Shown: positions 1 to 64,000 of the stretch, in pieces
Position numbering within the stretch: position 1 is the stretch's first letter
How the letters are laid out: each line of letters starts with the position of its first letter
NCBI GenBank assembly: GCA_001414485.1
Contig: LLEY01000066.1
Span: 124,001-188,000, forward strand
DNA from: Calycina herbarum
Lineage: Eukaryota; Ascomycota; Leotiomycetes; Helotiales; Pezizellaceae
DNA: 64,000 nucleotides
Reading direction: 5' to 3'
Program-made: the position numbers and the translations under genes
Notes under the pieces: model-generated
Database searches by the model: none
Seen by the model: the letters and a program-made list of their open reading frames with translations, nothing else
What the model was told of the DNA's origin: nothing

Positions 1-1080
1 ATTTTAGAGTCTTTTTACTTAATAATATCTTTGATTCTATTCTATAAAGTCTTAATAGAATTAAGATCAGAAGAGAATATAAGCTAAAAAATAGAGACTA
101 AGCTCTTCTCTCTTATAAAAGCTAGAGTATCTCTAGCTACGTACTCTTTAGTATTATTCTATATAACTACTAGCTCTTCTCTATATATATAATCTACTAT
201 TAAAGGTATAATATACTTATAGTAACTGTCTAACTTAATTATACTCTAAATCTTCTTCTAAAACAAGCTAGGTCCCTTCTCTAAAAGCCCTGATATCTCT
301 CTCTAGAATATCTAGCTAATCTTTCTCTATATCTTTAGCTCTATATAATTAGAAAGTAGAGCTTCTTCTTTTCTCCTCGTTACTTTAATCTTCTTATGTC
401 TACTAGGCTTAACTTATATTTCGTCTATTTAAAAGATTTAGAACTATTACTCTTCAGTCTAATTAAGATACTTATATATCTATTATAGCCGGATTATAGT
501 ATATATAGAAGTTAGCTTAGGTTTCTTAAGAGTAGTATATCGACTAAAACCTTCCTTCTTAAATACTATTTTAATAGTATAAACTTTATAGTTCTAACTA
601 AAAATCCTAGAGATTTAAGACTAAGGAGTTCTTCTATTCTTACTACTTATATACACCTATTTAATAAGCTGCTTTCTCTCTATAGAGCCGAGTAAAGAAC
701 GTCTGCTAGAACGTGTCTTTTAAGATATAACTCTATAGCGTAGAGTATATTTGACTTAATCGAGAGTAAGGTTAAGTTATAGAGCGATTTCATTAATTAT
801 CTATAGAGTATCGAAGTAGAGAGTCTGCGTACATAGTCTATTATCGCGAGTATAGTCTTTAGTAGGTGTTTTAGACGTAGAAATACTATAGTTCTTATAT
901 AATAATTATAATATAATTTAAGTGTTTTTCTTAAAGAAACTATAAGAGAATAGTATAAAGCAGTATATAGAGAGTAGAGGATTTATTAGTTAGTAGCTCT
1001 AGTTATATAGAACCTACTAGAACTACTACTACTCTTAGAGGTGCGATTATTTATCCTAAGACTAAAGTAGTCGGCTCTAC
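1..1080. other. AT-rich RIP-mutated DNA, unassigned
   Basis: No open frame survives, and CA and TG dinucleotides are almost absent, as expected after repeat-induced point mutation. The stretch is the left flank of LTR element A, so it predates that insertion. I could not match it to any of the elements recognised elsewhere in the window. It is probably an older transposon remnant. Confidence 0.6.
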
Positions 1081-1085
1081 GTAAG

Positions 1086-1548
1086 TGTAACGAAACTTAA
1101 ACGAACTAAACAAAGGTAACTAAGTCTCGAAGGTTAGTATATAGGTAAGAAGTATAGACACGATGGATTGTTTACTTAGAAGTGAACTCGTTACTTATAT
1201 TAAAGATATTAAGTAAGATTATAAGATTAATAACTAAAGTTAAGTACGAAGCTCTTATCTAATAGTAGACGTACTAGTCTTATATAGAACCTTCGTTTAT
1301 GTTTAGAGTCCTTCTTAGTAGGAGTCCTGAAGATAGAGTCTAACTCTATTTCTAGAGCTCCTTAAAACTGGACTCTATCACCTAACTGCTCCTAACCGAG
1401 TCACGTGATATAACTGTAATAAGATTCTTAGGATTATATGTCCTATTATACTTAATCCTTTCCTTCTTCTAGGGTTATAATAGTGCTTATTCTATTAGAG
1501 CGTCGCCTAGACTTCACTTTGTTACGTGCTAGCACGTGATTCGTGACA
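1086..1548 (-). repeat. Element A 3' LTR
   Basis: 463-bp terminal repeat. Because the element is coded on the minus strand, this left copy is the 3' LTR. It carries CACGTG motifs near its inner end. Differences from the right copy are mainly C/T and G/A transitions. Confidence 0.93.
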
Positions 1549-4500
1549 CTATCCTCTTCTTAGCCTAGCGTGTCCCTATGCTAGAATTCTAACCTAAATA
1601 TATTCGTCGGTAAGGCGTTAACCTTCCTTTATATATAAACATATCCTTCTTATATACTAAACGAAAAGAGCGTTTAGCTCTTACTATATAGATCGAATCC
1701 GTATAACGTCTAGCTAAGACTTGTTCTTTCTATTATAAACAATCCTGTCGATGCTTCTTAAAGCTTTCTAAATCCTCTTACTATTCTAAGTATATTTAGT
1801 TAAAAAGGTCCTATAATAGCTCTAGCTATCTTATTATTCCTGTCCCTAGGTCTTAGAAACCTATATATCGGTTTTTCTTTAGCTCTATACGTAAACGATT
1901 CCCTATTACTCCTCTAAGTCCTCTCTCTTCAAGTCCTCCTCCCGAGTCCTCTTCTACCTGGTTTCCCGCCTTCGAGATAGCTTCTTTCGTTAAATAGGTA
2001 ATTTCTAATAATATATCTCTGTCTAACCCTGGTCCCGAGTTCTAGGCAGTTCTAGGTTTTATTAGTAGAACTTCTAAAGTTCTCTTAGATAGTAGTTAAG
2101 GTTACTTTTTAGTTCTTATATATTCTCTAAATATAAGTAGTCTAACTATTTAATTAAATACCTAATCTTACTTCTAATAATCTTATAGTTAAGAATCTAT
2201 TTAACTTTGTATTTAGCGTTTAGATTAACTAGTTGAATTTCTATAAATAGAGCTAGTAGTACTCCTAGTAGTACTAGTTTAAGTAAGGATATATAGAATA
2301 CTAGGTAGATGTTTATTATCTTTAGTAGCGCTAGTTTATAATTTAAGAGTCTCTTAACTCGTTTAATTTTAAATAGTCTAAGTTTTTTATAATCTAGTTT
2401 ATTACTTAGTCTTTTTATATTAATATTCTTTTATACTAAGTAGACCTTATTCCCTTTTTTTAGTATTAGCTCCTAACTATGTCGTTTATTATAGTAGTAT
2501 ATATTCCTTTCTATTATAAATTATAAGTCTTCTATAAGTTCTTTATATAGACTCTTAATTTTTAAGATATAAATATAAGTAAGTTAGTTATTAATAGTTG
2601 TAGATAGTAGTTCTTAATATACTATTAATTTATACCTAAAGTTAGCGTAGAATAGTATAATAAGTATTATTTCTATTACTAAACTATTATAGGTAAACTT
2701 TACTAAGAGTAGTAGTTCTACCTAGTTGTTTTACTAGTAGTTTATATAATAATAAAGGTATATTTTAACTACTTAATTTATTCATTCGTTTCCTCTATTT
2801 ATTTAAGAGTAGAAAGCTATAAAGAGCTTTCTTTTTACACTTAATTATTTTATAAGAGCAATCTAAAATTTTAAAGTAAAGAGCTTATCTCTATCTAAGA
2901 TTATCTCTTTTAGTAGTTTATATCTTAAAACTACTTCTTTTAAGAATACGAATACTAATTCCTTAGCTATACTTAATTCTATATATAGTACTAGAATTAT
3001 ATATTTTATAAGCCTTTTTATAATAACTAGGATAGAATTATATTTAACTTCTATTATTAGATCTTTTAATTTTAGTAATTTAATAATAAAATCTATAGAT
3101 ACTAATTTCTAAGGTATTTATAGTATTAGAGTAGTGTTTATCTATCTATAAAAAGTATAATAGGAAGCCTTATTCCTAGTATAGGTATTATATTCTACTA
3201 TCACTTCCTTAACTATCGTAGATAACTGATTAATATAGTAGTATTATCTTATTCTCTAGAGAGTTCTACGAATTCCTTAGTATCCGTAAACAAGTATAGT
3301 ATAGTATTCCTATATAAACTTCTTAACATATAAACTAGGAACCTATAGTTTTCCTTTTATATACTAGTTATAACCTTTATATATATTTTAAATCTTATCT
3401 ATCTAGATATTATTTATTACTACTATCTTATATATAGTAAGTACTAAGTCTCTATTCTTAAGAGTTTTTAAGATTATAATCTTCTTATACTCTTTATTTC
3501 CCTTATATCTAGGTTTCTAACTAAGAGTATTAGCTTAAGTATTTAACGTCTCTTTTATATATTAAATAATAATATTAAATCCTTCTAATATTTCTAACTA
3601 TCTAGCTAATCGTCTTATTATAAGTTCCTTAGTTATTATAAACGTTTTAAGGTTTTCGTAGTTAGATAAAACTATAACTAGGTGTTTTACTAGTTATAAA
3701 TAAATTCTTTAGTATTCTAGAGCTAGTACTATAGTAAGTAGTTCCTTATTAAAAATACTATAGTTCTATTATACTAGGTTAAATATTTTAAAATAATATA
3801 TAATAAGTATAAGTTTTCTCTTTTTATTTAGTTATAGGTAAATTATATCTACTACTATATTAGAAGCGTCTATTTTAATTATACTAGGTTTATTTATATT
3901 AAAATCGTATAGAATAGGTTTTTCTATAAACTTTGCTTTAATTTTTTAAAAAGTATTCTCTATCTATTTATTCTATATAAACTTAATAGCTTTCTTAACT
4001 AGTACTAACATTAGTTTAATAATCTTTATATAGTCTTATATAAATAGATAACAAAAGTTTATAAATCTAAGGAAGGACTATATATCTTTTATATTTTCTA
4101 GTAATTTCTAATTTAAGATATTTTAGATCTTTACTAGATCTATTTCTATTTTCTCTAAGCTAAATACCTATCTTAAGAAAAGTATCTAAGTTACTCTAAA
4201 CTCGTATTTTAAGAGTTTTAACTAAGAGTTTACTTTTATAAGTTATTATAAAACTTCTCTAATATATCTTTTATATTCTTCTTCTTTTTCTAAGAAGATT
4301 AAGATATTATTTAAATAATAAATTACTATTACTCTTAAAAGATCTCTTAAAATATTATTATTTTATCTCTAATATATAGCTAGTATATTATAAAGTCTAA
4401 ATAGTATAACTATATATTTATAAAGGCTTAATAGTAAAGTAAATACTATCTTCTATTCGTCTCTAGTTTTTATTTATATAAGTTTATAAGCGTTTTATTA

Positions 4501-6016
4501 ATCTAATTTCGTAAATCGTACTACCTTACTTAACTTATCTTATAAGTATTAGCTAGGTAGTAGTAGATAAGCGTCCTTAACTATAATATAATTTACTTTC
4601 TAATAATTAATATATACTCTTCTATCTAGGTTATCTTTTTTCTTAATAATAAGTATATTTAAGGTAATTAGTAACTTAGATCTTTTAATATATCCCTTCT
4701 TAATACCTTCCTTTATATAACTCTCTATTCTCTATAGGCTTTTCTAGTTATATAACTAAAGCTTCTACTTTAAGAGGTAATAACCCTCTTTTAATTTAAT
4801 CTTATAATCTTATAAGCAATGTTCTAGTAAAGCTTATAAGTCTTCTAAGTTTTTAAACAAAGTCTTAAATTCTCTATACTATATAGGTATTTCTTTATCA
4901 GCTTTCTTACTAACCTATAGAAGACCTTAGACAAGGTGTTCTAGCGTCTTAGAAGAGGTGGCGCTAACCTCGTTCTAGCCTTATAGTTATAATTATAATC
5001 TTATATAATTATATTAACTAAAGGTTATTATTTAGGCCTTTTAATTAATATCTAGATTATGTTCTTAAATCTATAGTATACTAAGTATCGCTTTCTTACT
5101 CCCTATTTTAATTATATTAAATTATATATTTAAATAATATTCTTTAATATTAACTTTTATTAGAATAGTTTACTAATTAATAATCCTATCCTAGTAGACA
5201 ACGTCTATTCTATTAACTACCTCTAAGTAGTATAGTTTCATATTCTTAATTAGAACGCTTAGCTTTTTTAAAGCTATTAAGGAGAGGAAATTACTTATTA
5301 CTTCTAAGTTAATTATAACTCGAAGTTCCTTCCTCTTAATTTTCGTAGTTATAACTAACTAACTTTCTCTAGAGGTAGTGTTTAGCTCTCTAACTATTAG
5401 TTAGTAGAGTTCTCTTTAAACTAACTTCGTTTCTTAGTCTATGTTATATTAGTTCGTCTCTTAGAAGATTATACTAAATAATTTTCTACTTCCTAATTCC
5501 TAAAATATTACTCTAACTCTTCTAACTAAAGCGACTATAGTATACTATCCTCCTATTTCTAGTATAGCTTTCTTATAATCAGGTAGCGTACCTAAAAAAC
5601 TAGGTTTAGAGCGTTCTATAAAGTCGTTAAGACCCTGCTATTACTATAAGCTAGTTTCTTTCTAAAGATCCACGACTATCTAAATATCTCCTATCTTAAG
5701 CGTTCTAGATAGCTTGCTAGATACTGCTTATTCTAGTCTAGGTTCTTTAAATTCGATAGTTTCCCTTCTAGTAATAAGGCTTATTAATATTATTCTATCC
5801 CGCTTATTCTAAACTATTTTATAGGTAGTTAAAATACTAGAGTTAATTTCTTAAGTAGAATATAGGCTCTAGAAATCTGGTTTCTAGTATTCTATATATA
5901 CCTATCTATTCCCTTTCTTAAAGGTTCTAATAAATACCTATATCTCGCCTTATTTAAGCTAATACATTCTTAGATTCATTTCTAATAAATTAGATTCTAA
6001 TTCTAATAACTCTAAT
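1549..6016 (-). pseudogene. Element A pol remnant (RT, RNase H, integrase, chromodomain)
   Basis: Read on the minus strand this is the 3' part of a Ty3/gypsy polyprotein, wrecked by TAG/TAA codons. A chromodomain-like segment is recognisable at about 2080-2215: a KW-GYP-WEP type pattern survives after allowing for TGG-to-TAG changes. The reverse transcriptase active-site region lies near 4290-4330, where the second Asp codon reads Asn. The order chromodomain, integrase, RNase H, RT from left to right fits a minus-strand gag-pol. The segment stops at the B insertion; the upstream part resumes at 17795. Confidence 0.8.
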
Positions 6017-6288
6017 TATAACGGTACGAAACAGACAATACTATAAAAGAGGTATATAGAAGTACGTTTCGTAGAATAACATGCTTAGATACTAGGCTCT
6101 AAATACGAAGGAAAAGATCAAATTAACCTTTCCCGATACTAAGAGTAAGGGCATCTATATATAAAAGGGTTTAGATAATAATAATAGACTCGGAGGTCTA
6201 AACTGGATATTCCTAATACTCGGGTACGTATCCTGTCTAGTATATACGTAACCTTAGCAACTCTTATTCCTAATAGCGGGCTATCACA
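6017..6288 (-). repeat. Element B 3' LTR
   Basis: 272-bp LTR that ends GGCTATCACA here; its partner is 17518-17789. The start TATAACGG is a RIP-type version of TG. Confidence 0.92.
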
Positions 6289-9200
6289 TCCCCCTCTCTT
6301 AAAAAAGACTTGTCCCTAAGGCTTCGTATTATAGTCGGGGCGGTATCGGGGTTGTTTTTGGTAGTGACTTAGTTGTTAGTTCTTATCTACCTCCTATACT
6401 TAGATCTATTTAGAGAGGAGTTAGAGCAGTCCTGGTTCGTCTAGATATTTAGTATAGAAGTCCCTTAGAAGGTATAGCGAACCTTGAAAATTGTTAGTAG
6501 GATACTAGGTAGGGTCTGTATTATAACTAACCTATCTGACCTAGTATTATAGTTGTCTCTTAAAAAGTCTACTACTAAGAATTTCTTAAACTTCCTATTC
6601 TTATATACTCTAAACGATTTCTAGGGGCAGCTCTAGGGCTTCTTATCTAGGTAAGAGAGTGTTTAGATCCTTAGATAGTACGTCTATAGCGAAAACATTA
6701 TAGATTAATAATCCTTCTAGGAGTTTTAGTCTATAAGAGTGTCTTATACGTTCTAGTATTTTAAAGGGTCTAGTCTACTATTCGGCTAGCTTTCGGCTAG
6801 GTCGATTTATCTTAAGATTCCTAGTCGATAAGTAAACTCTATTACTAACGTCCTAGTCGATAGCTCTTTAGTATTAATTCGTACTATCTTATATTCTCTG
6901 CTAAGCTTTGCTTATGTTGTCTTTAGCTACGTTCTAGGCAGAGTGTATACGTGTAGCTATCTTAACTACCTTATTATAATTTAGTCGTTCCCGGGGAATA
7001 GAGGTCCTAGGAGTATTCTAATCCTACGAGGTTCGCGAATCAAGCCTAAACTTGAGCCGATATAGGGTTATACTAATAGACGAGTACGGAAGGGTTATTT
7101 ATACTCTATCTATAAGGGGGATTAACTCGCTCTAGTTATCTTAATAGTAGGTTACGAAAGGCCTTAGCCTCTGATTAATATATCGGTTTATAATCTCTGT
7201 CTAACTATCTGTTTATTTATAATAAGCTATAGAGAGCTTAAGCTTAACACTGATAATACAATAGAATTCTATCTAAAAAGCTAAGACGAATTAAGGTCCT
7301 CTATTAGACGTAATCGATTTAAGGTAGTAACTAAAATAATAGATCTATTATATAAAAAACTAGGCTAATCCTCTAGCATCGATAGTAGAGTAGTAAGGAA
7401 TAAACATCGAATCCTTTCTAAGACGGTTAATAAATACTAGTATAGTATTATATCCGTACTTATTCTTTAGAAATAACTTAAAGTCTATATATATATACTA
7501 TATCAGGTAATCTAGTACTAGTAGTAGGTAGAGGAATCCTTGTTATTTAGTCTATTAAGGATAAGAGTATCTATAAGCTCGGCAGTTAGCTACGTATAGC
7601 TTATAGTCCGAACCTATACTAACCTAGTAGTAGGCGGATGCTAGCAACTAGTATATTTTTCAAGTACTTAGGTAAGTACTAGATACTTAGTCATAAGCTT
7701 CTTAGATTAGATTTATATAGAGTTTAGTATTCCTTTTAATATAAAGCCGTCCTTTAAATAGGAGTAAATTATTAGACGAGATAGTATAACTATTCTTAAG
7801 TTCTCTACGTTCCTTCTCGAATAATTACGTATTAGCCGTCCTTAGCTTTTAAATCAGATCTAATCTAGACTTAGGGATAATATCTAACTTAATTATAGAA
7901 AGAGATATTGCTTAAAAGGTCTAAGTAAGGTTAGTATTAATTTAAGAGTTAAGCCTAATAGGTCTAAGAAGAGTACACGAGCGGCTATCTAACTTAACTT
8001 AATCTTATATTCTAATATCTTACTCCTATCTAGTTAGTATATCCGCCTTTTAATTATTCTTTCTAGACGTAAATCAGATCTAGAAATTAAAGTTAGAGAG
8101 GAATTCTATCTATCGTACTTACTTAGAAGTAAGCAGCTTTATTATTATAAAGTATTCTAAGAATCTATAGTCTAAGAAGACGTCGATATAGTTCTAATAT
8201 AATATAAGCTCGGGTCGCTATTTTCTAAACGCTTCTATAATTATAAACAGTTCCTTATCGTAGATTTCCTAGTTCGTTTTATATCCGACTAGGACGTAGG
8301 AATAGAAACCTATAAGATACTAACGATTACTATATTATTAAGAGAATATACCTACTATTACTCTATTAGAAGAGTCTATCTCTAGCTTTATAGAATATTC
8401 AAGGTCGAAGTAGTATAAGGCTTAAACTAAGAGTAGCTAGGTCTATAATTCTTCGAATACTTCTTCGTATTCAGGTGTTCACTAAAACAGCTCTAAAGGC
8501 CGCGTTATAGTAGACAGAGGTTTTGCGATTTTGCTAAAGTTCTTAATAAATTGTCTATAGAATCTATAAAAACCTAGATAAGACTTCATACCTATTACAG
8601 TACTAGGTCGGACCTAGTTTCGTAGAGGTTCCACTTTATTAGAGTCTACTTCGAGTCCTTTTATAGTTAATATATAACCGAGATATTTAACTTAAGTAAT
8701 ACTAAATTCGCTCTTTTTAATATCTACTTAAAGTCTTACTTCTTAGAGCCGATTTAGAACTATCTTTACTTACTTCTTATAATCTTTAATATTATCTAAA
8801 TAGATTAGTATATCGTCTAAGTAAGCGATATAGAAGTCATCTAGGTAGTCGATTAAGACGTCGTTTATATAACGTTAGTAGGTAGCAGGTCTGTTATAGA
8901 GTCTAAAAGGAAGGACCTTATATTTATATATTCTATACCTAGTTCTAAACGTGGTTATCTCTTCTAAGTCGGGATCTATTCAGATATAGTAGAAAGCTTA
9001 TTATATATCTAACTTAGTAAAGATCTTAGCTTTCCTTAGTCTTAAAATAAGTTCGTTGATATAAGGGATCAGGTAGAGGTTATTTCAAGTAAGAGTATTC
9101 AGTTTCTAGTAATCGATATAGAACCATAGCTTATTACTATTAGGCTTTTTAACAAAGAGTACTAGTAAGGTAAAAGAGCTATTACTATTAATAATAAATC

Positions 9201-10900
9201 CTTTATTTAAATTATCTATAAGATACTCTTTTATCGCTTATAGCTCTATAGTTAACTGTTAATATAGAAAGGAGTAAGAGGTAGGAAGAGGTTTATTTAA
9301 GGTAATTTTATAGTTATATATATAGTAAAGGGGAAGTTTATCCGAGGCTGCTTTTAAGAACACATCCTAGAATAACAAGTAATATTAAGAGAGTCGAGAC
9401 TATATTAGGTCCGTAGTCTCAGCGTTATCTAAGAGTAGAGCTGATCTTTCGTCGATAATCCGATCTAATTCGTAGATACTTATTATAAAGAACTTAGTAT
9501 TAGGTCGCTTTATATTAAAATATAAAGCATTTATACTTATTTTACTAATAAAAGAGTATAAGGTCTGATCTATCTAAGCTATACTAGTAGGTTAGAGAGT
9601 ATTCGAAGCAGAGTCGGATAAGCAGATATCAGGAGTTAATATTATAGATAATAGTAATAACTTAGCTAAGAGCTTACTATTCCTTCGCTTTTTATTTTAA
9701 TAGAGGGCGTGATCCCTTTAGTTCGTATCCGACTATATATTTAAATAAGACTTCTAGTTCTAGCTAGAAGTTAGAGAAAGTAAGATTTCCTTTCTAAAGT
9801 AAGGAGTTAGTAAGGTTCTAGCTAGCTAAATAAGTTGATTCCTAGTAAGGTCGAGGAGAATATTAAAATGTTTTAACTATTTATTTCTAATAATTAGGTC
9901 TTATTATCTAAGGTCTAGGACGATAAAGGGGTAGTTTCAGATACGACGTCGATCTAGGTTTAGATATAGTCGTATAAACTATGTTGCTTTACTCTTAATA
10001 CTACTATCGTATCTACGAATAAGCACCGAGTAGGGTAGTTTTCGAATCTATATATCTAACGATTAGGATAGCTATAAGACTAGGGGTCGATTTAAGAATA
10101 GGAATCTATTCGCTCCTATATCTATTAAGGCTCGAGTTTTAACACTGTATCTATATATACTAAGTGTTATATTCGTAAGGAATTGGTTTCCTTCTATAAG
10201 TCTAGAAAGGTTAAGATTCGATAGATTACATTTATATAGGCCTAGGAAGGAGTCCTTACCTAAGCTGCCTCGTTTTCCCTCTAATTTAGATTAGAATCGG
10301 GGTACTTTACGAGGACTTATAAGTTATCTTCGTCCGCTTCTTAGACTATTTCTTTAATACTAGGTAGCTGAGAGTAGTCGGTTTAGTAGTGCCTAGGCTT
10401 ACTATAGTAGTAGCACGTTATACTAGCTAGGACTCGGTCTAGAGTCTTTTAGCGTTCGCTAGTAGAGGTGGTTTTAAATATTCTTAAAGTAGTCTAAACA
10501 GTAGAGAAGGATCCGTGTATAAGTAGTAAGGGTTTCGGTATTAAACTAGATAAGGATTGAAAAGTAGTCTTTTTAACTAAAGTATTTATACCGACTAGCT
10601 TAGTCGTATTAGCTATATATAACTTAGCGTTTTAGCGTCGTTTCTTATCTAGGGCTAGGAGATCTGCTACTATTTTAATAAAGTTATAATTCTAACGTCT
10701 CTTAAGTATAGCGGCCGAGTTTCGTAGCTATAGTATAATTTTCTCCTATATATAAAAGAATCGTTCTAACTCTAGTATCTCTCCGAGTATAGCTATACTT
10801 GAGAAGCGACCTCTAAAGTTAGTAAACGTTTCTTTAGCGTAATCCTTTCTACCTATCTATAAGGCCTAGAAAGCGTTCTATATATCCTCTATCTCGTATC
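6289..10900 (-). pseudogene. Element B pol and part of gag (disrupted)
   Basis: Minus-strand Ty3/gypsy polyprotein. RNase H lies at about 8140-8320 and the RT catalytic YLDD region near 8820-8850, less damaged than in A. A zinc-knuckle-like Cys/His cluster in gag lies near 10380-10420. Integrase should occupy about 6.9-7.9 kb by gene order, but I did not resolve its catalytic residues. The gag is cut at 10900 by element C. Confidence 0.75.
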
Positions 10901-11141
10901 TATTAAGGGTTACACTCGTGGAATAAGTCTCGGAGTACTCCAGCGACGCATTCACGTGACCTCGCTTAGCAACGCATAGACGTAATAGAACCTTCGAGAG
11001 TACTCTTAGCAGAACCCTCTAGAATAAGTTAACTAAGTATATAAGTTAGCAAGGACTCTAGCTTAGAAAGGACAATCGAATCTTCTTATATATAGACACC
11101 TCTGTAGTTTAATTTATTAGTATTTGCTATAAGTCCTAATA
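10901..11141 (+). repeat. Element C 5' LTR
   Basis: 241-bp LTR paired with 16190-16430. The two are closely similar, and the differences seen are mostly transitions. Confidence 0.92.
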
Positions 11142-11163
11142 TTAGATTCGATTCTTAAACTAA

Positions 11164-11400
11164 CACTAGAACAACGGGCCTTTATAATAATACTAGAATA
11201 TATTAGGCTATTTTGGTAATACTAGAACACAACGGGCCTTTATAGTAACACTGGAACACATCGGGCTATTTTAGTAATACTAGAACTTAAGAGCCTTTAT
11301 AGTAATACTAGAACACATCGGGCTATTTTAGCAACACTAGAATACATCGGGCCTTTATAGCAACACTGGAACTTATAAGCTATTTTATAGTATTTACAGA
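11164..11400 (+). repeat. Short tandem repeats in the element C leader
   Basis: About six degenerate copies of a unit of roughly 30-40 bp lie just inside the 5' LTR. They alternate blocks like CACTAGAACACATCGGGC with CTTTATAGTAA or TATTTTAGTAA. They lie upstream of gag, in the untranslated leader. Confidence 0.7.
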
Positions 11401-11429
11401 ACTTACGAATAATAGAAGAACTATAAGAA

Positions 11430-14400
11430 GGCGGTATACCGAATCAGCTACCTGCCTGGTTCCTATAGTATGTTTAAGAGTAGTGGAATCAGTTAATATC
11501 TGCCTAAGAGGACGATTGTCTACGGATTACGAACGAGCAAAAGAAGGATAAGGAAGCTCGCTTACAGATGATCTATAACGATAATAAACCTGGGAAATCT
11601 CTTCCTCTGCTACTGGAATTCTACGGAGACTCGGACAAGCTAGAAGCTTAGTTATAACAAGCACGAGCTAAAATCGAAGTCGACTACTACGGATATACTA
11701 AATACGTTAAGTTTTAGGCACTTAACAGATCCTTACAGGGTAAGGCGCTCTGTAGAATAGAAGTATAGGTACGGGAACAGGGTAAGCCAGAGCTAGCTAA
11801 TAGCAGTGATTTCTTAGGTTGAGTAGAGTTTGTGTTTAGAGACCTGTAGGCTAAGGAAAGAGTGTAACGAAAGCTAGAATCCTTCTACTAAGGCTTAAGA
11901 CCATTCCTAGAGGTCTTTACAGAATAGCAAGCCCTGCTTATAGAGTCTAGAGGAGGATCTTAGCTGGATAACGTAAAAAAGGTGTCTCTTAACCGAATCC
12001 TTAGCGACGAGTTAGTTAAGGCGATGATTACAGTTCCTTCTTAACCTAACTTCGAGTCTTACTACTCTATTATTAAAGAAACGAATAACTGCTTAAAGGC
12101 TTATAAAGCTTAAATATTAAGATCTAGGGCCTAGACTCTCCTAGAAATACTATAGACCTCTTAGAAACGCTCGACGGATACTATATAGCAGGTAATAAGC
12201 GGTAATATCGCTAATAGACCGAAAGTTACTTATAAGGCATCTGTAGAGGGCATAGATTAGGAACCGGCACCTGCTAAAGTCTTAATAACTAGTACTAAGC
12301 GTGCTAAATAGGTGTTCTAGGAAGAACGAAGCAACTGTGCTCGTACTAGTCGCTGTCTTTGCTATAGAGCTACTAGTTATTTTGTTTAAGAATGTCTATA
12401 TAGACTACTAAGGCAACCTATAACAGCGGATTCGGTCTATAAACAGAAGGTAGAGGTTAAGGAAGTAGCACTAGAATTAGAAGAAGAAGACGGTGATGTC
12501 TCCTTGGATTCGGAAAACTAGTAGCTTCTGTTAGAAAGCGTAGGCAGGGGTAACGAAGAGAGTTGTTAGTAATAGACACTTAGAGACATTTTAAGTAGGA
12601 ATATATAGACGAGAAACCTCTTCTTATATCGGCTTTAGTAAATAGGGTAGCTACTTTATAAGCCTTAGTAGATTTAGGGTATTTAGTCTATAGAATTGTT
12701 TTAGACTGTTTTATCTATTACTATTAGCTCTCTTATATATAAATTATACTAAGGCATTTATAGTTAGTAGAAGGAGTATTAGAGGATACTATATCCTAAG
12801 TAGTATCTTTTAGCATAGATATTAGAAGCTACTAGCAGAAACGGGTTTATACTTACGTAGTCTCTAAGATTAAGAGTTATAAAATAATTCTAGGAAAATC
12901 TTAGTTAAGGAGAGAGCGAGCTTTACTTAACGCTGCTAAGGGATGCTTGCTCTTCTAAGACTCTAGGTTAGAAGTTTATAGTAAGCTAGAAAAGTCTTAC
13001 TCTTATAAGTAAGTAAGCACAGCTGTCTTCTACTTTCTTACAGATCGAAAACAGAAGCTACAGGTCTTTATAGTAAGCCTTATAGATATTACAAAAGCCT
13101 TAGCGGAAAAGAAGTATATAGACCTATAGACGAAGCTACCTAGCTAGATTAGCCTAGAATTCTATCTAGCATTCGATAGGAAGGAAGCAAATAAGTTACT
13201 AGTATATTATAAAGGAATTAATTATAGTATCGAGCTCTTATAGACCGAAAACGGATTAGAAGAAACAGTCCTCTAGGGGCCACTCTATAACATATTATAA
13301 GACGAGCTGTTAGTGCTCTATAAAACCCTAACAGAGTTACTAGACAAGGAATTTATTCGAGTAAGCAACTCTCTAGCAGCTACGCTAGTACTTTTCGTAC
13401 GGAAGCTAGGAGAGGGTCTACGGTTCTATTACAACTACTAAGCACTGAATAAGTTAACCTATAAGGACCGCTACTCTTTGCCTTTAATCTAAGAAACACT
13501 TAACCGGATCGAGAAAGCTAAGTAGTTTATAAAAATAGATATTATTACTACCTTTTATAAGATACGGATTAAGAAGAGAGACGAGTAGAAAACGGCTTTC
13601 TAGACACGCTTTAGGCTTTTTAAATAGCTTATTACCCCTTTTAGACTTATAAATACTCCTAGTACTTTCTAGCGGTATATTAATTATATACTTTAAGAGT
13701 TCTTAGACAACTTTGTCTTAGTATATATCGACGATGTCTTAGTCTTTATAGACGGCACCTATAACCAGTACCGCGAGTATGTCTATAAAGTAATATAAAG
13801 GCTTTAAGATACTAGGCTATAGCTTAATATTAATAAGTACGAATTTGAAGTATAGTCTATAAAGTACCTTAGGTTTATTATAGAAGCAGGGAAAGGTTTA
13901 TAAATAGACCTAGCTAAAATATAAGCTATTATAGATTAGAAAGCACTAATAATAGTAAAAGGCGTCCTTAGCTTCCTAGGATTTGCGAATTTCTATCGAC
14001 GGTTTATTAAAGACTTTTTATAGATTATAGCTCCTCTTTATAGACTCGTTAAAAAGGATATATCCTTCTAATAGATAGACGAAGCAAATAGAGCCTTCGA
14101 ACAGTTAAAGTAGGCCTTTATAGAGGCCCTAGTATTAGCTTAGTTTAACCTAGATTACGAGACGGTCTTAGAGACAGACTCCTCTAGATATTACTTAGGA
14201 GGCGTGCTCTCTTAAGTAAAGAATAGCGTCTTACAGCCTGTAGCCTTCTTCTTAAAGAAACACACACCTGCTAAATATAATTACCTAATATATAATAAAG
14301 AGTTATTAGCTATTATTCGTTACCTTAAGAAATAGAAAGCGGAGTTAAAAAGTATTAGGCAGTTTATAGTACTTATAGATTATAAGAATCTTAAGTACTT

Positions 14401-16189
14401 TATAACAGTCTATAAACTATCTAAAAGACAAATATAGTAGTAGTTAATACTTAGTAAGTTTAATCTAATTATCTAATACTACCTAGGTAAAGAGGGAGGA
14501 CTACTAGATATACTAATAAGGAGGGACCAGGACCTCCTAGAGGAGAGAGATAAACGCCTTAATTATAAGATAGTATAACTGATTCTAGACAGAATAATTT
14601 AAGGAAATACTATATAGCTAGCAGTAGTGTCAGTAAACGAGAGGAATTAAGTAAGCGACGTAGCAACGTAGCAAGCGTTTATAGACCAACTATAAAACCT
14701 CTAGGAAGAAGGAAAGGTATAGGACAAGGACTTTAGGCGTCTTATAGACACTATCTACTAAGGAGATAGGGTGTTTCTAGCAGACCTCGCTTCTCTAGTT
14801 AAAGTCTCTATTTCTAACTACTTAGTTAATAAGAATAGTAATTTATAGTTTAGAGGTAGACTATAGGTCCCTGACTATAAGCTGTTATAGACTACAATTA
14901 TATAGGAACTCTATGATTCTATACTTATAGGCTATCCTAGTAAGAACAGGACAATTGTAATAGTCTTAAGAGAGTTCTTCTAGCTAAACCTATAGACTAT
15001 AGTTAAGCAGTTTATCTATAACTATAGAGTTTATAGACGTACTAAGGTCTAGAGGGATCGTAAATAAGGCCTGCTTCGTCTATTACCAATTCCTAAGTAG
15101 TAATAGTAGGAGATCTCTATCGACTTTATTAGACTACTACTTATAAGTAAAGGCTCTAATATAATAGCAGTGTTTATAGACCGTTTAGGCAAAGAGATAC
15201 TTCTTATAGCTTATAACTCGACTATATCATCGAAGGAATTTACTCGCTTATTTATTACTATATACTATAGCTTACATAGACTACCAAGAGCAATAGTATC
15301 TAATAAGGGCCTGTAATTCATTAGACAAGTATAGAAGACGCTTTATAACTTCTTACGAATTAAACGACGGATCTCTATAGCCTTCTATCTATAAACTAAC
15401 GGGTCAACGGAACAAGCAAATGCTAAAGTCGAGACGCTTCTATAGCAGTAGATTAATATAGCTTAGGACGACTAGGCCGACTGGCTACTAGTAGTATAGC
15501 TAGCTTTTAATAGACGGGATTCAATATTAACAGGTATAAGCCTCTTCTAACTCAGCTACGACTATCCGTTATAGACTATCGACCCCTTAACAGACGTTAT
15601 AGTACCTATAAACATAAAAACACTAATTTAAAAGGGCGAAGCAATAGTAGCAAAGATTAAGACTATTATAGAATAGGTATAATTATTAATAATAAGGGTA
15701 TAATAAGACTAGGAGACTTAAGCAAATCGTTTATAGAATACCGCTCCTACGTATAAGGTTAGAGATAAGGTTTACTTAAGCTTATAGAATATATAGACAG
15801 ACAGGGCTAGTAAGAAACTAGACGCTCGATCCGCTAAGTTTATAGTTATCGAGGTTATTAGCCCGTCTATATATAAGCTAGACACTCTGCCTAGTATCTA
15901 TAATATCTTTAATATAGACTTATTAAGGCTAGCAGCTACAGACCCGCTGCCTAGTCAAATTATAGACGATGATCAACTACCTATAATATTAGTAGATAAT
16001 ACTATAGAATAGTAAGTTAAAAGAATACTAGGTTAACGGCAAAAGAAGCTCCTAGGGAAAGGCTCTCGTACTTAACTCAAGTATAAGGTTAAATAGACAG
16101 GATACGCAAACCTAACATAGGAACCTGCTACTGAGTTAGAGAACACAGTAGCCCTAGACACCTACCTTTAAGAGTAGGAAGGAGGGTAA
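11430..16189 (+). pseudogene. Element C gag-pol with C-terminal chromodomain (disrupted)
   Basis: The plus-strand order is: gag; zinc knuckle at about 12340-12390, where the C-x2-C-x4-H-x4-C pattern is visible but one Cys and the His read Tyr; protease-like segment near 12650; RT with intact YIDDVLVF at about 13715-13745; RNase H near 14150-14420; integrase core at about 15100-15450 with SIDF, IVSNKG and a NAKVE glutamate; chromodomain near 16060-16170. Stops are almost all TAG or TAA, consistent with CAG, TGG and CAA codons changed by RIP. No autonomous activity is expected. Confidence 0.88.
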
Positions 16190-16430
16190 TATCAAGGGTT
16201 ATACCCGTGGAATAAGTCTCGGAGTACTCTAGCGACGCATTCACGTAACCTCGCTTAGCAACGTATAGACGTAACAGAACCTTCGAGAGTACCCTTGGCA
16301 GAACTCTCTAGAATAAGTTAACTAAGTATATAAGTTAGCAAGGACTCTGGCTTAGAAAGGACAATCGAATCTTCTTATACATAGACACCTCTGTAGTTCA
16401 ATTCATTAGTATTTACTATAAGTCCTAATA
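16190..16430 (+). repeat. Element C 3' LTR
   Basis: 241-bp LTR ending CCTAATA, followed directly by the duplicated GTATC. Confidence 0.92.
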
Positions 16431-16435
16431 GTATC

Positions 16436-17517
16436 CGGTTAAGAAATATAAATCTAAAAGTTTAATTATATCTTAATAATTGTAGAAAGTAATATAAATT
16501 AACTTAGACTGATATCGGGGCTTAAGGTAGTTTCTAGCGATTCCAGTAGTTATTCCCTAGATAAGAGCTTTTCAAGTTAGGCTTATATTATAATAATCGG
16601 CATTTACTAGAAGTCTATCGTATACTAATATCTTCTATTATTAGTATATAGGTGATGTACTATTGTCTAAAAGTTTAATTTTTTCTATGATTTTGCTTTT
16701 AGTAGGTTAAAGGGTATTCGGACTATATTTAGAGTTATATAGAGTAGTCTACTGTTAAGAGAAGGTATTAAAGGCAGGTTCGCTCCTTAAGCGAAAGGGG
16801 TCTAGTATAGTGCTTAGAATAGAAGAAGAGTTATAGTCGGTTTTAGGTTAGGAAGGTTAAGAGACTCTAGTTTATTCTTAGAGTTCTTTTATAATAGATT
16901 CTAACTATCTAAACTAATAGTTGTTATTTCGAAGTTCTTCTTCTAATTCTTATACTATACCCCGTATCTCGTCTATATTAGAAAAGTCTTATAGGTCTCT
17001 GAGGTTTCGGGCTAGGCCCTTACCTTTGTTGTTTCTTAACTTTTTAGGTTTAGGTATATAAGTACGGTTTAGTACGTATTCGGAGAGGGGCCTACTGGTT
17101 TCTCTAGTAGATTACTTAACGCTCTCTAGCAGAGCTTAGGAGGGACCTAGGGTCGCTCCTTAGTTTAATATACTTGATATCGTTAGAGGGGTTTTAGAGG
17201 TAGATTCAGAAGCCTTCCGAGTAACTTAATATCGACTTTCTAAACCTTATATAGTAATCCCTATATAGAGAGGGTTATTTGAAGTCTTAGGAATCCTTAG
17301 CGTCTTCTACTTCCTTAATATATTAGAGGATACGCTTTTTACTAGCTAACTAATAGATATTAAACCCTAATATTACTAGCTGTCTATAAACTAGCAATTT
17401 AAGGTTGTCGTTATACTGATCCGAATCTAGGCTGAATCGAATTCGATATAGGACGTCAACGCGCTTAGTAAGATATTATAACAGGCCGTCCCTGGTGAGA
17501 AGAATTTAATCTTTTAA
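16436..17517 (-). pseudogene. Element B gag, upstream part (disrupted)
   Basis: This is the continuation of the element B coding region beyond the C insertion, up to the inner edge of the right (5') LTR of B. Minus-strand frames are closed by RIP-type stops, and the assignment as gag rests on position. Confidence 0.55.
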
Positions 17518-17789
17518 TATAATAGCACGAAATAGATAATACTATAAAAGAGGTATATAGAAGTACGTTCCGTAGAATAATATGCTTAGATACTAGGCTC
17601 TAAATACGAAGGAAAAGATCAAATTAACCTTTCCCGATACTAAGGGTAAGAGCATCTATATATAAAAGGGTTCAGATAATAACAATAGACTCGGAGGTCT
17701 GAACCGGACATTCCTAATACTCGGGTACGTATCCTGTCTAGTATACACGTAACCTTGGCAACTCTTATTCCTGATAGCGGGCTATTATA
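17518..17789 (-). repeat. Element B 5' LTR
   Basis: 272-bp copy of 6017-6288, followed by the CTAAT duplication. Confidence 0.92.
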
Positions 17790-17794
17790 CTAAT

Positions 17795-19024
17795 AAACTT
17801 ATTAATAGTAGTAACTTATACTCTACTTAAAGAGGAAATCTATATTCTATTTCTAATTATATATTATAATATTCTTTAAGAAGTAGATTCCTACTATTAT
17901 TAGTATCTTATACCTTACTATCTTAGAGTTCGATTCCTTTATTTAACTATAGGTATACAGCGCCTGTCGATGTATTTAAGACATCTGTTTCAATCTACGT
18001 ACTATATCCTCTAGCCTCGAGTTCTTTATCTATAAGTTCTATTCTTTCTAATAAAGCTACTTCTTTTTAGATAGTAGCGTTCGCTTATTTCCCTTTAAAG
18101 TCTTTCTTCTTACTATACTTATTTACTCTATAGCTAGAGAAGCTATAGTTATAACACAAGTTCTACTTACGACGACGATCTCGCTCTTTCTAAGAAAGTC
18201 CTTTCTTTAGTAGGTCTCTTTCTTAAGTTCCTTTTCCTAAGACCTAATACTTCTAAGTAGTATTAACTTCTATAGAATCTCTATAGTCTTTTTTCCTACC
18301 TTTTCCTTAATATCGATGTCTATAACTACTCTTTTTCTCTAGACTCCTCTTATAATTCTAATTATTAATTTTAATTATATTATTAGTTAACTTATTAAGT
18401 ATATTTAGGAAGTTATTTCTAGCTAGTTTATTCTTAATACTATCTTTTAATCCTTTATAATACTACTTATATAAGGCTTTATTATTCTAGCTAAGATATA
18501 TAGAGTATTATTAGAATATTAACGTATACTTAGCTACTAACTCTTTTTATTAGAGGCTATATAAAGCCTATACTACCTTCTTCTTTAGATTTATATCTAT
18601 AAACGCTTAGTTAATTCCTTTCTTAAATCTAGCAACGGTTAAAAACAATTCTTAAGTGCTTTTACTTATAAGATTTAACACTCTTCTATTTAATATTTTA
18701 TTTTTCTAAAAATCCTCTAAATATAGCTCTATCTAGTTATATACTGCTCCTTTAAGATAGGTAGTAAGCTATATAACTTAATCAGTTTTATAAGTAAACT
18801 ATATTAAATAAAAGTTTAAGTATATTAAAGCTTTTATAATAAACTTAATAAGCTTCTCTAAAAAGCTATTAAATGTTTTAGGTACTAGCAATTTCACTTC
18901 CTTTCTAATAGTAGTAACTAGTACTACTAGTATTATTAGTACTAGGGGTAGTATAGAGGTTAAACTCGAGGATAGCGTAGTTTTTAATATTATATTAGTA
19001 GTACTTTTAAGTAGATACTTAAAG
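17795..19024 (-). pseudogene. Element A gag, upstream part (disrupted)
   Basis: Minus-strand gag region of A, separated from its pol by element B. A zinc-knuckle-like segment reads near 18130-18180, and a long lysine/arginine-rich stretch precedes it. The same organisation recurs at about 63.6-64.0 kb in element E and at 51.2-52.1 kb in element D. Confidence 0.65.
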
Positions 19025-19487
19025 TATAACGAAACTTAAACAAACTAAACAAAGGTAACTAAGTCTCGAAGGTTAGTATATAGGTAAGAAGTATAGATAT
19101 AATAGATTATTTACTTAGAAGTAAACTCGTTACTTATATTAAAGATATTAAGTAAGATAATAAGATTAATAACTAAAGTTAAGTACGAAGCTTCTATCTA
19201 ATAGCAGACGTGCTAGTCTTATATAGAACCTTCGTTTATGTTTAGAGTCCTTCTTAGCAGGAGTCCCGAAGATAGAGTCCGACTCTATTTCTAGGGCTCC
19301 TTAAAACTGGACTCTATTACCTGACTGCTCCTAACCGAGTCACGTGATATAACTGTAATGAGATCCTTAGGATTACATGTCCTATCATACTCAATCCTTT
19401 CCTTCTTCCAGGGTTATAATAGTGCTTGTCCTGTCAGGGCGTCGCCTGGACTTCACTTTGTCACGTGCTGGCACGTGATTCGTGACA
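19025..19487 (-). repeat. Element A 5' LTR, partly spared by RIP
   Basis: 463-bp LTR. Its inner (left) half is as RIP-mutated as the rest of the block. The outer part, from about 19370, retains CA/TG dinucleotides, for example CCTGTCAGGG and TCACGTGCTGGCACGTG. It is followed by the GTAAG duplication. Confidence 0.92.
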
Positions 19488-19492
19488 GTAAG

Positions 19493-19676
19493 CTCCGGGG
19501 ACCATTTTAGATTTTATAGTAACCTCGATCCGAGGTTATAAGTAATTAGTCTTATTAAGTATTTATAAGTTTTAGTCTCTTCGGCCCGTCGCTACGCTAA
19601 TCCACGGCCCTCCGCAAGCTACGGGGTGGATTCCGGACCTCTGTGTTCAAGAGGCTTATTAAGAGGCTTATAGTTT
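19493..19676. other. Intergenic border sequence with a hairpin
   Basis: Transition from the AT block to the gene island. AATCCAC and GTGGATT at about 19600-19634 can pair into a stem. No gene is seen. Confidence 0.4.
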
Positions 19677-20738
19677 TTAAGAGGTTTTATTCAAGAGAGC
19701 CTTTTGCTTTACGTGCCGGACCCGGTTTGCTTTCTTATTCCGCTCCCGACACGTATTACACGTAAAGAACTGGCCAAAATCTATAAGAGGCTTTTTTCGA
19801 TTGTAAGAGGAGCAGTATCGCTCTTACGGACCCTCCCAGTCCTCACTTCCCTTTTGCGGACCGTTTATAGCTTCCTCCCAACCTTTGCTCGTACTTGTAT
19901 AACCTCCCCAACCGTCTCCCGGATCCGCAAAGCTCTCACTCCCGTCCGTTGAGCCTTCCCAGTTCTCCTCCTCTTGCGGACTCGTTAAGCCTCCGCAGCC
20001 TTTTCGTGTATCTTCCGGATCTATAAAGCATTCACTCTCACCCGTAAAACCTTCCCGTGGCTCCGTTTCCCGTGGCTCCGTATAGCCATCCTATTGCCTA
20101 TACGGGTTCTGGTCCGCAAATCTCATATACTCTCTATACTCCCTCTTCTTATAAAGAGCTACGCGAATCTCTTGTAAACCCGGCGGACCTTCCTCTCGTG
20201 GCACGCCTCTCCACGCCTCTTTCAACGCCTCAAAGTCCTCGTCACTTAGTAACCCGTACCAAAACTCGTCCTTAAGCAAGAACCTTTCTAACTGCCCTCT
20301 TGTAAACCACTCTCGCCCGTTCTCCCACTCTCGCCTAACCTCCTGGTATGTCTTCCGTTGCCGCTCCTTTTGTAATCTCGCTCGCAAGGCCTTCTCAATA
20401 ACACGTCGTGCTTGTATAAACCTTCGTGCTCGTCCTTCTTGTGAAACCGGCTCTCCCTTTTGCTCACGGTAGGAATCTCGTCGTCGTAAATGGCACGCGG
20501 AGCACGTAAGGGCCCGTAAAGAAGTCGTCTGTAAAGAAGTCGCTCGTAAAGAGGTCCGGTGGTTAAGAGGGAAGTCGTGGGTTGGCCGAATACGCTTACA
20601 CATAGAACATCGATCCGTAATACGCGCTGACCGGGGGATCTGGGCCCTCTCTATACACCGTCCGCATAAGGACTCATGAAAGGGAATCAAGGAGATAAGG
20701 CAGGTCTGGCACTCGTCGCAGTATCGTGGGCGAGGCAT
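19677..20738 (-). pseudogene. Zinc-ribbon protein with two RIP-type stop codons
   Basis: An ATG at 20738 opens 215 codons with an N-terminal Cys-rich module (CDEC, CGRC) and a CxxC...CxxC ribbon (RCSMCKRIRP ... TCSAC). This resembles the ribbons that often precede HNH nucleases, but no HNH motif follows. The central part is basic and helical (about residues 95-150). After the TAG at 20091-20093 the same frame stays open for 88 codons of acidic Gly/Glu-rich sequence. A TAA at 19824-19826 follows, then another ribbon-like segment (RYCSSYNRKKPL ... TCNTCRERNKKANR), up to a final TAA at 19677. Both internal stops equal CAG/CAA with C-to-T changes, and one ribbon Cys reads Tyr. It is probably a 353-residue protein damaged by RIP spreading from element A. 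No function is assigned. Confidence 0.6.
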
Positions 20739-20897
20739 TGTTGTAAGTAAAGAAGTTGACTAGAACTGGAACTGAACTTTGGTGTTCCTGCACAGACCCG
20801 GTCACGTGGCGGTGTCCGTGTTTTTATGCCGACGAGTACCAGAGAGGGCGTAAAGTGATCAACGAGAATTCACCAGCCTCCACCTCTCTCTCATCAC

Positions 20898-21659
20898 TCA
20901 TTGTCCCTCATCTGTATCCTCCCACTCTCCATCTATATCCACACTCCCTTCTTCCGTATCCCCACTCACTTCTTCCACATCCCGCCTTTCCTGGTCTTCT
21001 AAATTCTTCTCAAGGAAATCAATCATTTCCCTCTCAACCCATCTCTCACTTTCCCACTTCAATTGATTGAGTTCTTGCAACTCTTGATGAGCTGAACCTG
21101 CCAATGGAGCTCGACAAACTGGACAAGTTCTCTTAAGTCGAAACCATTTCTCCAGACAGTCGTTGCCAAATATATGCCCGCATATTGTCAGGATGGCTCT
21201 TGAGCAATCATTTCCTTTTTCTGTGAGAGGCACTCTCAGCTGTTGGATTGTGTACGCCGCAAATAGTTTAATGTAGAACTTTATCATCATTTTTCTGACG
21301 GGCTTCAAACCCTTTGGGCGAAAAAGCAGTGGGAGATGGTGCTTAAATTCTTCTATTCTGCTCTCCAATTCTTGAGTCGTTTTCTCGATGTTCTTTGTAG
21401 GGTATGTTTTATCTTTCTCCTCAGGCGGGTCCGTAAGTTTCAAACAGCATATTAAACAGTCTAAATCTTCCTCATCCAGATCTTTCGTAGGAAAATCACG
21501 AGAGATTTGCGGAAGGAGCACCCCAAAAGGGTCATCCCTCTTAGGGTCGTTGTACTGGTTGGAAGCCCTGTAATACTATCAAAACTTAGTTTGGCTTTCC
21601 TCGTTCAAGGCAAACGCGTTGAGGAAGAGAAGGCTCCATAGGGACGGAATAAACATCAT
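20898..21659 (-). pseudogene. RING-finger protein, 5' end interrupted by tandem stops
   Basis: The minus-strand frame encodes a coiled, charged N-terminal half and a C-terminal RING-like half-site (ICGHIFGNDCLEKW ... CPVCR). The second half-site reads CGHIFG-C as in many fungal RING proteins. The first Cys pair (DCLICC) lies far upstream, and a strongly acidic tail ends the protein. The role would be E3 ubiquitin ligase if the fold is real. No in-frame ATG precedes the RING frame after the tandem TGA TAG at 21576-21581. Upstream of those stops the same frame runs open from ATGATG at 21659. Either the gene is disabled, or an intron ending in TTACAG near 21575 joins it to an unseen 5' exon. Family assignment is fair; the 5' structure is unresolved. 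Confidence 0.55.
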
Positions 21660-21750
21660 TTCTAGCCGCGTTAGAACCCCTCTTCAGCTTGAAAGAGAAC
21701 TGACACATATCAATTGAGCCAACTTGAACTGTTCAATCAATAATTAGCTC

Positions 21751-22372
21751 TCAGGAGGTGGTTCTAGATTTCTTTTGTCTTTTCAAACGTACTGTTGGCA
21801 ACTTGGTACGCTGCAGCAGTTTTGAAAATATGGAAGTTTATTCCATCGCGGCAGGAGTAGTCCCCCAATCACTCAAGTCAGAATTGACATACCTGTAGCT
21901 CGTACCAATTGTCAAGGTTATTTATAGCCTCCTGTAGTTCAGGATGGTGTTCCTCCAGCCAACGAATTCTCTCGAGTTTGATATGTTTCGTAACGTGCTC
22001 AGTCAGAATTCTAACGGTCCACCAGCCCAAAGGTGTCTGCCATGAATAGTTTGTGCTTATGGCGACATTTGGAAGCATTGTCCGTGTCCCAAGTAAACCT
22101 GCAATTTTCGCTTCGCCAACGTAGATGGCCGAGAGGATTATTCCGGGAGGGATGTCGTTTTTTATCTTTGAGAAGACATATATGGTAGAGACCCATTGGA
22201 GCGCATACTCTGGGTCCCATATCGGTTTCAGAATTTCCCACCAACATAGTATTTGTTTTTCGAAAATATTTTGGATTTCCGGTAGATAAGGGATGGGAGG
22301 TTGGTGCGTGGTAGAAGTTGTTGGGGGAATGCTTAATCCTGGATACTTTGTTGGAATCGGGACTGGGAGCAT
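21751..22372 (-). CDS. Orphan two-exon protein, about 179 residues
   Basis: Exon 1 (22372-21893) starts at ATG and encodes a Pro/Thr-rich start and a Trp-rich helical middle (ILCWWEILKPIWDPEYALQW). It ends in CAG followed by a perfect GTATGT donor. An 82-bp intron (21892-21811) ends in CTGCAG. Exon 2 (21810-21751) continues in frame for 19 codons with a very basic tail (RTKLPTVRLKRQKKSRTTS, possibly nuclear targeting) and then TGA. Without splicing the frame stops at 21878. I do not recognise the family. The branch site is weak, and the start could lie further upstream through another exon. Confidence 0.45.
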
Positions 22373-23100
22373 ATCCAGGTAATAGTTTGGTTGGTTGGTC
22401 GTTGTTGGTTGGTTGTTGGAAGTTATAAAGGGAAGACATGTGGTATTGAATTGAAATTGAACGGGATATTTGAGTATTGAGTTGTGAATATAAGGAAGTG
22501 AGATTTGAAAAAACTTTGCACACTCTCTGATCTTTTTGCGAAGTTTCCTAAAGGTATTCCCGAAAGTGTATAAAATTGTATGGAAGTGAGAAGGTGGACG
22601 GAGGAGAAAGCTGGTGTTATATACGCTTCACGCAAACATAAAATGTAATCGCGTGCCAATCGAAAATTTTAGCGTCACTTCTAAAAAATCGGAGGAAGTT
22701 ATTCCTGGCATATGAGTACTTGGACTTAATAAAACTAAGACTACCAAAATCTTCTCCAGAATCTGTAATAATTAAAGAGGCTCGGTCGTGAACGTAAGTA
22801 TTCGTGGCAAGAAATGGTCACTAACTAAATTGACCACCCCACTAATTATTGTCGGTCCTGAATCGGAACGAAACTAGAAATAAAAATGTGTCTCAATCCA
22901 CGGCTATGATAACCTAGAGTACCCCCTAAGTATAAACTAGAGGAACGAACAGAAGCGATGATGTAATAATACAAAGCTCTAGCGAACGAACGACGCGATA
23001 CGTCGGTTTAGAAACCCAATTAGTTATGCCTAATCTGTCAATTAGTGTTATCCAGGGGCTAATTTTTTCTTCGTGAGAAGAGATTTTTCCGAGGCTTTAA
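22373..23100. other. Intergenic, no gene seen
   Basis: Moderately AT-rich sequence between the orphan gene and the next weak ORF. Short frames overlap each other without coding character. A TTGG-rich run at about 22388-22420 is part of the leader of the gene to its left. Confidence 0.5.
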
Positions 23101-23460
23101 ATGAACCGTTCCTTCCACTTTCACAATCCCCCACCATCGGTCCATTGTCATCAATATGTCTCCCTCAACCCAACCACCACCCAACCACCACTTTACGAAG
23201 AAGCACGTGCCAACCCCTACGAGCCCATCGACAAAATGATTTCAAGCAAAAACCACCCTGATCTGAAAGCCGCCCCGGGTGATTCCAAGATGAAAAAGAA
23301 ATGCAACAAATCCAAAAAGTCACTGGCAGATGATCAAGATTATGTATACGAACACCATGATTGCACCAGGGTAAGCGACGATGAGTGCTGCCAGTTTTCA
23401 TACGAATGGAGAACAACAAACCCAAACCCGGCTTGCAGTAGACAAGAAAAGAGGCAGTAA
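23101..23460 (+). CDS. Hypothetical protein, 119 residues
   Basis: ATG-initiated frame. The first third is Pro/Thr/His-rich with a PLYEEARANPYEPID segment, the middle is Lys-rich (KMKKKCNKSKKS), and the C-terminal part holds four Cys. There is no signal peptide, membrane segment or known domain. Composition changes little from flanking DNA, and a frame-shifted ATG at 23156 overlaps. It may be a small orphan gene or a chance frame. Confidence 0.25.
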   Translation: MNRSFHFHNPPPSVHCHQYVSLNPTTTQPPLYEEARANPYEPIDKMISSKNHPDLKAAPGDSKMKKKCNKSKKSLADDQDYVYEHHDCTRVSDDECCQFSYEWRTTNPNPACSRQEKRQ

Positions 23461-23585
23461 ATAGCTCGTTATGCCACACCTTTTAGATATTACCGAAATA
23501 GTTTGCGACAATCGAATTTTATTGTTCCAAGCTATCTAGGTAAACATCAAATCACCCCAAGTATTTAGGTTAAATACCTTGCTTT

Positions 23586-23660
23586 ACCCTAAAAAGTTGG
23601 AACCGTGAGCTAGGTAGGCAGGTACGAACCTAAAGTATTTACAGCCGCTTTATTGTCTAC
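23586..23660 (+). repeat. Dispersed repeat, copy 1
   Basis: Shares an exact 19-base core (GGTAGGCAGGTACGAACCT at 23613-23631) with copy 2 at 34392-34410. Similarity extends on both sides (TTGGAAC upstream, a TTTAC...CGCGAG block downstream). The internal sequence is not coding. Confidence 0.6.
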
Positions 23661-24001
23661 CGCGAGCCCGGGTCCAAGAAGAGTCTTGATGGCTGTAATT
23701 GGAGTTCCAGTGTTGGTCTTGATTCTAGGAGTGGTCCTTTTCTTGTTAATCATTCACTGAACTCGTCTCCGGTATATGGCCGGCAGCGAATTGTTTCAAT
23801 TGGGAGCTGGGGTAGGAATGAAGACTGTTTCAGAAGGTGGTTGAGGAGTGATTCCATATCCATCTTATATCTCGAGAGAAGCTGGCCCATGATGGACGAC
23901 GAAAGTCGGAATTTATAGAGCTTGTTGCTCAAAAATTCTGATAAATTTTTGAACATTTCCTCTGAAGTGTCCTTAGATAGTTGAAAAAAGAGATTTATCA
24001 A

Positions 24002-25003
24002 GCGTTGGGCCTTTCATCCCTCTGATTCCCTCACAGAAAGCTCATGTCACAAAAGAGGAGCGAGGAAGAATACTAGGAATCCACTTCGCAATAATAAATC
24101 AATGCCTTCTTCTATGTATGGTCTAACTGGCGTCTGATATCGTGTCTCCATTCAGCAACGATGAATTGAATCAATAGTCATTCATCGCTTACTTACACAA
24201 GTACTTTGAGTTCCATAGACTACCTCTTGTGATGGCATCGATTATGGTATGCAATGTTTGCGAAAGATATGCACTCCCTTGGCGTTTTCTAGATACTAGG
24301 ATCCACCAGCCCTTTAGCCACGATGATGGCAGCGTTAGAGTAGATGAAATGAGTTAGACTTTGCATTTCACTGTCGCATTTCGCAAACTTGAAAGCGTTT
24401 TACAGGCTTTAGATGATCGCAACAGGGCCTCTACGGGGACGGAAAAAAGGCACTATTTTGTTCCAGCATCGCACCCTACCAAAAGACGAACAGGAGAGAC
24501 GAGAAATATATACCACAACTATAGAATAAGTCTCTAACGGGTAATTAACGATTGAATACAAGACTATCTATCTTAATTATTGTGTTATGGTTTTATTTAA
24601 GATTCAAGACTATTCTTTTGAGGGGACGCTATTTCGAGGCATGGGAAGTTTTCCAAGTTGCTGTTTACAAAAAACCCCCGGGGAGTGTTTACAGCTCTAT
24701 GTGTAGCGATGAATCGTCGTACTTCAGACCATGAGATACGGCCGCAAAACTTTGATAAAACCACAACCGGGATCACAAAACATAGACCCTTCGATGTAAT
24801 GATCAATTAACAACTGATAACTTTTCTCCAATTTTCTGTTAATTTTTGCGATTTTTCTGTAGGGTTTGCACCATAGAAGTACCTAAGTGGACAAGTGGGG
24901 GTTTTCCACCAAAGGCTAAAGTGAACGTTATAAGATCAAATAAGCACTTCCCATCATCCAACCAACAAACCGTGATCAATCACGGTGATAGGAAACTCAG
25001 CAT
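24002..25003. other. Intergenic, upstream of the tRNA locus
   Basis: No supported gene. A short inverted repeat (CGTGATC AATC GTG type, 24971-24985) lies 20 bp upstream of the tRNA. Confidence 0.45.
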
Positions 25004-25134
25004 GGCCAGATGGCGGAGTGGTTAACGCGACAGCCTAGAAAGCTGTTCTCCTCGGAGGCGCAAGTTCGAATGTAAGCATTGCAATAATCATCCGACGATT
25101 TCCCCAACTAATAGCAAATAGCTTGTTCTGGTCG
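25004..25134 (+). tRNA. tRNA-Ser(AGA) with a 50-bp insertion in the T arm
   Basis: The acceptor strand GGCCAGA (25004-25010) pairs with TCTGGTC (25127-25133), followed by the discriminator G at 25134. The D stem is GCG/CGC. The anticodon stem ACAGC/GCTGT encloses CTAGAAA with anticodon AGA at 25037-25039. The long variable arm, typical of tRNA-Ser, is CTCC-TC-GGAG (25048-25057). The T stem GCAAG and loop TTCGAAT (25060-25071) are followed by a 50-bp insertion (25072-25121), then the 3' T-stem strand CTTGT (25122-25126). Removing the insertion restores every stem. A T7 run follows at 25144-25150. Canonical tRNA introns sit after position 37, so this location (between 60 and 61) is abnormal. 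It may be a functional gene with an odd intron or a pseudogene. Confidence 0.8.
25072..25121 (+). other. Spliceosomal-type intron inside the tRNA gene
   Basis: Exactly 50 bp: it begins GTAAGC, has the branch-like AACTAAT at 25106-25112, and ends AAATAG. There are 9 nt between CTAAT and the end, the same spacing as in the alpha-galactosidase intron (42928-42977, also 50 bp). The SRA-YDG introns are 50 and 49 bp. All intron signals of local mRNA genes are therefore present. It interrupts the internal B-box promoter after GTTCGAAT. Splicing is an inference. Confidence 0.65.
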
Positions 25135-25143
25135 AATATTATC

Positions 25144-25150
25144 TTTTTTT
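25144..25150 (+). terminator. Pol III T-run terminator
   Basis: Seven consecutive T residues 9 bp downstream of the tRNA 3' end, the standard RNA polymerase III termination signal. Confidence 0.7.
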
Positions 25151-25183
25151 GTCCTTTTCTTTTTTGAAAGAATGTTAGTTGAG

Positions 25184-25234
25184 CCCGGGAGTATCCCGGG
25201 CCGGGCATTGTTGCGGGGTTTTGTAGGCCCGCAA
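25184..25234. repeat. GC-rich palindromes downstream of the tRNA
   Basis: CCCGGG-AGTAT-CCCGGG (25184-25200) is followed by a stem TTGCGGG/CCCGCAA (25211-25234). The GC content is unlike the surrounding AT-rich sequence. The role is unknown. Confidence 0.5.
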
Positions 25235-25458
25235 TATTACGGGTGTGAGTGAGTAAAGCTTTAATTTATGACAAAGTCCGTTCTAGTTGACAGTGGAGCC
25301 CGACGAAGTACTGTCTAGCGTTTGTGACTTCGAGATTGCAGAATGTGAATAGCTTCATTCCACTACAGCTTCATTCTTGGGCCGTACCTTCAACTCAGCT
25401 CCTCCCGTTCAGCGCCTCGACTCTCTTTCTTTCAGATCTGAACCTGCGGTCGGGTCTA

Positions 25459-25483
25459 GAGGCGCAAGTTCGAATCTTGTTCT
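25459..25483 (+). repeat. Uninterrupted tRNA-Ser T-arm fragment
   Basis: 25 bases identical to the joined T arm of the tRNA at 25004-25134, with the 50-bp insertion absent. The match runs from the end of the variable arm through the T loop and the 3' T-stem strand into the acceptor, then diverges. No 5' tRNA half precedes it. A T run follows at about 25505. Confidence 0.7.
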
Positions 25484-25509
25484 CCTCGAGTCTCTCTTGT
25501 TACTTTTTT

Positions 25510-26797
25510 TAATATATATATCAATTTTTTCCAAAAAAAAATAAAAATTGGCGATCATTCCTAGAATTGTGAAAGTGGGCAGCTTAAAAGCATCGGCCAG
25601 GAACATGAATGAGCATGGAGATGAGAGGTCTACGAAATATGCTTCAATTTTAATTTACTGGGGTTAGAAAAACTGTTCAAGGAATGCGCATTGGATATTT
25701 GCGTTCTAGAAAGTTGTGAGCAAAGTTGGTTGCCTGCAAGTTGCTAGCCATCTATCGAGAATTGTCCGGCTTTGTATTACCACCTATCAATCTCTACTCT
25801 CAAAACCAACCTATTGTGAAGACAAAAGTAGGTTTTCAAGAAGTTACGTTGTGATGAAAGGTAGTATATAGCTCAATCTCAATTAAAAACTCACCCGAAA
25901 CAACGCTCAAGTATTCTAGCTTTTAACCATCCAACATCGCTAACGGCGGACAGTTCTATAGCTTGTGCGCAACTTCTCTTGATCTGATCAAATGAGATTT
26001 GACAAGTCCAGATCACTGAAGGAGAAATGTCAGGATCTCGTCTCAAGTCTCTATAATTTGTGACTAATAGTCCACTCTTGAGTCTTGACTTACTCTATTG
26101 ACCCTGAGGGTACAGCGTGATATATCTCTAGAGAAGTTTATCCATGTTACTGTTGCACTCATATATATAGCTTCTTAAGTGGTTGCTACAGAAATTACTT
26201 TGATTTTGCAGAAGTATAAACTTCCCAAGATGCGTGCTCTTTGAAGACCAATTTTAAAAATAGATGTAAAACTCTCGCCGACGACTACGCCACGTTCGAT
26301 CGCATTTCGAAGTTTCAGTGATTGACTAAAAAGGTAAAGTGTTTGAAGATTCTCAATCCTTCTTACGTCCCGCAGTTGTTACAGGTAGAATCGTACATCC
26401 TTATAAAAGGCATTACAAGTGAAATTAAAGAAAATTAAGAAAGGAATTCCAGGTAACTAGCTATCACATCATGTATAATATTAGGCTTAATCCTTCATCA
26501 TAAATTAGTTGAGTTGTAACCAAAATGTGCACTTCGATTGGCTCGCTTGTTGCGTGACATGGAAACTCGCCGTTTGGCTGTTTCAAAATGATCTTGGGCG
26601 GAGGCGGAGGCTTACTGTGATATACGAATGACTAAACAACTCAACGATATCGTAGAAAATTTAGGGATAGTGGTCATAAAGAAAAACATATAAATGGGGG
26701 GGGGGAGCACAGTCATGATTTCGATCATCACCTCAGCAGCGATAACCTTAACGATAACCTTGTCTACTTCTCTTTTTAAGCTTCACCAACTATCATC
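25510..26797. other. Intergenic, no gene seen
   Basis: No convincing ORF. The region ends in the leader of the secreted-protein gene, which includes a run of ten or more G residues starting at 26696. Confidence 0.5.
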
Positions 26798-27739
26798 ATG
26801 TATATCAACAATCTCCTCGTTTCCTTGTGTCTTCTTTACCCACTCCTTGCTGTCGCCCAAAAGGAGAAACAGGCTTACTGCGATATGAAGAAAGCTCCCA
26901 ACGTCAATGGTTGTCTAGATATTAAGGACCATGGTGTCAAAGACACGGAGTTCTACAACGACAACGAATGGTGGAGCGATAACTGCCGAGTGAACGTCAA
27001 TGGTGGCAGCCCCTCTATAACGGGCAGCGATCTCAAGCAAGTAATTCAGAACATCCTGGATACTTGCGACTCTGGCTTCGAGTACATTAAAGGCGTCCGT
27101 GTCGAAGGTGGGTATTCTCCGACTTGACTTCTCCCATTTGGGGTGTCTACCTTGTTCCTCCACCCTGTCTCCTCCACATTCTCCTCAGAAATACTGACTC
27201 CATAATTCGCAGTCAACCTATGCACAATCGGACAGTCCGGTATTACAGTCGAATGCTCGAGCCCACTGCAAATGGTCCGCGGGTTCCCGACAAAAGCGAA
27301 GCGCGACACCCTCCCCAGTGGCCGCCGCCATCTTACTGATGTGGGTAACACCCAGTCCGCAAATCCCAAACAGGTCTTCTCTCGCGACTCCGAACCTTTC
27401 GAGGGAATCATCTGCGGCGGTGGACCCGGCAGCGCCAAAGTCGATGACTGCTTAGAAGTATCAAACGAGCTGAGAGATAAGAAAAACGTCGATCTTCCGT
27501 ACATAGGAGGTAGTGCAGGTTGCCAGGTCCAAATATGGCCAACAAGTAGGGACAAGAAGAGCACTGAAACTAGCCACTCTTCCTATTCGATGACAGAGGA
27601 TCTCCCGATCTGCGCTGATTCGACCAAAACGTATGTTGGCTTTATCTCAAATTACAACGGATACGATTATCACTTTTTCTTTGGTCAGTTTTGTGGTGCA
27701 TTTGGGACTGGAAGTGGGGACGGCTGCTTCCCTGCTTAG
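26798..27739 (+). CDS. Secreted cysteine-rich protein, 278 residues, unknown function
   Basis: Exon 1 is 26798-27107. A 105-bp intron (27108-27212) has a GTGGGT donor, a CTGAC branch and a CGCAG acceptor. Exon 2 is 27213-27739. The joined frame (837 nt) is open. Residues 1-20 form a signal peptide (hydrophobic run, AVA-Q cleavage). The mature part has twelve Cys (28, 39, 63, 90, 107, 118, 171, 183, 207, 237, 264, 275), allowing six disulfides. Dibasic sites at 133-134 (AKR-D) and 141-142 could be cut by a Kex2-type protease. There is no membrane segment or catalytic motif. It may be an extracellular or host-interaction protein. I do not recognise the family; splicing is well supported because exon 1 alone ends three codons past the intron start region. 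Confidence 0.72.
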
Positions 27740-29388
27740 GAGGAAAGCACTAGGTGGAGAGCTGTTGAGCTTTTAGCATGCACGCATTCTTTCATTGCTT
27801 TTGTTGGGAGGATGGAGAGAGTCTCTACTGTTTTGAATTCCTGTACTGAATTATCTTGTCTTATAACAATTGTAACCTGTTTTTGGCGCGTAACTTTTCT
27901 CAAGGCCCTCTCTATTCTGCTTATATAGAATATGAAAGAGCCTTGTAGGAGTTCTAGACTCTTTACTAAGCCCCCTTAGAAGTTACCTATAGGTTAATTA
28001 GTTCATTTTCCAGCCGAAGCGACAAAGAAAGTGCGCCGGTTGATTCGTTTACAATTTGGCATGAAGAATGGTCAGAAGGGTAAGAGAGGCGTGAGAGGCG
28101 TGAGAGGCGTGAGAGGCGTGAAAGTATTTGGGGCTGTGATATAAGAATGACTAACAGATACCTGAAATACCTGAGAAATAAAAATTTGATGACAGTAACG
28201 TTTCAAGAAAGCAGTCAAGGAAAGAGGGAAACATTGGAGAGAATCTATGTGACAGTACTATGCGATATTTACATCTAGCTACTCGACGACGAAAGATAGC
28301 TTCTTCGTGATTTTGAAGTGCTTTCATTACAAACCCCGAAACTCCTAAGTAAGCCACGAAATTTAAGCAAACTTAGCTCAATTCCTAAAGAGGCTAAAAA
28401 GAGGTCTTATATAACCTTATCTAAAGTAAACTCGAGTTGTTTATCAACTCATCAATTATTCGTAGATTAAAAAGTGTCTTAGTGAACTGGTTATTCAGTA
28501 AAAACTAATCGTTGGAAACCATGCTGAGGAAATGCCCGAGATGTCTCGAGATATCATCAAACTGAAACCTTCAAAGCAATGACTACTTGAAATCTCAACT
28601 TGAGGTTACCTGAGAAGAGGGAAAAATGTTTGTCTCTCAGTTTTAACTCAATAATTGAGAATAATACAATTCAATGAGAGATGTTACTTGAGAAATAGTG
28701 AAAATTAGGGCAAAGGACTATTGCAAATTTACTGCAAGTACCTCGCTTTGAATTTTTACTTTAATCTACTAGATGAATAAAATTAGTAAAAGAAGAAGCA
28801 GCCGAAACAGTAAAGCTTTCGGAAGATAACTGTTCATTTACTTCTTAGATATTTAGATAAACACAATATGTCAGACGAGAACCAGAGGAAATAGACTATG
28901 ATTATTAAAAAAAAGTTGAACTTTAATAGCAAGTTCATTTACTTAGCAGTATTTATTTAGGGGAACCAAATATCAAAAAAGCTAAACTAGATAAAGGTGG
29001 CACCACCTCAAAGTTATCACATAAGCCTACTCGCGTAGAAAGCAAAGTAAAATTCTTAGGAAAATCTGGTATCATTATTCAGTTCCTTGCTTATGACTGC
29101 ATTGGTCTATTTCCTGACGAAAAACAAACTCCTCTCAGCCCTGTCATCATTATTCATAACTGTGCCAGTCTAATTCAAGACGAAAAGAAATCTCCCCAGC
29201 CCATTGTCATCATTCATGCTAGACGAAAAAAGATCTCCCCACCTGCAACATGCACTCAAAAACACACCAAATTCATCGTCAATCTAAGGCGTCATAATTC
29301 CATCCATCCATCCATCCATATGTCATTTTATCTGTGAAGTCATTCTGCAAATCGTCCGACGTGCCGTCCATCGCTCCATCTACCGCCC
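27740..29388. other. Intergenic, with a small minisatellite
   Basis: No gene supported. A run of four 10-bp units (GAGAGGCGTG) lies at 28084-28121. Four CCAT units lie at about 29300-29318. The 28.4-29.0 kb part is AT-rich but retains CA and TG, so it is not RIP-altered. Confidence 0.5.
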
Positions 29389-30609
29389 TTACTCCATTGG
29401 AGCGGTGACATCCTCAAATAACTTTCTCTCCTCCCAAGTTGGTCGAGATGTATCGATATCTGGCTGATTGCCGTTTCGGACCAACTTGAACAACTTGTAC
29501 TTTCCGGAGGCGTTCTTCCTATCTCTCTCAAAGAATGTCTCGACGCGATACAAGCCATCATAGCGAAAGCCTGCCTTGGGAGCCCCGTGCCATTTTCCAG
29601 TATACTTGCGAATGACACGAATTGGTTTTTGGCTGGTGTAAGATGTCATCAGTGCCAATGCGCCTTTCTTTGCCTTTTCGTCGACGTTTGTTACCGCAGT
29701 GTTGTGGGCACTGGGCTCCGAGTAGTAAATTGTATCTCCATTGTCGGTATCCTCGTCATAGCCGGAAGCAACCACAATGCTAAAGCAGCCAGTCTCTCCA
29801 GTACCAGTGATTCCGCCCTGCGACTCTCCTATGAAATGTTAGCAATTGATCTGTAATTGAAGGATCTCATAACGTACCATGCGCACCATCTCTGATGAGG
29901 CAATACTGAATTGGCCAACAATCACCAACGGTCAGATCATTATGGCCAAACTTGTGCGAAGTGGGCTTGATCTTTTTGTAGTCGTCAGTGATCGCATACG
30001 TGGTCCTATCGCTCTTGTATTTCTTGATATGGCGCATGATCCCGTCCGGTCCCCAATTGGTGTCGTTCTTGCTGGGTACAAATGCTCTGGCGTTCTTCTT
30101 TTTTGCGAGGGGGCCATCTTGAGTTGGTGATGCGCGCTTGTTTGACCGCTTTTCAGGTTCAACTTCTGGAATCGCCTCTGCGACAACTCCCCAATTCATG
30201 GCATCGTACTCAGCATACAAGCTTTCCGCGATTTGTCTGTAACTATCGGGCAACTTGATGGCTGGATTCTTCAATGTTCCGAGCAAGGATTTGGCGTTGT
30301 ACTGTGTTCTGGGCATATGTTAGCTAAAGGATGTCAATCAGATTGAAAGAATACATACTGGACCTTCTCCGACATCTCAGCTCTTGCCATGTTGTATAGG
30401 GTGCAGATCAAGAGTTTGACGCTGTCTTCGGAGACTTCGGAGAACTTTCCGCGCTTGGACTTGATGGCGAGCTCTTTGAGAGTCGGGCCATCGTACGAAA
30501 GGCCGACTTGAGTTGGGTTGTCGTAAGAGAGGACCAGATCTGCAAGCGCAGCTCTGGGGTCGAAGGTCACATCGTCCAACATCATCGCGGTGCTTGTTGG
30601 GGATGCCAT
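29389..30609 (-). CDS. SRA-YDG domain protein, 373 residues
   Basis: Exon 1 is 30609-30359. Intron 1 (30358-30309, 50 bp) has GTATGT, CTAAC and CCCAG. Exon 2 is 30308-29878. Intron 2 (29877-29829, 49 bp) has GTACGT, CTAAC and CATAG. Exon 3 is 29828-29389. The joined frame is 1122 nt. The N-terminal third is helical. A Lys-rich linker (KRSNKRASP, LAKKKNARA) may direct it to the nucleus. The SRA-YDG fold covers roughly residues 200-355: VGDCWPIQYCLIRDGAHG, then TGCFSIVVASGYDEDTDNGD, then RVIRKYTGKWHGAPKAGFRYDGLYRVE. SRA domains in other proteins read modified cytosine or hemimethylated DNA by base flipping. No RING, SET or nuclease domain is present, so this would be a stand-alone reader. The start ATG is the first in frame and the splice signals are strong. 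Confidence 0.85.
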
Positions 30610-30839
30610 TGTTGGGAGAGGATGCTAGTTTGTAGTGTCAGTTTGAGCGCAAGAAAGATGTTGAAGTAAAACAGCCAAGCAGGCGGTGGTGGTTGCGACA
30701 AAGATGAGGTTTTGTGAGGCGGTTGGCTGAGTGACGTCTGGGGGTCCAGGGTCCACAAGGTGCGGTCCAAGTAAGTGACCAGGTGACTTATTGCTCCAGA
30801 AGTGCAGTCGTAGGGTATTCGTTTGTTTATTAGGTTGTT

Positions 30840-31390
30840 TGAAATAGTCGGAGTAATAGAATAACTTGGGTGAAGTTACTGGAAGTCTTCAATTTGAAGT
30901 CCAGTTGCTTATTGATGTTTTTCTAACCAGTCCAAGTATTCCAGTTATTTGTGAGTGATCAATTTGAGGTCTAGTTGTTTATTGGTTTTGTCCAAACGTT
31001 TCTGAGGAATAGAATCAAATGAATGACGTTACTGGACTTGCGAATCGCCTTCTGAGATCGCACCTTCCTAAAACAGGAAAATGACTCAGATAATTGAATA
31101 ATTTGTAAGAGATTACGACGATTCGTCAATCTGAAGTCCCGCTGTTGATTTCTCTTATCCAGAAAACCCGAGGTAATGGAATGGAACGAATCAAGTTACA
31201 GGAACTTGTCATCTGAATCCAGGATCGTGACTTCCTAAAACAGGAAAATCACTGATATAATTGATCAATATGAAATCTAGTTGTTGATTTCTTTCGTCCA
31301 GAAAAAAACAGAAAATGGAATAGAATAAAGGAAGTTACGAGGACTTGTGACTCGTGGCCAGCTTCAAGATCGTACCTTCCAAATTTGGTG
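30840..31390. repeat. Degenerate tandem repeats of about 150-170 bp
   Basis: At least three decayed units share the blocks TTCCTAAAACAGGAAAAT (31067 and 31232 regions), AGATCG(C/T)ACCTTCC and TAGTTGTTGATTTCTT. The block GATCGCACCTTCC recurs near 31055, 31225 and 31370. It is not coding. Confidence 0.55.
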
Positions 31391-31515
31391 TATGCTCTAG
31401 AAATCCTCAAAAGACCTGGGAATTTGTTAGCTCTTGATATCTTTATCTAAGAGTTTCTAATCATATAGAGCACTTACAGGTATGTTTTCAAATTTTAGTT
31501 GACTTTTGACCACTT

Positions 31516-31694
31516 GACAGCCTCACTTCGGTTAAGCAAGAGGAGCCCCTTTTTGAAGCTCTAGGACGATAGGTGTGAATAGTGAGAGCGTGTTGACTCA
31601 GACCAATGAACTATGATATGTTGGTGATGCTTCCCTTGTTGTCTTAGGTATTTTTGATGAGAGCTTGGTCATCGACAGCCTCACTTCGGTTAAG
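31516..31694 (+). repeat. Direct repeat with 158-bp period
   Basis: The 21-base block starting GACAGCCTCACTTCGG occurs at 31516-31536 and 31674-31694. Each copy is followed by a GGAGCCCC/GGTGCCCC plus T-run motif. A partial third start (TTGACAGCAC) is near 31860. Confidence 0.55.
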
Positions 31695-32139
31695 ATTGGG
31701 GTGCCCCTTTTTTCGGAACACAAGACAGTAATCCAGGCTGAAGTCAAACCCACAACAATGGAACACAACTGGGTGGTTGTCTTCTGTGATGTCTTAGGTT
31801 CTTATAGGTCAGTCTCTAGTTGTGATGTGTTGCTAACCTGAACAGGTATGCTTTCCTTGTTGACAGCACAACAATGTAGGTAAGTGTAGGCAGTTGGCTG
31901 GCTTGAGAAGTAATAGAGTATAATAATTCTGCTTTCTTTGCCACTGAATGCTAGTGCAAATATAGTATGCAAGTTCAGGTTGACCAGGGTTGGGCCTTGG
32001 AAGTGGCGAGGCCAGAACACGTGAATTCGTGTCAATGTGGCGAAGTAGAACTCGGAAGAAGTTGCTGGAAACTCGAAGCAGCGCTCAAGGGGGCAGGCCC
32101 TTGTTATGTGCCCACGAGACCCTAGCCCTTGTTCGCGGG

Positions 32140-32403
32140 CTCCTCGTGTACGAGACAACCGTCCGATTTTAGTACAGGCCCGAGCGCCTAAAACACCACA
32201 CCAAAACATCAAGATTTTAAGAGGTAAAAAGGTCTAATATCTTGTCATTTAGCTATCTCGCTCTATACATTCCCATAGTCTCCTATTATACCATCTATAC
32301 ATTCTAGTCTAGCTATGTTAAAAAAGGGGGTAATCTTAGGTGTTTATTGTTGTTGGCGCTCGGCCCTGTACTAAAATCGGACGGTTGTCTCGTACACGAG
32401 GAG
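32140..32403. repeat. Near-perfect 49-bp inverted repeat around a 166-bp spacer
   Basis: Arms 32140-32188 and 32355-32403 are reverse complements with one mismatch (CAGGCCC versus CAGGGCC context). The core CCGTCCGATTTTAGTACAGG pairs with its complement. The spacer is AT-rich and non-coding. This could be a MITE-like element or a hairpin RNA source. No clear target duplication was found. Confidence 0.8.
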
Positions 32404-33194
32404 GCGGGGTAATAAATAATTGCGTACTACGACGACTAGCAACCGCGATGATTTATATTTCGCGGTGGCTTCCCGTAAGATATGATCCAATTGAGAGCTT
32501 TCTCGATAATTTATTGTTTCCAGTTCCTTGTAACAGGCCTTTTGATTAAGAGGCTGGACGAAATAATTTCCCTTGGTGCTTAAGTGGTGCGGGGTTCCAA
32601 TCTGCAAGATACAGGGTATGATGGAACACCAAAAGTTGTCGCAATATCACGATGGTCTTCCAGGTTTCTATCCGTTTTATTTATAAGAAAGAGATACTGT
32701 ACTTACAATAATTTACTACTCGTCTTTTCTGTTGGTATGTATGGGTAATGCTCCTACTCTGCGATGTAACTTCCGCGTCGGGAATTAATTGCGATTGATG
32801 CAGGACCTTGATTGAAGGCAGCGCAATCTAATTGCAATTGTTCGTAACTTATGATGATCTTAGATGATACTCAGGTAATTGTCAATCTATTTACTCTCTT
32901 ATGAAATGAAGTTGGCGAGTTGATGTCCAAGATATTTTAGACACGTGATGATGTCAAATTGATGGTGTTGATGAAAATGTGAGGAAAAACGATGTAGAGA
33001 AGAGTCAATAAATCAAAAATGGGGGAAATTACTTCTTATATACACTTACATCTCTGCACCTTTTTAGTCAAAGTACTAGGCTCGTTTCAGAAGGTGTTAG
33101 ACTTCAGCTGCAACAAATCTGCGACTGTTTATCCGCACCTATGAGAGAAGAAACGATCCGCTTTTTAGCGAAGTTATCGACAAGCTAAAAGGTC

Positions 33195-33625
33195 TTGAAC
33201 TGAAATTAAGAGATTTCTTAAAGAAAAATAGAATATTAGCTAGAAATAAGATTAGAATTAGTAGATCTAAGCTAATAATCTCTTAAACTCTTAAATCTTA
33301 TTAAGAAATAAGAAATTTTTTATAATTCTTAGATTAATAGAAGAATTTTTAAAGAGAAAATAAGACTTCTCTTAAAAGTTATTAGCTATTAGTTAGAGAC
33401 TAAGTTAGAATCAGTTCTTAAGAAGTAATTTTCTCTTAATCTCTTAAATTTAAATAAGTATTAAGGAATTTCTTAAAAAATCTTATAAGAAAATAAGAAA
33501 CTTCTAAATCTAAATTAAGAAATAGCTCTCTTTCTCTACTCTTCTAACTATAGAAAAAGAGATATTCTTAATCTCTAATCTACTCTCTATCTAATCCTAA
33601 AATCTTACTTTAATCTAAGAAGATG
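33195..33625. mobile_element. Small RIP-degraded relic
   Basis: About 430 bp of AT-rich sequence with almost no CA or TG, in sharp contrast to its flanks and like the large RIP blocks. It probably marks a short transposon fragment that was once repeated. The family is not identifiable. Confidence 0.5.
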
Positions 33626-34359
33626 AAAAAACACTAATCTGAAATTCTTAAAATCCAATTAAGCGATAAGACACGCTGAGAATCGGATCTTACGCTGCGA
33701 TATGCAACAAAACTTTGAGAGTCACATGTTTGCTGTTCAATTATTTATAATTATTTATTCTTTTTGATGAAGAGATATAACACTATTCATCCGCATTACG
33801 TCTATAAAAGCTTCCATATTCTCGAAACTCAGAAATTGTGAGGTTAAGATGATGAGAAACTTCATGAGCACGTGGACAGACCTCCCATCTACTGAGTTTC
33901 CATGTCATCTTGATTTTATAATAATGAATTACATTTGACCGCTTAACTAACTTGCATTTCCTAGACCAAGACTGAAGTTTTCTTGAATAATTTGAAAATA
34001 TCGAGATCTTGATCATTTGATTTCACCGCTCATGGACCCCGCCGCCTTCGAAAAAGCCCGACAAAAAGGAGAAAGATTTTGAATTCTTTAATCAAGTCAA
34101 GTCAAATATGTAAGAAGTACAAAGACCAGATCCCGAACCCAAAAATGTGAAAGGAACTGTAGTCGAAGTTAGGTAGAGCCTTGTTGTAGAAACGTGATTT
34201 TGCGAGTAATATTTCAGACCAATGAAGGAGCACCAATCAAGGCTTGCGGCTGTCAAACTCGGAACTTTCCAGTACAGTACTACGTTGGAACTTGATTGTT
34301 CCAAAAGGCTTGGGCTAATAGTCCCGAATTGTTCCATGATCTTAGGATAATATGCTTGA

Positions 34360-34446
34360 ATTGCCCCAAAAGCTTGGAACAACGAAGGCTGGGTAGGCAG
34401 GTACGAACCTGGCGAATTTACTGCCACATTTAATATTCATCGCGAG
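34360..34446 (+). repeat. Dispersed repeat, copy 2
   Basis: Contains the exact 19-base core (34392-34410) shared with 23613-23631, with weaker similarity on both sides. It lies about 250 bp downstream of the end of the ABC transporter gene, in its 3' flank. Confidence 0.6.
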
Positions 34447-34693
34447 ATCACTCTCAAATCGTAGCAATAAGATTTTGCAACTACCTATAAATAATCTACA
34501 CATATGATATACGCAAAATATACAAAATCTAAATTCTAAAACCCACTCCAAGCTAACAACAACAAACAACAACAAAAAGAAACTTTTATATTAGAGATCA
34601 ACGCTAACATATCATAGCATGAAAATTCCAAGGTATACGGCGCTGTAGATAGAACAAAAGTCGCTTCGGAAAGTAAAGGAATAGATGACCCGT

Positions 34694-37600
34694 TTATCTG
34701 CGATTGAAATTGAGGTATCGCGACTAAAATTCTCATCAGTGAAGGACTTCAACCACAGAGACAACCGCGGGGACGGGGAAAAGAAAGGAGAACTTACACC
34801 CAAAAACAAGAAAACCAAATTGCTAACAATAAACACGCAGAAAATACCTAGATCTCTCCATCGATCATCAAAAGAAATCTGCAGCGCATTATAAAACTGA
34901 TCTCCAACTTTATACGCACAGTACTCGCACGCATTCGTGGCGTTATTGACAATGTATCCCGGTCCGCCGTTCTCAAAAAAGTTCTTCATATAATCACCAC
35001 ACATCTGACCAGCCGGTGCGGTAAAAGTGTTAAGTTCAACATCCGTACAAGTAACCGGCAAGTCGTGTAATTCAGTAACGACCATACCACTAATAAGTCT
35101 TGTGAAAGGATCAAGTTCATAGAGCCAAGCACGCCAGAACTTGGGCATGGCTGGTTTGGGGACCGTGACACCGCAGAAGAGGGCGAATGTGATGATGATG
35201 AAGGGGTTGATGAGGGCACTGATGAATGGGGATGGTGTAAGTGCAGCGACCATTTGACCAAGAGTTACGGAGAAGAATTCCGTAATGAGGACCATGAAGA
35301 ATTGGTATCCGGCTTTGTAGGATTCAGAGGAGAAGCCTGGCATGTAGTAGAGTGGCAAGAAGAAACCGACGGCACAGAGAAGAGAATATGGCATTTCTGC
35401 AACAACCAGGGAGGATGCGAATGCGAATTGTCCATACATCTTGGAAGACTCTTCTCGGTAGAAGATCATACGCGAGAGAGCGTATTTTGGCTCAACTTGG
35501 GCGAGAATGAGTGCTGGAAGAACGGTGACTTGGAAGATGACGAAGACTCGGTATTGGAGTGACGTTCTGGAGTCGTCGAGGTTGAGATATGCAAGACCAG
35601 TGAGGAGAGCGATGATAACGTGGTTGAATAGTCGAGTGAAGCCGTAGTTTGGAGATCTCCAGAAAGCAAGATTGGTACGTCGTTGGACAATCTTGAGTTG
35701 ATGCATAAGAGGAGTAGCATATTCTTTCTCGTCTGTTGGGGGGCTGCTTCCTACCTCAGCAAGTCGCTCAGTCTTCATTTGAGAAATGCGGTCTTTGATG
35801 TTGGCCAATTCCGGAGAGTCAGCAAAGATATCAGCCCAGTCTCGGTCTCCAACTCGTTGTGCTTGACCAGCTCCTATTGCGTCGAGCATGTATTCAGCAG
35901 GGTTCGCATCATGTGGGCACTCGGCACCGTGTGATCTCAAGTAGTCGAGGAGTACACAAGCATCTTTTCCAATATCACCAAAGTAAACAGTTCTACCACC
36001 GCGTTGGAGTAAAAGAAGTCTGTCGAAGTTCTCGAATAGCGCGGCATTGGGTTGATGAATGGTGCAAAGAATTGCCTGTCCAGCGCTCGCCAACTTCTTT
36101 AAGAAACGAACAATGTTGAAAGCGGATTGAGAATCAAGACCGGACGTAGGCTCATCCAAGAACAACAGCAACTCAGGCTTAGCAGCAAGTTCAACACCAA
36201 TAGTAACCCGTTTCCGTTGTTCAACAGCCAAACCGGATTCCGGATCTCCAATAATAGCATCAGCCATATCCTCCATCTCCAAAAGACTAAGAATTTCTTC
36301 AACATAGGCGTATTTCTCGGATTGAGGTACTTCAAAGGGTTGGCGGAGATCGGCGGAGAATCGAAGGGCTTCGCGAACAGTTTGTGTGGGTTCGTGAACA
36401 TCCAATTGCTCGGCATAACTGGTTTGACGTTGGAAAGAGGTGGTAGGTTTAAGTCCATCGACGAGAACGTCGCCAGAGATAACACCGATGTTCTTTCTTG
36501 AAGCGAGGACATCTAGGAGTGTGGTTTTGCCGGCACCTAGATAAATTAGTACATGTTTTCGAACCAATTCCCATCCTAGAACAGAAAAGTCGGAAGAACA
36601 GACAGCACTTACCACTTGCGCCCATCAACGCAGTAAGTTCACCAGGTCGTACATATCCATAGATATTATTCAACAGCCTTAACTCCCCAGAAGGAGTAGG
36701 AACATCATAATTCAATCCCTCCCAAGTAAGAACCGCTTTAGAATTAATATTGATATCCGAACTCTCAGCCTCATTACCTTTAGCCGATCTTCTCGCATCT
36801 TTCTTCGCAGCAAGAGCGAGATTAAGTTCATCCCGCTCTTTGTTTGGCTTTTGGAAAATCTTAGCAGCGTTACCGCCCTCACCAAAGGTAAGCCATTCTC
36901 CTAATGTTGCGTTGGAAATGAGGAAGGCGACGATGAGTGCGATGATGATGCCGAAATTTCTCCAGAGGTCGCCTACGTTGTATGCGAACCCTTCTGAGAT
37001 GTATGCGGAGCCGGAAACTCGGTCAGTTCCACTTACACTGCCTGCGATTGTGCAAACTTGGTGGGCGATGTCTGTGTAACTGGGGCCGGAAGGAACCAAA
37101 GATTCCGCTGTGCAGGTCAAGTCGAGTCTGCCGAATTCGTTTTCCATCAATGCGGAGAATCCAAGACCGAGTGCGTTGATCCAGAAGATCCAGCGGAGCC
37201 AGACTTTCTCGGATTGGTATTGGATAAGGTATCCGGAAGTGATAACGAAACAAGTGATGATAGTTGCGGCAAACTTGATGGCATAATCAAAATCGGGACA
37301 TAAACATCCAACAGTTCGGAAGAAGAGCGTCATGGCGAGATATCCAGCAACAATCACGATGAAGAATGTAAAGAATGCCCCAGCATCCCGTACAAGTCCA
37401 CACATGAAGTATACAATAACCGAGAAGACAAAGATTTGAGCTGACGCGAAAGCCGTATCTACTAAAATCTGCGCAATCCAGAGGGCAGAAGGTCGATGAA
37501 ACGTGTAAGCCTTATGTTTATTAACAATCGGTCTCCCCATCATAGTACTCGCCAATTCCGCAAAAGCAGTAAAGGCGTTGAAAAGAAGAGCAATGAAGAG

Positions 37601-39289
37601 AAGACCTCCACGGGTGAAAGCACCAGCCGAAGTCTTAGGGAGGTTCAACCAAACCGTCCCTAAGACAATAGCAATCGTAAAACTAGTTACCCAGGCGACA
37701 ACAAGGGAGAACTTGTCTTGCCATTTGATGAGGTATTGTCTTTTCATGAGGACGTAAATTTGCATGTAATATGGGATAGTGAAGACGGAATTTTTGGAAG
37801 TTCCTTTGCGTTTACCCTCACTGACTGCGACCTTGAAATCTTCATGTCTCTGAACATCTTCGGCGATGGATTTGCGGTATTCTGCCATCTCTTCGTTCAA
37901 ACCGGTAGCGATCTTTGACTCATTGAAGGCTTTAGCCAATGATTCCGGTGAGCTTGGCGCATTGTCTGCTGATCGACCTTCGGCATATTCTCTCTCGAAT
38001 TCATCGGTACAACCAGTCAAGAAATCGGGTGATGTTTGTCTAGGTTTCTCCTTGAATCCCAAACCTTCAAAATAAGCTCTCGCTTCTTTCGCTGGTCCAT
38101 AATAAACTTGGCGTCCATCATCGATAACTAGAACTTTGTCGAATTGCCTGTAGATGTTCTCACTGGCTTGGTACAACGAAACAAAAGTCGTGCATTTGTA
38201 AATATTTGTCATGACTCGGAGCGATTTGGCGTAATCCAGGGCTGTCGAGGCGTCTAATCCTCGAGTAGAGTTATCCCACGCGCATACTGTGCCAGATGTG
38301 CACATCATCTCAGCAATAGAAACACGCTTGCGTTCTCCTCCGGAAACACCTCTAACAAATTGATTTCCAACAATTGTGTTTCTAGTATGCTCGATGTTGA
38401 ACATTTTGAGCAGTGTAGTCACCACCCTGTCCTTGAACTCGCCTTTCGACATTCCCAAAGGTCGCTTGCCAGGAGTTTTCGTATCCAATGCAAAGCCCAA
38501 AGTTTGTCCAACCGTAAGAGTCGGGTGGTGGATATCATCCTCCTGGTTATAAACAGCCTCTCCACGATAACCATCAGAGAATTCTTTCGAACTAATAGGA
38601 CCGTAGGAAACTTCGCCATCAACACCAGTATAGCCAAATCGCTGGTTTGCGATGACCTTCAAAAAGGTTGTGCAACCACTTCCAGGTCTTCCGAGCACCA
38701 AAACCATTTCCCCAGGCTTCGTAACACCACGGAAATCATCCAAAATCTTGACTTCCTTGCCCTTCTTTCCCACACCAAAGAGATTCATGCCCGTCTCGAT
38801 GACATTGAAGAAGCTGACGAAAGCATCCGGGAAAACCTTGACGAAATTTGTCACTCCCCCAGTTCCAGAAACGGTGAGACCATCCCAGATAACACCAATA
38901 TGCTTCGGTCGAATGCCCGATTCTTCCTCAGCGGCATGGTTTCCATGTAATGTACTTTCGAGGTCGAATTGTTCCCCCTCCGACTCAGAAGGTCCATTCT
39001 CGATATCCTTCTCCCCACCCTTATGTTTCGACGCTCGCGATTGCTCTCGTGAAAGCTGTCGACTAGCCTGACTGATTCCAGTGAGTTCCCGCTTGAGGGT
39101 CGCAAACTGCTCTTCTGCGACCGCTACATCGATACCGCTATTTGTGCGCGCGAAACCATTGGGGTTGTTCTGCCGGGCATTTTCCCGCCGAGTTTCTTGG
39201 TCTGCGACGGTATCGATTGAGTTTCGCGCTGTGCTACTGTTTGTGGTGTTGGGTGCTGTAGTGGCTGTTGGCACCTGTGGTTCGGCCAT
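34694..39289 (-). CDS. PDR-type (ABCG) ABC transporter, 1481 residues
   Basis: Three exons: 39289-36613, 36536-34798 and 34723-34694. Introns are 76 bp (GTAAGT ... ACTAAT ... CTAG) and 74 bp (GTAAGT ... TTTTAG). The joined frame is 4446 nt. Full-size plasma-membrane efflux pump with the reverse order NBD-TMD-NBD-TMD. NBD1 has a PDR-type degenerate Walker A (GRPGSGCTT, about 200-208), signature VSGGERKRVS and DNSTRGLDAS. NBD2 has Walker A GASGAGKTT (about 889), formed across the first intron, the degenerate signature VEQRKRVTIG and Walker B LLLFLDEPTSGLD. Membrane bundles lie at about 520-770 and 1170-1470, and the protein ends GSRYLNFNRR. The family exports azoles, plant defence compounds and other hydrophobic drugs; the substrate here is unknown. 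All key motifs are present. Confidence 0.93.
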
Positions 39290-39601
39290 TTTTTAGGTAC
39301 GTCGACGGCGCTGTAGTGGTAGAAGCCAACCCTGAAAGCCTACTGCGTAAGCACAAATCAATCGACTTGTAGCCGAATGGATTAGAAGTCCAAGTGGACG
39401 AAGGAGAGGAGATTTTGAAGGCAAACTATTATAAGAATTAAAAGGAACGAAGTTGCTTGCCCTATACGCGAAAGCAAGAGCAAAGAAAAATCTGGGGGAG
39501 CTAAAGGTATTTAGCTAGGATCATAGCTAGATAACATTGGCATGGCATGCAACAATGTCGGTCAGAGCGGGATGGGTACAAATGTTCCGAACTTTCTTTG
39601 T

Positions 39602-39812
39602 GGTGGACTTTGTGGACCCCGGACTTTAAAACTGAGGATTTGTCCGGATTTTCTACAACCCTTCATCTAAACACTATCTTCACTGAATATATCATTTATA
39701 ACAAGCGGTGGACTTTGTGGACCCCGGACTTTAAAACTGAGGATTTGTCCGGATTTTCTACAACCCTTCCTTCATCTAAACACTATCTTCACTGAATATA
39801 TATAACAAGCCC
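39602..39812 (+). repeat. Tandem duplication, about 105 bp, upstream of the ABC gene
   Basis: Two adjacent copies (39602-39706 and 39707-39812) share GGTGGACTTTGTGGACCCCG, AAACTGAGGATTTGTCCGG and the CACTATCTTCACTGAATATA end. They differ only by small indels. They lie about 310-520 bp upstream of the ABC transporter start, in its likely promoter region. Confidence 0.8.
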
Positions 39813-41013
39813 CGAATTATGGTTCTGGAGTTGATGATACTTTGGGTAACAGTAGTGTCCAATTTTCTGAGGTTTCTCTAAAACCCCCGAGTTGTGGCAC
39901 TTCTCCATCCTTTGAGAATGTTGATCAAGTATCAAGGTTGTTTCTCCAATGAACAAAAAGTGGACGTGGATCAGAAATCAAAAAGGAATCGTGTCTCGAA
40001 ACCTCCCCGTAAAACAAGAATACTAATCACTGCGGGGATATTGTACGAGCCATGAGCGAGAGAGAAGCCTTGACCAAACCAGTGGATTTGAATCATGAAG
40101 GCGCAAGTCGATCTAATTTCCTAGGCGTTGATGCCGTTGATGTGGTGTGAATAAAGGATTTGACGTACCCCACCATGCAGCTTACGCGGGGACGAATCAT
40201 GCTCCAAATCTCAATCTTCAGACCTGACTCATTCGGTGAGGCGTGGCAGTTCTTTCATGTTGTGTTCGAGTAAGATTCTAATTTGCACTCCCTACCAAGA
40301 TAAAAATAACTTGCTCATCTTTTCTCGTGTCAAGTGAAGTAAGCCAATGGCGTAAACTGTGTGTCTTGAAAATTATTCACAGAATCACAATTAAGACTCA
40401 TCAAGACTCATAATTCAATTCTATCTTGGCATCGGAAAAAATTAACGAAACGGATTTAAGACTCGGGTTTCCGAGTGCTGGTTTGAAATCAAACTTGAAG
40501 AAAGTCGGCCGACCAGAGGAGGAAGCCCTGAAAGTGAGTGGATATGGCCAAGACTTGCTTCTTATCGGCTTGTTTACATCTTTCTCATTCCAGTGTTTCG
40601 AATTTCCATGAAACCAAACCAGATATGGGGTCCAATCAGATGCCTTGGAGAGGAAATTGTGTAGAATGAACAACGAGGCTGTGAAAATGGACAAATTGTG
40701 CATCAAGTCGTGTACCTTTCGGATACAAAGGGTCGGTAACATCCCGATGACGAGCAAACTCTCACGGCACGGTTCTTTCAAGACCGGGGAATTCATCGGC
40801 ATACCACCTGCCGGATTTGGTAGCCCCCGGAGAAAGAGAGAGACCACAAGAAATTCGGTAAAAAAGGAGGTTGAGTGGAAAAAGAAAAGCTTCTGCGGCC
40901 TACAAATGGTAAGGCAAAGAAAGTAAAAGTATTTTCCAGTCCAATCCCCGCTTTAGATGCATGTACAACCGGGCTTCAGAGCCAATATCTATACGTATAA
41001 CTCAAAACAAGAA
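39813..41013. other. Intergenic, no confirmed gene
   Basis: Overlapping frames on both strands at 40400-40930 conflict and none has a recognisable domain. A plus-strand GTGAGT ... TTCCAG pair (about 40534-40592) could be a 60-bp intron of a tiny gene, but no ATG fits. Confidence 0.4.
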
Positions 41014-41865
41014 TCATCTTCGTTCATCGTCTCCGTCCTCATCATCGTCGTCGTCGTCGTCGTCGTCGTCATCTTCATTATCGTCAGCATATTCATCCTC
41101 CTCATCGTCATCATCTTCTTCGTCCCTACCAGACAACTCATCTGCTGCATGATCTAAAGCATCAACAAAATCCGGCCATAAAGTGCTCATCGATGTATAT
41201 CCGTCCTGCGTGGTAACAAAAGTCCCAGCAATGTGTTGATCCGTCAAATTGCTGATCAGATCCTGCTGTAGATCTGAATCCCCCGTGAAGTTGTGTATCA
41301 GGTAGATCGATTTTTGTTGTAACTCTGGTGGTATAGGAGTTATTCCAGCCTGTTCGAACTTTGCCCAAGTATTCTCGAAAATAATAATTTCGTCTGCCAT
41401 TTTGTACCAGCTCGCATCAACAGTGACGCCAGGATTGAACGTTATCTTGTCTTTTCCAGGGCCCAGCAGATTTTTGGCGTAAGAAGTGACATTTCCCATA
41501 TAACTGAGATTATCGGTATTGGGTGCTGATGGTGCCTCGTCGAAGAAAATGCCGGAGACTTGAATATTTGCAGCAGTGAAATTTGCCCAGGATGCATAGC
41601 AATTGATTTCTTGCTCAACCAATGCTATATCTCGAGTCGCCCAATTCGTAGGTACATATCCTAGTGTTTGGACATTGGTGTAGTTATTGAGGATTTCAAG
41701 GTGTGCGATGTAGTTGATATCAGGAATAACGTTGATTAAACTCGGTGCAATGACGATTTGAAAATTGAGATCCGGGTATTGCGCAATCGACCTTGTGACA
41801 CCAGCCCAAGACGAATTGAAGGGGTACAGGTACAATGGAAGAAATATGGCCGTCGCGTTCACCAT
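41014..41865 (-). CDS. Spherulin-4 family protein with poly-Asp tail
   Basis: From ATG 41865 the protein has 283 residues; an in-frame ATG at 41961 would add 32. It shows the Spherulin-4 pattern: IFLPLYLYPF start, PDLNFQIVIAPS, NVQTLGYVPTNWATRD, a NIQVSGIFFDEAPS motif, then ITFNPG and IIIFENTW. The acidic FFDE resembles active-site loops of TIM-barrel glycosidases. The family is named for a Physarum spherulation protein and is related to fungal polysaccharide-acting proteins; the reaction here is unproved. I prefer the second ATG because the family match begins immediately after it. The last 40 residues are an Asp/Glu run made by a GTC/GAC microsatellite (41038-41070), which could vary in length. 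Confidence 0.82.
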   Translation of the reverse strand: MVNATAIFLPLYLYPFNSSWAGVTRSIAQYPDLNFQIVIAPSLINVIPDINYIAHLEILNNYTNVQTLGYVPTNWATRDIALVEQEINCYASWANFTAANIQVSGIFFDEAPSAPNTDNLSYMGNVTSYAKNLLGPGKDKITFNPGVTVDASWYKMADEIIIFENTWAKFEQAGITPIPPELQQKSIYLIHNFTGDSDLQQDLISNLTDQHIAGTFVTTQDGYTSMSTLWPDFVDALDHAADELSGRDEEDDDDEEDEYADDNEDDDDDDDDDDDEDGDDERR

Positions 41866-42836
41866 CTTGAAGATATTCTCATGGAGGCCCGAGAATTTGA
41901 GGATCGCGGACTTGCAACAAGGAGATGGAAAGCAAACAACGAAAATAGAAGACTTCAACATATGATTGAGCCATGATTAAGCAACTTACGGGTATACCAG
42001 ATATGGGATGAAGAATATCGAAGACCACGCGTCGGAGAATGAAAATTCGGAAAATACTCAGGCTGAATTGGTGGGTTAAATAGTCATCCAGTCGGCAAGC
42101 TTGCAGCATACCAAAGGCTGAATGACGGGATTCGGCAAGAAGATTCTGTACATTCATTGACAATGATGGTAAAGAGTGTTCTTAAGTGCCCAGACCCCAT
42201 TTTGGGGATCACGATGATGCCTGCTCGAAATCTTGATGGTGTTGATGGGTGCCTGGTGAACCTTGGGGGAGACATTCTGTCGGAGGAAAGGAAAGGACGA
42301 TACCGCAGCACGTGATCGATTGGTTGATCTGCAAATCTCCCTTCCCCGACTTTCGGTTGACATCCAGGTTACACTTCCCTGGCTTCCTCGTGCTACCAAA
42401 CGTCACTGCAGACGATTCGGATTCTCTCCGATATCTTGCAGGTGTACCATGCAGTAACGTTCCGACGGAAGGTTACTTCTATATCTAGAACCTCCCGGAA
42501 AAGCGATTGTGCCTGCAGAAAGAGGCCTGGAAGTGGGGAAACAGACCGAATAATGGATCCGGTTAATCTTTTCCACTGGTTCGATGCAATTCCTGGGTTT
42601 CTTGACGGTTAGTGTTAATCCGTATCCCGATTTGAACGTACTGTCGTTGTGTTGATAAGAATGACGATTTCTGCGATGTGAAGGAATTTTTTTTGAACGG
42701 AGGCAAGCGCTGTTTTTCAATATACTCTCCTACGGCTAATTCTCCTTACTGAACAAAAGTCATTTTTCCTTTCTACTTCTCCGTCTACCAGTCCATTTCC
42801 TGCATTGGCAACGTAATCGGCTCTCGTTTCGTCGTC
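41866..42836. other. Intergenic, shared upstream region
   Basis: Divergent intergenic space between the Spherulin-4 gene (minus) and the alpha-galactosidase gene (plus), about 0.97 kb. A GTGGGG match to the CreA-type carbon repressor consensus lies at about 42532. The motif is short, so this is only suggestive. No gene is seen. Confidence 0.4.
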
Positions 42837-44518
42837 ATGGCCCTTCCAGGCATGAAATGGCTGCTTGCAGTCACAGCATTGTTATCCCAATCCTCGGCCT
42901 CAACACTCTCTCCGACACCGCCAATGGGTAAGTACACAATCCATCCTAGCAATGCAGTTTTAGCTAATGATTACTAGGCTTCAACAACTGGGCAGCTTTC
43001 ATGTGTGGTCTAAACGAATCTTTATTCGTTGAAACGGCCCAAGCCATGTCCAAAAATGGGCTTCTCGCGGCTGGCTACAACCGTATCAATCTGGATGATT
43101 GCTGGAGTAAGTTTGACAGAGCACCGAATGGATCTATGGTTGCGAACCCAGAAAAGTTTCCAAAAGGCCTTCCATGGTTGACAAGCTTTCTCAAATCTCT
43201 GGGTTTCATCCCAGGAATTTACACCGATGCTGGAAAAAGTAGTTGTGGAGGATACCCAGGTGCATATGGTTACGAAGAAATTGATGCCAGGGATTTTGCT
43301 TCGTGGGGATTCGAATACTTGAAGCTGGATGGATGCAATATGCCTTCCGGAAGTACACCTTACAGCGGAACTGAAAAGGAATACAAGGAAGTTTACGGGA
43401 AATGGCACAGCATACTGAGCAAGTTGCCCAAACCTATGGTCTTCAGCGAATCGGCTCCAGCGTACTTTGCCGAGGCCGCGAATCTGACCGATTGGTATAG
43501 TGTCATGGGATGGGTGCCAGAGTACGGAAATCTCGCCAGACATTCACGAGATATAGTCGTCTTCAATTCCACTCTCTATTGGCCAGATATCACTGGGTGG
43601 GATAGTATCATGTTCAACTACGGACAAGAAGTGCGTCTCGCTAGATATCAGAAACCCGGTTATTTCAATGACCCCGACTTTTTGATTGTCGACCATTTCG
43701 ATTTGACCTTGGATGAGAAGAAGTCTCAATTTGCGATCTGGTCTGCTTTCTCTGCTCCTCTGATAATCAGTGCGTACATTCCTGATTTAACTGCGGAAGA
43801 GTTGAAATACCTCACCAACAAGAATATCATTGATGTGAACCAAGATACTCTTGCATTGCAGTCCACTCTTGTCAGCCAGGATGGGAAATGGGACGTTTTG
43901 ACGAAACAACTGGCGAACGGAGATCGATTGCTCACAATCGTAAATGTGGGAAATTCGACAGCCAGTCACAGTGTATCTTTCGACAGAATTGGGATACCAG
44001 ATGCAAAGTCTGTTGATGTCAAAGACCTGTGGACAGGGAAATCGACTACAGTCTCCTGGAAGGTCACAGTTTCCAACATTGGTTCTCATGGTACTGCAAT
44101 TCTTCGACTCTCACCTTCCGGCAAATCCTTTGGTGATGTTATTCCTACCGGGAAGGTTTTCAATACTTTCTCCCTCGCAACCTTGTCAGCCACTTCAAAG
44201 GGTCTCAGCTGGGCAAACTCTACAGGAGTTGATGGCCAAGTCTGGCAAGCCAAAGAGGATTCTAGTTTGTCACCGATCTCGGATCCATTACAGTGTCTCA
44301 CGGATTTTGATAAGGGCAGGGTCGGGTTATCAAAATGTAACAAAAAGCTTGGTGGTCAACAGTGGGAGTATCTATACTCGGGAAATCTGAGGAGTGTTAG
44401 CTCGAAGGAATGTTTGACCGAGTCTGCATCTGAAGGTGTCATAACGGAAAAGTGTCTGTATTCGGATAATGCTCAGGTGTTTGCTTTGCCGAGTGGTGTT
44501 AAGGTGCTCAAAAAGTAG
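42837..44518 (+). CDS. Secreted GH27 alpha-galactosidase, 543 residues
   Basis: Exon 1 is 42837-42927. A 50-bp intron (42928-42977) has GTAAGT, GCTAAT and CTAG. Exon 2 is 42978-44518. A signal peptide covers about residues 1-22. The GH27 barrel begins PTPPMGFNNWAAF. It contains INLDDCW (68-73), the nucleophile Asp148 in YLKLDGC, a likely acid/base Asp222 in RHSRDI, and FNDPDFL (260-266). A beta-sandwich follows, and the last ~130 residues, with paired Cys and a QCLTDF ... QQWEY pattern, look like a ricin-type lectin module, as in the long fungal AglA-type enzymes. It should remove terminal alpha-1,6-galactose from raffinose-family sugars or galactomannan outside the cell. Length and motifs are complete. 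The exact intron join restores the conserved PMGFNNW. Confidence 0.93.
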
Positions 44519-45002
44519 TATTTGGATATAATAATACATATTGTTCAGAACATCAAGTGCAGTTCGCTCAGTCTACAGTTTCCATATCGTCAATCTTGGC
44601 ATGAAAGTTGAATCCTCCTTAGTGAATTTTATGTCAACAGCAACACCCCGCACGTGATAGACTACGGCAGGTTCCTCCCCACTCCTTGATCAGCCCCTCT
44701 TCTCCCGGCTACAATTAGCCAAACTTCACACCTTCAACAACTCCACTTCGCGGCTCAAGCAACGAACCACAGTGGAATCCGGGACTCGGTAAGTAAGCCT
44801 TACTACGTTACGTTACATACTTAGAACTCTTTCATATCCGTCTCCCTTTTGCAATATCGCTCTCAACGTGACGTCACCTGATGGGTTACATACAAAAGAG
44901 GCTGAAAGTGATTCTAGGAATAACTCATCCTCATAAACATAACGTTTCCTCTCAATTTTGGACACCTCAAAACTCTTGATACACAAATCAAACTTGGCCA
45001 AA

Positions 45003-45941
45003 ATGAATAGTACAACCACAACCACGAACGGTGCCAACGGTACAAACGGTGCAAAAACCTCCCTCCTCGACTCCCTCAACCGAGATGGTTTTGTTCTCAT
45101 TCCTTCTCTCTTGACCCAAGAACAACTCTACACCCTCCGCACCACAACCACAGAAGTCGTCGACCTAGCTCGAGCCGGAAAATGGCCACACGTCCGCACC
45201 CTCCCCAAACAATTCCCTCCCTGGCCCATCGTACCAGGCGCGAATCCAGCCGAGAACGGAATATGGGGAATCCAATTCTTGATGCATCCTTCGATTCCAC
45301 ACGCCCAAACATTCATTAAGAACTACTTCAGCAATGAAATCATCGAGGTGGTGAAGGAGTTACTCCAATGTTCGGATGAGGAACTCGTTCTTGAATTGTT
45401 TAATTTACTTATTCGACCCGATGATGATTTCGAGTTGATCTGGCATCGTGATGATATCCCTTGGAAAGCTAGCGCAGAAGAAGAAAAACGTCGATTAGGA
45501 GTTGGACAGGAACGACCACGTGCTTGGCATGCGCAGTGGAATTTAGCTCTTTCCGATGATAACTCACTCATTGTTATCCCTGGTTCTCATGCTAGAGCTA
45601 AGACGGAACAGGAGAGAGCTGCTGGTCCTCATGAAACGGGTTTGCCGGGTGAGATTAGAGTTGAGATGAAGGCGGGGGATGTGGTTTTTTATGATAATAA
45701 TATTTTGCATCGCGGGAAGTATGATAAGGGGAAGGATAGAGCGACGTTGCATGGGAGTATGGGACGCGCGGGGGGTGATAGGGATCGCGCGAGGAATGTT
45801 TTGCAGCATGGGATTGGGGAGTGGGTTGCGGATATTGATTTGAGTGGTTTGGAGGGAAGTGAGAAGAAGAGGGCTGAGGGGATGAGGGAGAGGTTGGTTG
45901 CTATGGGTGGTCATTCGGGGGAGTATTCTTTGGAGGGTTAG
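45003..45941 (+). CDS. Phytanoyl-CoA dioxygenase (PhyH) family protein, 312 residues
   Basis: Single exon. The ATG at 45003 (CCAAAATGA) is chosen because the frame has only a TTG further upstream. After a Thr/Asn/Gly-rich tail (1-18) the domain begins LLDSLNRDGFVLIPSLLTQEQL. The Fe(II) triad is visible: His148 and Asp150 in IWHRDD and His236 in NILHRG. Arg246 is a candidate 2-oxoglutarate contact, and GDVVFYDN precedes His236. The family hydroxylates varied small molecules and lipids; in fungi many members are not peroxisomal and act in secondary metabolism or xenobiotic breakdown. No peroxisomal targeting signal is at the C-terminus (YSLEG). The substrate is unknown. Codon use is clearly coding. 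Confidence 0.87.
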   Translation: MNSTTTTTNGANGTNGAKTSLLDSLNRDGFVLIPSLLTQEQLYTLRTTTTEVVDLARAGKWPHVRTLPKQFPPWPIVPGANPAENGIWGIQFLMHPSIPHAQTFIKNYFSNEIIEVVKELLQCSDEELVLELFNLLIRPDDDFELIWHRDDIPWKASAEEEKRRLGVGQERPRAWHAQWNLALSDDNSLIVIPGSHARAKTEQERAAGPHETGLPGEIRVEMKAGDVVFYDNNILHRGKYDKGKDRATLHGSMGRAGGDRDRARNVLQHGIGEWVADIDLSGLEGSEKKRAEGMRERLVAMGGHSGEYSLEG

Positions 45942-47549
45942 TGGTTGGGAAGGAGCGTTAGGTGACCTGATTGTGAGATTATATGATCTTGGTATTTGGT
46001 TCGATTTTTTGCTCCTGGAAATCAAGTTCTTGGGTTGCTTCAACTTATTGGAATCGACATCCAAATCTGTACATTACCACCAACCCCCTTACGCACCTTA
46101 AAATCATAACTGTCCGTTATCCTAACAATTTTTTTAAGCTCTATTTCAAACATGATTGATCTCGCATCAGTTGTCTTCACTTATGTCATTTTCGCTTTTA
46201 TCTACTGACGGGGTATACTTTTCTTTCTAGCTCAGCCTTGCCTAATATTCTATAAATCAAGTCAAACTTTACAAACTTTACGGGAGGTAATATTCCATAC
46301 GAATGTCATCACAGCGTATCCATGTGAGCTCTTGTCAACGACAGTCAGTCTGCGCAGCTTCAACGAAAGCACGCGAATTATGCAGGTAGTTTTACATGGG
46401 ATGTATGTTCTTGTCCCACAAAATTCAACTTGATTGGTGTGAATTTGATGTTTTAGTTGTCGAATCTCCATTTGCTGTCATCCCCTTTACTACCTCACGA
46501 AAGAATTCCAGAATTACACCGTCAAAAGTGGCTTGTAGTAGTCCAGCAGTCGGGAATATGTATTCAAGAAATCTTGTTGAAATGCAATAGAGCTCAATTA
46601 GTTCCCTAAAATTTGATTGCCTCGTTTCAGGAGATCAATTGGAGATTGAAGGGTTGATTATCGCCAGAACATAGGTTTACTAGCACAAGGTTGATGCTTT
46701 TATCTCAAAACATCCATCCAAACGTGGCAGAGGAGTGTGGTATTTTTACATTAGGCCCCTTTCCTCTGCAGTTCAAGTATCATGATTTAAAATGCCTCGA
46801 GTTTCAAAAGTGGCATGGGCACAGAATCAGTGCCTTCATAAACCTTCCTGCGGGAATACGGATTAGGAAAACGGAGAAATATAGGAGGTTAGGAACGTTT
46901 ACAATGCACAATGTACTTTTAGGGTCTCGTCTGAAGTATCAGGGGTTTCAAGAACAAGTTGTTATAATCGTCTAATTTCTTGAATCTAATTATTTGGCAG
47001 TACTGTTAATCTACTTTTTCTTTACTACTCTTTCTTTACACAGAGATATGAATATTCGAAATGGGAGGTCGGGTATTGATGGTTCTCACCTGAGTTTTCT
47101 CCACTATTTATTCCCCAACCATTGTTCAGTTTTGGAGGTAATGATATCGAGGATGTGACTCGGCCTCGCAACGATATATGATATGACAAGGACAGGCCTC
47201 GTGCTGTTTACTAATGATTGACAATGCAAACAAGGGAACATCGAAGAACTCATGTACAACTGCGGAGACCTTGTCCATGAAAAATGCAATGGCAATGTAA
47301 GCATGAGGTGCGATTAACCTTAAACAGGCGTGCGGGGTGAGCGCTGATGGTTGTCAGCGGGAATGTTCAGCTGCAGAGAGATGGGATGGCGGGGTTGAGG
47401 TGGTGATGGATAACCCAGCCTGTGATGAGACTTCATCTGTGCGACATTCCTCTTTGGGTGTCTTCATCGAAAGAAAGACCGAAGAGAAGTCTTTCATCTC
47501 AGTCTCCGCACTTGTCGACAGAAAACTATTTCATCAGCGCTAATTTCTC
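45942..47549. other. Intergenic, no gene supported
   Basis: Several short frames exist (for example 46691-46975), but none has domain character or a partner exon. CA and TG are normal, so the region is not RIP-altered. It is the last ordinary DNA before the right repeat block. Confidence 0.5.
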
Positions 47550-47651
47550 AGTGTGGGAAATGATTAGATTAGATTAGATTAATAGCCATTAATCTAATCC
47601 AATCAAGGGTTTTTAAGTGTTAATCAAAATCTAATCTAATCTAATCACACT
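47550..47651. repeat. Fold-back of GATTA repeats with AGTGTG ends
   Basis: The left arm runs AGTGTGGG then GATTAGATTAGATTAGATT. The right arm is its complement, ending CTAATCTAATCACACT. The loop is about 45 bp. It resembles a terminal palindrome of a small DNA transposon or MITE. It is followed at 47690-47785 by GC-rich sequence (CCGGGCC, CCGGCCC) unlike either flank. Confidence 0.55.
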
Positions 47652-47789
47652 AATCAGATTAATAATTGATTAACTAATTAATATATACACGTGACCGGGC
47701 CGAGTGTATCGGAGACCGGCCCGCAATCTCGGAGCGGTGTCGGAGTAGCGTTCCGGGACGCCGGGCGCTTAAGCGAGAGCTCCTGAGTA

Positions 47790-49147
47790 CGAAAGGGGGT
47801 TGCAGGAATTCATGGCCACCCCCCCTGTAAGGCGGTGAGCATAATGCCACGCTGTTCTAGCACCTTCTCCTTTCTACCTTAATAGTAATATATCCTCAAC
47901 CTCTTGCTTTAATACAACTATACAACGCAATTACTATGGCACGAGTCTCTAAAACTCTCAGAAAAGAGCACGAAACCCCTCAGCGCGTCCGTTTTCGTCA
48001 TTTAATCGAGCGTGGAGTAAGCCAGAGCTACGCTGCCTCTGAACTTAAGCTTGCAAGAAGCACAGCAAGGCATTAGATCCAGGACCGCGATTCAGATCGA
48101 CGTACTCGGAAACAGAGTATATACAAGCTTGGAAGGCGTCCGATTATATCAGAGGCGAAAATAGAGGAGATAATTCAGTGGATGACAGGCCACTTTGACC
48201 GGCGAGCACTTCCCCTTTAAGAAATCGCGCGAATACATAATATTAAGGCCTCTAATAAAACGATTTTAGCTGCTTTTACCCGTCACGGGTATCACTATCA
48301 CGTCCCTGATTATAAACCCTTCCTTTCAGAAGCTACAAAACGACAGCGATGGATCTTCTTAATTGCGAATTGGGATCGACCAAAAGAGTACTGGCGCAAA
48401 GGCCTTTACTACGACGAGACAACTATCCAGTCTAATATGCGCCGGCGGTTGAAAATCTTACGACAAAGAGGGGAGCGTCGACGCCTCGATTGTATCTAAT
48501 TCAAGTTTATAAGTAGAAGGACGTCGATATACTACGTAGCTGCTATTGGGTATAACTTTAAGAGTAAGCTTATAATTCTATCGACAGAAGGAGAGGGCAA
48601 GGGCTTTACACAGAAGAAGTACGAGGCACAAATTCTACGAGGGCTTTTAGGGGATATTTATAAGGAACGACATAGTTAAAAAATGGGAGAATTCTATACT
48701 GCTAACGACTACTTTGTTGTAGAGGATAGGAGTAAGGTCTACGGTAAGAAGGATATAAAGAAGAATTAGGGTCTCTGTAATAAGACACAGGTGGAATGCT
48801 TTATATACTCGATTAATTGGCCCCCCTCGTCGCCAGATTTAAATCTAATTAAGAATGTGTAGAGGATTTTAAAGCAAAAGCTCCGGAATAGGAAACCGTA
48901 CAGCGGGTGGTCTTTAAAAGACCTCCAGGAGGCAGTACTTGATATTTGGGATAATGAGATTATAGTAGAGGACTTTAATAAGTATATAGACTCCCTTCCA
49001 GAGAGACTTGAAAAAGTCAGATTCCGGAAGGGTGTACAAACTCATTAGTAGAGTATTAAAGCAGCATGTAAATTATACCTATTTTAGATGTCTTAGCAAT
49101 AGCAGAAAACATAGAGGGTGGCTATGAATTCCTGTAACCCTCTTTCG
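47790..49147 (+). mobile_element. Tc1/mariner element with TA duplication
   Basis: The terminal inverted repeats begin CGAAAG(G/A)GGGTT(G/A)CAGG and extend about 31 bp (through AATTCAT(G/A)GCCACCC). TA flanks both ends (47788-47789 and 49148-49149). The element is 1358 bp. Repeat differences are G/A transitions, as RIP gives. Confidence 0.92.
47936..49048 (+). pseudogene. Tc1/mariner transposase, RIP-inactivated
   Basis: Starts MARVSKTLRKEH with an N-terminal helix-turn-helix (RGVSQSYAASELKLARSTA). The first catalytic region YYDET is present (about 48412). The second is FVVEDRSKVYGKKD (about 48720). The third, in NWPPSSPDLNLIKNV, has Lys where the catalytic acid belongs, a GAG-to-AAG type change. 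At least six in-frame stops, mostly TAG, interrupt it. The DDE transposase would bind the inverted repeats and cut at TA. It is clearly dead here. Confidence 0.9.
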
Positions 49148-49389
49148 TACTTTATTTACTACGTAACTTCTTTAATTATAGTCTTAATAAATTAGTTATT
49201 AATTATATAATAACAAATATATAATAATAAATATATAATCTTATTATATATAATTAGTAATATTACTAGTTATTAGCTTTATCAGCCTTATAAATACTTA
49301 TATAACGTGGTTTATTACTAAGTAGTATATATTACCGAGTAGTGTACTTCCTTCTACTTTACTACCTACTAACTTTAATACGCGTTTTC

Positions 49390-50750
49390 TTAACAACTAA
49401 CTATAGAAATCTAAACCTAAGAAGTATAAATTATTCTAGCTATTAAGGCTATTTGAACATCTAAAAAACTTAGTTACTACTCTACTATAAAAATCTATAA
49501 AGTCTTTAAAATAACACTTTAATATAGAATAGCTAGTTAAACTTATTACCTTGAAACTAAACCTAATTATTATAAATTAAACGACTTAGAGAAGAAGACA
49601 CTTGTTTAATATATACTTAATCTAGATATAAGAGGATTTATACCTCGACTAGCTAGTATAGAAGATATAGCGAATTATATTCTTAAATCGTAGAGAGGAA
49701 AACACGTTAGTAAGCTCTAGGTATATCGATTTATATAACGTCGACTAGAATTAAAGACGTATTTTAATCGTATTTACGACTTTTAAAGAGCTTTATACGA
49801 AGATCTAGAGCTTATTAGTATATAGTTTCGACTTATAGAGAATATAAGAGTAAAATATAGTATTTTAGACTACGACTTTTATAACTTTAATAAGACAGGG
49901 TTTATAATAGGAATTATCTACCTAGTAATAGTTATAACTCGTACTAATCGATATAGTAAAAGTAAGATAGTTTAGCCTAGTAATTAGAAATAAGCTATAG
50001 TAATTACTTATATTAATAGTAAGAGTTAGGATATACCTCTATTTTTAATAGTTTAAGAGAAGAATTATCTCGCGAATTAGTATACTAAGAGCGGCCTCTT
50101 ATATAACTAGGTTATTAAACCTATAAGTAATAAATAGACCGATAATAAGACAGGCTTAGAATAGCTATAACACTTTGATAAATATACTCGTAGTTACGCG
50201 AAAGAGCTATATTAAATACTAGTATTAGATAGATATAAGAGTTATAAATCAGCTATATTTTAAGAGTATTATAAAGCTAATAATATTATTACTCTTTACC
50301 TACCTTCTTGTTCCTCTTATTTAACCTAGCTACTCGATATTAGATGTTTTAGTATTCTTAAACATATATATAAGTATTAAATTAAGACCTTTATTAAAGC
50401 TTATATCAACTATATTACTAAGGTCGAGTTCTTTTTAGCTTTTTACATAGCTTATAAGTAATTAATAATAACTTAAAACGTCTAGGCTAGATTCTATAGA
50501 GCTAGCTTAGTATCTTTTAATCCCTAGGCTATAATATTAAAGCTTAATATCTAATTATAAACTCCTATACCTACTAGATCTCCCTCTACGGCTACTAACT
50601 CTTAGGTCTTATAAACCTCTTATAACCTAATATTATAAATCACGTTTTACGTAGTAAGTAGTCTAGATAGCGCTCTAATAGAATAAGATATAATATCTAG
50701 GAAATAGAAGATAATATAGGAGAGAATCTATAGTAAGGAAGATACTTAGG
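49390..50750 (+). pseudogene. Pogo/Fot1-type transposase, RIP-inactivated
   Basis: Plus-strand frame with many TAG/TAA codons. A CENP-B-like HTH segment (LNDLEKKTLV ... GFIPRLASIEDIANYIL) precedes the DDE core: FNKTGFIIG (first Asp reads Asn), then HFDKYTRSYAK ... ILVLDRYKS, then NNIITLYLPSCSSYLT, the standard Fot1/pogo order. I could not define terminal inverted repeats, so element ends are approximate. The next segment (50800-50875) is short palindromic GCGATATAAGCGATAT sequence. Confidence 0.8.
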
Positions 50751-50799
50751 ATTCTAGGATCTTACTATTAGATTAATATTAGGAATTATATAATATATA

Positions 50800-50875
50800 T
50801 CGCTTATATTACTAGGCGATATAAGCGATATATTAACAGCATCGGCGAGCGATATAAGCGATATAAAAAGAATAG
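50800..50875. repeat. GCGATATAAGCGATAT palindromic repeats
   Basis: Three copies of GCGATATAAGCGAT-type sequence, one inverted (ATATATCGCTTATATTAC), lie between the pogo remnant and the truncated LTR. They may be the eroded end of one of the neighbours. Confidence 0.45.
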
Positions 50876-50877
50876 AA

Positions 50878-51083
50878 GGTTCTATATAAGACTAGTATAT
50901 CTGCTATTAGATAAGAGCTTCGTACTTAACTTTAGTTATTAATCTTATTATTTTATTTAATATCTTTAATATAAGTAACGAGTTTACTTCTAAGTAAACA
51001 ACCTAGTATATCTATACTTCTTACTTATATACTAACCTTCGAGACTTAGTTATCTTTATTTAGTTTATTTAAGTTTTATTATA
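50878..51083 (+). repeat. Truncated 5' LTR of element D
   Basis: The sequence is the reverse complement of the first ~205 bp of the element A LTR. The outer part of the LTR is missing at 50878. The orientation agrees with plus-strand coding downstream. Confidence 0.85.
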
Positions 51084-51149
51084 CTTTAAACACCTGCTTA
51101 GAAGTTTAGTCGCTATAGCTCTAGCAACCCCCGCCGTAGCTAGCTTGAA

Positions 51150-54100
51150 TACTAGTCGAGTTAACGTCGTAGGAACATCTAGAAGTACTACTAGAAGAAC
51201 ACCTACTAGTATATAGTTACCTAGGAACGACGATAATATTAGTATACTAGACGCTCTCGAGCTTTATAAGGTCGAAGTACTTAAGTCTATTAAAGTTAAG
51301 ATACTAGACACGTATTATAGAAAGTATAAGAAACTTAACTTATTCCTTCTCTAAATAGATATCTACTTTAACTTTAATTCTAATAAATTCAAAAGCAACT
51401 ATAATTCGTAAACTATCTTTACTATCTTCTACTTAAGAGGATTAGTATTAGAATAGGCTTAGCTATACTTTAAGGATTTCTTTAAGAATAAGAATAAAAA
51501 TAGAAAGATAGAATTAACTAAGATTATATTTAAATCTTAGAGAGGATTTAAGATAACTATTAGAAAAGTCTTTAGAGACTTCGACGTTATCTAAACCGCT
51601 ATATATAAGCTTTTAAACTTACGCTAAACTAGATTAGTAATAGATTATACTAATAAATTCTAACGTTATAAAACGAAATCGAGATAGAATACTATTACTT
51701 TTATAGAACTTTTCTATAGAGAATTAAAAGTATATATCTATAAAGAAATAGCTAAATAGAATATATAGTTCTTAACTATTATAAGTATAATTAAGAAGGT
51801 CGTCTAGCTAGATAATCGCTTATATAAATTTAAGAAAAGTAACTCTAGTTATAGAGAAAAGAAAAAAGAGTTAGAAAAGTAGAAACACTCTCGTATTACA
51901 TATAGTAGAGAGACGAACGCTATATAGAAGAAAACCTTTCTAAAGAAAGAGAGACTTTTCTAAGAAGAGCGAAATCGTTGATATAAGTAGAACTTATATT
52001 ATAACTATAGCCTCTCCGGTTATAGAGTAAATAAGTATAGTAAGAAGAAAGACTCTAAAGAGAAAAAACAGGTTAACGCTATAGTTTAAAAGGAAGTAGC
52101 TTTACTTAATAAAATTAAACTTATAGATAAAGAGCTTAAAGCTAGAGAATATAGTACGTAGATTAAAACAGACGCTATAGATATAATAGCATACGTTATA
52201 TATCTATAGCTAAACAAAGGAATTAAGTTATAAGTTAGTAAAGTTTAAGATACTAATAATAATAGAGATCTGTTACTTAAAGAATATTATAATATATAGT
52301 TAGAAATAGATTACGAATTACCTCTTTAAGTAGAATATAAATCGCTACTATTAACAAGTTTATTAGAGTTATTAGAATTAGTATCTAACTCGTTAGAAGT
52401 AGATCTAAGAATATATAAGCTTAAATAAGACGAGATATAGGTATTTATTAGAACTTTTAAGAGAGGAAATAGATAAGTATATATAAAAAACTAGAAACCT
52501 GATTTTTAGAGTCTATATTCTACTTAGGGAATTAACTCTATAGTTTTAATAATCTATATAATTGTTTAAAATAAACTAGATTAAGTAACGATAGTTAGCC
52601 TTATTACTAGAAGAGAAACCACCGAATTCAAAGAACCTAGACTAGAATAGACAGTGCTAAACGACTACCTAGAGAAGAGAGATTTATAGACAGTTACTAG
52701 TCTAAAAGATAATATCGCTAAGTAGAAGTAGTATTACCTAGAAGGATTTAATAAATATAATAGATATCTAAAGTCGGACATTACTATCTATCTACCTAGT
52801 TAAGACTATAGATTAGAAATTAACAGAAGATATTAGATATTAAGAGTAGAGAAAGGAATAGTAATATTATTTAAAAGATTAGAAGATTAGTAGATATTTA
52901 GAGTTATTTAAGTAAACCTCTAGACTACTCTAATCTAAGAATTTTACTAACTAAAAGAAGGTAAATAATAGGTTACTAAAAGCTTATAAGAAATAACTGT
53001 TAAATAGGTTTAGTATAAACCACGTACTACGTTAGATTAGTTAATAGAAAGATATTTTATTAGAACTCTTCTAGAACCTAAGAGAACTATAGAAGATAGT
53101 CTAATTTATAAGGTAGCCTTTTCTAATAATAAAAAGATAATATTCTTTCTAAGCTCTTTAAAGAAAGATAATAGTAAAAGAAGATTTAAGATTTACTATA
53201 TTAAACTAGAGATAAGTATACTAGAGGCTACTTTAGAGTATCTATATATAAGAGAACTATAATCTATAGAAACTATTAAGGAAACCAGTTATAAATAGGT
53301 CTAATATAGATGTAGAAACTTACTTAAATAATTTACTAGAAGGACTTCTAAGACGATAGAAATCATAGAATACTAGTTAGTATATAAGGTAGTATACGCG
53401 GACTAGGAAAGAGTAAGATTCTTTCTATAGTATAAAAGTAAGAAAGAACGAAAATATAACTAAGAAAACCGATTCTTCAAAGTCTAATATATTAAAGCAA
53501 AGTTAGACACTACTTTAAGAGAAAGATAGTTAGTAGTAACTACGAAAATATAAGAGAAGAAGTTATAAGTTATAATAGACTTAGGAGTAATAAGTAACTT
53601 TATTTCTCTAATAGCTTTAAAGAAGCTAAACGTCCTAGTTAAAGGTATAAAGCTATACTATCTAGAGATAGTTAATAGAATAGATATTATATACTAGAAT
53701 AGAGTTATTAATTAGTAGACTATTCTAATAAAAGTTAATATTAAAGAATACTATTTAGATATATAATTTAATATTATTAAGATAGGAAGTAAGAAAGTAA
53801 TACTTAGTATACTATAGATTAAAGAATATAATCTAGATATTAACTAGAAGGCTTAGAAAATAACCTTTAGTTAATATAATTATATAAGTTTGTAATTATA
53901 ACTATAAAGCTAGAATAAGGTTAGTACTACCTCTTCTAAGACGCTAGAACACCTTGTCTAGGGTCTTTCACAGGTTAGTAAAACAGCTGATAACGAAATA
54001 CCTATATAGTATAGAAAATTTAAGACCTTGTTTAAAAACCTAGAAGACTTATAAGCCTTACTAGAACATCGCTTATAGGATTATATAATTAAATTAAAAG

Positions 54101-57100
54101 AGAGTTATTATTTCTTAAAGTAGAAGCTTTAGTTATATAACTAGAAAAGCTTTTAAAGAATAGAAAGTTATATAAGAGAAGGTATTAAGAAGAGATATAT
54201 TAGGAAATCTAAGTTACTAATTATCTTAAATATACTTATTATTAAGAAGAAAGACGACCTAGAAGAGAGAGTATATATTAATTACTAAGAAGTAAATTAT
54301 ACTATAGTTAAAGATACTTATCCGCTACTACCTAGCTAATACTTATAGAATAAGTTAAGCAAAGTAGTACGATTTATAAAACTAGATTAACGAAACGCTT
54401 ATAGACTTATATAAATAAAAGTTAGAGATAAATAGAAGATAGTATTTATCTTACTATTAGGTCTTTATAAATATATACTTATACTATTTAGACTATATAA
54501 TATACTAGCTATATATTAGAGATAAAATAATAATATTTTAGAAGATCTTCTAAGAGTAATAGTAATCTATTATCTAGATAATAGATTAATCTTCTTAGAA
54601 AAAGAAGAAGAATATAAGAGATATATTAAAGAAGTTCTATAACAACTTATAAAAGTAAACTCTTAACTAAAACTCTTAAAATACAAGTTTAGAGTAACTC
54701 GAACACTTTTCCTAAAATAGGTATTTAGCTTAGAGAAAATAAAAATAGATCTAGTAAAGATCTAAGACATCTTAAACTAGAAATTACTAGAGAATATCAA
54801 GGATATATAGTTCTTTCTTAGATTTATAAATTTCTACTATCTATTTATTTAAGACTATATAAAGATTACTAAACTAATATTAGTACTAGTAAAAAAGACT
54901 ATTAAATTCGGTTAGAATAAATAGACTAAGAATACTTTTTAGAAAATTAAATAAGGTTTAACGTTATCTACAAGCGAGTGTAACACATAAGTGAATATAA
55001 TACGGAATCGTACTACTCTAATAAAAATAATAATTAACTACTTATAACAAATAAAATTAATTAAAACTACTCTAATTCCTCTTCTTTAGATATATTAATA
55101 TTAATTTCATAGATATATATATTATAACTAGTATTACTACATCGTTTATAGCGTCGTTCTCTTAGTCGGAGTCTAGTAGCTACCTCTCTCTCTTTATCCT
55201 CTTCCTGTTATATAGTACTCTAGATATCCTTCTAGGATAAAAGGTTCTGTCTCTCTTATAAAGTTAGTATTCCTCTTTGATAGACACGTGTCTTTCTAGC
55301 TCTTCGACGCTTGCTTAGGGTTTGATTTACCTCTTAAAGGTCCTAGACCTCTGCCTTTAATAATATAACCTAGTGTATTATCTTATATACCTCTTTTGTA
55401 AATTAGTTAATTACCTAGAAAATTAAAGTCGGCGAGCTGTTTTAATATATAGAAATACGGGATTTTAGGAATTTAGATTATAAAGTCGCTTTAATTAGGT
55501 TATTCGAGGTCTTTAAAACCTATAGAGGTAGGTTAATAGCTGATTTAGAGAGTATTAGTATATGTGGCTTAATATCTAGTAGAGATATTATACTTCTTAG
55601 ATTAAATAGAATAAGCCTAGCTCTTCGGAAGCTCTCTTAAATATTTACTAGCGTTATAGCTTACTAGAAGGCGGTATAGAAAGCAGGTAAAAAGTTGGCT
55701 TTTGTAATATATATAATATATCTCTGTATTATACCTTTAATATACCGTCTATATACCTGCTTTAGTAGGCTAAAACAACTAATATCGAGAGGCTAAAGAA
55801 GGTGAGACGAATAAGGAGGTATATAGAGGGTAATAATATTATTCTCTTTATAATAAAGCTTAAAATCTATTAAGTAGTAGCTCTTATAGCTGTCGAGGAT
55901 AAGTAGACGGTATATCCTAGTTATCCGACCTCTAGTATACTCGTTGAAGTGCTAAAGCTATTTAAGACCTCTTTTATTTGTTATCTAACTGTTATCGCTT
56001 ATAGTAATACGCTAGTTCTTTGGTAATTTACTATTTTCATACTATAGCGCGAGGTAGTATTTGCTAGCGACGATAATAAACGAGGGGACTACGTAGCTAT
56101 AGGAACTAATACTCTGAATAACTATAACCTATTCTCTATTACCTTACTAAGCTATTTTCGGCCTTCTATGTCTTTTAGTGCTTGTAACTACTATTTCTGT
56201 CGAGATAATACCTATTATAAATCCCGTCTCGTTAAAGTTGTAGATATCTTTATCTTAGATACTATATTTAGTAGTTATATTTTAAACTAGTTAGAACTAC
56301 GTAGAAATCGTATTAAGGTCTTCGTATTAGGCTCTCTAGTAATTATACTTCTGATAAAGACACGTTTATAAGACTTATTATCGCTTTATAAAGTTAGAAG
56401 CCTAGTTTCTACTAATAGGTGCCGTGTTACGGTTATAGAGTAGTCGGTTCGCTATATCTGTTATACTAGTAAGTCTAGGAGGAAATACGCGTGTATTAAG
56501 GTCGAGGATATATTAAACTATTACTAACTTCTCTAGATCTATAAGCTTTCGAGATTTAGGCGTAGAATCGCGTTATAAAGGTTAACTATGTCGTCGGCGA
56601 CCTAGTGTACTATAATCGACTCTATAGATTATAGCAGCGGCTCTAGCGCTTAAATTACAGTTACGATCTATAGCCTGACTAGCTAGGAGAATTTTCCTTT
56701 CGTCGCTTTTATTTTACATCGTTAGTTATAGTAGTATTCGAGTTTTAGTTAGAGTAACGTGTCTAATATAATTCCGTATTATATTTACTTATATATTATA
56801 CTCGCTTATAGATAACGTTATAGAAAAACCTATTCTATATAATTTCGATATAAATAAACCTAGTATAATCGAAATAGACGTCTTAGATATAGTAGTAGAT
56901 ACGATTTACTTATAACTAAATAATAAAGAGAAACTTATATCTATTATATATTATTCTAAGATATTTAATCTAGTATAATAAAACTATAGTATCTTTGATA
57001 AAGAATTAATTACTATAGTATTAGCTTTAGAATACTAGAGAATCTATTTATAGCTAGTAAAATACTAAGTTATAGTTTTATCTAACTATAAGAACTTTAG

Positions 57101-57950
57101 AACGTTTATAATAACTAAGAAACTTACGACTAGATAGTTAGCTAGATAGTTAGAAATATTAAGAGAGTTTAATATCGTTATTCGATATATAAATAGAATA
57201 TTAAATACTCGAGCTAATACTCTTAGCTAGAAACCTGAGTATAAGAGAAACAAAGAGTATAAGAAAATTATAATCTTAAAAACTCTTAAGAATAAGAACT
57301 TAGCCTTTATAATTTATAAAATCGCTATTATAAAAGATAAAGATCCTTAGTAAGAAAAGATATAACAGGTATAGAAAAAGAATCGACTAGAGTTAGCTGA
57401 ATAGAAAGATATACTATCTAACCTAGTTTAGAGAAGAGATTTCGCCGATATTTACTATACTATAAATAAGCGTAATAATAGAGAAAGATATAAAAACGGA
57501 AAGTTATAAGTTCTAAAGTTATATATAAGAGAATTTATTAAAGAATATTATTTAGTACTAGCTTATAGATACTAGAGAGTTCGTCGAACTCTTTAAAGAA
57601 TAAGATAATACTACTATATTAATCGATTATCTACGTTAGTTAAAGAAGTAATAGTAGAATATAATACCTATACTAGGAATAAGGCTTCCTACTATACTTC
57701 TTATAAATAGATAAATACTACTCTAATACTACGAATACCTTAGAAATTAGTATCTTAGGATTTTATTATTAAACTACTAAAATCTAAAGATCTAATAATA
57801 GGAGTTAAGTATAACTCGATCCTAGTTATTATAGAATAACTTATAAAATATATAGTTTTAGTACTATATATAAAGTTAAGTATAGCTAAGGAATTAGTAT
57901 TCGTATTCCTTAAAGAAGTAGTCTTAAGATATAGACTACTAGAAGAAATA
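51150..57950 (+). pseudogene. Element D gag-pol (disrupted and truncated)
   Basis: Gag comes first. A zinc knuckle at about 51985-52035 has two Cys reading Tyr. A protease-like VIIDLGVISNF lies near 53570. The RT is at 54200-54900, with YLDN in place of YLDD near 54570. The Fot1 insertion follows. RNase H at about 56860-57240 has FDKELITIVLALEY. Integrase starts with a zinc-binding region near 57550 and is cut at 57950. Stops are RIP-type throughout. Confidence 0.82.
54961..56818 (-). mobile_element. Fot1/pogo-like DNA transposon inserted in element D
   Basis: 1858 bp. 48-bp terminal inverted repeats begin ACGTTATCTA(C/T)AAGCGAG and end at ATAATACGGAAT (54961-55008 and 56771-56818), with TA on both sides (54959-54960 and 56819-56820). 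Removing it restores the sequence found in intact copies near 3945 and 60715. The minus-strand transposase shows FNEYTRGR ... IYRLLILDSYKSY, then NNIITLYIPPYSSHLL, the pogo/Fot1 DDE order. It contains several RIP stops and Asp/His-to-Asn/Tyr type changes. Confidence 0.9.
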
Positions 57951-58412
57951 TATAACGAAACTCAAACGAACTAAACAAAGATAACTAAGTCTCGAAGGTT
58001 AGTATACAGGTAAGAAGTATAGATACGCCGGGTTGTTTACTTAGAAGTGAACTCGTTACTTATATTAAAGATATTAAATAAGATAATAAGATTAATAACT
58101 AAAGTTAAGTATAAAGCTTCTATCTAATAGCAGACGTGCTAGTCTTATATAGAACCTTTCGTTTATATTAGAGTCCTACTTAGTAGAAGTCTCGAAGATA
58201 GAGTCCGACTCTATTTCTAAGGCTTCTTAAAACTAGACTCTATTACCTAACTACTTCTAACCGAGTTATATAATATAACTATAATAAGATCCTAGGATTA
58301 TATATCCTACTATATCTAATCCTTTCTTCTTTCTAGGGTTATAATAGTGCTCGTCCTATTAGAGCGTCGCCTAGACTTTACTTCGTTACGTACTAGCACG
58401 TGATTCGTAACA
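57951..58412 (-). repeat. Element E 3' LTR
   Basis: 462-bp copy of the A-family LTR (TATAACG ... GTAACA), same orientation as in A. The partner LTR lies beyond the window. Confidence 0.92.
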
Positions 58413-61400
58413 CTATCCCCTTCTTAGCCTAGCGTGTCTCTATACTAGAATATAAACCTAAAATATATTCGTTAGAAAGATATTAACCTTTCTTTATATA
58501 TAAATATATTCTCTTTATATACTAAACGAAAAGAGCGTTTAGCTCTTACTATATAGATCGAATCTATATAACGTCTAGCTAAGACTTACTCTTTTTGTTA
58601 TAAACAGTCTTATTAATACTTCCTAGAGCTCTTTAAATCCTCTCGCTGTTTTAAGTATATTCGGTTAAAAAGGTTCTATAATAGCCTCGGCTATCTTATC
58701 GTTCCTGTCTCTAGGTCTTAAAAAGCTGTATATTGATTTTTTTTTAGCCTTATATATAAACGATTCTCTATTACTCCTCCGAGTTCTTCTCCTTCGAGTC
58801 CTTCTCTCGAGTCCTCTTCTTCCTAGTTTCCTATCTTTGAGATAGCTCCTTTTGTTAAACAAGTACTTTCTAATAATATGTTCTTATCTAACCCTGGTTC
58901 TAAGTTCTAGGCAGCCCTAGGTTTTATTAGTAGAACTTCTAAAGTTCTCTTAGGTAATAGTTAAGGTTACTTTTTAGTTCTTATATATTCTCTAAATATA
59001 AGTAGTCTAACTATTTAATTAAATACTTAATCTTATCTCTAATAATTTTATAGTTAAGAATTCTTTTAACTTCGTATTCAGCGTTTAGATTAACTAGTTA
59101 TATTTCTATAAATAAGGCTAGTAGTGCTCCTAGTAGTACTGGTTTAAGTAAGGATATATAGAATACTAGGTAGATGTTTATTATTCTTAGTAGTACTAAT
59201 TTATAATTTAAAGATCTCTTAACTCGTTTAATTTTAAATAGTCTAAGTTTTTTATAATCTAGTTTATTACTTAGTCTTTTTATATCGATGTTTTTCTATA
59301 CTAAGTAGACTTTATCTCTCTCTTTTAGCGTTAGCTCCTAACTACGTCGTTTATTATAGTAGTATATATTTCTTTTAACTATAAACTATAAATCCTTTAT
59401 AAGTTTCTTATATAGACTTTTAATTTATATCTAAAGTTAGCGTAGAATAGTATAATAAGTGTTATTTCTATTATTAAACTATTATAAGTAAACTATGCTA
59501 AGAGTAGTAGTTCTACCTAGTTATCTTACTAGTAGTTTATATAATAATAAAGGTATATTTTAACTACTTAATTTATCTGTTTATTTCCTTTATTTATTTA
59601 AGAGTAGAAAGCTATAGAGAGCTTTCTTTTTATATCTAATCGTTTTATAAGAGCGATCTAAAATTTTAAGATAAAGAGCTTATCTCTATTTAAGAGTATT
59701 TCTTTAGATAGTCTATATCTTAAGACTACTTCTCTAAAAAATACGAATACTAATTCCTTAGCTATACTTAACTTTATATATACTATTAAAATTATATATT
59801 TTATAAGTTATTCTATAATAACTAGGATCGCGTTATACTTAACTCTTATTATTAGATCTTTAGATTTTAGTAATTTAATAATAAAATCTATAGATATTAA
59901 TTTCTAAGGTATTTATAGTATTAGAGTAGTATTTATCTATCTATAAAGAGTATAGTAGGAAGCCTTATTCCTAGTATAGATATTATATTCTACTATTACC
60001 TTCTTAACTATCGTAGATAACTAATTAATATAGTAGTATTATCTTATTCTCTAGAAGGTTCTACGAATTCCTTAGTAACTATAAGTAGGCGTAGTATAGT
60101 ATTCTTATATAAATTCTTTTACGTATAAGCTAGGAACCTATAATTTCCCTTTTATATACTAGTTATAACCTTTATATATATTCTAAATTTTATCTATTTA
60201 GATGTTGTTTATTACTACTATCTTATATATAGTAGATACTAAGTCTCTATTCTTAAGAGTTTTTAAGATTATAATCTTCTTATACTCTTTATTTCCCTTA
60301 TATCTAGGTTTCTAGCTAAGAGTATTAGCTTAAGTATTTAACGTTCTCTTTATATATTAAATAATAATATTAAATCCTTCTAATATCTCTAACTATCTAG
60401 CTAATTATCTTATTATAAGTTCCTTAGTTATTATAAACGTCTTAAGGTTCTCGTAGTCGAATAAAACTATAACTTAGTATTTTACTAGCTATAAATAAAT
60501 TCTCTAATATTCTAAAGCTAATACTATAGTAAGTAATTCTTTATTAAAGATATTATAGTTTTATTATACTAGATTAAATATTTTTAAATAATATATAATA
60601 AATATAAGTTTTCTCTTATTATTTAGTTATAAGTAAATCGTATCTACTACTATATCTAAGGTATCTATTTCGATTATACTAGGTTTATCTACGTTAAAAT
60701 CGTATAAGATAGGTTTTTCTATAAATTTTACTTTAATTTTCTAAAAAGCATCTTTTACTTATTTATTCTATATAAACTTAATAGCCTTCTTAACTAGTAC
60801 TAACATTAGTTTAGTAATCTTTATATAGTCTTAGATAAATAGATAGTAAAAGTTTATAAATCTAAGGAAGGACTATATATCTTTTATATTCTCTAGTAAC
60901 TTCTAGTTTAAGATATCTTAGATCTTTACTAGATTTATTTCTATTTTTTCTAGGCTAAATACCTATTCTAGAAAAAGTGTCTAAGTTACTTTAAACTCGT
61001 ATTTTAAGAGTTTTAACTAAGAGTTTACTTTTTTAAGTTATTATAAAACCTCTCTAATATATCTCTTATATTCTTCTTCTTTTTCTAAGAAGATTAAGAT
61101 ATTATCTAGGTAATAGATTACTATTACTCTTAGAAGATCTTCTAAAATATTATTATTTTATCTCTAATATATAGCTAGTATATTATAAAGTCTAAATAGT
61201 ATAACTATATATTTATAAAAGCCTAATAGTAAGGTAAATACTGTTTTCTATTTATCTCTAACTTTTATTCGTATAAGTCTATAAGCGTTTTATTAATTTA
61301 GTTTTATAAATCGTACTATCTTATCTAACTTATTCTATAAGTATTAGCTAGGTAGTAGCAGATAAGTGTTCTTAACTATAGTATAATTTACTTCTTAATA

Positions 61401-64000
61401 ATTAATATATACTCTTCTATCTAGGTTATCTTTCTTCTTAATAATAAGTATATTTAAGGTAATTAGTAACTTAGATTTTCTAATATATCCCTTCTTAATA
61501 CCTTCTTTTATATAACTTTCTATTCTCTATAGGCTTTTCTAGTTATATAACTGAAGCTTCTACTTTAAGAGATAATAACTCTCTTTTAATTTAATCTTAT
61601 AATCTTATAAGCAATGTTTTAGTAAAGCTTATAAGTCTTCTAAGTTTTTAAACAAAGCTTTAAATTCTCTATACTATATAGGTATTTCGTTATTAGCTTT
61701 CTTACTAACCTGTAGAGGACTCTAGGTAAGGTGTCTTAGTGCTTTAAAAGAGGTAACGCTAACCTTGTTCTAGTCTTAAAGTTATAAACGCAAACCTATG
61801 TATTTATATTAACTAAAGGCTATTTTTCTAACCTTCTAATCGATTTCTAGATTATATTCCTAAATCTATAATATACTAAGTATTACTTCCTTACTCTCTA
61901 TTTTAATAATATTAAATTATATATCTAAATAGTATTCTTTAATATTAACTTTTACTAGAATAGTTTATTAATTAATAATTCTATTTTAGTATATAATATC
62001 TATTCTATTAACTACTCTTAGACGATATAGTCTTATTCTTTTAATTAGAACGTTTAGCTTCTCTTAAGCTATTAGGGAAATAAAGTTGCTCGTTACTTCT
62101 AAGTCTATTATAACTTATAACTTTTTTCCTTATATTTCTATAGTTACTATTAACTATCTTTCTTCTAAAGTAGTATTTAACTTTACTTTAATATATTAGA
62201 CTTTAAAAGATCGATTTTCTCGATTATAATTCTTTCTCTTCTCGTTCTTATACTATAGAAAGAGTCTTACTCTTTCCTTATTAGTATATACTACTTTATA
62301 TACTAATCTATATTCTACGATTCCTATAGTTTTAGGAATTCCTCTTATAAATCGCTTTAGTATTTGTTTATAATTATATTAGATTTATTTATAACTGGTT
62401 TCTAAAATAGTTTCTATAGACTATAGTTCTTCTATATATAGATAATCTAAAGTAGCTTCTAGTATACTTATTTCTAGTTTTATATATTAAACTTTAAATA
62501 TATAGTCTCTTAAATTCTTCTCTCTAACAGCTCGAATCCGGGACTAAGGAAAGAATACTACTCCTTTATTATTAGATAAAGCTACCTCGTATATCTAATA
62601 ATATTCTACTATTCTAGTAGGTTCTAGTAAAATTCCTTTGAATCGTTTCTATAATAACTAATCTAAGGTTAGACTTAGTTTATATTATATCTATTATACT
62701 ATTATTTCGTAAATTGTTTCTACGAACTATAGTTCTTCTATTAATAGATAATATAATTCTTCTAGTTCCGTTTTAGCTTATCTGGTTATATTAAGCTCTC
62801 TTCGCTCCTAGAATAGTATACTAAACAGTTATTATAAGCTATATTTTCTAAATACTAGCCTATTATTTCTAATTAACATAACTACGATATATTATTTAAA
62901 TTCCTCTAGTATAACATCTTTAGATAGTATTTTAAAGAAAGAGGTTTTAATTCGTCTCTTAAATCCTATTAGAACTTACTATGTCTATATACTGATTTTA
63001 TCTAAAATATTATATATTCTCTATATATCCTCTACTTTAGAGTAGCTAGGTTTTTTAATTAGTTATCGTTTATATTCTAGTTCTTTCTCTTTAATAGTTT
63101 TCTATCTAGTAATTAGACTAACTAGAGTTATTATTTTAGAGTTATTACTTATAACTATATATATTATTAAGATAGTTAGATTAACTCCTCGTATTATATA
63201 AGAACTCTAGAAGTCTAGCTTCTAGTTATTAATATATACTTATTAATTTCCTTATTTAAAGGTTTTAAGAAAAACCTAAGTTTCTCTAACTTTGAGATCT
63301 TTATTTTTTATCTCTTCTTCTATACTAGAAGATAAATCTAATGTTTCTAATAAACTTATTAATAGTAGTAATTCGTATTCTATTTAAGAATGTTATTTAA
63401 ATAACTCTACTAATTATATATTATAATTTTCTTTAAGAAGTAGATTCTTATTATTATTAGTATCTTATATACTACTAAATTCTTTATTATTTTTAATCTA
63501 GGTTTTATATTCTTATACTTTAAGTTCCTTATTTATAAGTTTAATACGATCGGTTAAGGCTACCTATTATTAAATAGTAGTATTGATTTATTTCTTTCTC
63601 TTAGAGTCTTTCTTCTTACTATACCTATTTACTCTATAGCTAAGGCAGCTATAGTTATAATATAAGTTCTACTCGTGTTAACGATTTCGCTCTTCCTAGG
63701 AAAGTCCTCCTTTCTTTAGAAAGGTTTTCTTTTATATAGCGTTTACCTTCTTACTATACTTAGCGTAGGAGTGCTTCTACTTTCCTAATCTCTTACTCTT
63801 TTCTCTATACTTAGAGTTACTCTTCCTAAATTCGTATAAGCAGTTATCTAACTAAACAACTTCCTTAATTATATCTATAATAGTTAAGAACTATATATTC
63901 TACTTAGCTATTTCCTTATAGATATATATCTTTAATCCTCTATAGAAGAGTTCTATAAGAGTAATAGTATTCTATTCCGACTTTGTTCTATACTATTAGA
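57951..64000 (-). mobile_element. LTR element E: A-family chromovirus, runs off the window
   Basis: Co-linear with element A from LTR to gag (58413-64000 corresponds to 1549-6011 plus 17795 onward), but without the B insertion. The RT motif (RIP-altered YLDN) reads on the minus strand near 61100 and a gag zinc-knuckle region near 63650. A short open frame at 58665-58862 lies in the 3' part. Frames elsewhere are closed. Its insertion truncated D tail to tail. Confidence 0.88.

Follow-up and report, generated by a model that had tools for sequence, protein, structure and literature searches.

A 50-nt insert interrupts the T arm of a tRNA-Ser(AGA) gene in the 64,000-nucleotide stretch of Calycina herbarum DNA analyzed here (the window). 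Judged from its sequence, the insert is very probably a spliceosomal intron of the U2 type, and its host a functional nuclear tRNA gene. About two dozen genes split in this way, this one included, were found in the genome, and their Pol III transcripts would be matured by the spliceosome. Textbook tRNA splicing uses a dedicated endonuclease and a ligase and acts at site 37/38. The evidence consists of the intron anatomy, the exact restoration of the tRNA upon excision, the existence of intron-free paralogues with the same junction, and the conservation of exons alongside divergence of introns. The gene has the following features.

25004..25134, + strand: tRNA-Ser(AGA) gene, unspliced (from sequence, ARAGORN, and a pairing check)
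25004..25071, + strand: exon 1, tRNA positions 1-60
25011..25021, + strand: A box region TGGCGGAGTGG, intact
25037..25039, + strand: anticodon AGA, within the loop CTAGAAA (25035-25041)
25063..25073, + strand: partial B box, AGTTCGAAT followed by GT, with 9/11 positions retained; the donor GT replaces C61 and C62
25072..25121, + strand: spliceosomal-type intron, 50 nt, at junction 60/61
25072..25077, + strand: 5' splice site GTAAGC
25108..25112, + strand: branch-site motif CTAAT; the branch A is 25111, and 10 nt follow it
25119..25121, + strand: 3' splice site TAG
25122..25134, + strand: exon 2, positions 61-73, with discriminator G73
25144..25150, + strand: T7 run, resembling a Pol III terminator

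The initial annotation had placed a 50-bp insertion at 25072-25121 in the T arm, between tRNA positions 60 and 61, and both its coordinates and its sequence are as claimed. The GTAAGC donor, AACTAAT branch motif, and TAG acceptor described there are all read in the insert, and the Pol III T-run said to follow the gene is the T7 listed above. In the unspliced 64-kb window, no tRNA is found by ARAGORN or by Rfam at gathering thresholds. Once the insert is excised, ARAGORN reports tRNA-Ser(aga), and the acceptor stem (7/7) and T stem (5/5) are paired, which bears out the claim that excision restores a fully paired tRNA. The flanks of the window (1-20000 and 48000-64000) are long and AT-rich, with 22-37% GC, and its middle has 36-47% GC. 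The protein encoded at 44958-45938 shares 85% identity with a Hymenoscyphus fraxineus protein and 80% with one from Amylocarpus encephaloides, both species belonging to the Helotiales, Leotiomycetes.

Inserts of this kind recur throughout the genome (68.8 Mb, 379 contigs). Of 89 nuclear tRNA genes read in a partial census, counted by eye with a script cross-check, 64 are unsplit and 25 carry an insert, 24 clearly and one ambiguously. They fall in nine isoacceptor families and seven clear positions, mostly in the T arm. The families are Ser-AGA (3), Ser-GCT (4), Arg-CCG (1), Arg-ACG (4, one of them ambiguous), Ile-AAT (2), Gly-GCC (3), Pro-AGG (3), Asp-GTC (3), and Leu-TAG (2). Junctions in the 25 genes lie at 60/61 in eight, 52/53 in six, 57/58 in four, and 53/54 in three, with one each at 45/46, 51/52, 58/59, and 70/71; the introns outside 37/38 thus range from 45/46 to 70/71. 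Because the same site is split in eight tRNA genes, including that of the window, and other sites are split in 16 clearly split genes, the insert is more than a chance event. The spliceosomal-intron interpretation, put forward on one case, is now supported by 24 clear ones, with splicing itself deduced from these signals. The ambiguous case is Arg-ACG on C339 (70/71), in which the unspliced acceptor still pairs at 6/7. Leu-TAG on C349 has a clear insert, but its G73 and broken 10-25 pair (by eye), together with its misnaming by ARAGORN even when spliced, indicate that this gene may be degenerate.

Genes for the census came from Rfam, DNA searches, and A-box patterns, and split genes were selected by eye for GT...CTAAY...AG. 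The Rfam tRNA search scored 63 of 3182 candidates and gave 58 matches, including mitochondrial and bacterial ones. This approach is blind to genes interrupted in the A box or D arm, so ascertainment accounts for part of the T-arm preference. No Ser-TGA, Ser-CGA, Thr, Phe, Tyr, Asn, or Lys-TTT gene was recognized in the census, and some pattern matches lie outside it (e.g., C334:288917 and C10:90613). Loci with no recognizable tRNA 3' half were left out of the 89 (e.g., L045, L055, L063-L067, L070-L072, L110, L112-L117, L122, L125-L127, L134-L137, L140, L142, L159-L163, and L171), although L115, a Gln gene, was counted; for these loci, only introns with GT...CTAAY...AG signals were considered. 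Also left out were the pseudogene-like L060, L093, and L106, the fragment L096, the bacterial and mitochondrial tRNAs, and a long-middle tRNA-like family. In the cross-check, 69 entries with a contiguous T arm, less 6 split, 3 pseudogene-like, and 6 long-middle entries, plus 4 merged copies and 6 genes failing the criteria (5 Gly-TCC and L124), give the 64 unsplit genes.

Several side observations arose from these searches. The tRNA-like family (L104, L105, L130, L138, L146, L176, L057, and L058, on C1, C80, C190, C99, and C336) has normal acceptor, D, and T arms where complete; about 70-265 nt replace the anticodon loop in the long-middle family, two members being read as Val with long 37/38 introns and the others seemingly lacking T33. 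The long-middle family may represent Pol III RNAs, long-intron Val tRNAs, or pseudogenes. G000:C367:111252-111414 (L001, L009) holds tandem bacterial-type tRNA genes, Ile (anticodon TAT) and Asp according to ARAGORN, each with an encoded CCA, and this stretch is bacterial DNA, present through contamination or transfer. G000:C237, a 35.7-kb contig with many organelle-type tRNAs, is probably the mitochondrial genome. All five Gly-TCC copies read (L108, L164-L167) contain two T-T acceptor-stem mismatches (by eye).

The tRNA-gene introns are 48-63 nt long (n = 25). Their donors are GTAAGT in 12, other GT in 12, and GC in one, and their acceptors TAG in 15, CAG in six, and AAG in four, with AG in 25/25, a tally that bears on genes chosen by eye with GT/AG signals in mind. 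A CTRAY motif with the branch A 9-12 nt from the intron end occurs in 23/25 introns, comprising 21 of the first 23 and both later ones. Shuffles of the first 23 (n = 2000, ends kept) averaged 0.58 and never exceeded 5, versus the 21 observed. The two introns without CTRAY have CTAAA and TTAAT instead. Eight mRNA introns of the same genome are comparable, measuring 49-98 nt and having the branch A at a distance of 9-12 nt from the intron end, the donor GTAAGT in 6/8, and the acceptor TAG in 8/8; in 6/8 the donor and branch motif were search criteria, which leaves lengths and distances alone as independent measures there. Two further features of the window were read from protein continuity.

42928..42977, + strand: mRNA intron, 50 nt, of a gene presumed from its translation to encode alpha-galactosidase
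36537..36612, - strand: mRNA intron, 76 nt, splitting what we take to be the Walker A motif of an ABC transporter gene

As the initial annotation had pointed out, the first of these has the same length as the insert. In both, the branch A lies 10 nt from the end. The sequence GTTCGAATGTAAG occurs six times in the genome, four times in split tRNA genes and twice elsewhere. In L041, it is the start of a 52-nt intron in a protein-coding gene, and in L043, where mRNA introns are predicted on the strand that carries it, it marks at most a candidate splice site.

Such inserts could also be mobile insertions (introners or transposons) with fortuitous splice signals that are not yet selected as introns. 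The many positions and families suggest repeated gain, which favors this possibility, as do the near-identical Ser-AGA units on C49 and C33. These units are 977 nt long and 98.3% identical, have as their exact boundaries the first tRNA nucleotide and the discriminator base of a downstream intronless tRNA half, and contain an 18-nt repeat of exon sequence. However, a whole-genome DNA search with the full window gene (E up to 10, best candidates scored) gave seven matches, all tRNA-Ser genes, so the window segment is not seen as a repeat and the mobile repeat that had been proposed as a check on the intron did not appear. Same-site splits were found by this search in Ser-AGA on C49 and C33 and in Ser-GCT on C15 and C112, and the Ser-GCT gene on C290 is unsplit. 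Among the best candidates of genome searches, neither the window intron nor a Pro-AGG intron has a copy outside its own family, so neither qualifies as an introner. Introns of different families also differ in their interiors, aligning at a mean of 63% and a maximum of 76% against a shuffled baseline of 56%. The excess of 63% over 56% may be explained by shared end motifs, and some of the introns could have a common origin. We therefore consider unselected mobile insertions very unlikely; this alternative concerns origin and is compatible with a spliceosomal intron.

Excision restores the tRNA in nearly every split gene. Among the first 23, the T stem is paired 5/5 in all 23 and the acceptor 7/7 in 21, with 6/7 in Gly on C350; the acceptor of Pro on C112, with the correct start, has the same sequence as pairs 7/7 in Pro on C279 and C329. 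ARAGORN, run on these 23 genes unspliced, found nothing in 19, gave a wrong name to three, and named one correctly. With the introns removed, 20 were named correctly and Ser-GCT on C279, Ile on C108, and Leu-TAG on C349 were misnamed. Rfam at a relaxed threshold, applied to three split loci, gave a sole tRNA match, in L128, at 27.8 bits (cutoff 29); the Rfam tRNA model recovered the unspliced Arg-ACG genes L097 and L098 at 38.4 and 37.5 bits. In the mature Ser tRNAs, 24/24 pairs are kept in 5/5 distinct sequences, and in ten of these pairs both partners have changed. Acceptor pairs 6-75 (C15) and 7-74 (C112), both compensated, span the intron in split Ser genes, and three changed T-stem pairs of the Ser alignment come from the unsplit C290 gene.

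Exact intron-free paralogues occur in 5/9 families: Ile (L119, L121, L157), Gly (L082, L083, L085), Asp (L118, L150, L169), Ser-GCT (L048), and Arg-ACG (L178). An earlier proposal that all Arg-ACG copies are split was rejected when L178 was found by a wider search. Since unsplit copies exist in the five families just named, their split members might, in principle, be silent. This fits a reading in which the split genes are pseudogenes silenced by insertion while unsplit genes supply the function, as does the seemingly degenerate Leu-TAG on C349; in the portion of PMC4090602 available to us, eukaryotic genes with T-arm insertions are supposed to be pseudogenes, an assumption that might account for the lack of attention to such cases. 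However, Ser-AGA and Pro-AGG are each split in 3/3 genes, and a genome DNA search, among the best candidates, found no unsplit gene for either, which also answers the initial annotation's question of whether normal Ser-AGA copies accompany a silent one. Splicing would thus be necessary for Ser-AGA and Pro-AGG unless a diverged copy was missed; for Ser-AGA this could have happened because the census is partial and several families were not recognized. Also against pseudogenes, the exons of the window and C49 Ser-AGA genes differ at 1/81 positions, whereas their introns align at 64%, just above the shuffled 95th percentile (63%), and the branch and splice signals are conserved, whereas the intron interiors are not. 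Silenced copies are thus a highly improbable account of the split genes.

Many split genes, e.g., Gly-GCC, Pro-AGG, Asp-GTC, and Ser-GCT on C179, contain an ordinary 37/38 intron in addition to the insert. This raises the possibility that the inserts are noncanonical introns like those of Cyanidioschyzon, cryptophyte nucleomorphs, and archaea, which the tRNA splicing endonuclease cuts at a bulge-helix-bulge. T-arm introns of that kind are placed at 53/54 in Cyanidioschyzon merolae (PMC9602550) and at 53/54, 56/57, and 59/60 in archaea (PMC4090602) in the parts of these papers accessible to us. However, the central 4-bp helix of a bulge-helix-bulge was found in 0/25 split genes, versus a shuffled mean of 1.1 in our own test, run without a positive control. 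The introns are also unstructured; the first 23 fold more weakly than their shuffles (mean z +0.9). The presence of GT-AG and branch signals argues in the same direction, and we know of no role for them in the endonuclease pathway. Removal of the inserts by the endonuclease is therefore extremely improbable.

The Ser-AGA loci also contain intronless copies of the tRNA-Ser 3' half downstream of the gene, as follows.

25459..25483, + strand: intronless copy of the tRNA-Ser 3' half, 25/25 nt, spanning the GAAT/CTTG junction, with the B box whole
25369..25485, + strand: block ending in this copy, ~77% identical at both other Ser-AGA loci

The block has no genome-search match beyond the three Ser-AGA loci. 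The intronless half lies about 325 nt from the gene in the window and 812 nt from it on C49 and C33 (L032:2447-2477 and, for C33, L037), and it may be an ancestral or a reverse-transcribed empty site. That this half is the real second exon of Ser-AGA, reached across a 300-900 nt intron or by trans-splicing and leaving the near exon 2 as a relic, is hardly credible: although the half matches 25/25 nt in the window and ARAGORN, run on the whole locus, joins the 5' part to it at C49 and C33, the end of its acceptor strand in the window is degenerate (TTGTTCTCCTCGAG) and unable to pair with the 5' end, each of the three loci has an intact near exon 2, and no sense-strand downstream copy was found in seven further split genes with >1 kb of flank.

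How a spliceosomal intron at this site affects the internal promoter was assessed with a matrix built from 24 intact B boxes copied by eye, whose lowest score is 10.5 and median 15.8; random 200-mers reach 7.5 at the 95th percentile. The initial annotation held that the insert splits the B box. The box is indeed interrupted, but it is not wholly lost, with 9/11 positions kept and a score of 10.2, just below the lowest of the 24. All introns at 60/61 likewise retain 9/11 positions (scores 10.2-11.3), and the B box stays whole or almost whole in genes with introns from 45/46 to 53/54. In Leu-TAG, it lies entirely inside exon 2; in Arg-ACG, Gly, and Pro, the acceptor AG replaces the bases before the junction, and the scores are 13.2-18.0. 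Five genes with introns at 57/58 or 58/59 have lost the B box, and no good substitute was found within the gene or ≤90 nt after it, the best scoring ≤6.7. B-box-like intron 3' ends at 57/58 (TTCAG/AATC and TTCTAG/ACC) were considered as candidates and rejected, because their scores are no better than random. In the three split Asp-GTC genes (L149, L168, L170), a B box, GGTTCAATTCC, also lies just downstream of the tRNA (score 14.9). Unsplit Asp L169 has the same downstream GGTTCAATTCC, so this box may predate the intron; it was not seen in the unsplit L118 and L150. Altogether, the B box is intact, near-intact, or backed up in 18/23 genes and lost in 5/23. Runs of T5 or longer occur inside 0/23 introns (about 2 expected), and a run of T4 or longer lies ≤40 nt downstream of 22/23 genes. 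This pattern is compatible with, rather than proof of, transcription by Pol III.

These observations allow a mechanism to be proposed. Pol III would transcribe the split genes from the A box and a B box that is mostly intact, nearly intact, or backed up downstream. The nuclear spliceosome would then excise the T-arm intron from the uncapped precursor by using the GU donor, CUAAY branch, and AG acceptor, and the tRNA endonuclease would separately excise the ordinary 37/38 intron in many of the split genes. We infer that Pol III transcribes these genes, that splicing takes place in vivo, and in which order the steps occur. The T arm should be joined before it is recognized by tRNase Z, Pus4, or the m1A58 enzyme. 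It is likely that about one-fourth of the nuclear tRNA genes in the census, including all Ser-AGA and Pro-AGG copies found, mature only via the spliceosome, that many of their precursors need two machines, and that the introns reflect about ten gains, mostly in or beside the B box and counted as one per family and position rather than from a tree. By the usual rules, Ser-AGA reads UCU and UCC, and Pro-AGG reads CCU and CCC. Protein synthesis in this fungus is thus probably dependent on the mRNA splicing machinery for the completion of its tRNAs.

The mRNA spliceosome would then have assumed part of tRNA maturation, with very short Pol III transcripts that lack a cap as its substrates. This is relevant to how the spliceosome recognizes introns when cap, Pol II tail, and polyadenylation are all missing. 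Because split and intron-free copies with identical joined exons exist in one genome, it can be compared gene by gene how introns are gained, what becomes of the internal B box, and how splicing affects tRNA supply. Annotation is affected as well, in that ARAGORN missed or misnamed all but one of the 23 split genes.

Among known systems, the U6 snRNA genes of yeasts carry mRNA-type introns, and their Pol III transcript is spliced by the spliceosome. Here, unlike in yeast U6, the host RNA is a tRNA; the five U6 matches in this genome cover the whole model in 95-109 nt and are unsplit. No report of spliceosomal introns in tRNA genes was recognized among the titles, abstracts, and passages surveyed in an open-access library, and the available portions of PMC4022394 and PMC13130702 describe no introns of this kind. 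Ectopic spliceosomal introns in another stable RNA gene are described in the accessible part of a study of lichen-forming ascomycetes, in which rDNA contains such introns and a 57-bp one, placed in yeast rDNA, was correctly removed (PMC8527467). The lichen introns resemble those described here in being ectopic and of spliceosomal type, unlike them in residing in a Pol I transcript, and the word tRNA is absent from the main text of that paper. Cyanidioschyzon merolae, the Guillardia theta nucleomorph, and archaea share with this fungus T-arm tRNA introns, some beside a 37/38 intron (PMC9602550, PMC4090602, PMC3978253, as far as these sources were available). Their ectopic introns are linked to the endonuclease or a bulge-helix-bulge, or are as short as 3 nt, whereas those described here have GT-AG ends and a branch site, with no bulge-helix-bulge found. 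The U3 snoRNA genes of most Pezizomycotina examined contain spliceosomal introns with GT-AG or rare GC-AG ends and a limited branch-to-acceptor distance, according to the part of PMC5832005 at hand. The introns of this genome are likewise of mRNA type, lie in noncoding RNA genes, are GT-AG with rare GC-AG, and keep the branch site within a restricted distance of the acceptor. Unlike those of U3, which occupy few positions in one gene family, they occur in tRNA genes of nine families, at several positions, and alongside unsplit paralogues.
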